DNA from: Ricordea florida
Taxonomy: Eukaryota > Cnidaria > Anthozoa > Corallimorpharia > Ricordeidae
Direction of reading: 5' to 3'
DNA: 64,000 nt
Assembly (NCBI GenBank): GCA_949710005.1
Contig: OX453275.1
Coordinates: forward strand, 14,037,299 to 14,101,298
The notes beneath the pieces were generated by a model. That model searched no databases. It was not told where the DNA came from and was given only the letters and a program-made list of their open reading frames with translations. The translations under genes were made by a program, and so were the position numbers. Shown one piece after another: positions 1-64,000 of the stretch. Position 1 is the first letter of the stretch. Each line of letters opens with the position of its first letter.

Positions 1-2285
1 GGGATGAGAATGGTGGAAGGGTTAATGCAATGAAATTAATACAGTAGTGTGTTTGCTTTGATTTTGGTGACAGTTTCTGTCACAGAAAGTATTTTTTTAA
101 TTAAGTCATTTTCATGATCACATGAGTATTTTTGTATCCATGATGATGTGAAGACTGTGCTGCTGGAGGCAGTGAATTAGGAGTGTTTTATTATGCACTT
201 ATACACTTCATATAATTGTTGTTAAAAATAATAAAAATATGACTGGGGACATTTATTTCATTCTGGAAAGAGACATTAAAAATTGAACACTTGTCAAGAA
301 TCTTAACTACTATACTGGGATGCAGACCAGCTGGCTATTAGCAAACTGCAGTTGAGGAGTTAAATTCATTATTTCAGAGGGAAAATACACTAAGTAGCAA
401 AAAAAGTGTTCAGAGGATTTGAACCAAGGATCTCCAAATTTAAAATCCAGTACCTTAACACAACTCGGCCACATTCCTGCAATGCAACACCGCCATGATA
501 TTATATACAAAACAGCTACAAATGGCAGTGATAAATATGTTTTCTGTGTACTGTGTTATGATACCATACCTAAATTGCCTCTCCTCTGAATGTACACTGT
601 TGCTGACATTTGCTTGATAAGAAATATTAATGTGATGCGCAATATGCTCTGTCATTAAGTGTTATTGTTTTCATGTTATGCATACACATGTAGCAGATGG
701 TACCTTGACAGAGTGCAGGGTTCGAGTTGCACATTGATATAAAGCCAGGAATGGCCATACATTGAACAGTGCTTTGTTCCATCAGTGTTTATATCAGATT
801 TTGTTCACTTGGATGCTATGAATCTTTAACCACTGCCACTTGTAATAATTACCATTAAACTTGACTGTCTGTTGTGTGAATGGAGCCAGTACGTGTTGGC
901 ACTGACTAATGCTTGTGATGCAAGATATATTAAAAATACAGCCTAACAACATTAAAGGAAGTAGGAATATGTGCACGACAGTACAAAGTTATAAAAACTA
1001 GGCTTCAAATGATATCCTGCAGGATGCAAATTGGGATAGTTTCAAGACATTTATTTCTATCATGCATGGATACAATTTTTAAAGTAGTAGTTTTTTTACA
1101 GTCTACATATGTCACAGTTCACTGACTCATTTTTCTCCTCCTACAATGAAACAGTTTTCTTGTCCAATCTTAAAATAACTGTGCAAATTACACTGCAGTT
1201 TAGCTCTATTGCGTACATACTTGTATTACCCTGGGATGGGAATTTGTAGAGAGTTGTGTCACTTAACAAACTGATTTCATGAACACTTGTAAGTGATAAC
1301 TCAATGATGTTAGCTGATCCTGACTCTGTTGTCTTACATTTTGTGTCAATACAAGGTAGCAGTATTATCCATTCATGTTTGAGAAAGTTGACAACATTCA
1401 GTTGGTGTTTCTAGTTGTGTCTTTTTATTAACCTGTGATAGCCTCAAGGGTGTGATAAATTCTTGATTACAATTTTGTGAATTCACTGAACAAATACATA
1501 TTGTTTTTGAGAGTTCAATCCAAAACTAGATCCTTTTGTCCTTGTGCAATCTTCAAATATTGTAGTTGAATGTTTAACTTGAATCATTGGATTGTAAACC
1601 TGTGAATTGCTATTCAATCAGATCAACATATCTGCTTGTAGGTTGACTTGTTGATCATAACAGTAACCAGATAACTTGTCAATGATAACTGATATCCACT
1701 GTAGTATTTCATACACTTGTAGTCAATAACCAATGATGTTTGTTTGATCTATTTTGCGAGTGTCACTTGTAGTGTGGACCATACTTGTAGTAATAAATGT
1801 TATAACCCTTTCTTTTCTTGGTAGGCTGTAGTATAATTCATCTGTAGAAAAAAGTAAGAATTATAATAACTCACTGCGTGTAGTGCTTTTTTATACCATT
1901 GCTTTTCCACCCCTACCCCATAAAAACAAATAGAACTAATAAACTTACCTTAACTTAGCTGTTTTCGTTATTGTAAGGGTGAGGCATAGTCCCACCTTTA
2001 CGTGATGTGAAGCAGTGGGGACGCCCCACTCTCGTGTCAAATGCAGTTAAGTTTTATTTGAAAACAATTAATGATAAAATGTTTTCATTACAATATATAT
2101 TACACTATATATTTAATGGTACAATTATGATCAACTCCTCAATACTCCAATAGCTGGCATTTCTGTAAAAGAATGAATAAAACTACATATGTAATAGACC
2201 CATGTGTGTAACAATGCATTTGATAAACACCGAGACAAAGTAAATGCAAGGGCAACTACAACTACTTACTATTATTACTCGTTTT
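1..2285. other. non-coding stretch
   Basis: No coding region can be supported. Only short open frames of about 60 codons occur and none resembles a known family. The DNA is AT-rich, with many copies of short words such as acttgtag between 1,280 and 1,800. The one recognisable item is the tRNA-like sequence at 408-480, listed separately. It could be intergenic or intronic sequence, or old untranslated sequence. Confidence 0.5.
408..480 (-). ncRNA. tRNA-Leu-like sequence, probably a SINE head or tRNA pseudogene
   Basis: On the minus strand an A-box-like stretch (TGGCCGAGTTG) is followed about 40 nt later by a B-box-like stretch (GGTTCAAATCC), the internal RNA polymerase III promoter layout of a tRNA gene. 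TGGCCGAG is typical of leucine and serine tRNAs. A run of T follows directly downstream (about 399-407), as in a Pol III terminator. The acceptor stem and T-stem do not pair properly, so this is not a functional tRNA. A tRNA-derived SINE head or a decayed tRNA copy fits best. Confidence 0.4.
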
Positions 2286-2820
2286 AATAATAATAATAAT
2301 AATACATTTCTTTTGACAGTAGGCCTATGTCACAAAGGTGATTTACAATAGGGAACTGCATTTAAGAAGTATATAAATATAATAGATTACAAGTAAAACA
2401 AACAAAGATAAAAAATAAGTATTAGTTTGAATTTAAATAACATTTTAGAGCTCTTTTAAATTTATCTATCGTTGACAACAATTTAATGTCATTAGGCAAA
2501 GAGTTCCAACTTAGAGCACAGGAATTCTGAGATGTTTGTACGCCCCAGTTAGTGTTGGATTTAACTGTTCTCAACAGATCTTTGTTACGTGTATTATACT
2601 TGTGGAAGTTTTTTTCTTTGAGAAAGCTTGCTGCATCTTCAGATAATTGGTAGTACATGTAAATACAGCGTTGAAATTTTCTTCGCTGAGATAAGTCCAG
2701 CCTCGTTTTCATTTTTATTGAGGCCTGAACAGCATCATGGTCAGAGTAGTAAACACTAAGTACTGAATTTTGTACAAGGTCTAAGTGATTTGTTTTGATA
2801 TAAACCAGCTGGTCTAGCAT
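2286..2820 (-). pseudogene. internally deleted LINE fragment (endonuclease end joined to reverse-transcriptase C-terminus)
   Basis: A minus-strand open frame of 132 codons (2,422-2,820) begins with a stretch like the end of an APE-type endonuclease (VLSVYYSDHDAVQ, where SDH is the usual C-terminal motif). It passes directly into a stretch typical of the extreme C-terminus of CR1/L2-type reverse transcriptases (YNTRN, then SWNSLPNDIK and FKRALKCYL). The whole catalytic reverse-transcriptase core is missing. A short (TAA)n run at about 2,286-2,303, downstream on this strand, fits the microsatellite tail these LINEs leave. It is either a deletion derivative or two fused fragments. The frame is open although the protein cannot be functional. 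Confidence 0.6.
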
Positions 2821-2849
2821 TCTTCCAGAGGAAATAAATGTTGACTCTT

Positions 2850-3030
2850 ACATTTTTAATTATTATGATTGCGGTCACCCAACTAGTTTAGCTTTTTAGT
2901 TATTTTGCGTGTCCCACTACTGTATGTACTGTACTGTTTAATTTATATATATTTATAAATACAATCTTGTAAATTCTTTTAGTTTACAGTAGTAGAAATA
3001 AACTGTTGTTGTTGTTGTTGTTGGACTTTG
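2850..3030 (+). repeat. probable LINE 3' end with (GTT)n tail
   Basis: AT-rich sequence ends in a polyadenylation-like aataaa followed directly by a GTT microsatellite (about 3,003-3,024). This resembles the 3' untranslated end of CR1/L2-type LINEs. No coding sequence is attached. Confidence 0.35.
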
Positions 3031-3059
3031 TACAATCTGTGAATAACTAAAAGAACTGA

Positions 3060-3370
3060 GCAGACCCGTACGAAACGGAATACGCTTACACAGCGCTGCT
3101 TTAGCGACTTACAAGCGCTGCAACCAACGTTGCATAAAGGTTGCATGAACGCTGTTTTCTTTGCGCTGCAGCAGTGCCGAAAAATGACTGCGTGAGTGCT
3201 GCATTAGCGACAGTCTATGAGCGCTGCACAAACGCTTCAAGAAAGATACTGTAACAGCTGATTGGCCCCACGGAGCGCTACTGTCGAAAAACAGTGTTTA
3301 TGCAGTGTTTATGCAGCGTTGTGCAGAGCTGCGTAAGCGCTGCAAGAAACATCTGATGTGCGTGATTGCG
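3060..3370. repeat. GCGCTGC-rich repeat region
   Basis: GC-richer than its surroundings, with many direct and inverted copies of GCGCTGC/GCAGCGC-like words between 3,090 and 3,350. Dense copies of one word in both orientations resemble the subterminal repeats of a DNA transposon. No clear terminal inverted repeat pair or target duplication was found. Confidence 0.35.
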
Positions 3371-3379
3371 ATAATAAAA

Positions 3380-3745
3380 CTAACTGATGGTAATATTCAC
3401 CTTTTTATAGGGAAGCCCACTTACTCGAGTGCTGCTCAGAGCATTGTTGTTTTCAACAAACTTCGATTTCAACATGGTGTCTCTTAATTGTTCATCAGTT
3501 TCGCTCAGGCTACTTGGCTTCTGAACATCTGACTTGTGGTACTCACAGCGATTGGCAAAGCAGTTCTCACTTGAGTTTTCATTTGTGACTTCATGTGTAA
3601 GCTCATTTGTATATATCATAGCTCTCATATAGTTCAATAGCATTTCATAAGCAGTTTCATAAGCAGTTTCACGAGTATCGTGGTATGATGACCCATTCCG
3701 AAATCGCTCAAAGACATCTTTTAGTGTAGGTCTACCACGAAACAT
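3380..3745 (-). CDS. unrecognised open frame, 121 codons
   Basis: An ATG-initiated minus-strand frame beginning MFRGRPTLKDVFERF. The first 50 residues are charged and probably helical, and the rest is polar without clear domains. It lies beside the GCGCTGC-rich repeat, so it may be a remnant of a mobile-element gene. No function can be given, and chance is possible at this length. Confidence 0.2.
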   Translation of the reverse strand: MFRGRPTLKDVFERFRNGSSYHDTRETAYETAYEMLLNYMRAMIYTNELTHEVTNENSSENCFANRCEYHKSDVQKPSSLSETDEQLRDTMLKSKFVENNNALSSTRVSGLPYKKVNITIS

Positions 3746-4109
3746 GTGCAGTGCATTTGTAAGCGGTTTGAGCGTTCCAAGAAAAAACTAACGATAAATG
3801 CAGACCACATGTCTACAATCAACTTTGGACGGTGTTCGTCTACTCGCCTCGCGGGAATAAATTCTAACAAACTTTTCACGTTCCTCTTCACCTCGTGCTC
3901 ACTTCAATCAGGTTGTTATGGCGATGTTCACGCCAGTTGATCTATAGCTTTTCACTCCATAAAATCCTTCCTTCTTTCCAATATTTTCTACTCCTAGTTA
4001 TGCAAAATTCGTATCAGTACAAACTGCTGAAATAAGTGTTTGTAGCTAAATGTCAAGTCAGTGATTAGAGAGAGATTGAGATTTAGAGATTGGTAACAAC
4101 CCACTATTT

Positions 4110-4602
4110 TATCGGGTCCGGTAAGTACCGGGAAAGTTTACGGATGCTTCGAGAAACACTATTCCCTGCCCGGTAAAGTTTCCCGTTGACCGTCCCGGTA
4201 AGTTATCGGGCCCGGAATTTGCGGGAGCTTTCGAGAAACGGGCCCCAGATAATATAGTGCTCCAATATGACTTCCCCAATGTTCACGCTGAAGACGAATA
4301 CGGAATCAGTTGGTTAATGTTGGCACATATTGTCACTTTTTTCTTGCCACCATAAGTTCACTTTCAATCTGTTTGTTTGTTTGTTTCTTGCTTTGTTGTC
4401 TCTTCGACTCTCTAACACAAAGTGTTTCTTTACTTTTAAATTTAGCTACTGGTGGTAATATTATAAAGCCTCATCAAGAGGAATTTGCTTTGGTTGCTCA
4501 TCAAAACGCAAGCACTGCCCGGTAAAGTTTCCCGTTGGCCGTCCCGGTAAGTTATCGGGCCCGGAATTTACGGGAGCTTTCGAGAAACGGGCCTCAGGGC
4601 CG
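4110..4602. repeat. inverted-repeat element with two near-identical 75-bp blocks
   Basis: A GC-rich block (about 4,166-4,250) containing GTTTCCCGTTG and GGGAGCTTTCGAGAAACGGG recurs almost unchanged at about 4,517-4,600 in the same orientation. The first block is preceded by a partly inverted version (4,118-4,165). The 260 bp between the blocks are AT-rich. This looks like a MITE or composite of two non-autonomous DNA transposons. No target duplication was identified. Confidence 0.45.
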
Positions 4603-4689
4603 CTATTACCAAGAGAGGTGAGTAATGTGTTCAGTGTTGAAATATCATGAATAATGTCTGAAAGATCCACGCCCACGATAATAAAAAAT

Positions 4690-4930
4690 TATTTGCCGCT
4701 TTCACCGACACCGAGGTGAATTATTGTTTTAGTATATACCACACAAGCTAGATAACTAGCGTTTATTAAAGTAATTTCCTCTTCGGAAACCGAGACGGGA
4801 GGTCGTTAAGTTTCTCTTTAGCTGCTCGGAGGTGAATCAGTAGTACTTTGCTAATCACCTCCGAGTAAACCAATCAGAACGCGCTAAAAGCACTATTCGC
4901 TTATGTGGTATATACCAGATGGTAGATATG
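4690..4930. repeat. MITE-like element related to the one at 9,297-9,540
   Basis: The ends carry an inverted match around TAGTATATACCACA and TGTGGTATATACCA. Inside, cggaggtgaatcag and aatcacctccgag form another inverted pair, followed by ccaatcagaacgcgc. The same order (attgttttagtata, then accaatcagagcgcgc) recurs at 9,297-9,540, so the two belong to one family. Confidence 0.45.
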
Positions 4931-6329
4931 CGTCATGTTTCTCGCATTAATTAAAAAAAATTGAAATAATAAACGATAGTTGCGCATTGCTGCACATAAG
5001 ACCGCCGTGCAGTTAAACCAACTCATGTTAATAAACTTCCCTCGATGCCTAAAGAAGTGGTGCAACTTAACATGCAACCTTAAACTTTAAGCTAATCGCT
5101 TTGTTACAAAAGAAGATATCCAAGAAAGCCATACTATGATCAATTGAAAAATTAATTAGAGATCAAACAAGGAAGAGAGCTAAAAGTACGACGTAATGTG
5201 AACAAACACGATTCCACTGCCTCTCCAGAGGAAACAAATTAGAAGGGGACATAAAATGTACCACAATACGTGTTTGACCCAAACGATGCCACGGTACTTG
5301 ACTTCTTTTACCTTGCGTTTACGCATTTTCAATGAATATTCAAGATCTTTTTTTTTCTGCAGACGCTGGAGAACGAAACAGCGAGAACTTCGACTAACCG
5401 ACCAACTGAGGGAGACGATAACAGTTAACATTATGCCATTTACACTTTCTGTATTTTCTCATTTCTTGTAATTATTATCACTATTATTATTATTTATTAT
5501 TATTATTATTATTATTGCTGGTATTGATATTGATATTGATATACTGTCATGGGGTGGGGGTGTATGTCCTTATCTGGAAAAAGGTATTGTACTACAAGCA
5601 ATACAGTTTTTTCTGTATAGGGTTTGTATCAGAGGTGGTAAAAATTACTCAACTCTGAACAATATGATTTCTTCTTTTATGCTTAGAATCTAGTCACGGT
5701 AGCCACAGCCACAGGATCTTGAAATTCCCTTACTTTTCACTGACAAATGTAAAATTTCCCTTACCAACTAAATAAGAAAACTCACAAATTAGTCTTGGTA
5801 ATGGCCTCCAGCATCACCTCACATCCAACCTCTCTATTTATTTAATATGCTTTCAGAAAGTCACATAGAGTGCATATGTCACATAGAGTGCATATGGAGT
5901 CATGGAAAAAAGATTGATTTTCTAGGAAATCCAAAATCAGCTTGTCATTTAATTCTACCACATCCAACACATTTCATATCACATTCTTGATTACACCAAA
6001 CTATAGCTGAATTGGCAATAAATAAATTGGAACTCTTAAATTTCACTTTTCCCTGACTTCTCTGGAAGGCTTAAACTTTTCCTAACTCAAAATGAAATTC
6101 CCTGACATTTCCCTGACCTTGAAGAATTTTTCTTTCCCTGACCATTTCCTTACTTGTGGCAATAACGCTAGTGCAATCATTTGTCCATACAGTTAGTGTG
6201 GAAAATCATGATTGAAAGCACAGGGCTTTTAGGAAACTTTAAAGACTCTTGTTGCTACATACAGCACCCTTGCAATGAATACATAAGAAAAAGCATAAAA
6301 ATTCTGGCATTACAAACTTTAGTTTCTCC

Positions 6330-6330
<1 letters not shown>
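4931..6330. other. non-coding stretch with simple repeats
   Basis: No supported gene. It holds a (TTA/ATT)n microsatellite near 5,475-5,516, a short GATATT run (5,523-5,541), an 18-bp tandem duplication of cacatagagtgcatatg near 5,870-5,895, and scattered copies of ttccctgac (5,725-6,150). The last resembles dispersed MITE-like sequence common in marine invertebrates (recollection, not tested). Confidence 0.45.
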
Positions 6331-6372
<42 letters not shown>

Positions 6373-9296
6373 GGTTTAATACCAGTACATCCATGATATG
6401 GCTCTTCGCCTGATATAAAGTAAAATAAGGAAATTAACATAAATCTGAATTATAAATTTGTAAAAAGCTATGTAATAAACAGTAAAATGTAATTATTCAA
6501 AATATACATACATTATCTAAAACTAGATAAGAAATCATTCCGCCCTATTCCGGCAGCGCTCCCTTAAAATACATAATGTTTGCTTACTAAAGGATTTAAA
6601 ATTATCACAACATTTAACATTGGATGGCAGAGAATTGAAGAGGGTTGTCGCGCTATACTGAAAAGTGTCCGAGGTGTGGGAATAACTAGATTTATGGTAC
6701 TTGATGACCGTAAAATTCTAGAATGTCTTACTTGCTCAAGCTGAAGGTTTCTGGGCCAATCATGAGAGTATATACTTTGTGCGCGGCCTTTAGAACGTGC
6801 CATTCTCTACGTTCTTTCATAGGTATTGTTCACATAGCGTCCAAAACCAAAACTGGCTGCCGCAAACTGGATGTGCTGTAACCTTTTTAAAAGGCAATCA
6901 GTAATTGGATAGAAGATTATATCATTAAAGTTTAGGCGAGATAGAACCAGACATTCAACTAAATGTTTTCTAAGATGGTAGTTGGTAAAGTTCTTTATTT
7001 TCCTCAGTGCAGCTAGGATACCATAACAAGATGAGGCGAGATGCCTGACGTGATCCTCCCACTTCAAGGTGTCAGTCATGTGAACCCCAAGTAATTTAAT
7101 AGAGTGAACACGCTCGAGGGATTTATCTCCTACAGATAAATGTATAGGACGTTCAGCCAAAGAATGGTAAGACGACATCTGAGTTGAGAACAACATACAC
7201 TTAGTCTTTGCAGGGTTCAGCGCCAAGTTGGAGTCCTGGGACCAGTTTGTGATACTTTCAAGAGTCTCATTCATGTCCACAGCTCTTGAGTCTAACTCCT
7301 TGACATTAGAATGGCTGTACATTGAGGTGTCGTCCGTATACTGGACGCATTCCATCAATGGTGGAATGACCTCGTGTAGATCTGATACGTATAAGTTAAA
7401 AATCATCGGTCCCAGGATGGACCCTGTGGAACACCATACTGAGACGACTGATACGAGGACTTCCTATCGTCGATCTGCACGAACTGAGAGCGACCAAATA
7501 GACAGCTCAAGAGCCACTTGAGAAAGGGTTTTGAGGAGCCGAGCTTGTAGAACTTCACGATGGTCGCGCTAAAGGATATGATGTCAAAAGCCTTCGAGAA
7601 ATCGGCTAATACGATAAGCGTGACCTCTTTCCTTTTCATGGCATAGGGAATATCGTCTCTAACTCCCATCAAGGCTGTAGTGGTGGAATGCCCTTTACGG
7701 AAAGCAGAGATGCGATCGTGAAGAAGATGGGCGTGGTCCGCATAATTCGTCATTTGAGTAGCCACAAGCTTCTCGAAGACCTTGGACAGAACAGGAAGGA
7801 CTGAGATGGGCCGAAGTTGATCCAAAGTTGTCAATCTTTGGGACTGGAGACACCCGAGCAATCTTCCACTACTTTGGAAAATAAGGTTTCGCAATGCAAT
7901 TGTTGATGATAGATGTTAGGGGGACTGCCAAGCACTCAGCAACCATCTTGATGAAGCGGGTAGGTATCTGATCCGCGCCCGTAAAACAATCCGATCGTAG
8001 ATTCTTGATGGCCTGGAAAACGTTCTCACTGGTGACAGGTGACAGCTGAAAACGCATACCCCCAGAGGGGACGTCGGGCAGGTTATCTATCAGGCACGTG
8101 AGATCCTCTATCGAGGTCGCCTGAGTCTCTAGTGTTCTCTGAGCAGTCGTCGCGAAGAAATCGTTAAGTTCTTCCGGATCAAACCGCAGGAGCCTTGCAC
8201 TTGGCTTTAGCACTCTGTGGATGACTTTCCAAACCTCGCGCGACTTATTTGAATAGAGAGCTTTTTCAATAAATGCCTTCCGAGCAGTTCTTATTGCCGA
8301 CTTTAATTTATTCCTGACCGAACGAAACTCATGCCAAGCAGCATCAGTGCTGGTCTGGTGAGCAGTAGCTCTAGCAGCACCTCGTTTCTTCTGAAGTTCC
8401 TCTATCAATGGGTCCTTCATCCATGGAGTGGGTGGTCGCGTGACACGAACCTTCCGCAAGGAGGCGTGTCTCTCGAGACACTCGGAAATTAATGTATTCA
8501 GTGTCTCCAGTTGATCGTCTGGATCACCCAAGTAAGATACAACAGACCGAGGAAGAGTAGAAAAGTCCTCTTTAAACGTATCCTCTTTAAAGTTCCTAAT
8601 GTCCCGGATAAATTTATAACGAGGCTGGAACCGAGGGAGCCGTACATTGACGCATACGTAAATGGCATCGTGGTGACTTACAATAGAGCATGGAATTATA
8701 CCAGTGTTGGTCACCTTTTACGGATGGCTGGTGATCAATTAGGGTTTTGGAGGTCCTTGTAACACGTGTGGGCCGTTTCACAATCTGTGCAAGCTCGAAC
8801 ATATCCAGTGTACCTTGATACGTTTTCGTTAGATGGTCAGAAGGACGAAGCATATCGATATTGATGTCTCCTGTAAGCATTAACATGCCATCCCAGTACA
8901 CAGTCAGGTATCCAAGTAAGTTCTCTAAACTATTCAGCCAATCAGAAGGACCGAGCATGCCCTCAGAATTATAGATCACACCTACAAGAGCCCTACTATA
9001 TTATTGCAGCCAGGCACCTCTATCCGTAGGTGTTCATGTTCTGGGTGGGCATTTTTAATGTCACGACGGCGCTTATAATTGATATTTTCCTTAATATAGA
9101 CACCGACGCCACCTCCCCTTATACCTTCCCTGTTCCGGAATTCCGTAACAAAGCCAGGGATAGAAGCATACTCCAATAACTGTGATTGATCTCTAAAACA
9201 GGTTTCTCTCAATGCTACAATGTCCAATGGATATGAATTGACAGTGAGCAAAAACTCATTAAATGTCGAAACCATGGACTGAGTATTAATTAACAA
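6331..9296 (-). pseudogene. decayed CR1/L2-like non-LTR retrotransposon (LINE)
   Basis: Read from right to left. An APE-type endonuclease N-terminal part lies at 9,296-8,982 (GGGVGVYIKENINY) and its middle at 8,979-8,614 (LTGDINIDML). A linker with PTPWMKDPLIEEL lies at 8,714-7,869. Reverse transcriptase follows at 7,894-7,403 (LRPISVLPVLSKVFEK, FRKGHSTTTAL, LADFSKAFD) and 7,406-6,807 (catalytic YTDD), then a C-terminal part to 6,564. The frame changes at least four times, so the copy is dead. A (TTA)n tract on this strand at 6,331-6,370 may be the 3' tail. The 5' end stops beside a MITE at 9,297, consistent with 5' truncation. The clade is inferred from motif style only. Confidence 0.8.
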
Positions 9297-9540
9297 TTAT
9301 TCGCCGAAGGCGAAGCGATTCTTGGTGAATATTCACCGAGAATCACTGAGCCTGAGGCGAATAATTGTTTTAGTATAAATACACAGGTGATTATTTCAAA
9401 AAAGAAAAGAAAAGCATTTTACAACACGAAAACGTTTTATTTCATCAAAAGCGCGCAAGGTGATTATCGGCTGATAATCCGAGATAGCGAACCAATCAGA
9501 GCGCGCGATTTTGTATAATCACCTGAGTATCTATATTAAG
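9297..9540. repeat. MITE-like element, same family as 4,690-4,930
   Basis: It starts with inverted words (caattattcgcc and ggcgaataattg, 9,295-9,370) and contains attgttttagtata and accaatcagagcgcgc in the same order as the element at 4,690-4,930. Its left edge coincides with the 5' end of the LINE. Confidence 0.45.
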
Positions 9541-9793
9541 ATGCATTATTTTTTCTGGCCTGAGTTAGAGCAAAGCGGATGAATATCAAGGCCAGAGTTA
9601 AGAGATGCGGACAAATCGAGCGTATCATCCAACATTTCCGCATCAGAACACTTAGCTTGTAAAAGGGCAGAGCAGATCCCAGACAGTTACTGCACAACCA
9701 GGTAGAGGAGGAGGCTGTCAGGCCGGAACTTTTCAGGTGGAAAGAGCCAATACAAACATAGCAAGTTATGCTTCCTTGATTTCTTCTTATCGT

Positions 9794-9960
9794 TGTAGTG
9801 TTTCTGTTGTGACATGTCAGTCACGTGATCCCTTGTGTATTATGGGATATATAACCGCAGAGCATGTGCTCGAGGAGAAAAGAAAAAGGCTACCAGAAAT
9901 AAAGTGTTGTCATTGTTTTGTGCCGGAATCTTTTATTCTACTTGGGTCCGAAACACCACA
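9794..9960 (+). repeat. 5' LTR of Ty3/gypsy element
   Basis: It starts TGTAGTG, ends CACCACA, is 167 bp long and is repeated at 14,243-14,408. About six differences, including one indel, separate the two LTRs by eye. A TATA-like gatatataa lies at about 9,847. The element is flanked by the 5-bp duplication ATCGT (9,789-9,793 and 14,409-14,413). Confidence 0.93.
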
Positions 9961-10036
9961 TTTGGCGACGAGGAGAAAGACAAAAAAAGCAGATAAAAAG
10001 TGGTTAACGAGTTTAAACTGTGGAAAACTCGCACAG

Positions 10037-13000
10037 ATGGCCGTATCCTTGAGCGGACTGCCAGGTTTACAAGCGTTCGACGCTGTGGACGAGCCAGCTA
10101 CACTCGCACAACGACGGTTAACTTGGAAAGACGAATTCGAATTGTACGTGACTGCCTCGGGAATCAGCGACCCAACACAGAAGAGGGCGCTTCTACTTCA
10201 CCTCGCCGGGCCCCAAGTCAGAAACGTTTTTAATAACTCAATTCCTGCCGACAAACGAGGCGAAGCGAAGGATTACAAGAAAGCTATGGACAGCCTATCC
10301 GAACAATTCAAACCGAGAAAAAACGCGCCGATGGCAAGACAGGCGTTTCTCGCAGCTCAACCAACCGCTGGAGAAACCATTAATAATTTCATCACACGCT
10401 TGCAGAAATTAGCCGAACATTGTGACTACGAAGGTGAAAGGGATAACCAGGTGAGAGATCGTGCAATTTCATTCATTCAAGACAAAAATCTCAAGGCCAA
10501 GTTGTATCGCGAAGAAACATTAACATTAAGCAAACTAATGGAAATCGTTAGCCAATACCATGAAAAAGAGGCACTCGTTCTTAACCGTAATGGCCAAGTA
10601 AATAACATATCTCCAGGCGTCAAAAAAGGGGGAAAATGTTGGCGGTGCGATAAAGCGGGACACTTCGCGAGGGAATGCCTTCGTTCACGTGACCACAAAT
10701 GCGGGAAATGTGGCAACGTGGGTCATTTCGAAGTGTGCTGCCACTCCAAACAGAGTAAAGGGCGAGATTCTAGTCGGAGTTCGAGTCGTGGTCGTGGAAA
10801 CTCTGGAAGAAAACAAAGTCGTGGAGGAAGTTCACAGGGCCAACGTGATGTACGCCAAGTAACCGAGGACGTGACTGCTGGGAACTCCGCAAGAAAGGAT
10901 GATTTCTACGTGTTTTACACTGGGGAAACAGATGACAGGAACACTCTGAAGCTGGAGATTGCAGATAAGACTATTAATGTCATTATAGACTCTGGTGCTA
11001 GTTGTAATTTGATGTCCGAGGAAGTATTTAACCTTGTAACGGGGGGTAATGTTAAATTGTTGGAGTGCAACAAAAGAGTTTTTGCTTATGCATCTGAAGA
11101 GCCACTCCAAATTAAAGGAAAATGTAATCTTGATGTACGTGTACCGCAAACCCAAAAGTCCCTGAGCGTTGAGTTTTATGTTATGCATAGTGAAGCTGCC
11201 ACGCTATTAGGCCGCGATGCATCTGAATTGCTTGGCGTTTTAAGGGTTGGTATCCCTGTTAACAGCTGTGATGTTGAATCTGATGGTGCTAGTAACAATC
11301 CAAAACAAGCAGATAGAAAGGCCTCTCTAAGGGCAAAGTTTCCCAAAGTCTTCCAAGGCCTGGGAAAGCTCAAAGGATACCAACTCAAGTTACACATTGA
11401 CGAAAAGGTGCAGCCAGTTGCTCAACCTCCACGCAGAATTCCTTTTAGTAGACGAAAAAAAGTCACAGAGAAATTGGAGGAGTTACTGAAGCTTGATGTT
11501 ATCGAGAAAGTAGAGGGACCTACCAGCTGGGTCAACCCCTTAGTAGTGGTTGAGAAACCTAACGGGGACATTAGAATCTGTCTGGATATGAGACAAGCGA
11601 ACCAAGCCATTGTGCGGGAGAAACACCCAGTCCCCACGGTAGAAGAAACACTCCAAGAAGTCTCGAATGCCAAAGTTTTCTCTAAATTAGATTTAAATAT
11701 GGCTTTCCATCAAATTGAGTTACACCCAGACTCAAGGGACATTACAACCTTTGCTGCCCCTAATGGCCTTTACAGATACAAGCGCCTACTTTTCGGTGTA
11801 AACATGGCCACGGAAAAATTCCAGCAAATTGTGTGGCAGATCATCCAAGACTGCCCAGGGGCATACAACCTCCATGATGACCTGCGAGTTGTTGGCACAA
11901 ATGATGAAGAGCATGATAAAAACTTACAGAGGGTCATGCGCAAGCTTAACGAAAGTGGGCTTACACTTAACTATGAAAAATGTGAAATTGGTGTCGGCAG
12001 CATGATCTACATGGGTGACGTGCTCTCTGGGGAAGGGCTGAAAGTGTCTAGTGAACGTGTGAAAGCTATTGTTGAGGCACCAGCACCCCAAAACCCATCA
12101 GAAGTAAGAAGTTTTCTTGGCTCCGTGCAGTTCTGTTCAAAGTTCATTCCCAACTTTGCAACAATATCGAGTCCATTGTGGGACCTCACTACAAAACACG
12201 GAAAGTGGAAGTGGGGAGTAAAGGAAGCAAAGTCATTCCAAGAGATAAAAGACCGTTTGACTCATGCACCAGTGATGGCATATTTCAGACAGGGCGCAGA
12301 AACTCGTCTGACAACTGACGCTTCACCCGTGGGAGTTGGGGCGATTCTGGAACAGGAGCAAGAAGATGGAAGCTACAGGCCAATAGATTATGCCAGCAGG
12401 AAGCCGAGTAAGGTTGAAATGAGGTACTCCCAATTTGAAAGAGAAGCCCTGGCTGTAAGGTGGGCTTGTGAAAAATTCTACTTGTACCTCTATGGCATTA
12501 GCTTTGAAATCTGCACTGATCACAAGCCTCTTCTCATCGTACTCGGAGCAAAGTCAAAGCCCCCATCTGCAAGAATAGAAAGATGGCTTCTCTATTTACA
12601 GCAGTTCCAATACAAGCTGACACATATCCGGGGCAAGGACAATGCTGCAGATGTCCTCAGCCGCCTACCGGTTGGTACTACCCATGATCACGAAACTCAA
12701 GCTACAGAAGAGTTTGCGTACAGCGTAGTAAGTGAGGCTGTACCAGCTGCGTTGGTACCAAAGGAAGTTGAAATCGCTTCTGAAAAAGACCCAACACTAA
12801 AGATGCTACGTCAGGCTGTAATGACAGATGATTGGAGCCAGTTACAAGGCACAATTTACAAAGCAGTTAAAGATGAACTGTGGGTGATAGGGCAGGTGGT
12901 GATGAGAGGAAGCCGCATCATCATCCCACAGAACCTTCAAAAGCGCACCATAATGCTGGCTCACGAAGGACACCAAGGTATGGTCCGAACTAAAGCCAGG

Positions 13001-14116
13001 TTACGAGAAAAAGTATGGTGGCCGCGAATGAACAAGCAAGTAGAGCAAGTAGTACGAACATGTCACCCCTGCCAGCTTGTCGGACCCCGATCCAAACCAG
13101 AGCCAGTGAGATCAACCGGACTACCAGACTCCCCATGGCAAGAAATCTCGGTTGATCTTCTAGAGATTACAGGTGGAGATCATCTCCTGGTAGTTGTAGA
13201 CTACTATTCTCGCTGGATCGAAGCTGTCCTTCTCAAAACAACAGATGCAAAACATGTAATCAAGTCCATGGAGGCTATTTCTAGAACACATGGTCTACCA
13301 GAGACTGTCCGTAGTGACAACGGACCTCCATTTGCATCCAAGGAATTTGAGGGATTCCTAGAATATCTAGCAATCGAGCACAAAAAGGGCGTGCCCTTTT
13401 GGCCCCAAAGCAATGGCGAAGTAGAGCGTTGCAATGAGACCTTACTGAAAATCGTGAGAATCGCACGCCTAGAGGGTAAAGATTGGCGAAAAGCACTTGC
13501 AGACTTTCTCTTCCAGTACAGAGTTACCACTCATACTGTTACCGGGATGTCACCTGCAGGACTACTGATGGGGAGGAAGCTGCGTGACAAACTTCCAAAA
13601 GTTCAAATCCCCAAGGATCGAGCCACTGAAGCACAATGGCAACTGCTCTTAAAAGACAGGGATGCTCGTGCTAAACTTAGACAGAAGGAGTATGCAGACA
13701 GAACACGCGCTGCCAAATTCAGCGACATTGAAGAGGGTGATCAAGTCCTACTGAAACAGGCTCGAGAGAACAAACTGTCACCCAATTATGAACCTGAGCC
13801 ATACAAAGTCATTCACAAGGATGGAAATGCTGTCATACTGGAAGATACAAATGGAAACAATAAAATGCGGAACATAGCCCACATGAAGAAATTTGTTGCT
13901 CCTGAAACCACTGAAAAGGAAGACCAAGTACAGCCAACACAACAACCCCAAGAACGAGACCAGGTGAAACAAGCGCATCCAATGACAGTCGCAAGCCAGC
14001 CAGCAGCAGAGGTGCAAGAGACTCCACCCAACCCTTTGCCAGGCGATTCAGTTGTTTTGCGACCTGCGCGCTCTAGACAACCACCTACCTATTTGAAAGA
14101 CTATGTATGCACTTAG
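10037..14116 (+). CDS. Ty3/gypsy gag-pol polyprotein, open frame
   Basis: The frame is uninterrupted for 1,359 residues from the ATG at 10,037. It is open further upstream into the LTR, but this start begins the Gag-like sequence. Order: Gag (1-200); two CCHC-type knuckles (about 200-235, CWRCDKAGHFAREC); aspartic protease (DSGAS, about 318); reverse transcriptase (about 480-640, active site HDDL in place of the usual Y-x-DD, as in some gypsy lineages); RNase H (TTDAS, about 758); integrase with an HHCC zinc region (about 974-1,015), aspartates in SVDLL and RSDNGPPF, and glutamate in NGEVERCNE; then a chromodomain-less Pro/Gln-rich tail. Gag and Pol share one frame. The intact frame and similar LTRs suggest fairly recent activity. 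Confidence 0.95.
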   Translation: MAVSLSGLPGLQAFDAVDEPATLAQRRLTWKDEFELYVTASGISDPTQKRALLLHLAGPQVRNVFNNSIPADKRGEAKDYKKAMDSLSEQFKPRKNAPMARQAFLAAQPTAGETINNFITRLQKLAEHCDYEGERDNQVRDRAISFIQDKNLKAKLYREETLTLSKLMEIVSQYHEKEALVLNRNGQVNNISPGVKKGGKCWRCDKAGHFARECLRSRDHKCGKCGNVGHFEVCCHSKQSKGRDSSRSSSRGRGNSGRKQSRGGSSQGQRDVRQVTEDVTAGNSARKDDFYVFYTGETDDRNTLKLEIADKTINVIIDSGASCNLMSEEVFNLVTGGNVKLLECNKRVFAYASEEPLQIKGKCNLDVRVPQTQKSLSVEFYVMHSEAATLLGRDASELLGVLRVGIPVNSCDVESDGASNNPKQADRKASLRAKFPKVFQGLGKLKGYQLKLHIDEKVQPVAQPPRRIPFSRRKKVTEKLEELLKLDVIEKVEGPTSWVNPLVVVEKPNGDIRICLDMRQANQAIVREKHPVPTVEETLQEVSNAKVFSKLDLNMAFHQIELHPDSRDITTFAAPNGLYRYKRLLFGVNMATEKFQQIVWQIIQDCPGAYNLHDDLRVVGTNDEEHDKNLQRVMRKLNESGLTLNYEKCEIGVGSMIYMGDVLSGEGLKVSSERVKAIVEAPAPQNPSEVRSFLGSVQFCSKFIPNFATISSPLWDLTTKHGKWKWGVKEAKSFQEIKDRLTHAPVMAYFRQGAETRLTTDASPVGVGAILEQEQEDGSYRPIDYASRKPSKVEMRYSQFEREALAVRWACEKFYLYLYGISFEICTDHKPLLIVLGAKSKPPSARIERWLLYLQQFQYKLTHIRGKDNAADVLSRLPVGTTHDHETQATEEFAYSVVSEAVPAALVPKEVEIASEKDPTLKMLRQAVMTDDWSQLQGTIYKAVKDELWVIGQVVMRGSRIIIPQNLQKRTIMLAHEGHQGMVRTKARLREKVWWPRMNKQVEQVVRTCHPCQLVGPRSKPEPVRSTGLPDSPWQEISVDLLEITGGDHLLVVVDYYSRWIEAVLLKTTDAKHVIKSMEAISRTHGLPETVRSDNGPPFASKEFEGFLEYLAIEHKKGVPFWPQSNGEVERCNETLLKIVRIARLEGKDWRKALADFLFQYRVTTHTVTGMSPAGLLMGRKLRDKLPKVQIPKDRATEAQWQLLLKDRDARAKLRQKEYADRTRAAKFSDIEEGDQVLLKQARENKLSPNYEPEPYKVIHKDGNAVILEDTNGNNKMRNIAHMKKFVAPETTEKEDQVQPTQQPQERDQVKQAHPMTVASQPAAEVQETPPNPLPGDSVVLRPARSRQPPTYLKDYVCT

Positions 14117-14242
14117 TTTAGATTGTGCAAGAGACATTAAGTGAGAGACCGTATGTTTGTTTTTAAAGACTTCAATTAGGTTCATAATATTGTTCATTTA
14201 GTTTTTCTCTAGTACTAACATCTGTAATAACTTAGGGGGAGA

Positions 14243-14408
14243 TGTAGTGTTTCTATTGTGACATGTCAGTCACGTGATCCCTTGTGTATTATGGGATATA
14301 TAACGAAGAGCATGTGCTCGAGGAGAGAGAAAAAAGGCTACCAGAAATAAAGTGTTGTCATTGTTTTGTGCCGGAATCTTTTATTCTACTTGGGTCCGAA
14401 ACACCACA
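14243..14408 (+). repeat. 3' LTR of Ty3/gypsy element
   Basis: 166 bp, matching 9,794-9,960. It is preceded by a purine-rich tract (about 14,233-14,242, aggggga) that fits the polypurine primer of second-strand synthesis. It is followed by the target copy ATCGT at 14,409-14,413. Confidence 0.93.
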
Positions 14409-14606
14409 ATCGTCTTCTCACAGCAATCACATTTCGTTATGTTTCGCTTGGAATTTGTTGTTTTGCCTTCTGGGTGCTTGATGTCACTGTTTGTGCTGGG
14501 CCCGGATTCACAGAAATATCACCACTCAGGATTAATAGCCTTTGTGTTGCGATGGAGTTGCTGTAGTAAGCAACCAGCATTTTGTAATATCACGGACGCT
14601 TGCATA

Positions 14607-17600
14607 TTGCAGTCTAGCAGACTGAATTGCGTGTTAAAAATTTACAATGAGTACTAGCTATAAAATGACTAGATATTATGCGTAAATTCTAAAAAGAAAT
14701 TTAAAACTCCAAAAGAAAGCCATAAAAATTATTTAAACAATTTTCAAACAACAGTTTTTGCTTGGTTTGCCAGTTACTTTGTATTACTCTAAGTACTAGT
14801 GAGTGTCGTGATCCTGACTGCCTTGCTGAAGCGCATGGCCCCTCATTGTCATTCCTGGCGGGATCTGAAGACAGAACGAGACATTCAATCTGAGTTCTTT
14901 AGATTTTGTATATCAAAGTGTTCATCCTAACTTGCTATGGACCGAAGTGCCACTTGTCAGTATTCTAGTTGAGGCTTCACTATAATAATTCTCCATAACA
15001 ACTTTAATTACTACTGAAGAACATGCTAGAAAGCTACTAAGTATGCTCCTACATAAATATCGTATACCGGTAAATTTGTTTTTCTTCTTCTGCATCTTGC
15101 AGAATTTAAAATGATTGTGCCGGCTGTGTTTTTGGTAGACTACTTTTGGTAGTAGTATGTAAATGAACCAAGTTTTCTTCACTTTTCTTTCTACGCCTCA
15201 AAATTCAAAGGCTGTATCAACAGAAGTCGTAAACAAAGGAAATAGAACGTGTGAGGCAGAATAGTCCCACTGTCATATTGCTAGGGTTTTCCCTTGATAT
15301 GGCAGCGTGTAATAACATTGCAGTTGCAGCCTTTTGTTTTTGAGTGGGCTGCCTGTGTTGCGCCCACCAATTATTCTGGCTTGCGTGTGAGACCCCCGTT
15401 TTACGCGTTCCTCGCATATGCAACTATTCGTTATCCCAAATGAACCCGAAGCCCCTCCGATCTCCTTTTGTGATAACTCGGCAAAAATTGATTAAGAAGG
15501 ACTAAGTGATGACTGCTCTTTATTTCTTCTTTTAATAAACTTAATGATATTATCATAAGTATTTTTCCCTATGCAACATTGTCTAGAAAGAACACAAAGA
15601 AATGAGTGCAAGGGGGGTTGGAGTTGACTACTTGTCATTTCTGATATTAAATTGAACCAGGTATTAATACTTCCATGAAGTAGTTATTTACTTCTTGTAT
15701 GGTATAACTTGTAAGGACACGTACCACTGCACTTGAATGCAGGATATGACTCCTTATTATTTGCTGCTCATTATTTACTTCTGCAATTCTGGTATAAAAG
15801 AAAAAATAATTATATTCAACAGAAGCCCATTAAATGGGCTCCTGATTCAATCAGCAAATAGTTGGTTGTATGAATATTACCATCCACTTACTACAATATT
15901 ATTAGTAATTAACCCGTTGAAAGTTATGGTACTGTGGTCAGTTGTTCGAAGGCCGATTAGAAGTAACCCAGGGTTAAATTTTAAGTTGGCTTTCTTTTCC
16001 TCTTTTTAAAAAGCGTTTTCACGATAACTTTCTCTATTTTATTCAGAGCATACAATCATCAAATCGTGTTCAAAGATAATTACACTGAATGTGCCTTTTA
16101 AGCTCTCATATCTTTATTTAAATTTCGTACCAACCCTGGGTTACCTTAACCATGATTCGAACAACCCGGCTCTGAACAGTATTTTCTCTAAATTGAACTT
16201 GTTATCTGATTGTTCAACTATAGAATCATCAGGGTTGACAATACAGAAAAATACAAAATGGTCAAAATTTTAGGCCGGTACCTTTTGTAGTAAAGTTACT
16301 GTCAAATTTAGGAGAAACCTCACCTTATTTGCACATCAGCCTCTGGATCCTTCTAAAATGATAGAGATCACATTAAACCAACAAAATTACTTAATTCTTT
16401 TTTCCACCCAAAAATGATTATATGCTGAAGTCAGCAGGAACACACAATTCTTCAGTTGTCTCATGAACACACTAGTTAGTTAATCTTAGGGGTTGTAAGG
16501 AGTTATAGAACTTTTCTTGTTTTTTTGTGGAGGGAAGCAGCTGCTATTTTGGTCTATGTCTTAAGCTAGAAGTCTGTGTGTTTGTTAGTCATGGAAAAAA
16601 AGGAGAAACCACAGACATGTCTTTAGGTGCTTTGAAACGCTTTAAAATAATTATTATACCCAAATATGTAACAGACTTATTGGTACACCTGTACATTGTA
16701 CAAAACGTATTGTACTGATTTTATTGTGGTGCATGTTGCCATGGGCCAATTAAGCCAAATTGCGTAAAGAATTTGGGTTAAACATAAATGCAATGCATTT
16801 TTCATAATGGTAGAAACTTGCTGGGAAGAGCGGTCTAATTAGTGATGCAGTTCTTATTGACTCGTTTGTCTGGTTTCACTGAATTTGCAGTGTCATTCTT
16901 CTCCTGTCTCTCATTGTATTAACCAACAACACAACTTTCCATTTTCGTATCAAAACATTTCCTAACAAGGAGAATATGAGGAAAAGAGAAATAACGGTAT
17001 CTACTACAACATAAAACGAGGATTAGAATCATTCTAACGGAAGTTTTTTGGCATGCAGTAATTATTATCATTTGCTTTACCTCAAGATTCAAGGGTACCA
17101 TGTCTGGAAAATGGCAGACGTCTTGAACACTGGAAACAATGCAGAGTGTATCACTAACAAGTAAGGTTAGATCTGAGTGAATTGTTCCTGGTTAGCAAGA
17201 ACCACCCATGGTAATTAAGCAAGCGACAGCTAGTTGAAACGTAGTGATGATCCCCTAATGAAATAACACCAGAAGAGACCTCGGTATAGTATAGTTCCGT
17301 ACACAGTCCTAGTTTATAAATAGCAAGAAATCGCGAAGTTAAATCACAGGTTTTGCAAGGATAACAATTTTTTCAGTGAATATAACCACTATTTGTCCTT
17401 CAAGGCACTAGGGCATGTGATATTCATTATTTCTTTATGGGTAGGCAATAATTTAATGTTGTGGCCATCTCGGATTATTATCCTTTATTCATGCTATTGC
17501 ATTTGCTGATCAGTTTGCCTTCAAAAGAAAGCAAATTAATCTTAAAGTGCTTTGTAATTGTTTAAACCTGAAATTGACTTAAGTAATTTAAGCATTTTAA

Positions 17601-18038
17601 CGTTTCTCCCGGGAGAATTTTTCCTTTACGTGAGCTCTTTCGTAGAATATCATTGTACAGCAAAACACTCCAGAAGAAGTTATAACCGAAACCACTGTTC
17701 TCCTGACGATTATGTATATTTTCAGCACCTTGTAGTCGGTTTCATTGAACGTATTACATGGAACTAAGCGTCGACTAAGTAATACATGTACATTTAGGTA
17801 AGGCAAATCTGCATGTAACATTTTACACTCAATTTTGCACCCAGTAAATATACATACAATTTGCATAGGAGAGAAAACTTAGTTACAGTATTAATGTAGA
17901 CCCAGAGCGCATGTAGTATTTACTGATTTGTTTACATTGTTGCAAATTTTCCTGACCATTGATGAGTACATGTAGCAAACAAAGTGTGGCTCATTCCTTG
18001 GGTAAAAAGGGGAAATTTTGTTCAATAGCACCAACATA
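14607..18038 (+). repeat. tandem 4-kb unit, copy 1, left part
   Basis: First copy of a unit repeated at 42,645-46,636 and 46,637-49,044. It is split at 18,038 by the Polinton-like element and resumes at 42,094. No coding capacity is convincing, only short open frames. Inside, 15,940-16,180 holds a MITE-like inverted pair (AACCCAGGGTTAAAT and ACCCTGGGTT flanked by ttcgaa words). From 16,265 to 17,900 it differs from copy 2 at only about 15 places by eye. The nature of the unit is unknown. It may be a segmental tandem duplication or a large satellite. Confidence 0.85.
18034..18038. repeat. target-site duplication ACATA, left
   Basis: The five bases immediately before the Polinton-like element equal those just after it (42,094-42,098). 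The unoccupied site in the neighbouring unit has ACATA once (46,084-46,088). Confidence 0.93.
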
Positions 18039-18265
18039 AGTAGTATATTAGAGTCACTTATCCCGGGATTTCGCTTCGCTCATCCCGGGCTGCGTGACTC
18101 TAACCTTCTCCATTCTAAAAACCCTAAACCTTGGAGTTCTTACTTACGGATTTTGTGAAATCTTTGATGTTAGGTTTAAATAAGTCAATCTGAGTTTTAA
18201 GTTTTTGTTTTAAAAAATTGAAATCCAATTCGTAATATACCCGGTATTTTCTAAGATTTAATAAG
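18039..18265 (+). repeat. left terminal inverted repeat of the Polinton-like element
   Basis: Inverted match to 41,867-42,093, diverged but clear. Shared words include CACTTATCCCGGGAT, CCCTAAACCTTGGAGTTC and AATAAGTCAAT. It contains an internal palindromic section (atcccgggatttcgc / gctcatcccggg, 18,060-18,090). It ends exactly at the ATG of the polymerase gene, so it must hold that gene's promoter. Confidence 0.9.
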
Positions 18266-19744
18266 ATGGACAGATTGCCAGTGAAAGAATTGAGAGCTAT
18301 TGGTAAAAAGATTGGTATACCCGGGATACATCGAATGCGTAAAGCAGGACTTTTAGATGCTTTAGGCGGTATCCCATTAGATACTTTACCTGTGAGGGCG
18401 CTGAGAATTATAAATAAGAAGAATAGCACCCAAGGTTACTCATCAATGCGTAAACGGCAATTATTAGAAGCTATTACTTCTACTCCTAGAAGAAGTTTAC
18501 AAAGACCGGTTCCTGCTCCTAGAAGAAATTTACAAAGGCCAATTCCCTCTCCTAGAAACAATGTACGAAGACCAGTTGAAGTGGATCAGGATATTGAGGC
18601 TGCGGTGATGCAACAGATAACGGATTTTGAGAATAGGATGTTAAGACTTTCTTCTCCAGCTATGAGAAATAATGTAGTTATAGCAGCTAATAGAGCCAAG
18701 GCTTCTGTAAAGAATATATATAACAGGGGTTGTACCCGAACCAAAGAGAAAACATAATAAGACAAAGAAATCAAAACGATCAGAGGAAACAACAGAAGAA
18801 TTACAGATTGATGAGGGAATAGGTTGGACAGATCGAACTGATATGGTACTATCTGAAGATACTAATAGGGTGAAAATCTTCAAGGTTGTGGGTAATTTGA
18901 ATTTTGATCTAACAAATTTGATAATGGCTAATATAAGACCTAAAATTGAGATGAGGTCAAAAATTATCCGTTCTTTCTCGTCTTTGGTTTATCGTGGTAG
19001 AGGTGAAGTCTATCCATTCGATTATACCTTCAGACGTTCTATAGATAGTACTTTTTCTAGGATGATGGATATAAAAAAATATGTTCGCCAATGTGAACGG
19101 CAAAGATTGGATCTAGAAAACACCATAGTTTGGGATAAAGCTTATTTACCTAAACATAGAACTATCATGACAGAAGGTGTGTATGAAGGTAAGGTTTTGT
19201 TTACTGAGGTTCATGTCAAGGTGATTACATCAAGAGAGCCACTTTTAGGTTGTGGACCTCTACCGGAATGGTTAGCTAAAAAGAAATGTATATACGCGAT
19301 AGATAATATAGATGATAATCTTTGTGTATGGCGTTGTTTGGTTATTCACCGGAGGATTCAAGACGGGCGAAAAAGACCTGCGGAGGACACAAATAGAGAT
19401 GCTCTAGAATTAGCTAGAGATTTTTATAATAAACCAAATTTAAACAGGAAGGAAGTAGTAAAAACCAAGTTGGTTGACTTTGAAGGCATATCCAGAAAAC
19501 TAAATATTAACATAAGTGTCTTTGAGCCTGATGAAGGTGAAAAGGTGGTCTGGCGATTGGTATATGGTAAAAATCAGTTCAAAGCTAATCGCTCATGTGT
19601 CAATATTGGGCTATACAAAGGACACTGTTCTTATATAAAAGACATCGAAGTCTTAACAAGTCTTTGGGAATGTATAGGTTGCCATCAAAGATTCACAAGG
19701 CATTGGAATGACAATAGACATAATATATAGATTTAGCCAAGACT

Positions 19745-21745
19745 AAAAGCGGGGCTCCCGTTAGTACTTTCATTTCACTTTAAACTGTAAAAGCATTCTA
19801 AAATATTGCGAAGGAATTCACAAACGTATTTAATTATAGTTAAGTGTCGAGGTCGGTTAACTTGCTATGATTTTTGTCTAAACTTTCGTCTGCCATAAGT
19901 ACGGTCTTTGTACCTACAAAGTCATGGAGTATATTCTACAAAAAACACAAATTATCAATGTACTGTATTCTATTCCTGATGAAATTAACCATTCTATTTG
20001 CGTAAATGTATTTAAAAGATTTGTACACGCTACTGGGAAATGCAGGACACAACCGTCTTGTCATTTTCGTGTTAAAACGAACACCTCGGTAAAATAAATG
20101 TTTACTCCAAGCAGGGTGCAAAGAGAATTAATTTTACAGATTGCCCTTTCGGGGCAAGCTGTAACCAACATCTACCAGCCCGAAAAACATTTTTCACGAG
20201 AATGAAAAAATAATTATTAATTATTCTTTTCTTAATTACATTGTAAGTTTAAAAAAATTACTGCCCTCATTTATTCACTACAATCAGCTGTAGTTACTTA
20301 ACAAAAGAAATAAATAACCGTAAAAGTGTGAACTATAAGTAGAGCTGGTCCAACGCAACACGTGAATGACTAACATACATTTGGGACATTTTACAATTTA
20401 GAAGAACATTTTTTACGAAAACAACGGCGTTAAAACCAAAGTTCTCAATCGACACACTAAATGACAACGTCGACAACGCGAAAAGCTGCCAGTGAAAGCG
20501 CTACATTCTGCAATTTGCCGCCAAGAGAAAATTCCCGCGGGAGTATTTCTTAGCCGTCGACAGGGGAGATGTTTATATGATTAAAGGACATAAAAATTTG
20601 AAATCTTTCATCAGTTTGCTTCTCATTCAAAAGTAGTGCATTCAGAAGATCATTTTTCTGAAGAAGGTTTGTTTAGAAGTCGGTTTTCCAAGTCAAGTGT
20701 CAAGTTTAAGGGAAAGTGGAAAGTGCGAGTGCTGAGTCACGCATCAGTGAGCAAATATTTTGCAGACAAAACTTATGCAAATTTGTGGTCCATAGCACGG
20801 AGTCTTTCCACTTCTCGGCTTTCTTCGCTACAATTTTGTCTGTTTTCCACAGCACGGAGTCTTTCCGCTTCTCGGCTTTCTTCGCTACAATTTTGTCTGT
20901 TTTCCACAGCACGGAGTCTTTCCGCTTCTCGGCTTTCTTCGCTAAAATTTTGTCTGTTTTCCATACGCGAAGTCTCTCCGCTTCTCGGCATTCTTCGCTA
21001 CAATTTTGTCTGTTTTCCTCAGCACGGAATCTTTCCGCTTCTCGGCGTTCTTCGTTAACATTTTGTCTATTTTCTCGAGCCCGGACTCTTTCTGCTTGTC
21101 GGCGTTCTTCGCTATAATTTCGTCTCCTTTCTCTTTCCCGAGCGCGCCTTCTTTGGCGATCTACTTCGCTCATTCTTCCTCAGTTAATTCTTGCTCTCTT
21201 TCCCGTTGCTCTTCACCTAAACCCTGTGTTCTGCAAATTATATTTTCTCTGCTATTGTTTGTTGACATAGCAATAGAAATTGTTACGTTTATCCTTTAGT
21301 AAAACTTTAACAGTGTAGAGTAGTAATATTGTGTCTCAAAAAGACAATGAACTGAAAATTTCTTTTTCAGTCGTCAACGCAATTTCCCGCCAAAAATATG
21401 CGGGCTACCAGAACAGCTTCCAAATAAATCACGTCACCTCGATGAGTTGACACATGAGCCCACAATATGGTCATGTGATGCTGGTCAGTGGCTATCCCGT
21501 TTTGACAGCTGTCAATTGACCATATTATGAATGTACAATATAAAAGATGTGGATTTGCCAAGACAAGCCTGAGATACCCCTCCCTTCCTTTTGAAAATCT
21601 CCCCTACCCTACCCGTACAATCTGTAGACGCGTACGTACGTACGCTCGGTCAGTCACGTGACAACCAAAAGAAAAGAGGTTGACCATATTCCATGAGTAT
21701 GGGGCTCTGCTCCACGCGCGCTTCGCGCGCGGGAGCCCCGCTATT
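19745..21745 (-). mobile_element. nested non-autonomous element in the polymerase gene, possibly Helentron-like
   Basis: About 2 kb separates two halves of the polymerase. GCGGGGCTCCCG at 19,750-19,761 is matched inverted by CGGGAGCCCCGC at about 21,731-21,742. The right end also forms a GC-rich hairpin (acgcgcgc/gcgcgcg, 21,713-21,731). The minus strand carries an Arg/Glu-rich repeat frame at 20,706-21,173. An asymmetric pair of short inverted ends with a hairpin, and an Arg/Glu-rich N-terminal protein piece, recall Helitron2/Helentron elements. No helicase or Rep domain is present and the target duplication is unclear, so the class is inference. The stretch 19,770-20,690 shows nothing recognisable. 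Confidence 0.5.
20706..21173 (-). pseudogene. Arg/Glu-rich coiled-coil frame with 19-residue repeats (57-bp tandem repeat)
   Basis: Starts MSEVDRQRRRARERERRRNY. It continues as repeats of the pattern ENRQN-SEE-REAERLRA, 19 residues and 57 bp each, about six copies between 20,790 and 21,130. The reading frame slips among the last copies, so the repeat continues in two other frames. It lies inside the nested element. Similar low-complexity Arg/Glu blocks occur at the start of Helitron-type proteins (recollection). No catalytic domain follows. Confidence 0.45.
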
Positions 21746-24558
21746 AAGAGTGAAGCTTGTGCAGGAGGACATACGAAGTTAATATGTACTGGAGAAAAAT
21801 TCAGGACCATTAAGAACTCTTCAGATAAAGTGTTCTATAGTACAACAGATAGGTTTAGTTATGACGCATGTAAGTGGATTGAAAAACAGAGCGAATTACA
21901 AGGGAAACACATTCATCATGCTTTATGTGGACATGGAGGTGAGTGGTATGTTAAAGTGGATAAAAAAAAGATCCCTGTGGATGGATATGAACCTGACTCA
22001 CGAACTATTTATCAGTACTATGGGTGTAAATGGCATGGATGCAAATGTCTAAGACACAGAACATCACTGGATAGAGAGAAGTACAGGAAAACGATCCGCA
22101 TTAAGAAGGATATGAAGAAGTATGGGTATAATGTGATATCAGTTTGGGAGCATCAGAATCCTAGGCTTACAAGAAGAAAACTAGAAAAAGAGTTAAGACC
22201 TTATCCCGGATTCATCGTTTTCGATTTCGAGGCAATTCTTGAGAAGTTGAATACCCAACAGACTGAGAATTTTATCATAAAAACAAAACACGTGCCTGTT
22301 TCTGTGGCAATAAATGATAAAATCTCTAACGAGCCTGTTTTTATTGTGGATAAAAACCCTGAAAACCTGATAAAAAGGTTCATTGAGGTTTTACTTTATA
22401 AGAGAAAACAGGTTATTAAATACGTGGAGGAATTGTATCCGATACCTGAAGATCTCAAGAACCATAAATCTCAGTCCATGTCCAAAGTGAGAAACGCCTG
22501 GAGTGACTGCATTAACCAAGTTCCTGTTTTTGGATTCAACTCTGGGAAATATGACATTAATATGATTAAGAAATTCTTTGTTAAGACATTATCGGATGTT
22601 TCAACCGTTAATGTAGCGAAGAAGGAAAATAATTATATGTTCTTGTCTACACCAGAGTTGACATTTCTGGATGTTAGGAATTACCTTGCTTCTGGTCTAA
22701 GCTACGATGATTGGTGTAGAGCTTGTGGTTGTGAGTTACACAAACTAAAGTTTCCTTATGAGTGGTTGGATAGTTACGAGAAACTAGCTCATGTCGGACC
22801 AGTGAAACATAGAGACTTTTATTCATCATTGAAAGGCAAAAGATGAGTACGAAGGCTTTTGTAAGGAATTTGAGGAACGCGGATGTGTGACCATGGGAGA
22901 CTGGCTAAAGGAATATAATCTTTCTGATGTTAGACCATTCATCGAGGCTTTGGATAAGACAAGAAAGCAATATTACACAGACAAGATAGATATATTGAAA
23001 GACGCAGTAAGCATACCAGGAATCTCTATGACTTACGTACTTAACAAAGCGTTGGAGTTAAAAGGTAAAAATGATCCAGATTTGTATGCTCCTGGGCAAC
23101 CTTGTGAACATAAATGTTCTGATGAATGCATGGCACATTCTTGCTTGGCGTGTAAGAACGCGATGATTGTAAGTAAGTTATGTGCGAAGAACGAGTCTTA
23201 TGAGATTCTAAAGACTGGAATGATTGGCGGCCCCTCAATTGTGTTTTGTAGATACGCAGAAGTAGGGGTCTCCAAAATGATATCGCATATATATAAGGAA
23301 CAAGCTAAGGAATGTAAATCTATAGTCGGATATGATGCAAACGCGTTGTATCTTTACTGCTCTGGTCAAGAAATGCCTTGCGGGAAAGAAAGACTTGTGC
23401 ATGTTAGCGAACCTGAGAATTCACACCTTATCAGAGATATTACGAAGGACATATTGGAGGATAGGCTGTTCGGCTTTTTCCAAGTTGATATAAAAGTGCC
23501 AGTGCGTCTTTGGATGAAATTTTGTGAATTTGCACCTATTTTTGTGGTGGATGAAGTTCCTGAGGATAATTACCTGAACATATGAAAGAATATAAGATTA
23601 AAACAGGTCGAAAGACGGTAAAGGGGACTAAGAAGCTTTTATGTGTAATGAAAGCTCAAACGATTTTGTTGTATGCATCATTATTAAAGTGGTATATAAC
23701 TCACGGACTAAAAGTCACCGCGATTCACAAATATATAGAATACAAGGCTAGTAGACCATTTGCTTGGTTTCCTGATGAGGTTGCTAACGCCAGACGTGAT
23801 GCTGATAGAGACAAGACAAAGAAGCAGATGGGAGACACTTGTAAATTAAAAGGTAACAGCTTTTATGGAAAGATGATTGAGGATCTAGAGAAACATACCA
23901 ATACCAAATTTACTACTGATGACAAATTAGTCGATGAGATATTTAGAAGTCCTTTCTTTCTAGATTTAGATGTTATAAACGAAGCATACGAGATCAAACA
24001 AAGGAAAAAGCAAATAAAGATCACAAGACCCTACCAATGTGGTATTGCTGTATATCAGTTAGCGAAACTAAGAATGTTAGAATTTTACTATGATTTCCTT
24101 GATAGGTTCATTGACCGAAAGGATTTTGAACTTATGCAAATGGATACAGATAGTTTATATCTAGCCATCTCGTCTAAGGATATTGACGATTTAGTCAGAC
24201 CAGAGTTACAGGAGACTTACAATAATGAGAAAGAGGACTGGATAGCTGTAGACAAGTACAGTGAACGGACACCTGGGCTGTTTAAACCAGAGTTCAGGGG
24301 TAAACGAATGATCGCCCTCACTAGCAAATATTACTACGCTGACAACGAAACTGAAGGAGTAAAAGTTTCGTGCAAGGGTATGAGTAAGAAACAAAACACT
24401 ATTAACTGGAAACGATACAAAGAAGCTTTGGAGGGCAGTGTTGATAAAGCAACCAATACTGGTTTCCGTATCAAGCATATAGATGTAGTGACCTATCAGC
24501 AAGCTAAATTAGGTTTATCGGCTTATTATGATAAACGAGTGGTGCATTCAGATGGGAT

Positions 24559-25497
24559 TCATACATCTGTTTTGAGAACATGATCAGGGGGCAATTCAGT
24601 GTCTTCAGGAATAACTTTGAGCTCTTCCCTAACAAAACCTCTTTTAGGCGATCCCTCTGTTAGATAGTACAACACAGGTTGATTTTCTGAAACTTGACTT
24701 GTAGATATACCATAGACATCAAGGCTCCATATAGGGTCTGTGGCTCGTGTTCTGTCACCACCTTCGTACTCTCCAGGCGAATATAAATATCTGACTTGAA
24801 CATCAAAGGGTAATTTTTTCTCACCAAAAGCAACCTCTCGCTTGTAACTCTTGTACTTGAGTTCAATCTCTTTCATCCTAATAGCTTCCTCTGGTTCTTT
24901 ACCTGTGATGCGTGTTGGCTCACTGTTCAAAGTCTTAATAATGGCCGGTAACCGTTTCACCCATAATCTAGATCTACCACCACCAACCATTTCCTGCGCA
25001 TATTGATGACTAAATAATTTTTCACCGATCGTCCTATTAGCTCTTTCCACAAAAGCCTGCGCTCGATGGTTTCCAGCCTCACTTCTTTGTATAGTCACTT
25101 GATGCTTGTCCATCAAATGTGTAACATTACCCATGAATTCTTTACCGGGATCCACCATTAATGTATGTGGCCACTGTAACCTGCGAGCATAAATCTTTTC
25201 GAAAGCCTTGGCAACTTCCCCACTATCCTTCGAAGTTAATGCTTCAGCATCTTTATATCTGGAAGCAATATCAATCACAACTAGCGCATAGCGATATGTT
25301 TTTCTTCTCACTGTATCGTGAGGAAGAAATAATAAGTCCGCTTGATGAATTTGATTTGGCTTATCAACGACCCAATGTGGTCTGGGTATATACCTCTGGG
25401 GTGGAGGATATATTTGCCACAAGGCTTGCTTCTCCAACCATTCTCTCGCAACATTTTCACTTACTTTGGCTGCACTGGCCAATTTGGGTATTGCCGA
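24559..25497 (-). CDS. Polinton integrase (retroviral-type, DDE), 5' end probably lost
   Basis: Catalyses insertion of the element. The core has D49 (QADLLFL), D111 (MVDPGKEF) and E146 (AFVERANRTIGEK) of the DDE triad, numbered from the codon at 25,482. A C-terminal basic region with GKKLP- and LYSPGEY-type strands follows. No ATG precedes residue 1; the frame is open to 25,497 and then meets a stop, beside a foreign-looking stretch (25,500-26,700). The zinc-binding or helical N-terminus is therefore probably truncated. The catalytic residues are intact. Converges on the polymerase, overlapping it by 25 bp. Confidence 0.9.
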   Translation of the reverse strand, partial: SAIPKLASAAKVSENVAREWLEKQALWQIYPPPQRYIPRPHWVVDKPNQIHQADLLFLPHDTVRRKTYRYALVVIDIASRYKDAEALTSKDSGEVAKAFEKIYARRLQWPHTLMVDPGKEFMGNVTHLMDKHQVTIQRSEAGNHRAQAFVERANRTIGEKLFSHQYAQEMVGGGRSRLWVKRLPAIIKTLNSEPTRITGKEPEEAIRMKEIELKYKSYKREVAFGEKKLPFDVQVRYLYSPGEYEGGDRTRATDPIWSLDVYGISTSQVSENQPVLYYLTEGSPKRGFVREELKVIPEDTELPPDHVLKTDV

Positions 25498-25499
25498 TT

Positions 25500-26735
25500 A
25501 TAACCCACCGATTAATTTTTGAGCAATTTTATTGGCTATTTTGAGTCACGTGGTAAAAAATCGGAGGACGGTTATCACGCAATAACCCCCGTCCGAAGCG
25601 ATATTTGTCGTCCGATTTTTGGATCACAATTAAGAAACGAATCGTAATTTTAAAGTAGCTAGTCGCAATTGTAGCTCCGGATAAACAGAAAATCAACAAA
25701 ATAAGCTGCTGGTGTTTTTGGCATGGAGGTAAGCAAAAGTTACGAACCCTTGGGCAATCAAATTCTTGAAAATCTCCCCACTGAAATGTGCAAAAAGGCT
25801 GGTTTTGCACGAGGTACACTTCCCCTTGTATTTAAAGCTGCCGGTTGAGAAACTTTTCCAAGCCAAAAACGATAAACTACGCAAACGATAAATCGCTCCA
25901 GTGGTACAGTACACGACTAACAGTAGAACAACTATTCGAGTCATCCCATACTATCGCTCGATTTGTAGCTCGAAAGAATTCGGTTCAGTCAGTTCAACCT
26001 GTTCTTGCAACTGGAACTAAAGTTCGCCTACCCTTGTTTTTCTTCGATCTCCTCGGCGCCCGCCATTCAACAATAAAGCCAAGTTTGCGAACAATTCCTT
26101 CAACTACACCATATTTTCCAAATTCCCTGTTTCATGGGTGTAATTTCTTTCGCAGTGTTAGTGGTATGGTTGGATTTTCTGTTCTAATCCATTGGAAATG
26201 TTTTGATTTGATATGTTTTTGAAAAAACAGTTGGTAAAATAAACCAAAAGTGCCGTGTTTTCCAGATTTTCATGTAAGGGGCGTTGCGAGAGTATGTTTG
26301 ACATGACAGCTTGTCAAGCTCTGGTTCAATCACAGTTTATATAAAACAATTTTAACCAATCACTGTACATGCAGTGTTTGCATCAGTCGCCTGAATCCCC
26401 AGTCAGACGACTTGTTTTTCTTTTTCTTCAACACGTACAAAGTAGAACTTAATTCACGATCGCGGAGGGTTATAAAATAAATAAACCCCTTCCTGGCTTA
26501 CTGGTATATGGGAGGATAATGCCCTTGGCTGAGAGATTGTCCTCAAAATTTCACATATGCCCTCGAAGCTTCGCTTCTCGGCCAACTGTTCATTTTTCGG
26601 ACAATCTCTCAGCCGCGGGCATTATCCTCCGATATACCAGCCGCCGGAAGGGGTTTATTTACTAAATATCCCTTCCAATATCCACTAGTTGAATAGTATA
26701 ACTGACTTAAAATATTATGATTGTTCATTTATAAA
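25500..26735. other. unexplained stretch between integrase and capsid genes
   Basis: In a compact element this 1.2-kb gap is unusual, so it is probably inserted DNA. It contains an imperfect hairpin (aaaaatcgga/tccgattttt, 25,556-25,620), a plus-strand frame of 125 codons at 25,845-26,222 without recognisable domains, and the fold-back element at 26,474-26,666. The last 70 bp (26,667-26,735) probably belong to the capsid gene promoter. Confidence 0.4.
26474..26666. repeat. fold-back (inverted-repeat) element, about 190 bp
   Basis: Two arms of about 75 bp are inverted copies. The left arm runs aataaataaaccccttcc, then tatatgggaggataatgcc, then ctgagagattgtcc. The right arm reads back the same with a few changes. 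The spacer is about 40 bp. It is a MITE or fold-back element that could form a long stem. Confidence 0.75.
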
Positions 26736-26740
26736 TAAGA
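26728..26740 (+). promoter_or_regulatory. TATA-like box before the capsid gene
   Basis: TTTATAAATAAGA lies 16 bp before the ATG at 26,756. A similar TATAAATAAAA stands before the gene at 29,292. No experimental basis. Confidence 0.4.
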
Positions 26741-26755
26741 TTGCGTGTATTTAAG

Positions 26756-27991
26756 ATGGCAACTATATCACAGACTCTTGACCCGAATCGTAATCCTAGA
26801 ACGGTGAAAGGTTTGAAGGCTCAATCATCATTGAATCGATTCACATTCACTCCTTCAGCCGCCAAGCCTGGTGAAACATTATATGTAAACATCCCGAACC
26901 TATCAGATAACATGGTTATTGTACCGGATAGTGTATACCTTATCTTTGATTTGAATGTCACAGGTCATAAGGATAACACTCTAGTTAATAACGTGGGAAG
27001 GAATCTCATTTCAAGGTTTAGAGTTCTTTTTGGAGGAGAAACTATTCAGGACCTTCATAGATTTGATTTATTCAAAACGTATCATGATTTATTCCTGTCA
27101 AAAAGTGATCGCGAAAATAGATCGAGACAAGGCATCTCATCTGAAAATGTGAGGAAACTTAGAACCAACGCTGGGGATAAAGATACTTCAGATGCAAAGG
27201 AGAATGTTATAGCGGCGATTCACAGCACCAAGTATGCAATACCGCTCGATCATCCAATCCTTAGAGACCATGGAGTTTTCTATCCAAGAGGGTTACCACA
27301 TCCTCTAACATTTGAAATCACTCTAGCTCCAGTTTCTGATGTTGTTGTTTATTCAAACGCTGAAACACCCCCAGATTATACACTAACAAACATTGAGCTG
27401 GAGTATTCTTGCATATCAAGTAATACATTAGTGGATAATGCTGCGGCTTCTTATAGAACTGGAAAAGGGTTCACGTATGAAAAAATCATTCTCCACAAGA
27501 CTTTTGCAATCTCCAAGCCTAACGATGGTGTGATTAATGAACATATAAATATACCCAGGAAGTCCATGACTGGAATTTTATGTCTTTTCACGGATGGTTA
27601 TGCAGCAGGAGAAAGAGATTCCGAAGATTTCACAAACCCAAAGATCACATCAATCAAAATTAACAGTGATGGTGTGCCAAACCGCCTATATTCAAAGGGG
27701 ATGATGCCGACTGATTTATGGCAATCTATAATTAAACGGTTCGGGGTTAATGATTCCATCAAAGAGGCTGATTTTTACATAAACAAGTTTGCCCTGTGGA
27801 TTGATTTGAGAACTTACCCTGATAATGATATCCATGGAAACGGTTTCGAGCTTAGTAACACACGTGATGGTATCAAACTTGAGATCAATCGGCAAAAGGG
27901 CGGAACTGGGGTTATTACCTGTTACATGTTTGTGGTTGCTGACGCGGTCATGGGGATCATGAATTCAAATTTAAAAGAAATAGTCTATTAA
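26756..27991 (+). CDS. candidate major capsid protein (double jelly-roll), 411 aa
   Basis: Intact frame from ATG 26,756; the upstream TTG in frame was not used. The N-terminus (about 30-110) has the pattern of a first jelly roll: PGETLYVNIPNLSDN, a strand YLIFDLNV, then FRVLFGGETIQDLHRFDLFKTYHDLF. The C-terminus ends in hydrophobic strands (GVITCYMFVVADAVMGI), like the end of Polinton capsid proteins. It lies 13 bp before the packaging ATPase and starts the structural block. Length is short for Polinton hexons (usually about 400-650). The assignment rests on position and strand pattern, so structural comparison would decide. A penton or other shell protein is the alternative. Confidence 0.6.
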   Translation: MATISQTLDPNRNPRTVKGLKAQSSLNRFTFTPSAAKPGETLYVNIPNLSDNMVIVPDSVYLIFDLNVTGHKDNTLVNNVGRNLISRFRVLFGGETIQDLHRFDLFKTYHDLFLSKSDRENRSRQGISSENVRKLRTNAGDKDTSDAKENVIAAIHSTKYAIPLDHPILRDHGVFYPRGLPHPLTFEITLAPVSDVVVYSNAETPPDYTLTNIELEYSCISSNTLVDNAAASYRTGKGFTYEKIILHKTFAISKPNDGVINEHINIPRKSMTGILCLFTDGYAAGERDSEDFTNPKITSIKINSDGVPNRLYSKGMMPTDLWQSIIKRFGVNDSIKEADFYINKFALWIDLRTYPDNDIHGNGFELSNTRDGIKLEINRQKGGTGVITCYMFVVADAVMGIMNSNLKEIVY

Positions 27992-28004
27992 ATAGAGTCG
28001 AAAG

Positions 28005-28619
28005 ATGAATGAATTAAGAGATAAAATACCATTCAATTGCATCATTACAGGACCAACAAATTGTGGAAAGACTGGTGGATCAGCTTAGAGGGAATTTCAG
28101 AAAAGCATTTGAGTATGTTTTATTGATATTCCCGACTTATGTAAGGAACAAGACTTTTTTGCAAAGGGTGATAAAAGATTCTTTGTGTTCTCACCAGATG
28201 CAAGTGATCAGGATGAAATAAATGATTTATTAACTGCCTGCTCTATACGCTTCTCAGGTGAGAATACACTTATAATCTTGGATGATTGCGCCGTATCGAA
28301 AGATCTTAAGAAACGGTTAGACAAATTCATCGATCTTGCCTTCTCTGGTAGACACAATGGAATATCTGTATGGGTTCTCACCCAGCAGCTTACTTCGATT
28401 GCGAAACCTTTCCAAGAGAATGTCGCTTGTGTGATATCATTTTATAACCCATCTCAGGTTGCAATGAAAATGTTATTTGAGGACTATGGAGGTGATTTGG
28501 AGGCTGACACTCGCAAACGGCTAGAGAAGTTACTCAAAAAGAAAAAGTATGCTAGATTATGCTTTTGCTTGCGTCACCCTTTCCAAAGTTATTTAGAGAC
28601 ACCTGGGATTAGTGAGTAA
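28005..28619 (+). pseudogene. FtsK/HerA (A32-type) genome-packaging ATPase, two compensating frameshifts
   Basis: It would pump the element genome into capsids. The ATG at 28,005 starts a frame with the Walker A motif GPTNCGKT (28,050-28,073). One base shift just after it, near 28,073, and a second near 28,165 return the frame to the original phase. Between them the plus-one frame encodes a plausible middle section. The last frame has Walker B (TLIILDDC, about 28,268) and the A32-like continuation GRHNGISVWVLTQQ. Two nearby opposite indels suggest either decay or sequencing error. About 200 residues, normal for the family. Begins 13 bp after the capsid candidate and ends 2 bp before the next gene. 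Confidence 0.85.
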
Positions 28620-28621
28620 TC

Positions 28622-28822
28622 ATGTCTAGTCCTGAAGAGATATTAAATGGTGAAGTACCAGTGGATAATCACCCGCCAAAAACCGCCACCCATGATGATG
28701 TGGAATTTAAGAGGGAATCACTGTCAATTTTAGCGTGTTTGGGATCAACGAAAGAATATATGGGTACTGAGATGGATCTCAAGGATACATACAAACTATC
28801 AGAAAAAGACGTGGAAAAGTAA
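28622..28822 (+). CDS. small unrecognised element protein, 66 aa
   Basis: Intact frame starting 2 bp after the ATPase stop, an operon-like spacing. Acidic, with no membrane segment. The middle part (FKRESLSILACLGSTKEYMG) may be helical. Function unknown. Position between the ATPase and another small gene suggests a virion or assembly role, but that is inference. Confidence 0.6.
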   Translation: MSSPEEILNGEVPVDNHPPKTATHDDVEFKRESLSILACLGSTKEYMGTEMDLKDTYKLSEKDVEK

Positions 28823-28840
28823 TACAAGATATACCAAGTC

Positions 28841-29158
28841 ATGTCTGGTAGGAAGATTGCTGATGGGTTAGTGGATTCTTCTTTTAAATTGATAGCTCAG
28901 CTCGTAAGCAAGTTTGTAAATATAGATGATCAGGATGGTCTTGTAAATGATTGGAAGAATGATCAGTTGATACTGAAAGAGATATCAGAGCTATCTGGGT
29001 TACTTGTACTAAGAGGCGGGAGACTGACAGCACTACTATCAGCACTTATTCATGTTGCTAAACACTTCAAATTAAGTGAACCTGAGCAGGTACCCAACAA
29101 TCCTCCAACACAACCTGAGCAGGTACTAAGTAATACCCCAACACAGCCTGAGCAGTGA
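28841..29158 (+). CDS. unrecognised element protein with PEQ repeats, 105 aa
   Basis: ATG 18 bp after the previous stop. Residues 1-80 are mostly helical with hydrophobic stretches (LLVLRGGRLTALLSALIHVA). The last 25 residues are short repeats around P-T-Q-P-E-Q and S/N-N-P/T-P. A hairpin (29,177-29,201) lies 18 nt after the stop, closing the block that began with the capsid candidate. Function unknown. Confidence 0.6.
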   Translation: MSGRKIADGLVDSSFKLIAQLVSKFVNIDDQDGLVNDWKNDQLILKEISELSGLLVLRGGRLTALLSALIHVAKHFKLSEPEQVPNNPPTQPEQVLSNTPTQPEQ

Positions 29159-29176
29159 ACATAAGACTACTTAAAA

Positions 29177-29201
29177 CTCCTAATAAGACACCCATTAGGA
29201 G
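29177..29201 (+). terminator. gene-end hairpin H1
   Basis: Perfect 8-bp stem CTCCTAAT/ATTAGGAG with a 9-nt loop, starting 18 nt after the stop at 29,158 and followed by ACTTAAAGGTAAA. Same build as H2-H5. Proposed to mark transcript ends, as hairpins do in mimivirus; that role is inference. Confidence 0.6.
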
Positions 29202-29291
29202 ACTTAAAGGTAAATCATACAATGTATAAATAAAAAATCTAAAAACGAAAAATTGATATTTCATATTTGTAATTCAAATAGACTGGCATAC

Positions 29292-30308
29292 ATGGCTACA
29301 GCTGCAAAACAACACAGAATCAGACCCGTAATCATTTCTCCAGATTCTAAGTTTTATTGGAAATCCATATTTGTGGAAGGCCCAATTCCCTCTGGTTATA
29401 ACTGGTTAACCTCCAAGGTTTATGTAAAAGGTAGCAAAGGTGAGAAACGCCAGATCTATATTAAATTGGCTGAACAAAATTTCAGTGGGATATCAGGAAT
29501 ATGGCGCTATGGAATTGATAAAAAGAACCAGACTAATAAAAATATAGAAGGGCTACAAGTGGGTTATCCAATGACATCACTTTTAACCGTAGATGACCCT
29601 CAACCTGATGAGCAAGCAACTATTAATGCATTTAATAATATGCGCAAGATTACAGCAAATCATCTCGTCAAATTTTGCAAAGGCAAAAACCCTTAGATAA
29701 AGGATGGAACTCCCACTTACGACGAATATAAGAGATTCAAGGGTGGAGACGATTTGATCTCTACCGTCAAACCTATATATAAACAAAATAAAGCTTATCT
29801 CAAGTTTTATACTAGCGGTAAGGGAAATAAAATGAGGTGCATAACCCAAGTCTGTGACCATTCCAAAAAGAGAGTCACCTACTCAAAGTACTTGTGGACT
29901 CCTAACGAGCATGTACAAGGTGATGGAGAAATTATCGTTAGGTGGGATGATATATTCTGGGGATCTCACGGGGACACAGGATATGGAACCTCAATCCGCC
30001 TTCGTGTTTCACATATGATATTTACCCCTACGGAAGAGAAAGAGGAAGAAGTTGAAGAAATTCAAGACCTGCTTGGTTTAGACGAAAGTTCAAGTCAAGA
30101 GGAAGATGATGAGGAAGATGATGAGGAAGAGAAAGAACCGTTTGTTAAAGATCCAAAACACAACTTGGAAACCCTTTTGAGTGAAAAGGATCCAACTGGA
30201 AACAAACAAAAAGCATCTTCCAGGAAAAACAAGATGTCCTCAAAACACCAATCCAAGGGTGAAATGACCAATAGGCCCGAAATAAATTTCACATATGAAG
30301 ATGATTAA
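29292..30308 (+). pseudogene. unrecognised element protein with acidic C-terminus, one in-frame stop
   Basis: ATG 29,292 (a TATA-like TATAAATAAAAAA lies at about 29,223). The same frame runs to 30,308 except for a TAG at 29,694-29,696, so a full product would be about 338 residues. The first 240 residues look globular (FYWKSIFVEGPIPSGYNWL, IRWDDIFWGSHGDTGYG-like strands). Residues about 258-285 are almost entirely Glu/Asp, followed by a Lys-rich part and a final EDD. An acidic tail after a globular domain is seen in viral single-stranded-DNA-binding proteins. That role is a guess. Followed 14 nt later by hairpin H2. Confidence 0.65.
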
Positions 30309-30322
30309 TAATCGTATTACAA

Positions 30323-30347
30323 CTCCTAATAGTAAACCTATTAGGAG
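30323..30347 (+). terminator. gene-end hairpin H2
   Basis: The stem CTCCTAAT/ATTAGGAG equals that of H1 and can extend to 10 bp with a 5-nt loop. It starts 14 nt after the stop at 30,308 and is followed by ACTTAAAGGTTAAA, nearly the same tail as H1. Confidence 0.6.
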
Positions 30348-30378
30348 ACTTAAAGGTTAAACATAGCAATATTTAAAC

Positions 30379-30777
30379 ATGACTGACGAAGTTGTTGAGC
30401 AGATCACAAAGGAGCCCACTGTTAAAAATAAATTGAAGGACCCTAAGAAAGTAGAAGCTGGAAGGAAATTAGCTGCTTGGCACAAGAAAGCTAAAGAGGC
30501 ATTGAAAAAGCAGCAAGAGGATGAGGCAACGAGAAATCAACAAGAAGAGGGGGGCACTTCGATGGGTATTAATGCTTGGATACCAAGTTTATCCTTTCAA
30601 ACTGTGTTAACAATCGGGTCTATAGGAGTTGCTGCATATGCTTTATTCACGAGATATAAAAGTAACATAGCTGACTTACAGGTACCTGCTCCCACCTTCA
30701 ATCCCCCTCCTATCAAAAACATCGATGAGACCATGGAGACTGTCCAAGAAAATAGTTTAAAAGATGGGTGGATGTAA
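30379..30777 (+). CDS. unrecognised element protein with one membrane segment, 132 aa
   Basis: Residues 1-55 are Lys/Glu-rich and helical (DPKKVEAGRKLAAWHKKAKEAL). A hydrophobic segment follows at about 73-90 (VLTIGSIGVAAYALF), then a Pro-rich stretch. First gene of a block of three small membrane-type proteins with gaps of 8 and 9 bp. Function unknown; a virion membrane or vertex component is conceivable. Confidence 0.65.
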   Translation: MTDEVVEQITKEPTVKNKLKDPKKVEAGRKLAAWHKKAKEALKKQQEDEATRNQQEEGGTSMGINAWIPSLSFQTVLTIGSIGVAAYALFTRYKSNIADLQVPAPTFNPPPIKNIDETMETVQENSLKDGWM

Positions 30778-30785
30778 TCCATAAA

Positions 30786-31019
30786 ATGTCAGACAATAAG
30801 CTTGTAAAGACGGTTACTGATTCTGCAGTTAACGTTCTCATAGGGCTCTCCGCCGCTGTGGATTATGAGGGGAGAAAGGTTCTTAGAGAAAAAGGATCAT
30901 TCATTGCAGACCCATCATCTAGTATCATGAATTATATAAAATGGGTCGCTATTTTAGCCGCAAGCATGTATTTTAAAACTTACTTAGAGGATCAGAAGAT
31001 AATACCCAAAAGCATGTAA
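30786..31019 (+). CDS. unrecognised small membrane protein, 77 aa
   Basis: Start ATG 30,786, 8 bp after the previous stop. An in-frame ATG at 30,768 overlaps the previous gene and is less likely. One hydrophobic segment near residues 52-66 (MNYIKWVAILAASMYF). Function unknown. Confidence 0.6.
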   Translation: MSDNKLVKTVTDSAVNVLIGLSAAVDYEGRKVLREKGSFIADPSSSIMNYIKWVAILAASMYFKTYLEDQKIIPKSM

Positions 31020-31028
31020 AAAAAAAGG

Positions 31029-31430
31029 ATGGCAAGTATAGCGATAATGCTTGGTGGGGCAATCCTAAATGCAACGGCCTTCATTGGTGGAAATTATATA
31101 GCAAAGGCTATCAGTGGGTCATCATCCACCGATCTCCAACTTGAAAGGGAAAGGTATGACAAAGCGTTAGAAAAATATCAGAAAGATTACGCTGCCTACC
31201 AGGAAAAGAGGTTAGCTTATATTGACTTTATGAATAAAAGAAAGGGTGATGCGAATCAAGCCTCTGAGAATATATCAAAGACAGATGAAGCGCTTAAATT
31301 GTACAGTCAAGCCAATCCACCTAGATTCTCTGATTATTACAGACTAAATGATGATCAGAAAATGGGTGAGATGGCTTATGTTTCCGGTGGGATGTTAGCT
31401 TTGGGATATATCACTAGCAAATGGTTGTGA
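31029..31430 (+). CDS. unrecognised membrane/coiled-coil protein, 133 aa
   Basis: Gly/Ala-rich hydrophobic segments at both ends (SIAIMLGGAILNATAFIGG and GGMLALGYITSKW) enclose a charged coiled-coil (residues about 38-85, LERERYDKALEKYQKDYAAYQ). Nine bp after the previous gene, and followed 18 nt later by hairpin H3. Similar small proteins are, to my recollection, widespread in cnidarian Polinton-like elements but unnamed. Confidence 0.65.
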   Translation: MASIAIMLGGAILNATAFIGGNYIAKAISGSSSTDLQLERERYDKALEKYQKDYAAYQEKRLAYIDFMNKRKGDANQASENISKTDEALKLYSQANPPRFSDYYRLNDDQKMGEMAYVSGGMLALGYITSKWL

Positions 31431-31448
31431 TGAAACCAACTTAGAAAC

Positions 31449-31474
31449 TTCCATATTGGATATCAAATATGGAA
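31449..31474 (+). terminator. gene-end hairpin H3 (overlaps next start codon)
   Basis: 9-bp stem TTCCATATT/AATATGGAA with an 8-nt loop, 18 nt after the stop at 31,430. Its right arm contains the ATG (31,469) of the next gene. Confidence 0.5.
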
Positions 31475-31924
31475 AATGATCCTGATGAAAACGATCCTTT
31501 CGGGTTGGGAAAAGAAAACAAACAAGAAGATCCTGATGATTTTGAAAATACCCTACTGCTTGGTCGGCAACCTTCCACATCAGGTGAAGTAATGGAAACA
31601 TCCACAAGTAAGGGTGTAAGACCTAAAACTAAATCAGGATACGTAGGATTACCAAGTGAAGATATAGAAATGGTTGTCATGAATAAAGAAAGAACTCAAG
31701 ATGAAATCTGGGGAACGATTAAAAGCAAATTCCCAAATGCCAAACCTAATTTTCTATTCAGATATAAGAATGAATTTAAGGTAATCGAAGTGAAATTAAC
31801 TGGTAAAAAGAATGTATGGCATGACCTATTTGATGCTCAAGGTAATTATAATAAATCGGCAGGAAAAATAATTGAAAAATATCTGGGGCCACCTTCGGAG
31901 AATAAGCCAATGATGATGAGATAA
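31469..31924 (+). CDS. unrecognised element protein, 151 aa, possibly the N-terminal part of the next gene
   Basis: Acidic N-terminus (ENDPDENDPFGLG), then a globular second half (FPNAKPNFLFRYKNEF, VKLTGKKNVWHDLF). The frame stops at 31,922. A second frame continues with coding-like sequence for about 25 bp until the palindromic insert at 31,952. The downstream gene has no start codon of its own near its beginning, so the two may once have been one gene with a frameshift here. Confidence 0.55.
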   Translation: MENDPDENDPFGLGKENKQEDPDDFENTLLLGRQPSTSGEVMETSTSKGVRPKTKSGYVGLPSEDIEMVVMNKERTQDEIWGTIKSKFPNAKPNFLFRYKNEFKVIEVKLTGKKNVWHDLFDAQGNYNKSAGKIIEKYLGPPSENKPMMMR

Positions 31925-31953
31925 CTAAGAAAATCAAAGGCTCCTTCGAGCTA

Positions 31954-32481
31954 CCTCATGGTATGTGGTAATTATTCCATGAAGTGCTGTCCTTTCCCCA
32001 GACCATGAAGTGTTCATTCCGAATAGTTCGTTTTGTGCACTCTTGCTACGACTGATCGATTACTCGTCGTCCAACTTGGAGACATCGTCACTCTTAAGAC
32101 TTTAAAACCCATTTCTTTGCCCTCGAGCATTCTTGAACACATTTCCTGTTCGTTCGCGAGATCTTCAACAGTGTATTTTGATCAAAGATGGAGCGAAAGG
32201 AACGAAAACCCGCCTTGACAATCTTTGCGTCGGCCACAACACAACAGACGCCATTTTGTAAACATGTGCTGCCGCTTTGTCTCACCCCCTCCCCCCACAT
32301 ATGTGAACATAAAACAATTGCACGACTTTGTGGACGAAACCAAACCTAGTAGGGGAGATAGGGGGGAACCTGTTTAATTTACATTTAATGCGGATTTAAT
32401 GCATAAATTAATGTCTAACGGGAATGGAGTGACAAATCCAACCATTACTATACCTCATGGTATGATATACATACCATGAGG
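31954..32481. mobile_element. small inverted-repeat element with palindromic end
   Basis: About 530 bp between two coding stretches. TACCTCATGGTATG stands at 31,952-31,965. At the right end it recurs directly (32,451-32,464) and inverted (32,470-32,483), forming a perfect stem with a 5-nt loop. Read as terminal inverted repeats it is a MITE at a TA target. Read as direct repeats it is an insertion into a pre-existing hairpin with a 14-bp duplication. Both fit. No transposase. Confidence 0.55.
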
Positions 32482-32482
32482 T

Positions 32483-34790
32483 AAAAAAGGGGTTGTTAGT
32501 AAACTGAAGGAAGCGCTAAGATTGCATCGAGATAAACCACTAAAAACCCCTGAAGAATCAATTCAAATAGAGAATCTTGAAAGACAAATTAGTGAAGAGG
32601 AGAGAGAAATAGGTGACATGGAGGAAGAGAATGAGCAAATACAAGAACGAATGTCATTGCGAGATAGGGTAAAAGCCATCTTCAAGAAATATGGGTTCAC
32701 AGTCTTTGCCGTTGTGAGTGCTGTTAGTGTGGTCATTAGCGTTATCGTTTCTAATCTTTCCAAAGGCCTATCTAAATTGGGTAAAGGTGTGGGAGATGGA
32801 CTGAAGAACACTGGTAAGAAACTTGGCGAGATATTACCTGGTATGGTTGGAGCAATCGTTAGTTTTCTCACAAGGAGAAAAAGAACATTTAAGCAGTCTT
32901 AAACTGAAATTAATCTTGGCTTAAAGTTATGTTTACTACATTTAATTAGAGGTTTAAAAACTTAAAAATAAGTTTAATTTCAACTTAAACCCGCCTTAAA
33001 CACCCTTAAGGCTAAAGCTTAATGTATGTTTAAGTGACCGTTAAATACAACCAAAATATCTTCTGACTTTTACATTATGTTTAATTAGAACCTTAAACAG
33101 GTTAAACACATTCTAAATGTGCGTAAAAGTCATGTTTAAGGGTAATTAAATGATCATAATCATATTGTAATTTTAAAATCTTCACCTTTATCCTTTCGGC
33201 CATATTCATTTCATAAGCATGTTTTAATTCATCCACCAAATTTATTCCTAGACACTGGTGTTTTTTACTTGGTCATTACATGTACAGTGTATATTTCGTT
33301 TGTTGTTGTATTGTTTGTTGCAGGCTTGCAGTAAACTTGTTTGATTATTTCAATAGTAGAACTCCGTCGTGAATTTCTCAAACCACGTCGGTTGTCCTGC
33401 TTCTCCTTCTTTTGCAAGTTCGTTTCCTAATCTTTCATTCCCCTGTCGCAGGCTTGCATTGGCATCCTCGAGTCTCTTTTGACTGTCGCAAATCGCATCC
33501 ATTCTTCCGCTCATCCTTTCAATAATAAGAAGCTGTCGTTCCTGTTGAGCACCTAGTAAAGTCATCATTACCGAAAACAGTGAACTGTAACCAAATGTAA
33601 AAGGCGATCGAGCACATGGCAAGAAACGAAGCTAGAATGCGAACTTCCAAATGACGCTAACTACATGAAACATACATCCCGCGATCGACACTCTCGCCTT
33701 CTGATTGGCTTACTATCGAAAACCAACCAATTGCAATGAAGCAGAAAAACCAAATGCAAATTGAACTTGGGATAACAATAGGGCCATTCATTGCTCTTGC
33801 CGCAAATCAGTCATTACCGATTGCGGTTTTTGTCTTTGATAATCAACAAAATGACCGAAGATTATCCTGAAACAATTGTAAGTTTCGTCGAAAACACTCC
33901 AAGCCCTTTCCTCTGTGATAAGTGGAAACTTGCGGAAAGTCCTTTGCAGATTCATCTTCGTATCGTCGTCACACAAAAACGAAATGTTCTTCTCAATCGC
34001 TAAAGCGTCGCTGTCGGTGATTGTGGATTTCCGATGAATGTGATGAACAAGATATATTTTGAGTAGCACCAGTATCAAAATTTTGATGCATAAGCTAATA
34101 AAGGTACATGACTATATTAGATTGTATGGACATGGAGACTACATATACGGATAAAATTAAAGTTTCTTTATTCACTTGTCTTAGTGTGATTAGTGAAATA
34201 TGGTCATTTTTCTTGCCCTGTAGGTTGCAGATGATATTTTTTTCTTAATTGATTATATTCCTTTTTTCATTCAACCGAGTTCAAAATGTCAAGGCACCTT
34301 TATATTTCTTTCATGTTTTGGTGTTATGATTCTGTTTTGGAGAAGAGACAATTTGAAAATACTTAAGCAATGAAGTGCATAGTGATGTTACACACTGGAC
34401 AATTTTAATTCTTACTATTCCTGTTATATAATAATAAATAGTCATTTATGGGAACCAAAACACAACCATTAATTTAGAGAATGTTTAATCTCCATTTCAG
34501 GAACTTAAATGGCTTCAGGTGTATAATGTATGTTTCAGGGGCACTTAAACCCCACTATGACAATAGCATTGATTTAAGTGATGTTTTAAACAATTAAACT
34601 AGACTTAAATGTAGACCCAAGTTCTAGGGTTGTTTAATGCAACTTAAATGTGATTAAAATGTGGCTTTTGGTCTAGTGTCTGTTCAAGACTGCTGGAGAG
34701 GTAATTTCTTTCCTGGGTAAAAATGCTTGGTTATTGATCGTTGCTGTTGTCGTGTATTTCGTGGATAATTTAAAGAAGAAGAATCGTTAA
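32483..34790 (+). pseudogene. unrecognised element membrane protein, split by a CACTA transposon
   Basis: Part 1 (32,483-32,868): a basic stretch, an acidic coiled-coil (IENLERQISEEEREIGDMEEENE), then a long hydrophobic helix (FTVFAVVSAVSVVISVIVS) and a Gly/Lys-rich repeat-like part (KGLSKLGKGVGDGLKNTGKK). Part 2 (34,682-34,790): a second hydrophobic helix (WLLIVAVVVYFVD) and a Lys-rich end. Leaving out the transposon and one TCT copy, the frame is continuous. No ATG lies near the beginning, so the true start is upstream or lost. Amphipathic and hydrophobic helices suggest a membrane-active virion protein (inference). The next gene follows by 8 bp. Confidence 0.75.
32869..34678. mobile_element. 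non-autonomous CACTA (EnSpm-like) transposon, 1,810 bp
   Basis: Left end CACAAGG and right end, read inward, CACTAGACC. The next 20 bp also match partly (AAAAG and ACATTT). Flanked by a 3-bp duplication TCT (32,866-32,868 and 34,679-34,681), as expected for the CACTA superfamily. Both subterminal regions (32,895-33,170 and 34,470-34,670) are full of TTTAA/CTTAAA words in both orientations, the subterminal repeats usual for CACTA elements. No transposase. Two minus-strand frames (33,350-33,622 with a coiled-coil, and 33,788-34,078) are not recognisable. Confidence 0.85.
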
Positions 34791-34798
34791 TCATAAAA

Positions 34799-34978
34799 AT
34801 GCGAAGTTATTGTGTAAAAGAGAGAAAGGAGACTGAATGCGTGCCTGGCAGTGAAACATACACTAAAACCTACAATGGCCCGTACATGATGAAATGCAAA
34901 TGTTCCAGCTGTGGGATAACAAAGGTTCGGTTCCTTTCAGAGGCTGACTATAAAAATTTAAAGAAGTCCAAAAGATAA
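34799..34978 (+). CDS. small zinc-ribbon protein (DUF5679-like), 59 aa
   Basis: ATG 8 bp after the previous stop. Cysteines at 5, 14, 33, 35 and 38 (YCVKERKETEC, then MKCKCSSCG), with a basic C-terminus. The layout recalls the tiny zinc-ribbon family found in giant viruses and Polinton-like elements, where an N-terminal C-x-x-C pairs with a C-x-C-x-x-C. Here the second cysteine of the first pair appears to be Glu8, so zinc binding may be damaged. The role is unknown in the family; nucleic-acid binding or transcription is likely. Confidence 0.65.
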   Translation: MRSYCVKERKETECVPGSETYTKTYNGPYMMKCKCSSCGITKVRFLSEADYKNLKKSKR

Positions 34979-35078
34979 TCCAAAAAATGCTGAGCGTTAC
35001 AATGTACGAATCTGAAACTAGGGTATATTTGGATCCTCCCCTGGATAAGATTCGGGAGATACAACTTCTGGATTGTAA

Positions 35079-35127
35079 GGCCTGGTTCAGACGCCGCTCC
35101 ACTCATGTACCGAACCTAACTGAGTTT

Positions 35128-35158
<31 letters not shown>

Positions 35159-36245
35159 TCTGATTCAGACGGCGCACCGTGTGTCGAACCTAATCTTTAT
35201 TTCATGTATGGAAAAAGAAAAAGGCCTGGGTCTGATATTATATCTTCGCGCCATAATTCAACTTTCAAAGATGTTGGCTGTGAAGGAGAGGATAGCTCTG
35301 ATTAGAGCTATTTCTCGGGGAATGATGTAATTGTAATGAAGGACATGAACGAAAGAACATAAATTTAAACCAAGGAAAATAAAATTTAAACCGAGGAAAA
35401 AATTGAACCACAACATGGCCACTATTATTGACCTTCCACAGAGGGATAAATATAAACATTAACACAAGCAATTTGCAGTTTCAAATTTTTCAATTATACC
35501 CTTCTGTTGATCAATTTTAATCACCTAACTTGCACTTATGCTTACTTTAAAGCAACAAAGGAAACCTTGAATGCTGGAATTCCTTCGGCGATGATTTTGT
35601 TGTGTTGGAAAAGAGAATCAATCACGCATGAGATAAACTGCAAACATAACTACATCGGGTGTTTACATTTCTGGTTTGTGATAGCTTCTTGCTGATTATC
35701 ACTTTTATTAGCGAAAGAAGATTACCCTTCCTTTTCACTGTGGACTTCATCTGTCGCATCTTCCTTTTCTTCAGCTTCTTCATAACTGTGCTTACTTGCG
35801 ATCAGCGACTCGGTTACGGGCCTTACAGTTTCACACTCAAAACAGTAGCCGACACTCTTCCCACGTATCCACCTGTCCACGCTTTCATCCATCTCTGGCT
35901 CGCTACATAAGTTGCAAATGGCTACTTTGCAGCGAATGCAGCGATATTTGGTCCATCTTCTGCACTTTACAGCTCTATCCGCCTTTTGCCGCCATTTTCC
36001 CTTCCTCGTAAGACTTATGAGCATGCGTAACAAGTTCTCGGAAGGAGTTATGGGAAGATTTATAAATTATCATAATGTATGCATTTGATTCGGCACATGA
36101 GAAGAACGCCGTATGAATCACCTGCCGCTCCAATGTCGAATAATGCGACAGACCCTGTCGAACTTAACGTTTTTGCCGCACCAAATTGAAACTGCCGTAC
36201 CAAACTGATTCAGACGCCGCTCTTTTGCCGCACTTAATACCTCAG

Positions 36246-36280
<35 letters not shown>

Positions 36281-36286
36281 CGGGCC
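35079..36286 (+). mobile_element. PIF/Harbinger-like element, internally deleted copy (1,208 bp)
   Basis: Ends GGCCTGGTTCAGACGCCGCT and its inverse at 36,262-36,286, flanked by TAA on both sides (35,076-35,078 and 36,287-36,289). The plus-strand frame at 35,148-35,330 matches the start of the transposase frame of the right copy (MARHLIQTAHRVSNLIFISC) and then jumps to sequence that follows the transposase there. The core has therefore been deleted. On the minus strand a Cys-rich frame (35,722-36,033; CRRWTKYRCIRCKVAICNLC) may be the element's second, zinc-finger protein. Confidence 0.85.
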
Positions 36287-36289
36287 TAA

Positions 36290-36295
36290 GGCCCA

Positions 36296-36330
<35 letters not shown>

Positions 36331-37914
36331 CTGAGGTATTAAGTGCGGCAAAAGAGCGGCGTCTGAATCAGTTTGGTACGGCAGTTTTAATTTGGTGCGG
36401 CAAAAACGTTAAGTTCGACAGGGTCTGTCGCATTATTCGACATTGGAGCGGCAGGTGATTCATACGGCGTTCTTCTCATGTGCCGAATCAAATGCATACA
36501 TTATGATAATTTATAAATCTTCCCATAAGTCCTTCCGAGAACTTGTTACGCATGCGCGTAAGTCTTACGAGGAAGGGAAAATGGCGGCAAGAGACGGATA
36601 GAGCTGTAAACAGTGCAGAAGATGGACCAAATATCGCTGCATTCGCTGCAAAGTAGCCATTTGCAACTTATGTAGCGAGCCAGAGATGGATGAAAGCATA
36701 TTGGGTAGGTGGGAAGAGTGTCGGCTACTGTTTTGAGTGCGAAACTGTAAGGCCCGTAACCGAGTCGCTGATCGTAAGTAAGCACAGTTATGAAGAAGCT
36801 GAAGAAAAGGAAGATGCGACAGATGAAGGCCACAGTGAAAAGGAAGGGTAATCTTCTTTCGCTAATAAAAGTGATAATGAGCAAGAAGCTGTCACAAACC
36901 AGAAATGTAAACACCCGATGTAGTTATGTTTGCAGTTTATCTCATGCGTGATTGATTCTCTTTTCCAACACAACAAAATCATCGCCGAAGGAATTCCAGC
37001 ATTCAAGGTTTCCTTTGTTGCTTTAAAGTAAGCGTAAGTTTAAGTTAGGTGATTAAAATTGATCAACAGAAGGGTATAATTGAATAATTTGAAACTGCAA
37101 ATTGCTTGTGTTAATGTTTATATTTATCCCTCTGTGGAAGGTCAATAATAGTGGCCATGTTGTGGTTCAATTTTTTCCTTGGTTTAAATTTTATTTTCCT
37201 TGGTTTACATTTATGTTCTTTCGTTCATTTCCTTCATCTTATCCTTAAAGTCCTCCTCAGTGCATGGCATATGCTTCTTGACACAGTCCTCCCAAAGGTT
37301 TTCAACGGTCGATTGACATACCTGAGTTACAATCTCATGTACAGTTGAAACACCCAATCCAGCCATTTCCGCTATGGTGTAGTAATAATCACCTCTTCCG
37401 AGCCTATAAAGGCAAATGCCTAGCCGACATTCGGGTGATATGGGGTCTTCGTTTACTGTCTGGCGTTCCAAGTCGTTTCGAATCCGGTTCAGAATGAAAC
37501 TGAATGTATTCTTCGAAATTCTGAAAGTTATCTTGAATCGTTCATCGGTATATGTTGTCCAAACCATCTCCCACCAGCCGTTGCTCCTGAGCAGACCGCC
37601 AGCAAGATCGTACATGAACCATCTCCGTGGCTAAATTCTGCTTACGCGAAAGCAACAATATCCCTGCCAAGGACAAAAGAAGAGCTATCCGTCGTCTTCT
37701 TAATGCAATGGGCATTTGCGCACTTTCGGAAAACATCCTCCTGCGTTCGTTTCCCCGAGAAATATCTCTAATCAGAGCTATCCTCTCCTTCACAGCCACC
37801 ATCTTTGAAAGTTGAATTATGGCGCGAAGATATGATATCGGACCCAGGTCTTTTTCGTTCTCCCTACATGAAATAAAGATTAGGTTCGACACACGGTGCG
37901 CCGTCTGAATCAGA

Positions 37915-37945
<31 letters not shown>

Positions 37946-37949
37946 AAAC

Positions 37950-37988
<39 letters not shown>

Positions 37989-37994
37989 CAGGCC
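36290..37994 (-). mobile_element. PIF/Harbinger-like element, inverted second copy (1,705 bp)
   Basis: Same family as 35,079-36,286 but in opposite orientation, abutting it with one shared TAA (36,287-36,289) and TAA at the outer end (37,995-37,997). TAA/TTA duplications are the rule for PIF/Harbinger. It contains the N-terminal transposase coding pieces. The plus-strand counterpart of the zinc-finger frame (about 36,580-36,735) is broken by a stop and a small deletion. Confidence 0.85.
37211..37925 (-). pseudogene. Harbinger transposase, N-terminal part only
   Basis: Two overlapping minus-strand frames (37,925-37,542 and 37,615-37,211) represent one broken gene. The first holds an Arg-rich start (RRMFSESAQMPIALRRRRI). 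The second has the helical region before the nuclease (FRISKNTFSFILNRI, YRLGRGDYYYTIAEMAGLGVSTVH). The sequence ends before the DDE catalytic domain, so no active enzyme can be made. Confidence 0.75.
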
Positions 37995-38572
37995 TAAGAT
38001 ACCTAAAAGATTGGTTAATTTCAAAGATCGCCAGGGTTTACTCAAGGAAGATAATCGTCCATTTATATTAATCGAACCTGGTACCTATTCATTGCGCAGT
38101 ATTCATGCGATTTTTCTCAATGATACAGAGAATGCCAAGCTCTCAATCATCGAGACTGATACCGTTGATTATCTATATTCCAATAAGAGCTATAACATTA
38201 AACTTTCGAGAGGTCTACAGTTTGGGCTTGGGGTGCCTGAAGTTATATCACCTGGCAAATTATACCCCATAAATGTCCAGATGAAAGAGCCTCTGAAACT
38301 TACCTGCAGTCTGGTGGATAATCGATCATCCTATATGAATAATGGTAGATTTGTTGACTCGGTAAAAATTTCTCTTTCATATCTACGTGCCAACATACCA
38401 TCGCAGAATTATGCAGCTGTACCGACTCAGAAATTTAAAGCCCCTATAAATCACTTCACTCTAACCATTTTGAATAGTGAAGGGAAAAAATTGGATTTGA
38501 AAGGGTCTTCCATCACCGCTAGTTTAAGATTCAGATAATATTTTAAAAGAACGTAAAACTTGTAACTAAACC

Positions 38573-39205
38573 ATGGATGAGTATAATAAGATTTATCCTG
38601 AATTACATGCATCGGCACCTCCCCCTGATGGTGCAACTTTCAGACTACAACAATGTTGTGAAGCACTTGATAGACTGAAAAACGAGTTGAGGCATTACGA
38701 GAAGGTTTTGAAAAAGTACAATCGATCAAAAGGCACGCTCATAAATGCAAGTTCAACCTGTGGTATTCTATCTTGTATTTTGGCAGCAGGTGGTTTAGGC
38801 AGCTTTCTGAGTGGGGTTGGAATTATAGCGGCCATACCCTTAGGAGTGGCAAGTGGGTTACTTGTCTGTACATCAATAGCATGTGAACAGATCTCCAAAA
38901 GTTTATCCAGGAAAGCCGTAAAGCATCAAAGTACCGTTACCCTAGCTAAAGCCAAAATAAATACAATAGAGGATCTAGTCTCCAAAGCACTTCGTGATAA
39001 TAAGATCTCTGATGAGGAGTTCTCCATGATAATCGAAGAAGTTAATAAATTCGAGAAAATGAAGGATGAGATACGACTCAAGGCTCAAAAAAAATCCTAT
39101 GAAGAGCTACGATCCTGTGGTTGTAAAAAAGAGGGTCAGAGAAGAAATTCTCAAAGAGTTAAAAGGAGAATGATAGCCATAACATACGATAAGGTTTCTT
39201 ATTGA
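38573..39205 (+). CDS. unrecognised element protein with central hydrophobic region, 210 aa
   Basis: Intact. Begins acidic, followed by a helical coiled-coil part (LDRLKNELRHYEKVLKKY). A strongly hydrophobic Gly/Ala-rich region at about 58-105 could span a membrane twice (CGILSCILAAGGLGSFLSG, AAIPLGVASGLLVCTSIA). Then comes a charged helix (ISDEEFSMIIEEVNKFEKMKDEIR) and a basic C-terminus. 34 bp after the previous gene, followed 16 nt later by hairpin H4. Function unknown. Confidence 0.65.
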   Translation: MDEYNKIYPELHASAPPPDGATFRLQQCCEALDRLKNELRHYEKVLKKYNRSKGTLINASSTCGILSCILAAGGLGSFLSGVGIIAAIPLGVASGLLVCTSIACEQISKSLSRKAVKHQSTVTLAKAKINTIEDLVSKALRDNKISDEEFSMIIEEVNKFEKMKDEIRLKAQKKSYEELRSCGCKKEGQRRNSQRVKRRMIAITYDKVSY

Positions 39206-39221
39206 GTTAAACCCAACAATC

Positions 39222-39246
39222 CTTCTATCTAAACCCTGGATAGAAG
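39222..39246 (+). terminator. gene-end hairpin H4
   Basis: Perfect 8-bp stem CTTCTATC/GATAGAAG with a 9-nt loop, 16 nt after the stop at 39,205 and directly before the ATG (39,247) of the next gene. The stem differs from H1/H2 but the length and position are the same. Confidence 0.6.
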
Positions 39247-41248
39247 ATGGAATTGCTTGAAGGTTTTAGTAATAGATATTGTTACGAAAAACTGTGTTAC
39301 GTGACTTGCGTGACTTTCTAGAAGCTTCGCGAAAGTTCATAGCGTGTCTATTTTGGGATCTTATGTAAGCGCTTCTAAAATAGTACATTTTGTAATCCTT
39401 CTATAGTTAGACTTTTGGAATGTTCTAGATTCTTATTGCATCAGTATATAAGTAGATGAGTTAGAGTTAAGATTCAACTAGTTTTCACAAGCGAAGAGAG
39501 TTGAAGGTTAGACGACGTGCTTAGTCAAGTGTGACGGAAGCAGTATTTATTCAAGTTGGCGGAGGCCGTATAAGTTTATTCACTTAAGTACAGTTGTGAA
39601 GTTCTACTTCGTGGAAACTACGTTCATTTTGGGAATAAATCTTCTTGTTGCTGTTCCGACAACCCTGCATTCAGTTTAGTTAGCAAGCTACCCGTCCTCT
39701 AAAAGTTTACCCGACGTAACAGATATCCAAACGCTGATCGAAGTCAATTTACATATGTGACTGATATTTATGGCGGATACATGAAATGGAAAAGGAACGG
39801 TTCGACAATCATGTCTTATGATGACCCTACTGGTAAGACATGGACGGAAGATCTTCCACAGAGCTTCAAGGGGGAATTGTGGGCTGATTTGGGTTTGAGT
39901 GGTAAAAAAGTAAGCTCTTTCCCAAATAGTCTAACTTTAACTGATCGGTTTTGTCCAATACCAGCAATTGATTTTGATGATTTCACCAGCGATGTTACAA
40001 CGTTACTAACTTCTTTGGATATATACGTATCCAATACAAAGAAGTTCACTGCTAACATGCGTAACGTATTTACATCTCAAGTTGTTACTTTCAAGTCTGG
40101 TGATCAAAGTCGAAAGTGGTTGAACGCTCCCGATATGAATTATTGGCCGCAACAATTGAACTTTGCAGTGTGGTGTGCAAACCTCTGGATGTGGAATTAG
40201 TCCCTTTGAGAGTTTGAATTATCCTAAAGTTGTGGATAGCTTCATTAAATTTCACATATATTTCACCATAAGGCGGATATAATACGAATTAAGTGTGCCG
40301 CTACCAGATGAACAACCATTTAATATATCAAACAATCCATATAGTAAAGTTAGCCATCAAAGATTATGTAGTGAGTTTGGGATAGCGAACAATTCTAATT
40401 TCAGATGGAAAGGTGGGCGAAATCATGGTCTTGGTGATATCTTTCTGGACTATGGAGCTGGGTATCAAGGACGTGGTGGTGGATTTCAAAATGTTCATGT
40501 GATCAGAAATTATAATGAAGAGGCAAATCAATGGCCAGGTGAAGGGGGTAAATTCTCGGATGATGGTGGTAAGAAGGATAAGGGGGATCTCATCTCGTTC
40601 ATTCGAAATGATGATTTTGCTGGATACAAGTATGCTTGGTTCATACCAACGAGTAGTCGTGGATTGACCAAGGCTGGACTGGGTAGAGTGAATCTATCTG
40701 TAGAAGCTTGCGTTTATTGTGTATTAGGGTCACAAGTTAACACTAGAAATTCGATCGTGGGAACTGGTGGTGGGGCGATCGAGACTCAGCAAGAGTTTTT
40801 ATCTTTGTTTGAAAGTAGTGTGATTGAAAATGATATATCAAGCTCGGTTCAGAGATATCAGCTTGCGACTCAAGAGGCAAAGTTAAGATTGGATCTTGCG
40901 ATTGCGCCTGGGGTTTGGCTGATGCCTAGTAATATGATTATAAATACTGAAAGTGTGGTTGGGTACAATAATAATCTGATGAAAGCCACTGGTGATATGA
41001 AGTTTGGTGTTAATTCAAATGTGAATCTGGAGATGAAAACTGTTGGGATAATACATAACTTGGGTTCTTCAAAGGTTCAGTTACCACACGCGTCTATCAA
41101 AATTGAAAATGTACAGGCATCGCTACCAACTATGGAGGTGAAACAAAAAATCAAAGAGCCTCTCCCAGTCACTACTACACAGCATGAAACTAATCTGATA
41201 GCATTGACAATTGGTGTTGGGGGGCTCGCATGGGCCCTATTCCGGTAA
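39247..41248 (+). pseudogene. large unrecognised element protein, split by a solo LTR, with frameshift and stop
   Basis: ATG 39,247. Eleven codons in, a solo LTR interrupts it (39,280-39,721). The frame continues exactly when the LTR and one GATAT are left out. A one-base shift at about 40,178 and a TAA at 40,280-40,282 break the rest, which runs to 41,248. The full product would be about 517 residues. Landmarks: DIYGGYMKWKRNGSTIMSY, SQVVTFKSGDQSRKW, YWPQQLNFAVWC, APGVWLMPSNMIINTESVV, and a C-terminal hydrophobic anchor (LIALTIGVGGLAWALF). I recall similar unnamed proteins in cnidarian genomes. Size and terminal anchor suggest a virion surface protein (inference). Confidence 0.7.
39280..39721 (+). 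mobile_element. solo LTR (442 bp)
   Basis: Starts TGTTACG, ends CGTAACA, flanked by the 5-bp duplication GATAT (39,275-39,279 and 39,722-39,726). A TATA-like tatataagta lies near 39,446. No internal retroelement sequence remains, so it arose by LTR-LTR recombination. The superfamily is not determined. Confidence 0.88.
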
Positions 41249-41262
41249 TCGCCAGGTGAAGT

Positions 41263-41287
41263 TTTGTAACGCGAGTCACGTTACAAA
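41263..41287. terminator. gene-end hairpin H5 between convergent genes
   Basis: Perfect 9-bp stem TTTGTAACG/CGTTACAAA with a 7-nt loop. It starts 14 nt after the plus-strand stop at 41,248 and lies 16 nt beyond the minus-strand stop at 41,304. It could serve both converging genes. Confidence 0.6.
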
Positions 41288-41303
41288 GATATATATTGTA
41301 TTA

Positions 41304-41866
41304 TTACTTTCCTTCCCTAATTTTACGGCATTCTTTACAACCGTATTTACGCTTATCATGAATACATATACCTTTACCTCCACAATCCCTACAATAATAT
41401 TTATTATTACCATTAGTACATATCTGTGAACCTCCACACTCCTTGCAATATGCTCTTTGTTTACCATGAATACATATACATTTACCTCCACAGTCTTTGA
41501 AGTGAAATTTTATTTTATTATGCCTACAAATACTACTCCCAAAACATTCTTTACAAATATCTTTATGTTTACCGTGAGAGCATACTTTAGATCCACCACA
41601 TTCTTTACATTGAGCTTTTATGCCACCGTGTGGACATATTTGAGAACCGCCACAGTCTTTACATTGAGATTTAAATCTATCGTGAGGACATATTCTAGAA
41701 CCACCACAATCCTTACAATAAGATTTTACCTTACCATGTTTACATATACCTTTACCCACGCATTCTTTACAATAGTATTTTAGTTTACCGTGAAGGCATA
41801 TACCTTTACCTCCACAGTCTTTACAATAAGGCATTTATTTGACTTTTTCGCTTTTAAATTATCCAT
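41304..41866 (-). pseudogene. tandem Cys/His zinc-knuckle repeat protein
   Basis: Open frame 41,834-41,304 (176 aa) made of nine 18-residue repeats plus a final half, each of the form C-K-x-C-G-G-x-x-I-C-x-H-G-x-x-K-x (for example YCKECVGKGICKHGKVKS). The C-x2-C-x6-C-x-H spacing suits one zinc per repeat. Repeat 7 has lost its first Cys (HFKDC) and repeat 8 has Asn instead of His. The ATG where the terminal repeat ends (41,866) is in another frame, so a one-base shift near 41,836 probably separates the true start from the repeats. Similar repeats occur in giant viruses and algae (recollection). Nucleic-acid or protein binding is likely; function unknown. Confidence 0.75.
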
Positions 41867-42093
41867 CTTATCTGAATCTAAAATGTGAGATATAACTAAT
41901 CTATAAATTCCAATTTTTTAGTAATGTAAAACTTAAACCTTAAATTGACTTATTAAAACATAACATTCCTAATTTTACAAATCCCGAAAGTAAGAACTCC
42001 AAGGTTTAGGGTTTTCAAAACGGGAAAAGTTAGAGGCACGCAGACCGGGGTTTTCGAAGAAAATCCCGGGATAAGTGCCTCTAATATACTACT
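41867..42093 (-). repeat. right terminal inverted repeat of the Polinton-like element
   Basis: 227 bp, the same length as the left repeat, from the element end to the ATG at 41,866. Diverged from the left copy by substitutions and balanced small indels. The target copy ACATA follows at 42,094-42,098. Confidence 0.9.
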
Positions 42094-42644
42094 ACATAGT
42101 ATATAATCTAGTGGATGTTGACTTCAAGTAGTGACTCCAAAATAGAATTTTTAGTATTGCAAACACTTGAGATACTGATCACATACAACTCGATGCTTTA
42201 TTATCAGTTGGGATTCCTCAGGCAGTCATTCAACAAAATGAAAGACAATCGTCAATGGGAATTCCTTACCGACTGGTCATTAGAGTTACACTAAAAACAC
42301 TTTAACATGACAGATAGAAGCTATGACACTTATAAGTGATAAGATATGTACTGAGACCATGGAATGAGTTAAGATTATTTGGAACATTGCAAAAATATTT
42401 TATCCAGTGGCATTGATTCAGAATAACGCGTATGCTGCAAAACAATTTTTACGTGCAGTATGATGGTTTTTCACACATGCTATGTGCGTGTAATGCTGTA
42501 ATGCCCATAGCCATTACTGCAACTTGTTTTTCGTTTTGTCTATACTGACTTTATGGTCATAGATTTCTTTTAATTGTACTGCTTCATGTATATATCCACA
42601 TTGTTTATTTATTTATTTAATAAAATACACATTGCCTGTACACA
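42094..42644 (+). repeat. tandem 4-kb unit, copy 1, right part
   Basis: Continuation of the unit interrupted at 18,038. It matches 46,084-46,636 closely and joins copy 2 at about 42,645 without a break. Confidence 0.85.
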
Positions 42645-45600
42645 TTGCAGTCTAGCAGACTGAATTGCGTGTTAAAAGTTTACAATGAGTACTAGTTATA
42701 AAATGTCTAGGTATTGTGCGTAAATTCTAAAAAAAAATTTAAAACTCCAAAAAAAATCCATAAAAATTATTTAAACAATTTTCAAACAACTGTTTGCTTG
42801 GTTTGCCAGTTACTTTGTATTACTCTACGTACTAGTGAGTGCCGTGTTCCAGAGTGTCCTGCTGAAGCGCATGGCCCCTCATTGTCATTCCTGGCGGAAT
42901 CTGTAGACAGAACGAGACATTCAATCTGAGGTCTTTAGATTTTGTGTATTGAAGTGTTCATACTAACTTGCTATGGTCCGAAGAGCCACTCGTCAGTGTT
43001 TTAGTTGAGGTTTCACTATAATAATTCTCCATAACAACTTTGATCACTACTGAAGAAGGTGCAAGAAACCTACAAAGTATGCTTCTGCATCTTGCAGAAT
43101 TTAAAATGATTGTGCTGGCTGTGTTTTTGTTAGACTACTTTTGGTAGTAGTATGTAAATGAACTGAGTTTTCTTCTTTTTTTTTTCTGCACTTCAAAATG
43201 CAAAGGCTCTATCAACAGAAGTCGGTAAACAAAGGAAATAGGACATGACGCGCAGAATAGTCCCACTGTCATATTGCTAGGGTTTTCCCTTGATATGGCA
43301 GCGTATAATAACATTGCAGTTGCAGCCTTTTGTTTTTGAGTGGGCTACCTGTGTTGCGCCCACCAATTATTCTGGCTTGCGTGTGAGACCCCCGTTTTAC
43401 GCGTTCCTCGCATATGCAACTATTCGTTATCCCAAATGAACCCGAAGCCCCTCCGATCTCCTTTTGTGATAACTCGTCAAACATTGAAGGATTTCTGCGA
43501 ACAATGAGACTGAGAAATTGTTATGTAATGAAGACTAAGTGATGACTGCTCTTTATTTCTTCTTGTAATAAACTTAATGATATGATAAGTACTTTTTACT
43601 ATTCAACATTGTGTAGAAAGAACACAAAGAAAGGAGTGCAAGGGAGAGCAGTTTACTACTTATTATTTCTGTTATTAAATTGAACCAGGTATTAATACTT
43701 CCATGAAGTAGTTATTTACTTCTTGTATGGTATAACTTGTAAGGACACGTACCACTGTACTTGAACGCAGGATGTGACTCCTTATTATTTGCTGCTCATT
43801 ATTTATTTCAGCAATTCTGGTATAAAAGATAAAAAATTATATTCAACAGAAGCCCATTAAATGGGCTCCTGATTCAATCAGCAAATAGTTGGTTGTATGA
43901 ATATTACCATCCATTTACTATAATATTATTAGTAATTAACCCGTTGAAAGTTATGGTACTGGGGCCAGTTGTTCGAAGGCCGATTAGAAGTAACCCAGGG
44001 TTAAATTTTAAGTTGGGCTCCTTTTCCTCTTTTTAAAAAGCGTTTTCACGATAACTCTCTGTATTTTATTCAGAGCATACAATCATCAAATCGTGTTCAA
44101 AGAGAATTACACTGAATGTGCCTTTAAGCTCTCATATCTTTATTTAAATTTCGTACTAACCCTGGGTTACCTTAACCCTGATTCGAACAACCCGGCTTTG
44201 AACAGTGTTTTCTCTGAATTAAATTTGTTATCTGATTGTTCAACTATAGAATCATCAGGGTTGACAATACAGAAAAATACAAAATGGTCAAAATTTTAGG
44301 CCGGTACCTTTTGTAGTAAAGTTACTGTCAAATTTAGGAGAAACCTCACCTTATTTGCACATCAGCCTCTGGATCCTTCTAAAATGATAGAGATCACATT
44401 AAACCAACAAAATTACTTAATTCTTTTTTCCACCCAAAAATGATTATATGCTGAAGTCAGCAGGAACACACAATTCTTCAGTTGTCTCATGAACACACTA
44501 GTTAGTTAATCTTAGGGGTTGTAAGGAGTTATAGAACTTTTCTTGTTTTTTTGTGGAGGGAAGCAGCTGCTATTTTGGTCTATGTCTTAAGCTAGAAGTC
44601 TGTGTGTTTGTTAGTCATGGAAAAAAAGGAGAAACCACAGACATGTCTTTAGGTGCTTTGAAACGCTTTAAAATAATTATTATACCCAAATATGTAACAG
44701 ACTTATTGGTACACCTGTACATTGTACAAAACGTATTGTACTGATTTTATTGTGGTGCATGTTGCCATGGGCCAATTAAGCCAAATTGCGTAAAGAATTT
44801 GGGTTAAACATAAATGCAATGCATTTTTCATAATGGTAGAAACTTGCTGGGAAGAGCGGTCTAATTAGTGATGCAGTTCTTATTGACTCGTTTGTCTGGT
44901 TTCACTGAATTTGCAGTGTCATTCTTCTCCTGTCTCTCATTGTATTAACCAACAACACAACTTTCCATTTTCGTATCAAAACATTTCCTAACAAGGAGAA
45001 TATGAGGAAAAGAGAAATAACGGTATCTACTACAACATAAAACGAGGATTAGAATCATTCTAACGGAAGTTTTTTGGCATGCAGTAATTATTATCATTTG
45101 CTTTACCTCTAGATTCAAGGGTACCATGTCTGGAAAATGGCAGACGTCTTGAACACTGGAAACAATGCAGAGTGTATCACTAACAAGTAAGGTTAGATCT
45201 GAGTGAATTGTTCCTGGTTAGCAAGAACCACCCATGGTAATTAAGCAAGCGACAGCTAGTTGAAACGTAGTGATGATCCCCTAATGAAATAACACCAGAA
45301 GAGACCTCGGTATAGTATAGTTCCGTACACAGTCCTAGTTTATAAATAGCAAGAAATCGCGAAGTTAAATCACAGGTTTTGCAAGGATAACAATGTTTTC
45401 AGTGAATATAACCACTATTTGTCCTTCAAGACACTAGGGCATGTGATATTCATTATTTCTATATGGGTAGGCAATAATTTAATGTTGTGGCCATCTCGGA
45501 TTATTATCCTTTATTCGTGCTATTGCATTTGCTGATCAGTTTGCCTTCAAAAGAAAGCAAATTAATCTTAAAGTGCTTTGTAATTGTTTAAACCTGAAAT

Positions 45601-46636
45601 TGACTTAAGTAATTTAAGCATTTTAACATTTCTCCCGAGAGAATTTTTCCTTTACGTGAGCTCTTTCGTAGAATATCATTCAGTGTACAGCAAAACACTC
45701 CAGAAGAAGTTATAACCGAAACCACTGTTCTCCTGACAATTATGTATATTTTCAGCACCTTGTAGTCGGTTTCATTGAACGTATTACATGGAACTAAGCG
45801 TCCACTAAGTAATACATGTACATTTAAGTAAGGCAAATCTGCATGTAACATTTTACACTCAATTTTGCACCCAGTAAATATACATACAATTCGCATAGGA
45901 GAGAAAAATTAGTTACAGTATTAATGTAGACCCAGAGTGCATGTAGTATTTACTGATTTGTTTACATTGTTGCAAATTTTCCTGAACATTGATGAGTACA
46001 TGTAGCAAACAATGCAGCATAATCTTATGCAAAGTGTGGCTCATTCCTTGGGTAAAAAGGGCAAATCTTGTTCAACAGCACCAACATAGTATATAATCTA
46101 GTGGATGTTGACTTCAAGTAGTGACTCCAGAATAGAATTTTTAGTATTGCAAACACTTGAGATACTGATCACATACAACTCGATGCTTTATTATTAGTTG
46201 GGATTCCTCAGGCAGTCATTTAACAAAATGAAAGACAATCGTCAATGGGAATTCCTTACCGACTGGTCATTAGAGTTACACTAAAAACACTTTAACATGA
46301 CAGATAGAAGCTATGACACTTATAAGTGATCAGATATGTACTGAGACCATGGAATGAGTTAAGATTATGATTTGGAACATTGCAAAAATGTTTTATCCAG
46401 TGGCATTGATTCAGAATAACGCGTATGCTGCAAAACAATTTTTACGTGCAGTATGATGGTTTTTCACACATCCTATGTGCGTGTAATGCTGCAATGCCCA
46501 TTGCCATTACTGCAGCTTGTTTTTCGTTTTGTCTATACTGAATTATGGTCATAGATTTCTTTTAATTGTACTGCTTCATGTATATATCCACATTGTTTAT
46601 TTATTTATTTAATAAAATACACATTGCCTGTACACA
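42645..46636 (+). repeat. tandem 4-kb unit, copy 2 (carries the empty Polinton site)
   Basis: 3,992 bp. Contains the unoccupied insertion site, ccaacatagtat, at 46,081-46,092. No recognised genes. It carries the same internal MITE-like inverted pair as copy 1 (about 43,970-44,200). Confidence 0.88.
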
Positions 46637-49044
46637 ATGCAGTCTAGCAGACTGAATTGCGTGTTAAAAGTTTACAATGAGTACTAGTTATAAAATGTCT
46701 AGGTATTGTGCGTAAATTCTAAAAAAAAATTTAAAACTCCAAAAAAAATCCATAAAAATTATTTAAACAATTTTCAAACAACTGTTTGCTTGGTTTGCCA
46801 GTTACTTTGTATTACTCTACGTACTAGTGAGTGCCGTGTTCCAGAGTGTCCTGCTGAAGCGCATGGCCCCTCATTGTCATTCCTGGCGGAATCTGTAGAC
46901 AGAACGAGACATTCAATCTGAGGTCTTTAGATTTTGTGTATTGAAGTGTTCATACTAACTTGCTATGGTCCGAAGAGCCACTCGTCAGTGTTTTAGTTGA
47001 GGTTTCACTATAATAATTCTCCATAACAACTTTGATCACTACTGAAGAAGGTGCAAGAAACCTACAAAGTATGCTTCTGCATCTTGCAGAATTTAAAATG
47101 ATTGTGCTGGCTGTGTTTTTGTTAGACTACTTTTGGTAGTAGTATGTAAATGAACTGAGTTTTCTTCTTTTTTTTTTCTGCACTTCAAAATGCAAAGGCT
47201 CTATCAACAGAAGTCGGTAAACAAAGGAAATAGGACATGACGCGCAGAATAGTCCCACTGTCATATTGCTAGGGTTTTCCCTTGATATGGCAGCGTATAA
47301 TAACATTGCAGTTGCAGCCTTTTGTTTTTGAGTGGGCTACCTGTGTTGCGCCCACCAATTATTCTGGCTTGCGTGTGAGACCCCCGTTTTACGCGTTCCT
47401 CGCATATGCAACTATTCGTTATCCCAAATGAACCCGAAGCCCCTCCGATCTCCTTTTGTGATAACTCGTCAAACATTGAAGGATTTCTGCGAACAATGAG
47501 ACTGAGAAATTGTTATGTAATGAAGACTAAGTGATGACTGCTCTTTATTTCTTCTTGTAATAAACTTAATGATATGATAAGTACTTTTTACTATTCAACA
47601 TTGTGTAGAAAGGAGTGCAAAGGGGGAGCAGTTGACTACTTAATATGTCTGATGATATTAAATTGAACCAGGTATTAATACTTCCATGAAGTACTTATTT
47701 ACTTCTTGTATGGTATAACTTGTAAGGACACGTACCACTGTACTTGAATGCAGGATATGGCTCCTTATTATTTGCTGCTCATTATTTACTTCTGCAATTC
47801 TGGTATAAAAGAAAAAATAATTATATTCAACAGAAGCCCATTAAATGGGCTCCTGATTTAATCAGCAAATAGTTGGTTGTATGAATATTACCATCCATTT
47901 ACTATAATATTATTAGTAATTAACCCGTTGAAAGTTATGGTACTGGGGCCAGTTGTTCGAAGGCCGATTAGAAGTAACCCAGGGTTAAATTTTAAGTTGG
48001 GTTTCTTTTCCGCTTTTTAAAAAGCGTTTTCACGATAACTCTCTCTATTTTATTCAGAGCATACAATCATCAAATCGTGTTCAAAGAGAATTACACTGAA
48101 TTTGCCTTTTAAGCTCTCATATCTTTATTTAAATTTCGTACCAACCCTGGGTTACCTTAACCCTGATTCGAACAACCCGGCTCTGAACAGTATTTTCTCT
48201 AAATTGAATTTGTTATCTGATTGTTCAACTATAGAATCATCTAGGTTGACAATACAGAAAAATACAAAATGGTCAAAATTTTAGGCCGGTACCTTTTGTA
48301 GTAAAGTTACTGTCAAATTTAGGAGAAACCTCACCTTATTTGCACATCAGCCTCTGGATCCTGCTAAAATGATACAGATCACATTAAACCAACAAAATTA
48401 CTTAATTCTTTTTTCCACCCAAAAATGATTATATGCTGAAGTCAGCAGGAACACACAATTCTTCAGTTGTCTCATGAACACACTAGCTAGTTAATCTTAG
48501 GGGTTGTAAGGAGTTATAGAACTTTTTCTTGTTTTTTTGTGGAGGGAAGCAGCTGCTATTTTGGTCTATGTTTTAAGCTAGAAGTCTGTGTGTTTGTTAG
48601 TCATGGAAAAAATGGAGAAACTACAGACATGTCTTAAGGTGCTTTGAAACGCTTTAAAATAATTATTATACCCAAATATGTAACAGACTTATTGGTACAC
48701 TTGTACATTGTACAAAACGTATTGTACTGATTTTATTGTGGTGCATGTTGCCATGGGACAATTAAGCCAAATTGCGTAGAGAATTTGGGTTAAACATAAA
48801 TGCAATGCATTTTTCATAATGGTAGAAACTTGCTGGGAAGAGCGGTCTAATTAGTGATGCAGTTCTTATTGACTCGTTTGTCTGGTTTCACTGAATTTGC
48901 AGTGTCATTCTTCTCCTGTCTCTCATTGTATTAACCAACAACACAACTTTCCATTTTCGTATCAAAACATTTCCTAACAAGGAGAATATGAGGAAAAGAG
49001 AAATAACGGTATCTACTACATCATAAAAAGAGGATTAGAATCAT
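46637..49044 (+). repeat. tandem 4-kb unit, copy 3, truncated
   Basis: From 46,637 to about 47,570 it is virtually identical to copy 2 and then slightly diverged. It stops at about 49,044 where the Harbinger element begins. No return to the unit was found on the other side of that element. Confidence 0.85.
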
Positions 49045-50225
49045 TGGCCGTTTTTATATTAGAGACGTTAAACTCGTCTAGACGCATTTGACGTCTCAGA
49101 CGTTAAAGCCGTGTGGTATAAAAATGGGACTCATAAAAGCAGACAATCTAACAGAAAAAAAAAACAACGCTTTTGCTGATAAAGACTGGGTTCTACCCTC
49201 GGAAGACACTGGACACTAGCAAACTTTTCGCCAAATAAGCTTGAAGCTCGCGAATATACGAATGAAATAAACATGACGGAATTACAACTTCTTAAGTCCA
49301 TTACTCGACGTCGCCAAGAAAGGCAAGATATGGAAATACAAATGTTTTTAAAGAAGAAAAATCAATCGAGAAAGCGGCTTTTGCAGGATATGGACGGAGA
49401 ACTAGATATGGTTCAGGCGCTTGGCTTGTGTGCCGTAGCTATGAAGAGACCAAGGAAAGGACGAAGCGTGGATGAAGAAAGGAGTTCCTCGTGGTGGAGA
49501 AATGGTTACCAAAATTTGGACTATACTGCGTTCAAAAAACGTTTGCGTACAAATCAAGCAACGTTTCAGTTCATTCTTGGCGAGATAGAGGACCAACTAG
49601 TCAAAGAGCCAACTCGTTTCAAACCTGAACCGATACCTCCAGACACACAGCTTGCCAATTGTTTGTATCGATTTGCCCATGGATGTACCTACAGTACAGT
49701 AGGAGACCTGCTCGGTGTTGCCGAATCAACCGCGAGTGTCATTTTTAACCAAGTATGTAAGATACTGGTTTCAAATCTCTATGACAGATTTGTTTACTTA
49801 CCAAGAAACAGAGACGAATGGAAGCATGAACTTGAAAGCTTCCTTGAGAACTGGGAATTTCCTTGCGTTGGAGCCTGGGATGGATTCCATGTTTATGTCA
49901 GCACGAAGTTAAAAAATTATTTTAGCTTTAAGAAGAGATATTCAATATCCAGTATGGGATTTTAATTTCATTGGCTCTAATAAGAGGTTTCTTTGGGCAG
50001 CTGTAGGGGCTCCTGGCTCTACCCATGACTCGAGGCTTCTGAAATGTTGCGACCTCTTTGCTGAGATTCAGCAGGGACACGTTTTCCCAAATACTGTGCT
50101 AAGAATAAGGGAGTACGGGGACATACCGTTCACAACGGTCGGGATTCAGCATTTCCACGCTACACGTGGCTAATGAAGCCGTATAATGAAAATACAAGAG
50201 ATCCAAGAAAGCGCTACTTACGCTA
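49045..50225 (+). mobile_element. PIF/Harbinger element, broken
   Basis: Begins where copy 3 of the tandem unit is lost, with a palindrome-rich start (GACGTTAAACTCGTCTAGACG region, 49,065-49,110). It holds the transposase at 49,273-50,225. The right end is not found because another element starts at about 50,230. It is a different family from the pair at 35-38 kb. Confidence 0.65.
49273..50225 (+). pseudogene. PIF/Harbinger transposase (HARBI1-type DDE nuclease), frameshifted
   Basis: An open frame of 230 codons (49,273-49,965) holds the N-terminal helical part (FKKRLRTNQATFQFILGEI, YRFAHGCTYSTVGDLLGVAEST) and the first part of the nuclease (FPCVGAWDGFHVYV, where GAxDG carries the first catalytic Asp). 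After a one-base shift at about 49,963 it continues (FLWAAVGAPGSTHDSRLL, with the second Asp), and after another near 50,135 (AFPRYTWLMKPY). It ends at 50,225 before the final catalytic Glu region. Inactive. Confidence 0.85.
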
Positions 50226-50229
50226 CCCT

Positions 50230-50885
50230 GCAATAAGTTGTATGAACTAGCAATTTTTGCCTCAAAATCTAGTCGCAGGGACCAAAATCTGGTCCCTACG
50301 ACTAGTCCCACGAATTCAAACTGGTTTGAATTTTTGGGACACGTCCCTGCAACTTGTCCCTCAAAACGCTTCGTGTGAAATGTTCGTGGGACAAGTCCCT
50401 GCGACCAAATTAAAATAAACCAATCACATATCGGTATCACAAGCTCCCGCAATTCCTTCCGAGCTCTATTTGAAATAATTTATATGAGGATTGGAGATCT
50501 TAATTGAATTTTCGCTCCTTTTGTTTCTGTCTTGCCAACATCTAATCGGTAAGAAAGCGTTATTTTCCGCTTGCATCCGAACTGAATCAGAAGCAATTCA
50601 AGTACTGAACAATTTCGCTGAACAATCTGTGGTTTGTACTGAGCTGATTTATTTAAATGCTACATTGCTATTTTAATAATTTTGGTTCCTTAAAAAGCCG
50701 CAGATTTAAAGAATGATACTTCTTCGCCCCCAGTTTTTGCAACTTTCGTGTGCAATCGGTCCCCGCGTGTAAACACTACTAGCCCGGGACACGTCCATGC
50801 AACCAGTCCCTTCGTGTAAACTCTTCAGGGGGCTATTTGCAGGGACTAGTCGCAGGGGCTAGTCCTGTCGTGTGTGCCGACCTTT
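50230..50885. repeat. non-autonomous element with GGGAC/GTCCC motifs
   Basis: Both ends are crowded with variants of AGTCGCAGGGAC and GGGACAAGTCCCTGC in direct and inverted order (50,265-50,410 and 50,755-50,885). The middle (50,415-50,750) is AT-rich with no gene. It behaves like a MITE with subterminal repeats. It truncates the Harbinger transposase. Confidence 0.55.
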
Positions 50886-51387
50886 AAGCTTGATTTTGCT
50901 GCACTGATGTTTTTACAGACGTAAATATGCCCATTTCGACACATGCCCAGAAACAAGATTCCATAGAGACAGCCTTTGTATTAGTATGGCGCCGGATCTC
51001 GCCGATATGATATAACCTTTAAATCTTTACATTTAAAAGTTTCTTGTACCTGCTTCGAAAATAACAAAAAGCAAAGGCATACTAGAGAATTACTCTCCAA
51101 AAAGCATCAGTAAAATACCAGCATGTGCATGCGTTCAAATTTAATGTCACCTACCAAAAGTTTACGATTATACGACCGAGATCGTAGAGCAGGTTTACAA
51201 GCTCTCTTTATATCAATTAACATGAATAAGATCATGTATTATATGGCAGTTTCCGCGAGCAGGCAAGATGAGACGAATCCTGAGTTCTGATTGGCTACCC
51301 GAGCGCGAAAGATAAGCCTAACTTACCCGCTCGGGATTTCCAGCGTAGTCCCGCAAAACAAAGCAATGCAAAATGGCCATATGATAA
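50886..51387. other. non-coding stretch
   Basis: No gene seen. A short inverted pair around gctacccgagcgcg / acccgctcggg (51,295-51,340) may be the remnant of a small element. Confidence 0.4.
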
Positions 51388-51597
51388 AATGTTATTTCTG
51401 ACGAATGAGCTTGCGAAGAAGGCTGAAATAAATATTTTGCCGGCACGGGAATAACTGGCCGGCCTGGGCTCCAGGCCCGTGCATCATGGGTAGGAATGAA
51501 GGGATATATAAGAGGGAGTGTAGCATGTGATAGTCATCTAGGCCTCTGAATCAACCCTGTTCAGAACTCCGTTTGATTTTTCATTACTGTTTCTCAT
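51388..51597 (+). repeat. split direct repeat A1 of a tyrosine-recombinase retroelement
   Basis: About 210 bp that recur in the same orientation at 61,577-61,791 with few changes. Includes CCGGCACGG, CATCATGGGTAGGAATGAAG and a TATA-like ggatatataagagg (about 51,500), so it probably carries the element promoter. Confidence 0.75.
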
Positions 51598-51686
51598 TCC
51601 GTTTCCACACGTAGTTCCGGCAAACAAAGGTTAACTCTGGACTTAGGAAGGCAAGTGAACAGTTCCGTCTTTAAACAAAAGTTTAG

Positions 51687-52075
51687 ATGTTAGGACGTAA
51701 GCGTCGCCATCGAATATCTTTGATAAGGGCTTTTTATTTATTCAAATTTGCTCTTAAGTCAGGTTATCATCATATCGAAATTTTTCCCGCACATCGAAAG
51801 TTCCTAGGTTCGCTTGGGATTTTTGATCTTGATCTTCGTTTGGCCTTTCTTCATCCCCTTTCATGTGTACTAAAATGTTTAAGCCGCTTCTTAAATCATG
51901 GAGAAGCAGGCGAATTCCCATTGCCATTTTCCTTAATGACGGCCTCGTTGTGGAAACTGATCCTCTTTCCGCCCAGGTTAATAGTTTAGTCGTGCATTCC
52001 GATCTGTTAAAGTCCGCAAGCTTTGTTTCCAATGAGGACAAGTCCCAATGGGAGACTCTACATATTATAGCTTAG
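51687..52075 (+). pseudogene. DIRS-type reverse transcriptase fragment
   Basis: Two overlapping frames (51,687-51,989 and 51,863-52,075) show the order of DIRS reverse transcriptases: ALKSGYHHIEIFPAHRKFLG, then KMFKPLLKSWRS and IPIAIFLNDGLVV. FLND stands where YLDD is expected. Frameshifted and only about 130 residues, so inactive. It follows A1 at 90 bp, so the whole 5' coding half of the element is missing. Confidence 0.75.
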
Positions 52076-52331
52076 CTAGAAGTTATTCTCAACTCTATCA
52101 ACAGTTCTATTTAGGCCACGGATCCATATCGCCAAGAAGGCGATTACACTCTAAATTCTTCCAACGATCGTCATAATTTCCGAAATGTGAAATAACATCT
52201 ACAACGTGTTTAAGAAATCTATCGTTCTTCAGGAAAGCAGTTGGATCATCTGCAAAACTCTCGAGTTTAACTTCAATGCTATCAACAACAATTCCTTGAA
52301 TATCATCATTTTCACGTATGCTAAAAGCTAG

Positions 52332-53030
52332 TGTAACGACCGCTAAACGGTCCTTTGTAGTCTAAAATTAATAACGCGTTTTTGTTTGCAATACAAAGAA
52401 CAATTAAGTCTTTTGTCTTGATTTCGTACTCAAAACCACGTACGCACTTTTAGTTTAGTGCAGTCGCTTCCCGCCTTCGTAGTCGATACTAAGAACACAA
52501 GAATAAGCAAGCCACAAGAGGCAATCGCAGGACCGATATGTAAGTCAGGAAACTTCTTCTTTTGCTTAGTTTTCCATAGAATTTAAGTGTTTAGTTTGTC
52601 GCCCTTTTCTTTCTTGTAGTCACAGTCATTTGGAAATATGTCGATGTTCTTATCCTTTGCGTTAGCGTAGTATTTCCCGTAAGTGACTTGCTAAGATTAG
52701 TTTTCACTCCAAAGGCCTCTTGAAGTATTTTAAGTAGTATAAGTGAATTTCAGTGTTGCGTTACCGGCAAGAAATTGCCGTACGCTAAATTATTCTGCTA
52801 GAACAAAGCTTACCCTTAGATAGTCTTTAGTTTATTCTTTATGTTTATCGAATTTTCAGTTTACGGCTTTCAACGATTTACTGCTCGATGTCAAGGGATT
52901 AAAGTGAAGAAATGTAATCTACATCTGGGTGGTTAATCGCGAGCCCGTAACGTAGTCCTTTAACTTAAGTTATCGAAACCAAGCCGGCCACGACACCTCT
53001 TGAAACTCTTGAGAGTCGCCCGCCGCTACA
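52332..53030 (+). repeat. 5' LTR of BEL/Pao element
   Basis: 699 bp, TGTAACG to GCTACA. By eye it differs from the 3' LTR at one position (about 52,735, gaagt versus ggagt). Target duplication GCTAG at 52,327-52,331 and 60,084-60,088. Confidence 0.95.
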
Positions 53031-53100
53031 GTAAAATATCGCCTCATCGTCTCTTTCCAAAGAAGCTATAAGAAGGTTTAAAAATTAAGGACAAGAAATC

Positions 53101-56100
53101 ATGAGTTCAAGTTCGAATAAGGGAAACACAAAGATTAGCGAATTGGCCCAACCGCACGCCGAAGGACACGAAATCCCCGAAAAATTCCAAGAATTCGAAG
53201 GTGCGACATCCGCAAAGGTGGACGGCGAGGTTAAAGAAAAACGCCAAAGAAAATTAACTGAAAAGGGGAAACAGTATAAAAAGGAGATCCTTGAATCCGA
53301 CCTGAAAGCAGCTAGCACTAGGATACGACAATATATCGAGAAAATAAGAAAATTGATCAGCTCAAACGAAGTTTCATCTGAGATTTTACAACTCGAAAGA
53401 GACGGTCTAGATCAAAGAAAGGAAGAATTCAATGATGCTCATCATGCACTTTATAATTTTCTTGACAATGAAGACGAAAAAGAGGCCCTATACCGATGGT
53501 TTGATATTCAAGACAGAGAGTGCATGGACTGCCGGATCAAATTAGCCGAACGAATTCAAGCCACAGAAAGGGCAAAGGCAAAGTCTGTTTCTTCAGGCAC
53601 CTCTAAAACCTCTAAAACCTCACGTAGAACCGGTTCATTTAGATCTTCAGCGGACTCAGTTCTTTCCAGAAGAGTCGAAGCAGCGACAAGAAAGGCGAAG
53701 CTAGAAGTCGAAATGAAATTCTTAGAACAGGAACTAGAGCTTAGGAGGCTCCAATTAATGAAGGACATTTCATTAGCGAACGCCGAAGAAGAAGCCATAA
53801 AAGGAATTTTAGAAGAAGGCAAGGGCAACTCAATTAGTGACCGGAAATTAATTAGTGAAATTGAAGGGAAGGAAAGTAAAAAAGATGTTGTAAAGGGATG
53901 CCAACTTAACCCCTCGACGCCGCCATTCATTCCCCAAGGCGCACCAAATCCGAGTACATTCGTCACGCAAGAATCTCAGCAAGTCATGCACAGTTTCTTC
54001 GATCAAAAAGACGAACGCAGTTCGACCGAGACGAGCGCCATTAAAGATTTGATCAAACTACAAGAAAAACAAACAGAGCTAAGCGCCCTAATAGCGAAAC
54101 AACAAAGAATTAGTTCCTTACCCGCACAAGAACCGCAAATTTTCAGCGGAAACATTTTGGATTATCCTGCCTTCATACAAGCATTTGAAGCAATCATCGA
54201 GAGTAGAGTAGACTCGAATAAGGACAGACTTTTCTTTCTTAACAAGTACACTGCTGGAAGGGCAAACGAAGCCGTTAAGGGTTTCGTGACGCTGAACACC
54301 GATGACGGATACATCGAAGCAAAGAAGTTACTAACAGAAAGGTTTGGCAATCCTTATAAAGTCGCCGAGAGGTACAAATCTCAGCTACGAGAATGGCCTA
54401 GGGTTCGAGACGGGGATAGCACAGGAATACAAGGCCTCTCCGACTTTCTAATTCGCTGCAAGGAGGTCATGAAGTCTATGAGATACATGGACGAGCTCAA
54501 TTCGACAGAAACACTCATACAAATCAGTGCAAAACTACCATCATACTCTGGCGTGAAATGGTGCCGACATGCGCGCGAGATAAGAGCCAAAACCAAGAGC
54601 GCGGTTACTTTCAGTGACCTTGTCGAGTTTGTGAAAGAAGAGGCTGAATTAGCAACAGATCCCGTTTTCTCCCCAAACAGTCTAAAGCGAGAGCGAAACA
54701 AAGACTCAAATAGAGACAGTATCCCAACGTCCTTTAAGAACCGCACAAGGCGTCCACCCTCGGCCAATAGCCTCTTAACTTCAGTTGGAGACACCAGTCA
54801 AAAATCAGCTCGATCATCAATGCGTTGTCTGTTGTGCCAAGGAAACCACAGTTTAGAAGAATGTGTTGAGTACTCAAAGAGGACTGTCCAAGAACGAGTG
54901 GCCTTCTTAAGATCGAAGGGCGTGTGCTTTGGTTGCCTTGAGAAGGGCCATTTATCAAGGTCCTGTGGGGCGAGGCTCAAATGTAAGAAATGCGCGAAAC
55001 TTCATCCCACGTCCCTCCATGAAGATCCAAAGAACAAGAAAGAACCCTCGAAGGAAAGCGATGCCGTCAATGAGTCCGGAATTCATGCAGTCAGCAATTG
55101 CGCAAGTTCCTCGGACATCACTGTCGTCAACTCCATGATATTACCTGTGTGGCTCCACCATAAGGATCGCCCACAATCCGAAGTATTGGTGTACGCTCTC
55201 TTAGATAATGCCAGCGACGCAACTTTCATTAAGACATCGACACTCAAGGACCTTGGTGTTGAGGGACCCGAGCTTAAGTTACAGTTATACACCATGCATG
55301 GAAGGGCAGAGATACCTGTACAGAAGGTAGATGGCTTGGTAGTTGAGCGTTTCGACAAGAAGTTGAAGATAGAGCTCCCTAAGGTATATTCACGCGATAG
55401 CATCCCGTCAAGAAGAAACCAGATCCCACGTCCAGAGACAGCGAACAAATGGCCACACCTTCAAAGAATAGAGAACAAGATCCCTCCCTACCAAGAAAAA
55501 CTAGAAGTCGGCATTCTAATTGGATGCAACTGCCCCCGAGCTATCAAACCACGTGAGGTGATAACTGGAAAGGCAGATGATCCATACGCCGTTAAGACAC
55601 TTCTTGGATGGGGGATCATCGGTCCAGTAACCCCAGTCAAAGAGCTGCTGAGTGAAATTGAAAATAGGGAGACAATTTGCCACAGAATCGTCACTCAAGA
55701 AATTGGAGGCACCAAACGTTTCGATAGCAAGTTCGTAATTAATGCCCAAACGAAAGAAATCATTAACCCCTATCATCTTAAAGAAATGTTCGAGCTTGAT
55801 TTCTCGGAAAGAAGCACTGGGGACCACGCGCTTTCTCAAGAAGAGAGAAAGTTTCTCGCAAGAGTGACAGAAAATATACGCCATCTGGAAGATAGACATT
55901 ATGAAATGCCCCTACCATTGAAAGACCCCAACACCAAGCTTCCAAACAATCGAGAGATGGCTCTACACCGCTTAAAACATCTTAAGAGAAGATTTATAGC
56001 TGATGAAAGGTACCGAAATGATTACGGAAGCTTTATGGACATGGTCATTCAAAACGGCTATGCCGAACTAGTTCCAACTGAGAGCAAGAAAGGAAATGAA

Positions 56101-59100
56101 AATAGTCAGCAAGTATGGTATATTCCACATCACGGGGTATACCACCCTAAAAAACCAAACAAGATCCGAGTGGTGTTTGACTGCTCTGCCGAGTTCAAAG
56201 GCGAATCGTTGAACAAACAGCTTCTACAAGGACCCGATATGACGAACAACTTGACAGGAGTTCTATGTAGATTTCGCAAGGAAGCCGTGGCGTTTATCTG
56301 CGACATAGAAGAAATGTTTCATCAAGTAAAGGTCAGCGAAGAGAACAGAGATTTGTTGCGCTTTCTCTGGAGGGAGAATGGCGACATTTATAGCGAACCA
56401 AAGGAATATCGAATGACCGTGCACTTGTTCGGAGCCACGTCTTCTCCAGGCTGCTCCAACTTCGCCCTGAAGTCTACCGCGAATGATAACGAAGAAATGA
56501 TTGGTTCCGCAGCAGCTAACTTCCTTCGAGAGGACTTCTACGTCGACGATGGACTTAAGTCAGTGCCAACGGTGAAAGAAGCTGTGAAACTGATCAAAGA
56601 CGCGAAGGAGATGTGCAAGAGAGGAGGTTTTAATCTGCACAAGTTTATCTCCAACAGTAAAGAAGTCATTCACAGCATACCGATCAAGGACAGAGCGGAA
56701 GACATCAAGAATCTAGACCTAGATCAAGATATTCTTCCTGTAGAACGTGCACTCGGGATTCAGTGGTGTATTGAGAATGACTCCTTTAACTTTCGCATCA
56801 CGTTAAAGGACAAACCATGCACAAGAAGAGGGATATTATCAACGGTGAGCTCCATTTTCGACCCACTCGGCTTTGTGGCACCTCTTCTATTGAAAGGCAA
56901 GAAGATATTGCAAGAGTTGTGTAAGGAAGATACTGGATGGGACGACCCTATCCCAGATTTAGCAAAGGCAAAATGGGAGAAATGGAGGTCAGAACTACAT
57001 CTTCTACAAGAATTTTCCGTTCCAAGGTGCTACAAACCTAAGAACTTTGGTCACGTGACTCAAACAGAATTACATCACTTCTCGGACGCAAGCAACGAAG
57101 GGTATGGTCAGTGCTCCTACCAGCGGCTCATCAATAGTCAAGGCCAGATTCACTGTTCGTTCGTTCTTGGAAAATCAAGAGTCACGCCACTGAAAGCAGT
57201 GACTATTCCAAGACTCGAATTAACAGCCGCTGTCACCTCCGCAAGAGTCGGTGACCAACTAAGAAGGGAACTACCACTAGAAAATGTGGAAGAAACCTTC
57301 TGGGCAGACAGCAAGGTGATACTAGGCTACATAGCCAACGAGTCCAAAAGGTTCCACGTGTACGTAGCTAATCGTGTCCAGGAAATCCAAGAGAAATCCT
57401 CTCCAAAGCAGTGGAGGTACGTCGAAACAGAATTGAACCCAGCAGACGATGCATCACGTGGTCTCCATGCCAGAAATATCCAGAAATCTAGGTGGATACT
57501 TGGACCTGAGTTCTTATGGAAAAGTGAAGACCAGTGGCCTGATTCCATGAAGACAAAACAGATGATTGCCGAAGAACCATCCGAACAAGATCCTGAAGTA
57601 AGAAGGGTGGTCGCCATGGCAACAACGGCCTTTGTTCCACGAGAAGATCTTGTGGACCGCATCAAATACTTCTCTGACTGGTTTCGTGCGAAGAAATCTG
57701 TTGCACTCTGCATTCTCTACATCCAGAAATTGAAACGTCGATTGGAAGAAAGGAAAGAGCGTATATGTGACAAACGCTCACTGCATCTCATAAAGGGAGA
57801 TAAAGATGCAGATCACCCTCGTGTAACAGTGAAAGAACTACAGCACGCTGCAACAGTTATAATCAAGGCCATTCAAGCCACCACATTTAAAAAGGACTTA
57901 GAATCACTGCTGAAGAACCAACACTTACAAGATACCAAAGGATCATCAAATAAAGGAAATGCGACCCTGCTGCAGAGACTTGACCCGTTTTTGGACCAAG
58001 ACGGCGTACTACGCGTGGGTGGCCGTATACGACGAGCAAACATGGAAGAGGACATCAAGTTTCCTATCTTACTACCAAGGGATACCCACATCACAAAGTT
58101 ACTGGTACAGCACTTTCATGAGAAATGCAAGCATCAAGGAAGAACAACGACGCTTAATGAAATAAGATCAAATGGTTACTGGATCATTGGCGGAACCTCT
58201 TCAGTATCGCGCTACATCTTAAGGTGCGTGACATGTCGGAGGCTTCGAGGCCCTACTCAATCACAGAAGATGTCTGACCTGCCGGAAGACAGACTCCACC
58301 AAGCGCCACCATTCACTTATTGCGCCGTGGACTATTTTGGACCTTGGATTATTAAAGACAAGCGAAAGGAGTTGAAAAGATATGGTGTCCTATTCACATG
58401 TATGGCATCAAGGGCCATACATCTAGAGATCGCTCACAGTCTCGAGACAGATTCGTTTATTAATGCTCTTCGCCGCTTCATCTGTCGTCGAGGTCCCATT
58501 CGACAGATGAGAAGTGACCAAGGCACTAACTTCGTGGGTGCGAAGAAGGAACTTTAAAAAGCCCTCGGTGAACTGGACCATGACAAGATTGGAAGAGAGC
58601 TTCTCCGAAACAATTGTGATTGGTTCAGTTTTAAGATGAATGTTCCCTCCGCCAGCCACATGGGAGGTGTTTGGGAACGCCTGATTCGAAGTGTCCGTAA
58701 TGTGCTGTCAGTATTACTGGACAACAATGGAACGCAACTAGATGATGAATCGCTCAGTACCTTTATGTGTGAGGCAGAAGCCGTCATCAACAGTAGACCC
58801 CTCACAGTGGATGGCCTACGGGACCCAGACTCGTTAAGCCCCCTCACGCCAAACCATTTGCTGACGATGAAGTCGAAGATCGTGCTTCCGCCCCCAGGAA
58901 AGTTTCAGGATACCGATAAGTACTCCAAAAGACGTTGGAGACGTGTTCAGCATCTTGCGAATCAGTTCTGGTGTCGTTGGAGGAAGGAATTCTTGCAGTC
59001 CCTTCAACTACGTCAAAAATGGCTGAAGCCGCAGCGAGATCTTAGAAGTGACGACATCGTCTTGATTAAAGATGATTGCATCGCTCGCAATCACTGGGAG

Positions 59101-59310
59101 TTGGCCCGCGTTGTGGAGACCAATCAAAGTAAGGATGGCCGCGTGCGCACTGTGCAGCTCATCCTTGCAGATCCGCACATCGATTCAAGGGGAGTACGTA
59201 CCAGAGCAGTTAGGCGGCTTGAGAGGCCAATACACAAGCTGGTTTTCCTGATGTCAGGAAGCGAAGCTGAGGAGCAACAACCGGGGTGTATCCCCGCCAA
59301 GGAGCCATGA
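53101..59310 (+). pseudogene. BEL/Pao gag-pol polyprotein with one in-frame stop
   Basis: Single frame of 2,069 codons broken only by a TAA at 58,555-58,557 in the integrase. Order: coiled-coil Gag N-terminus (1-300); Pao-type gag domain (about 338-510); Cys-rich zinc knuckles (about 573-643, CLLCQGNHSLEEC, CFGCLEKGHLSRSC); aspartic protease (LLDNASDATF, about 700); reverse transcriptase (about 1,020-1,200, active site YVDDG at 1,145); RNase H (HFSDASNEGYG, about 1,325); integrase zinc region (about 1,672-1,713), DYFGPW and RSDQGTNF aspartates, then, past the stop, GVWERLIR with the catalytic Glu and a C-terminal domain. With LTRs almost identical, the stop must be recent, or this copy was made in trans. 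Confidence 0.95.
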
Positions 59311-59384
59311 ACTTTGTAGCTAAGTTTATCACTAATTACTGATTTAGTTAAGAATAGTGAAATTGGACAATTTCAGGGGAGCCA

Positions 59385-60083
59385 TGTAACGACCGCTAAA
59401 CGGTCCTTTGTAGTCTAAAATTAATAACGCGTTTTTGTTTGCAATACAAAGAACAATTAAGTCTTTTGTCTTGATTTCGTACTCAAAACCACGTACGCAC
59501 TTTTAGTTTAGTGCAGTCGCTTCCCGCCTTCGTAGTCGATACTAAGAACACAAGAATAAGCAAGCCACAAGAGGCAATCGCAGGACCGATATGTAAGTCA
59601 GGAAACTTCTTCTTTTGCTTAGTTTTCCATAGAATTTAAGTGTTTAGTTTGTCGCCCTTTTCTTTCTTGTAGTCACAGTCATTTGGAAATATGTCGATGT
59701 TCTTATCCTTTGCGTTAGCGTAGTATTTCCCGTAAGTGACTTGCTAAGATTAGTTTTCACTCCAAAGGCCTCTTGGAGTATTTTAAGTAGTATAAGTGAA
59801 TTTCAGTGTTGCGTTACCGGCAAGAAATTGCCGTACGCTAAATTATTCTGCTAGAACAAAGCTTACCCTTAGATAGTCTTTAGTTTATTCTTTATGTTTA
59901 TCGAATTTTCAGTTTACGGCTTTCAACGATTTACTGCTCGATGTCAAGGGATTAAAGTGAAGAAATGTAATCTACATCTGGGTGGTTAATCGCGAGCCCG
60001 TAACGTAGTCCTTTAACTTAAGTTATCGAAACCAAGCCGGCCACGACACCTCTTGAAACTCTTGAGAGTCGCCCGCCGCTACA
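59385..60083 (+). repeat. 3' LTR of BEL/Pao element
   Basis: 699 bp, essentially identical to 52,332-53,030. It is preceded by caggggagcca (59,374-59,384), a possible polypurine tract, and followed by GCTAG. Confidence 0.95.
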
Positions 60084-60111
60084 GCTAGACTTTGACGATT
60101 ATGAACTAAAC

Positions 60112-60970
60112 GATGTTATATTTCAGGGAGTATAAGAAATTCGGGGTCCTCATACCGTGGGTAGGTTCGCCTGCAGATATAACGTCAAGCTACCCAGATT
60201 TAACCCTACGGTTTTTTCAACTAGGTTCAGAAGCAGTTTATGCATTTTGCCAGCACTGGAGATTTTCTAACAATCGGCTGTATCCCCAAGTCCGCCTCAT
60301 TATTAGAGTAAAGCATTTGGAGCTGTCCCTCAATTCTAATATTGTGGGGATAGTTTTTTAATCTTAATTCTAATAGTCCCTTAGGTGTACCTCTCCAAGT
60401 TCCAGGGTCTATTCGTCGAAGGGAAAGCGCGCAACTTTCTCTTCGGCTCCAAATCGTGAACTTCGAAGTTCAGCGCTTAGAATCGATTTTAGCCGCCCCA
60501 GGCCTCCTGTTCCCTGACAGGGTATTACTCATTGCTCCCTGACAAATGTAGTTCTTGCGCATAGACGTTTACTTACTTGTTGCAGATACAGATTCCCAGG
60601 GTTTTCACATCAACTGTCTTGTATTGTTTTTTCATTTCATTCTTTGATCCTAGCCCGCTAAGGTTCGCTATGTTTGCTTAGCGTCCTGCCTGTACTTCCC
60701 TTATATTATTTGCGATTTAATTAATTAGACTCATCAAAGACTCGCATGTATGTCTTGTCTGTGTTCCCTACTTACAATAATTTAGATATCGTGTTATGAT
60801 CTTTTTTGTCTCCTCAGATGTTTTTTCTCTGAGGGTTTCTGGCGAGATCAGGTGACGCCAGGAGATGGATTTATCCAGGGTCTCACGGACAGATTGAAAA
60901 TCATGGTCCCGTGCTCTAAAGCCTATGGCACTTCCTTTTAGTATCACCAAGCATTCCATTTAATGACATT
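60112..60970. other. residual stretch of the tyrosine-recombinase retroelement, uncharacterised
   Basis: A plus-strand open frame at 60,113-60,361 (82 codons, LGSEAVYAFCQHW) and a minus-strand one at 60,959-60,768 are not recognised. By position between the DIRS reverse-transcriptase part and the recombinase they may be decayed element coding or foreign sequence. Confidence 0.35.
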
Positions 60971-60979
60971 TCTAGAGTT

Positions 60980-61430
60980 AGAGGAAAGGATTTTTCTTTC
61001 CATGAAGGCTGCATGGTAATTCAGGTGGACAAACCTAAGAATGACCAGCTCCGCAGAGGGAAAGAAGTAGTTTTATCTGAGCTGTTTAGCCCCGCATGTC
61101 GCGTCAGCCTACTAAAGAGGTACTTAGACAAATTCCACTTTCCCCCATTTGGCCCATTTCCAAAGGGAGGGGTTTTTTGCAAGTCAGTCTTCCTAGATAG
61201 GCCTATCAGCTACTGCCGTATTCGGGATGTATTCCGACGGGACTGGAAAAAATTGAGGCTGACCCATCTAAGTTCGGTCTTCGTTCCCTCCGTTCGCGCG
61301 GGGCCGCCTCGGCGACTAATAATGGAATTAACGATTATTTTTCAGCGTCATGGCAGCTGGAAAATGCTTACATCGATGATAGCATCTAGCAGAAAAAAAA
61401 AAGAAAAATCACAATTTGTAAGTTTCTGGG
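60980..61430 (+). pseudogene. DIRS/Ngaro-type tyrosine recombinase, C-terminal part, frameshifted
   Basis: An open frame with VDKPKNDQLRRGKEVVL and CRVSLLKRYLDKF, then RPISYCRIRDVFRRDW. After a one-base shift near 61,255 it continues SLRSRGAAS (the H-x-L-R-x-G-G box, with the box His apparently replaced) and ENAYIDDS, which should carry the nucleophilic Tyr. This recombinase inserts DIRS/PAT/Ngaro retroelements in place of a DDE integrase. The catalytic His change and the frameshift make it inactive. Confidence 0.75.
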
Positions 61431-61489
61431 GTTAATTGTTTATTTTTGCGTTCCCTTTCTCATGCGCCCAATACTTTGTCGCTCTATCA

Positions 61490-61548
61490 GTTTGGGTTGG
61501 TTCTTTCCAGGCCCTCCCCAAATAAACTTATTTGCCTATCAACTGTGT
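61490..61548 (+). repeat. split direct repeat B1
   Basis: About 57 bp (GTTTGGGTTGGTTCTT, then AGGCCCTCCCCAAATAAACT) that recur at 62,998-63,054 with one or two changes. Contains AATAAA, so probably the 3' end-processing region. Confidence 0.7.
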
Positions 61549-61576
61549 GTTCATTCGTTGTGAAGTGGAGACAAAA

Positions 61577-61791
61577 TATGTTATTTCTGACGAATGAGCT
61601 TGCGAAGAAGGCTGAAATAAATATTTTGCCGGCACGGAAATAACGGGCCGGCCTGGGCTCCAGGCCCGTGCATCATGGGTAGGAATGAAGGGATATATAA
61701 GAGGGAGTGTAGCATGTAATAGTCATCTAGGCCTCTGAATCAACCCTTGGCCTATTCAGAACTCCGTTTGATTTTTCATTACTGTTTCTCA
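61577..61791 (+). repeat. split direct repeat A2
   Basis: Direct copy of A1 (51,388-51,597) with a small insertion (cttggccta) near 61,748. Lies 30 bp after B1, giving the order A1 - genes - B1 - A2 - B2. Confidence 0.75.
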
Positions 61792-61799
61792 GGTATTGT

Positions 61800-62080
61800 T
61801 AATACACTATCGACAGTCTTACTTTTGTAAAGCCTCCGTAGGAAAGGCTACCAACCACTGGAGCATGAGTCATGGTTCCTACCCAGATTCCTGCACATTT
61901 TTCCCCGCAGGGGTTTTTTATGGCAGGTTTTTTCTGGCCTCCGTACAAACCGCATTTGCTTTGTTAGCGGTTGCTCAGCTCTACTAGTTCTTTAAGACTT
62001 TAAGTTCGTTTTCTTCTTGAATTTTTGTACTTTAGGTTTATATTGTACTTAATTATTGTAAGTCGAACTTGATTTTCTCT
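61800..62080. other. non-coding part between A2 and the minisatellite
   Basis: No gene recognised. It belongs by position to the retroelement's internal region between A2 and B2. Confidence 0.35.
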
Positions 62081-62710
62081 AGCCTAACTGGCGCAAAGCT
62101 TGAGAGCTTATATGGGAGAGCTTATATGGGGATGTATGCCAAGACGGCCTGTTAATATTATAGTTTACTGTAATATAATGTCGGAGTTGATGTTCCCTAG
62201 CCCAACTGGCACAAAGCTTGAGAACTTATATGGGGATGTAGGCCAAGACAGCCTGTTAATATTATAGTTTATTGGAATATAATGTCGGAGTTGATGTTCC
62301 CTAGCCCAACTGGCACAAAGCTTGAGAACTTATATGGTGATGTAGGCCAAGACAGCCTGTTAATATTATAGTTTACTGTAACGTCGGAGTTGATGTTTTC
62401 CAGCCTAACTGGCACAAAGCTTGAGAACGTAAGTGGTGATGTACGCCAGACAGCCTGTTAATATTATAGTTTACTGTAATTTCAGAGTTGATGTTCCCCA
62501 GCCTAACTGGTATGACATGTTTGAACATGGGGTTTTTTGGTCCAAAGTGATGGACACCCAAGCCTAACTGGCGTAATATGTTTGCGTACGGGGTTTTGTG
62601 TCCAAAGTTGTGGACACCCCAGCCTAACTGGCGTGATATTGGTTTGTGTATGGGGTTTTCTGTCCAAAGTTGTGGACTCCCCAGCCTAACTGGCACGATC
62701 TGCTATATAG
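62080..62710 (+). repeat. two-tier minisatellite, units of about 100 and 60 bp
   Basis: A shared word, (ag)cctaactgg or cccaactgg, recurs at about 62,082, 62,199, 62,303, 62,402, 62,501, 62,561, 62,621 and 62,683. The first four intervals are about 117, 104, 99 and 99 bp (unit with gcctgttaatattatag and gttgatgttcc). The later intervals are 60-62 bp (unit with ggggtttt and gtccaaagttgtggac). It lies inside the A2-B2 interval. Confidence 0.85.
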
Positions 62711-62997
62711 GGATTAGTCCAAAGTTATGGACAAACTGTAGTTTTATACACGTTATATTTGTATACACAGGAGAGTTTGGTCCTAAGTTTAGTCTGCGTT
62801 ATGTTCATGCACATTCTACATGGAAATGTAATACGATCGTCATATACAAATTGAATTCACATCTACGTTGAAGATGGACTTCTTACAAGAATCCACAAGA
62901 ACAGATTACACAAGTGGTCGGCGATAGGAATCTATACCCGTCAACGAACAGTAATTGAGCGAGTTGTGTAGATTTCTTGTTCATGTACACGTCTCGA

Positions 62998-63054
62998 GTT
63001 TGGGTTGGTTCTTCCCAGGCCCTCCCCAAATAAACTTATTTGCCTATCAACTGT
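62998..63054 (+). repeat. split direct repeat B2, right end of the retroelement
   Basis: Second copy of B1. After it the sequence departs and a C-run follows (about 63,062-63,074). Confidence 0.65.
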
Positions 63055-63543
63055 CAACCTATCCCCCCCCCCCCTTACCTTTAGGTGACTGACAAAAGTG
63101 CGACCCTCCCCTCACTACTATTGGTATGGTATTGCTATGGTATTAAGCTCCATGCTGAAGAAACCTCAGAACGTTTCTCTTGTGAACGCAAAGTGTTTGA
63201 ATACAAATATATCTCGATATTGAATGTGTGCGCGCTGAAACAAGGAAAACACGAACAATCAGTGTGGGATATTTACGTTTTATAGCTGAAGTTTGAATAT
63301 GGAAGTATAAACCTTGACTATTATAAAAGTTTTGAACATAAAATACACGCGCTTCTTTCTTCGACTAGCCGGCATTGCTGTTTGTTATTTTAACATTTAA
63401 GGTTTATTTGTTTAGCATGCGAAATCTGCCTCTCAAAAACAAATATTTCTTACATTTCCGAATTCTGTTAAAGGCAGACAGGCTTCTGTGGGAAAAGGAA
63501 ACGTCTCGCACACGATTGCAGCATCATTAAAAACTTACCTATG
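63055..63543. other. non-coding stretch with poly-C run
   Basis: Begins with a homopolymer of about 13 C. No supported gene or repeat beyond that. Confidence 0.4.
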
Positions 63544-64000
63544 AAGCCAAACATCATTTAAGGGAAAGAAAGATGAGAAAGTGAAGGTGGTGAAGGGACA
63601 TATTGGCAGTAAGATTTTGACTTGCATTGTGCAGGACAGTCAGAACAACATTCAGCCAGCCTCTGACTCAAATTCAGAGTCTGACAGTGACAGTGACAGG
63701 GTAGAGCGCATTGTTGGATCTACAAGTACCTCGTCAGAACCAAACGGCACAGGAGATCAGGCATTAGATAGCCAACAGCAAGAAGCTGAAGAAACGATAC
63801 CTGTGTCAAGCACTTCTCGTTACAGACGAAAAAGGACACGAGTCCTCCGAGAAAACTATGTGCCATGGCATAATATACATGCAGAAATGGTTAAGGTTAC
63901 ACAATACCTTCGCGGGTGTCCTTCGGAAAAAAATTCGTACGCGCGTTGTTTTAAAGTAAACTACCACAAACTATATATCAATAGAAAGGTAAAGAACTGT
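63544..64000 (+). CDS. partial open frame, possible host exon, runs off the window
   Basis: A frame open for about 150 codons from just after a stop near 63,542 to the window edge, without an early ATG. It contains a Ser/Asp run (SDSNSESDSDSD), a Ser/Thr-rich part, then a basic segment (RYRRKRTRVLRENYVPWH). No frame break or recognised mobile-element domain. The missing start suits an internal or terminal exon. No family recognised. Confidence 0.35.

Follow-up and report, generated by a model that had tools for sequence, protein, structure and literature searches.

Hairpins just past the stops that close gene blocks are probable RNA 3'-end signals in a Polinton-like element of Ricordea florida

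Five hairpins, each starting shortly past a stop codon, lie at block ends of a Polinton-like element in the window, the 64,000-nucleotide stretch of Ricordea florida DNA analyzed here. They recur in related copies, undergo pair-preserving changes and are absent at gene ends inside blocks. Judged from sequence, these hairpins probably mark where RNAs of the element's late (virion) transcription units have their 3' ends. One hairpin would stand shortly past the last stop of each tightly packed same-strand block, and the transcripts of a block would have a common 3' end at or in it, formed by termination or cleavage. H5, between convergent genes, would serve both strands, and selection would maintain the fold while leaving letters free to change in pairs. 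The hairpins are as follows.

29177..29201, + strand: H1, 8-bp stem and 9-nt loop, 18 nt past the orf28841 stop; closes block 1
30323..30347, + strand: H2, 10-bp stem and 5-nt loop, 14 nt past the stop; closes block 2
31449..31474, + strand: H3, 9-bp stem and 8-nt loop, 18 nt past the orf31029 stop
39222..39246, + strand: H4, 8-bp stem and 9-nt loop, 16 nt past the orf38573 stop; an ATG abuts it
41263..41287, no strand assigned: H5, 9-bp stem and 7-nt loop, common to two convergent genes

The first-pass annotation had placed all five hairpins correctly, at 18, 14, 18, 16 and 14 nt after stops, with H5 starting 14 nt past the block 5 stop and 16 nt beyond the opposite one. Its stems of 8-9 bp and loops of 7-9 nt hold for H1, H3, H4 and H5 and fail for the longer H2. 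H4 becomes a 10-bp stem with a 5-nt loop once one G-U pair is allowed, and in the window the 3' arm of H3 contains the orf31469 ATG. Ten folded hairpins range from -7.1 to -22.8 kcal/mol.

The Polinton-like element spans TIRs at 18,039-42,093 and encodes an integrase, a capsid protein and a packaging ATPase.

18039..18205, no strand assigned: left TIR, an inverted match (82.6%) to 41,928-42,093
24559..25482, - strand: integrase (rve), PF00665 above cut-off, PHROG transposase families
26756..27991, + strand: major capsid protein (MCP), opening block 1 (MCP, ATPase, orf28623 and orf28841, all + strand); PF16903 below cut-off
28185..28619, + strand: packaging ATPase fragment, frame broken upstream; Pox_A32 below cut-off, PHROG terminase
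29292..30308, + strand: block 2 gene, broken here; several relatives have it as a single frame of 268-311 aa
30379..31430, + strand: block 3 (orf30379, orf30788 and orf31029)
35078..37998, no strand assigned: foreign transposable element within the Polinton, with nested inverted repeats, outside the hairpin system
38573..39205, + strand: orf38573, final gene of block 4
39757..41248, + strand: block 5 gene, broken here, a single frame in several relatives; "penton-like" is a positional label only
41304..41834, - strand: Cys-rich repeat protein, convergent with block 5, with homologues in relatives
41928..42093, no strand assigned: right TIR, an inverted match to the left TIR

ACATA flanks both element ends as the target duplication, the TIRs are as in Polintons, and a paralogous host unit near 46,088, which is empty, agrees with their junction. 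The Polinton pair of capsid protein and packaging ATPase is present, both with Pfam matches under the cut-off; the MCP has 785 homologues at E ≤ 0.001, some of them annotated with PF16903. For ten element proteins, PHROGs returned nothing beyond the terminase match of the ATPase. The long left-arm gene, called PolB by eye, gave no polymerase match in Pfam, PHROGs, NCBIfam or PDB sequences and matches Rho_N and endonuclease VII-like stretches only.

Comparison with relatives suggests that three pairs of reading frames (orf31469 and orf32522, orf29292 and orf29754, orf39757 and orf40295) are each one gene that has been broken in the window, so that neither the stop at 31,924 nor that at 40,200 would end a gene. 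Relatives of orf32522 extend 34-35 codons beyond the stop of the window's frame, and the genes flanking the foreign transposable element stand about 400 nt apart in relatives. On the map so corrected, all five rightward blocks close with a hairpin, and no in-block gene does.

Of 18 tested stops, 6 (H5 counted for both genes) have a perfect stem of 8 bp or more within 60 nt, versus a maximum of three stops in 2000 sets of dinucleotide-shuffled windows; with H1-H5 set aside, 0.87% of all 60-nt windows carry such a stem. Perfect stems of this length number 4 at 26,756-33,000 versus 1.5 in shuffles (shuffle maximum 5), 2 at 38,000-41,850 versus 0.8 (maximum 3) and 5 in the left arm versus 1.2 (maximum 5). 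None of the five left-arm stems comes after a tested stop, and gene ends there are without hairpins. The position of the hairpins is unusual and their density is not: the shuffle comparison proposed in the first-pass annotation bears out placement, while density gives a weak excess of 2-4 fold. Further hairpins (ACTTGATG.. and CTTCTATGAT..) fall within the coding sequence of the integrase and TFIIB-like genes and were set aside.

In the 538-Mb host genome, at least 101 matches to the capsid gene were scored. Copies with hairpins at the same gene ends have 74-90% capsid identity to the window's MCP and occur in both main groups of the MCP tree, divided by a long, fully supported branch. H3 is present in 17 of 18 copies and, in strict form, in 2 of 8 further ones; it is missing or degraded in L065 and in six of those eight, one of the six having a stem of 7 bp and a loop of 15 nt, which falls outside the rule and was not counted. 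H5 is present in 11 of 12 copies, being lost in L002, and H4 is strict in six of 12 with a one-mismatch form in five. Nine of the 12 relatives having a match to the block 2 gene carry H2, which in one case begins 36 nt past the stop. H1 is, from its distribution among copies, lineage-specific and not general: by rule it stands at the corresponding gene end in 3 of 23 copies, is also visible in L005 and L025, and is degraded in L015 and L017. In eight sister copies, a hairpin instead follows one extra gene located between the homologues of orf28841 and orf29292, starting 33-34 nt past the stop in four of the five measured.

At the H3-H5 block ends, 36 of 50 carry a hairpin, versus 0 of 117 in-block gene ends; the formal P of 2e-25 overstates this contrast because the rows are related copies. 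The comparison excludes orf28841 (3/23, lineage-dependent) and the integrase (2/23; shuffled rate 3.5%), and rows of orf39757, orf31469, polB and orf29754 were dropped before gene ends were counted. Under the same rule, hairpins occur at 3.1% of positions and 4.4% of stop triplets in the right-arm loci of 11 copies. Closely packed in-block genes do lack hairpins, as had been claimed, and the suggested look at related copies turned out favorably, with same-site hairpins in most of those sampled.

Pair-preserving double changes, from few lineages, occupy 8 of the 18 pair positions of H3 and H5. They affect three of nine pairs in H3 and five of nine in H5, four of the latter from one copy, L025, whose H5 (an 11-bp stem including one G-U pair) could be a replaced hairpin. 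In L002, L003, L017 and L025, both sides of the H3 stem have letters other than those in the window; the stem is retained, with the next ATG beyond it. These double changes indicate that the fold is kept. Selection is not on shape alone, because stem sequence is largely conserved within each position, which qualifies the earlier proposal of selection on shape rather than sequence. Stem sequences do differ between sites as first described, with four unrelated stems within one element and CTCYTAATA/TATTARGAG common to H1, H2 and the extra-gene hairpins.

The hairpins could instead act on the next gene, as a translational or promoter element before each block, which we regard as unlikely. The orf31469 ATG lies inside the 3' arm of H3 in distant copies as in the window, an ATG abuts H4, and an ACTTARA-like motif recurs at block starts.

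26705..26711, + strand: ACTTAAA upstream of block 1 (MCP), a candidate promoter element, the motif having been chosen after the data were seen
29202..29208, + strand: ACTTAAA directly 3' of H1, before block 2
30348..30354, + strand: ACTTAAA directly 3' of H2, before block 3
31439..31446, + strand: ACTTAGAA between the stop and H3, before block 4, in 11 of 11 distinct sequences

An ACTTARA-like site is found in 27 of 30 distinct MCP upstream sequences; neither this count nor the 11 of 11 before block 4 is an independent test, because the pattern was built from a motif first spotted in the same data. The MCP is itself a block start, yet has no shared upstream hairpin. H3-H5 start 11-19 nt past the stop, whereas the position of the next ATG ranges from within the stem to about 90 nt further along, and is past the stem in the four copies with an altered H3. 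The hairpin goes with the stop, because its distance from the stop is narrow, that to the ATG is wide, and H5, between convergent genes, has no downstream gene.

Slightly less probable again is a role at the DNA level, the palindromes being bound by a dimeric protein or serving as points of gene-cassette recombination between H1 and H2. CTCYTAATA/TATTARGAG hairpins flank a stretch in which gene content varies, and a tandem duplication in L005 ends in one. The four unrelated stems argue against a single sequence-reading protein, G-U pairs occur in stems, and H3, H4 and H5 are each tied to one gene end in the sampled lineages.

It is improbable that the hairpins are RNA stability caps protecting the 3' UTR, with ends formed further downstream by host machinery. 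The animal histone stem-loop lies at a similar distance from the stop, and its sequence is constant, unlike that of the hairpins here; covariance-model searches of Rfam, including the metazoan histone 3' stem-loop, found nothing at any hairpin at E ≤ 1. AATAAA/ATTAAA occurs within 130 nt after orf31029 in 5 of 18 copies, the expected level, and after orf28841 in some. It is absent over that distance after the H4 gene (0/12, expected 3.8) and the H5 gene (0/12, expected 2.5), an absence that is not specific, being found also after the MCP (0/30, expected 8.4) and the integrase (0/23), where there are no hairpins. Chance or inherited sequence without function can practically be dismissed, even granting that related copies make the counts non-independent, that density exceeds shuffles by no more than 2-4 fold and that double changes come from few lineages, since the hairpins are confined to block ends and two of them show pair-preserving changes.

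Against the reading as 3'-end signals stand the short stems, 7-12 bp as a rule, and a spacing that is sometimes loose. The 12 nt past each hairpin hold 3-6 T without a run of the bacterial-terminator type, and no motif common to the sequence after all hairpins was found. We infer both that RNA is made, ending at the hairpins, and what would act on it. TFIIB combines a Zn ribbon with two cyclin folds. A TFIIB-like factor is probably encoded by 17 of 30 copies: its low-confidence model (pLDDT 56.5) has TFB/TFIIB as best PDB matches, Pfam gives only RNase_T (E 0.041, below cut-off), and NCBIfam and PDB sequence searches lend no support. RNase III and poly(A) polymerase families have no Pfam match among 28 proteins of the window and its relatives, a search that remote homologues could escape, and no RNA polymerase was recognized among the proteins scanned; the enzyme would therefore have to be supplied by the host or by a helper virus. 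A late transcription system private to these Polintons is conceivable, if doubtful. In such a system, the element-encoded TFIIB-like factor would initiate every late block from an ACTTARA-type promoter, and the RNA hairpin would end it, through a termination or cleavage activity of the host or of an undiscovered helper virus that follows Mimivirus-like rules. For Polinton capsid-gene expression and the status of Polintons as live viruses, with or without helpers, structure-coded 3' ends together with a probable TFIIB-like gene would offer specific points of attack, namely a candidate factor and predictions of transcript ends and of promoters.

Animal Polintons and adintoviruses share the capsid family, integrase and ATPase of the Polinton-like element, and a coral adintovirus has been described (excerpt of PMC11071308); the excerpts found of this literature make no mention of 3'-end hairpins or TFIIB. 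Protein and alignment scans of IMG/VR viral contigs gave no relative of the element, and a hairpin-pattern search gave 15 contigs whose stored stretches held no tested element protein. Mimivirus has post-stop palindromes of non-conserved sequence that replace the usual poly(A) signal (excerpt of PMC4402537), with stems of at least 13 bp (as quoted in an excerpt of PMC8557863). The Polinton-like element resembles it in palindromes just past stops without sequence conservation; it differs in carrying them at block ends only, in stems mostly of 7-12 bp and in being integrated in a large eukaryotic genome. In Mimivirus and Megavirus, the RNase III-like R343 makes the cut and tailing is done by a viral poly(A) polymerase, and neither enzyme is recognized in the Polinton-like element. 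The virophage Sputnik, which we take to belong to the same capsid lineage, relies on Mimivirus machinery, whereas the Polinton-like element has its own integrase and no known helper. Hairpins end 16 genes of this small dsDNA virus (excerpt of PMC6723459), and the role of Mimivirus and Sputnik hairpins as transcript-end signals, invoked in the first-pass annotation, agrees with the excerpts of PMC4402537 and PMC6723459. Marseilleviridae have intergenic palindromes tied to upstream stops, with one transcript end mapped inside (excerpt of PMC5413956), and Pithovirus has stems of at least 10 and loops of at most 10 (quoted in an excerpt of PMC8557863); both are large viruses, and Marseilleviridae encode RNase III and a capping enzyme. 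In yeast pGKL1/2, stem loops at a median of 26 nt past stops, with a median of -7.5 kcal/mol, are needed for 3' ends, and compensatory mutation restores them (excerpt of PMC6211774). These cytoplasmic linear plasmids, which are virus-like elements, have their own RNA polymerase, a capping enzyme and T-enrichment at ends, features not seen here. The rule of a hairpin in place of a poly(A) signal is so far known, to our knowledge, from protist giant viruses, virophages and yeast linear plasmids. If the hairpins replace poly(A) signals here, Polintons follow the same expression rule, and a private system, if true, would mean that in large eukaryotes Polintons are tied to virophages and giant viruses through the logic of gene expression.

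The Polinton-like element occupies 18,039-42,093 of the window and carries inverted terminal repeats of 167 bp with 82.6% identity. ACATA flanks both ends, and an empty paralogous host unit is present near 46,088. Tandem host units of ~4 kb (14600-18038, 42644-46088, and 46638 onward) display 91-97% identity, with one holding the Polinton and another representing the empty site. The element is organized as follows:

Left side: Rho_N-domain gene and pieces of a long gene
Minus strand, right of the left-side genes: integrase
Rightward: major capsid protein (MCP), ATPase, and several small genes
Right end, convergent to the rightward genes: Cys-rich gene

The long left-side gene was assigned by eye as a putative PolB, with support from none of the libraries searched; its L087 protein contains an Endonuclease VII-like stretch at residues 553-599 (PHROGs E 2e-5, Pfam below cut-off). 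The integrase gene includes, on its own strand, a mir-9460 (RF03254) match at 25269-25336 (-), with E 4e-6 and 40.7 of 85 bits, below the curators' threshold. At the right end, 41304-41834 (-) encodes a protein built from repeated Cys/His units (CKDCGGxxICxHG), and its homologues in other copies give numerous overlapping matches. Foreign inserts and frame breaks indicate that the window copy is decayed. At 35078-37998, nested, nearly perfect inverted repeats surround a transposase fragment (Harbinger-like by eye), marking a transposon within the Polinton. Within a region forming one gene in relatives, 14-bp repeats (31,952-31,965 and 32,451-32,464, the second in a 14-bp-stem palindrome; span 31952-32483) flank ~500 bp, probably a small insertion.

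Searching the genome of the host, probably an animal (538 Mb, 48 contigs), revealed at least 101 scored MCP matches, ranging from 73% identity to the copy in the window itself and many of them stop-free, and at least 150 orf31029 matches; some copies, ranking high among these or spread along the ranking, were examined in part. The tree of 30 MCP genes splits into two main groups across a long, fully supported branch: the window's group of 14 copies (L001-L006, L009, L015, L017-L019, L024, L025, and L029) and another of 16. Because orf29292/29754, orf31469/32522, and orf39757/40295 are each single frames in relatives, the rightward half resolves into five blocks, each followed by a hairpin (H1-H5):

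Block 1: MCP, ATPase, orf28623, and orf28841, then H1 (29,177-29,201)
Block 2: orf29292/29754, then H2 (30,323-30,347)
Block 3: orf30379, orf30788, and orf31029, then H3 (31,449-31,474)
Block 4: orf31469/32522, orf38011, and orf38573, then H4 (39,222-39,246)
Block 5: orf39757/40295, then H5 (41,263-41,287)

All five hairpins, reported by the first-pass annotation, were confirmed exactly. Perfect stems of ≥8 bp lie within 60 nt of 6/18 element stops (H5 counted twice, for two convergent genes), versus a maximum of 3 in 2000 shuffled sets. Hairpin density in the late region is 2-3x above shuffles (4 vs 1.5; 2 vs 0.8) but within the shuffle maximum. The non-chance property of the hairpins is their position, 14-18 nt past the block's last stop.

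Recurrence was scored with one row per copy, requiring a perfect stem ≥7 bp long, a loop of 3-13 nt, and a start 8-36 nt after the stop. Hairpins recur at the same gene ends in relatives (H3, 17/18 copies; H5, 11/12) and are absent from in-block ends, the stops of non-last genes (MCP 0/30, ATPase 0/24, orf28623 0/1, orf30379 0/16, orf30788 0/21, orf32522 0/13, and orf38011 0/12). H4 follows this partially: six of 12 copies possess a strict hairpin and six do not, five of the latter sharing CTTCTACCC..GGATAGAAG, which has one mismatch and folds at -9.3 kcal/mol. Eight extra H3 ends, from copies with orf31029 nearest the window's or spread below, include two strict hairpins (L090 and L096), one 15-nt loop (L095), two degraded stems with broken pairs (L091 and L093), and three absences (L092, L094, and L097). 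Pooled, H3-H5 ends carry hairpins in 36/50 cases versus 0/117 in-block, with shuffled rates of 1.6-3.8% across all gene ends tested; the integrase end has 2/23 versus 3.5% in shuffles. L070 contains H5 twice (1636 and 2317), and in L092 orf31029 is followed by an apparent second copy of itself; both seem to be tandem gene duplications.

H2 is present in 9/12 relatives matching the block 2 gene (absent from L033, L061, and L063). H1 satisfies the rule in 3/23 copies, occurs additionally in L005 and L025, and is degraded in L015 and L017. In eight other-group copies (L036 and L058-L064), another ATG directly follows the orf28841 frame, and all eight contain, between orf28841 and the orf29292 homologue, a hairpin reading CTCTTAATA..TATTAAGAG or an extended or shortened version of it. 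Upstream of it, an extra frame of >200 aa is open in five copies (L060-L064), and the hairpin starts 33-34 nt past the nearest ORF stop in L059, L060, L062, and L064 and 19 nt past it in L063. This placement therefore shows the hairpin tracking the end of the block, whatever its location, with spacing that is not always tight.

Counted outward from the loop, pairs 2, 5, and 8 of H3 and pairs 1, 2, 4, 5, and 6 of H5 differ in type on both sides, changes stemming from few lineages, with four of the five H5 pairs differing in L025 alone. Arm variants are CCATATT/AATATGG, CCTTATT/AATAAGG, and CCTTACT/AGTAAGG for H3, and TTTGTAACG/CGTTACAAA, TTTGTAACA/TGTTACAAA, and TTTCATAATGT/ACGTTATGAAA (with one G-U pair) for H5. 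H3 pair 8 is a C-C mismatch in most other-group copies. The H3 3' arm holds the next gene's start codon in the window and distant copies; in L002, L003, L017, and L025 both arms of the stem are changed, with the ATG located beyond the stem. The feature retained at H3 is the stem rather than the ATG.

The hairpins probably mark RNA 3' ends of gene blocks. They lie at a fairly constant distance from the stop before them, the following ATG ranges from inside the stem to ~90 nt further, and no gene follows H5, which together point to 3' ends. Within 130 nt, AATAAA/ATTAAA is missing after the H4 and H5 genes (0/12 each; expected 3.8 and 2.5), MCP (0/30), and integrase (0/23), and occurs at chance level after the H3 gene (5/18). 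No T-run lies downstream of the hairpins, and among 28 proteins from the window and its relatives, none matched RNase III, poly(A) polymerase, or RNA polymerase in Pfam. At block starts, an ACTTARA-like motif, a candidate promoter, is found at window positions 26705, 29202, 30348, and 31439 and in relatives, being less frequent ahead of in-block genes. In many copies, the putative PolB and integrase are separated by a gene encoding a probable TFIIB-like protein (L087:6682-7500 (+); also L086, L088, L089, and 17/30 MCP loci) that was not found in the window.

Among the matches listed for Polintons and adintoviruses in full-text literature that covers few subscription papers, including parts of PMC11071308, PMC12220804, PMC11464507, and PMC11788076, neither 3' hairpins nor TFIIB is described for animal Polintons. 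A hairpin signal in such an element, one per gene block, appears to be new; hairpin 3' signals as a kind are already known. As short post-stop stems of any sequence, the hairpins here probably function like those of Mimivirus (PMC4402537), Marseilleviridae (PMC5413956), Sputnik (PMC6723459), and yeast linear plasmids (PMC6211774).
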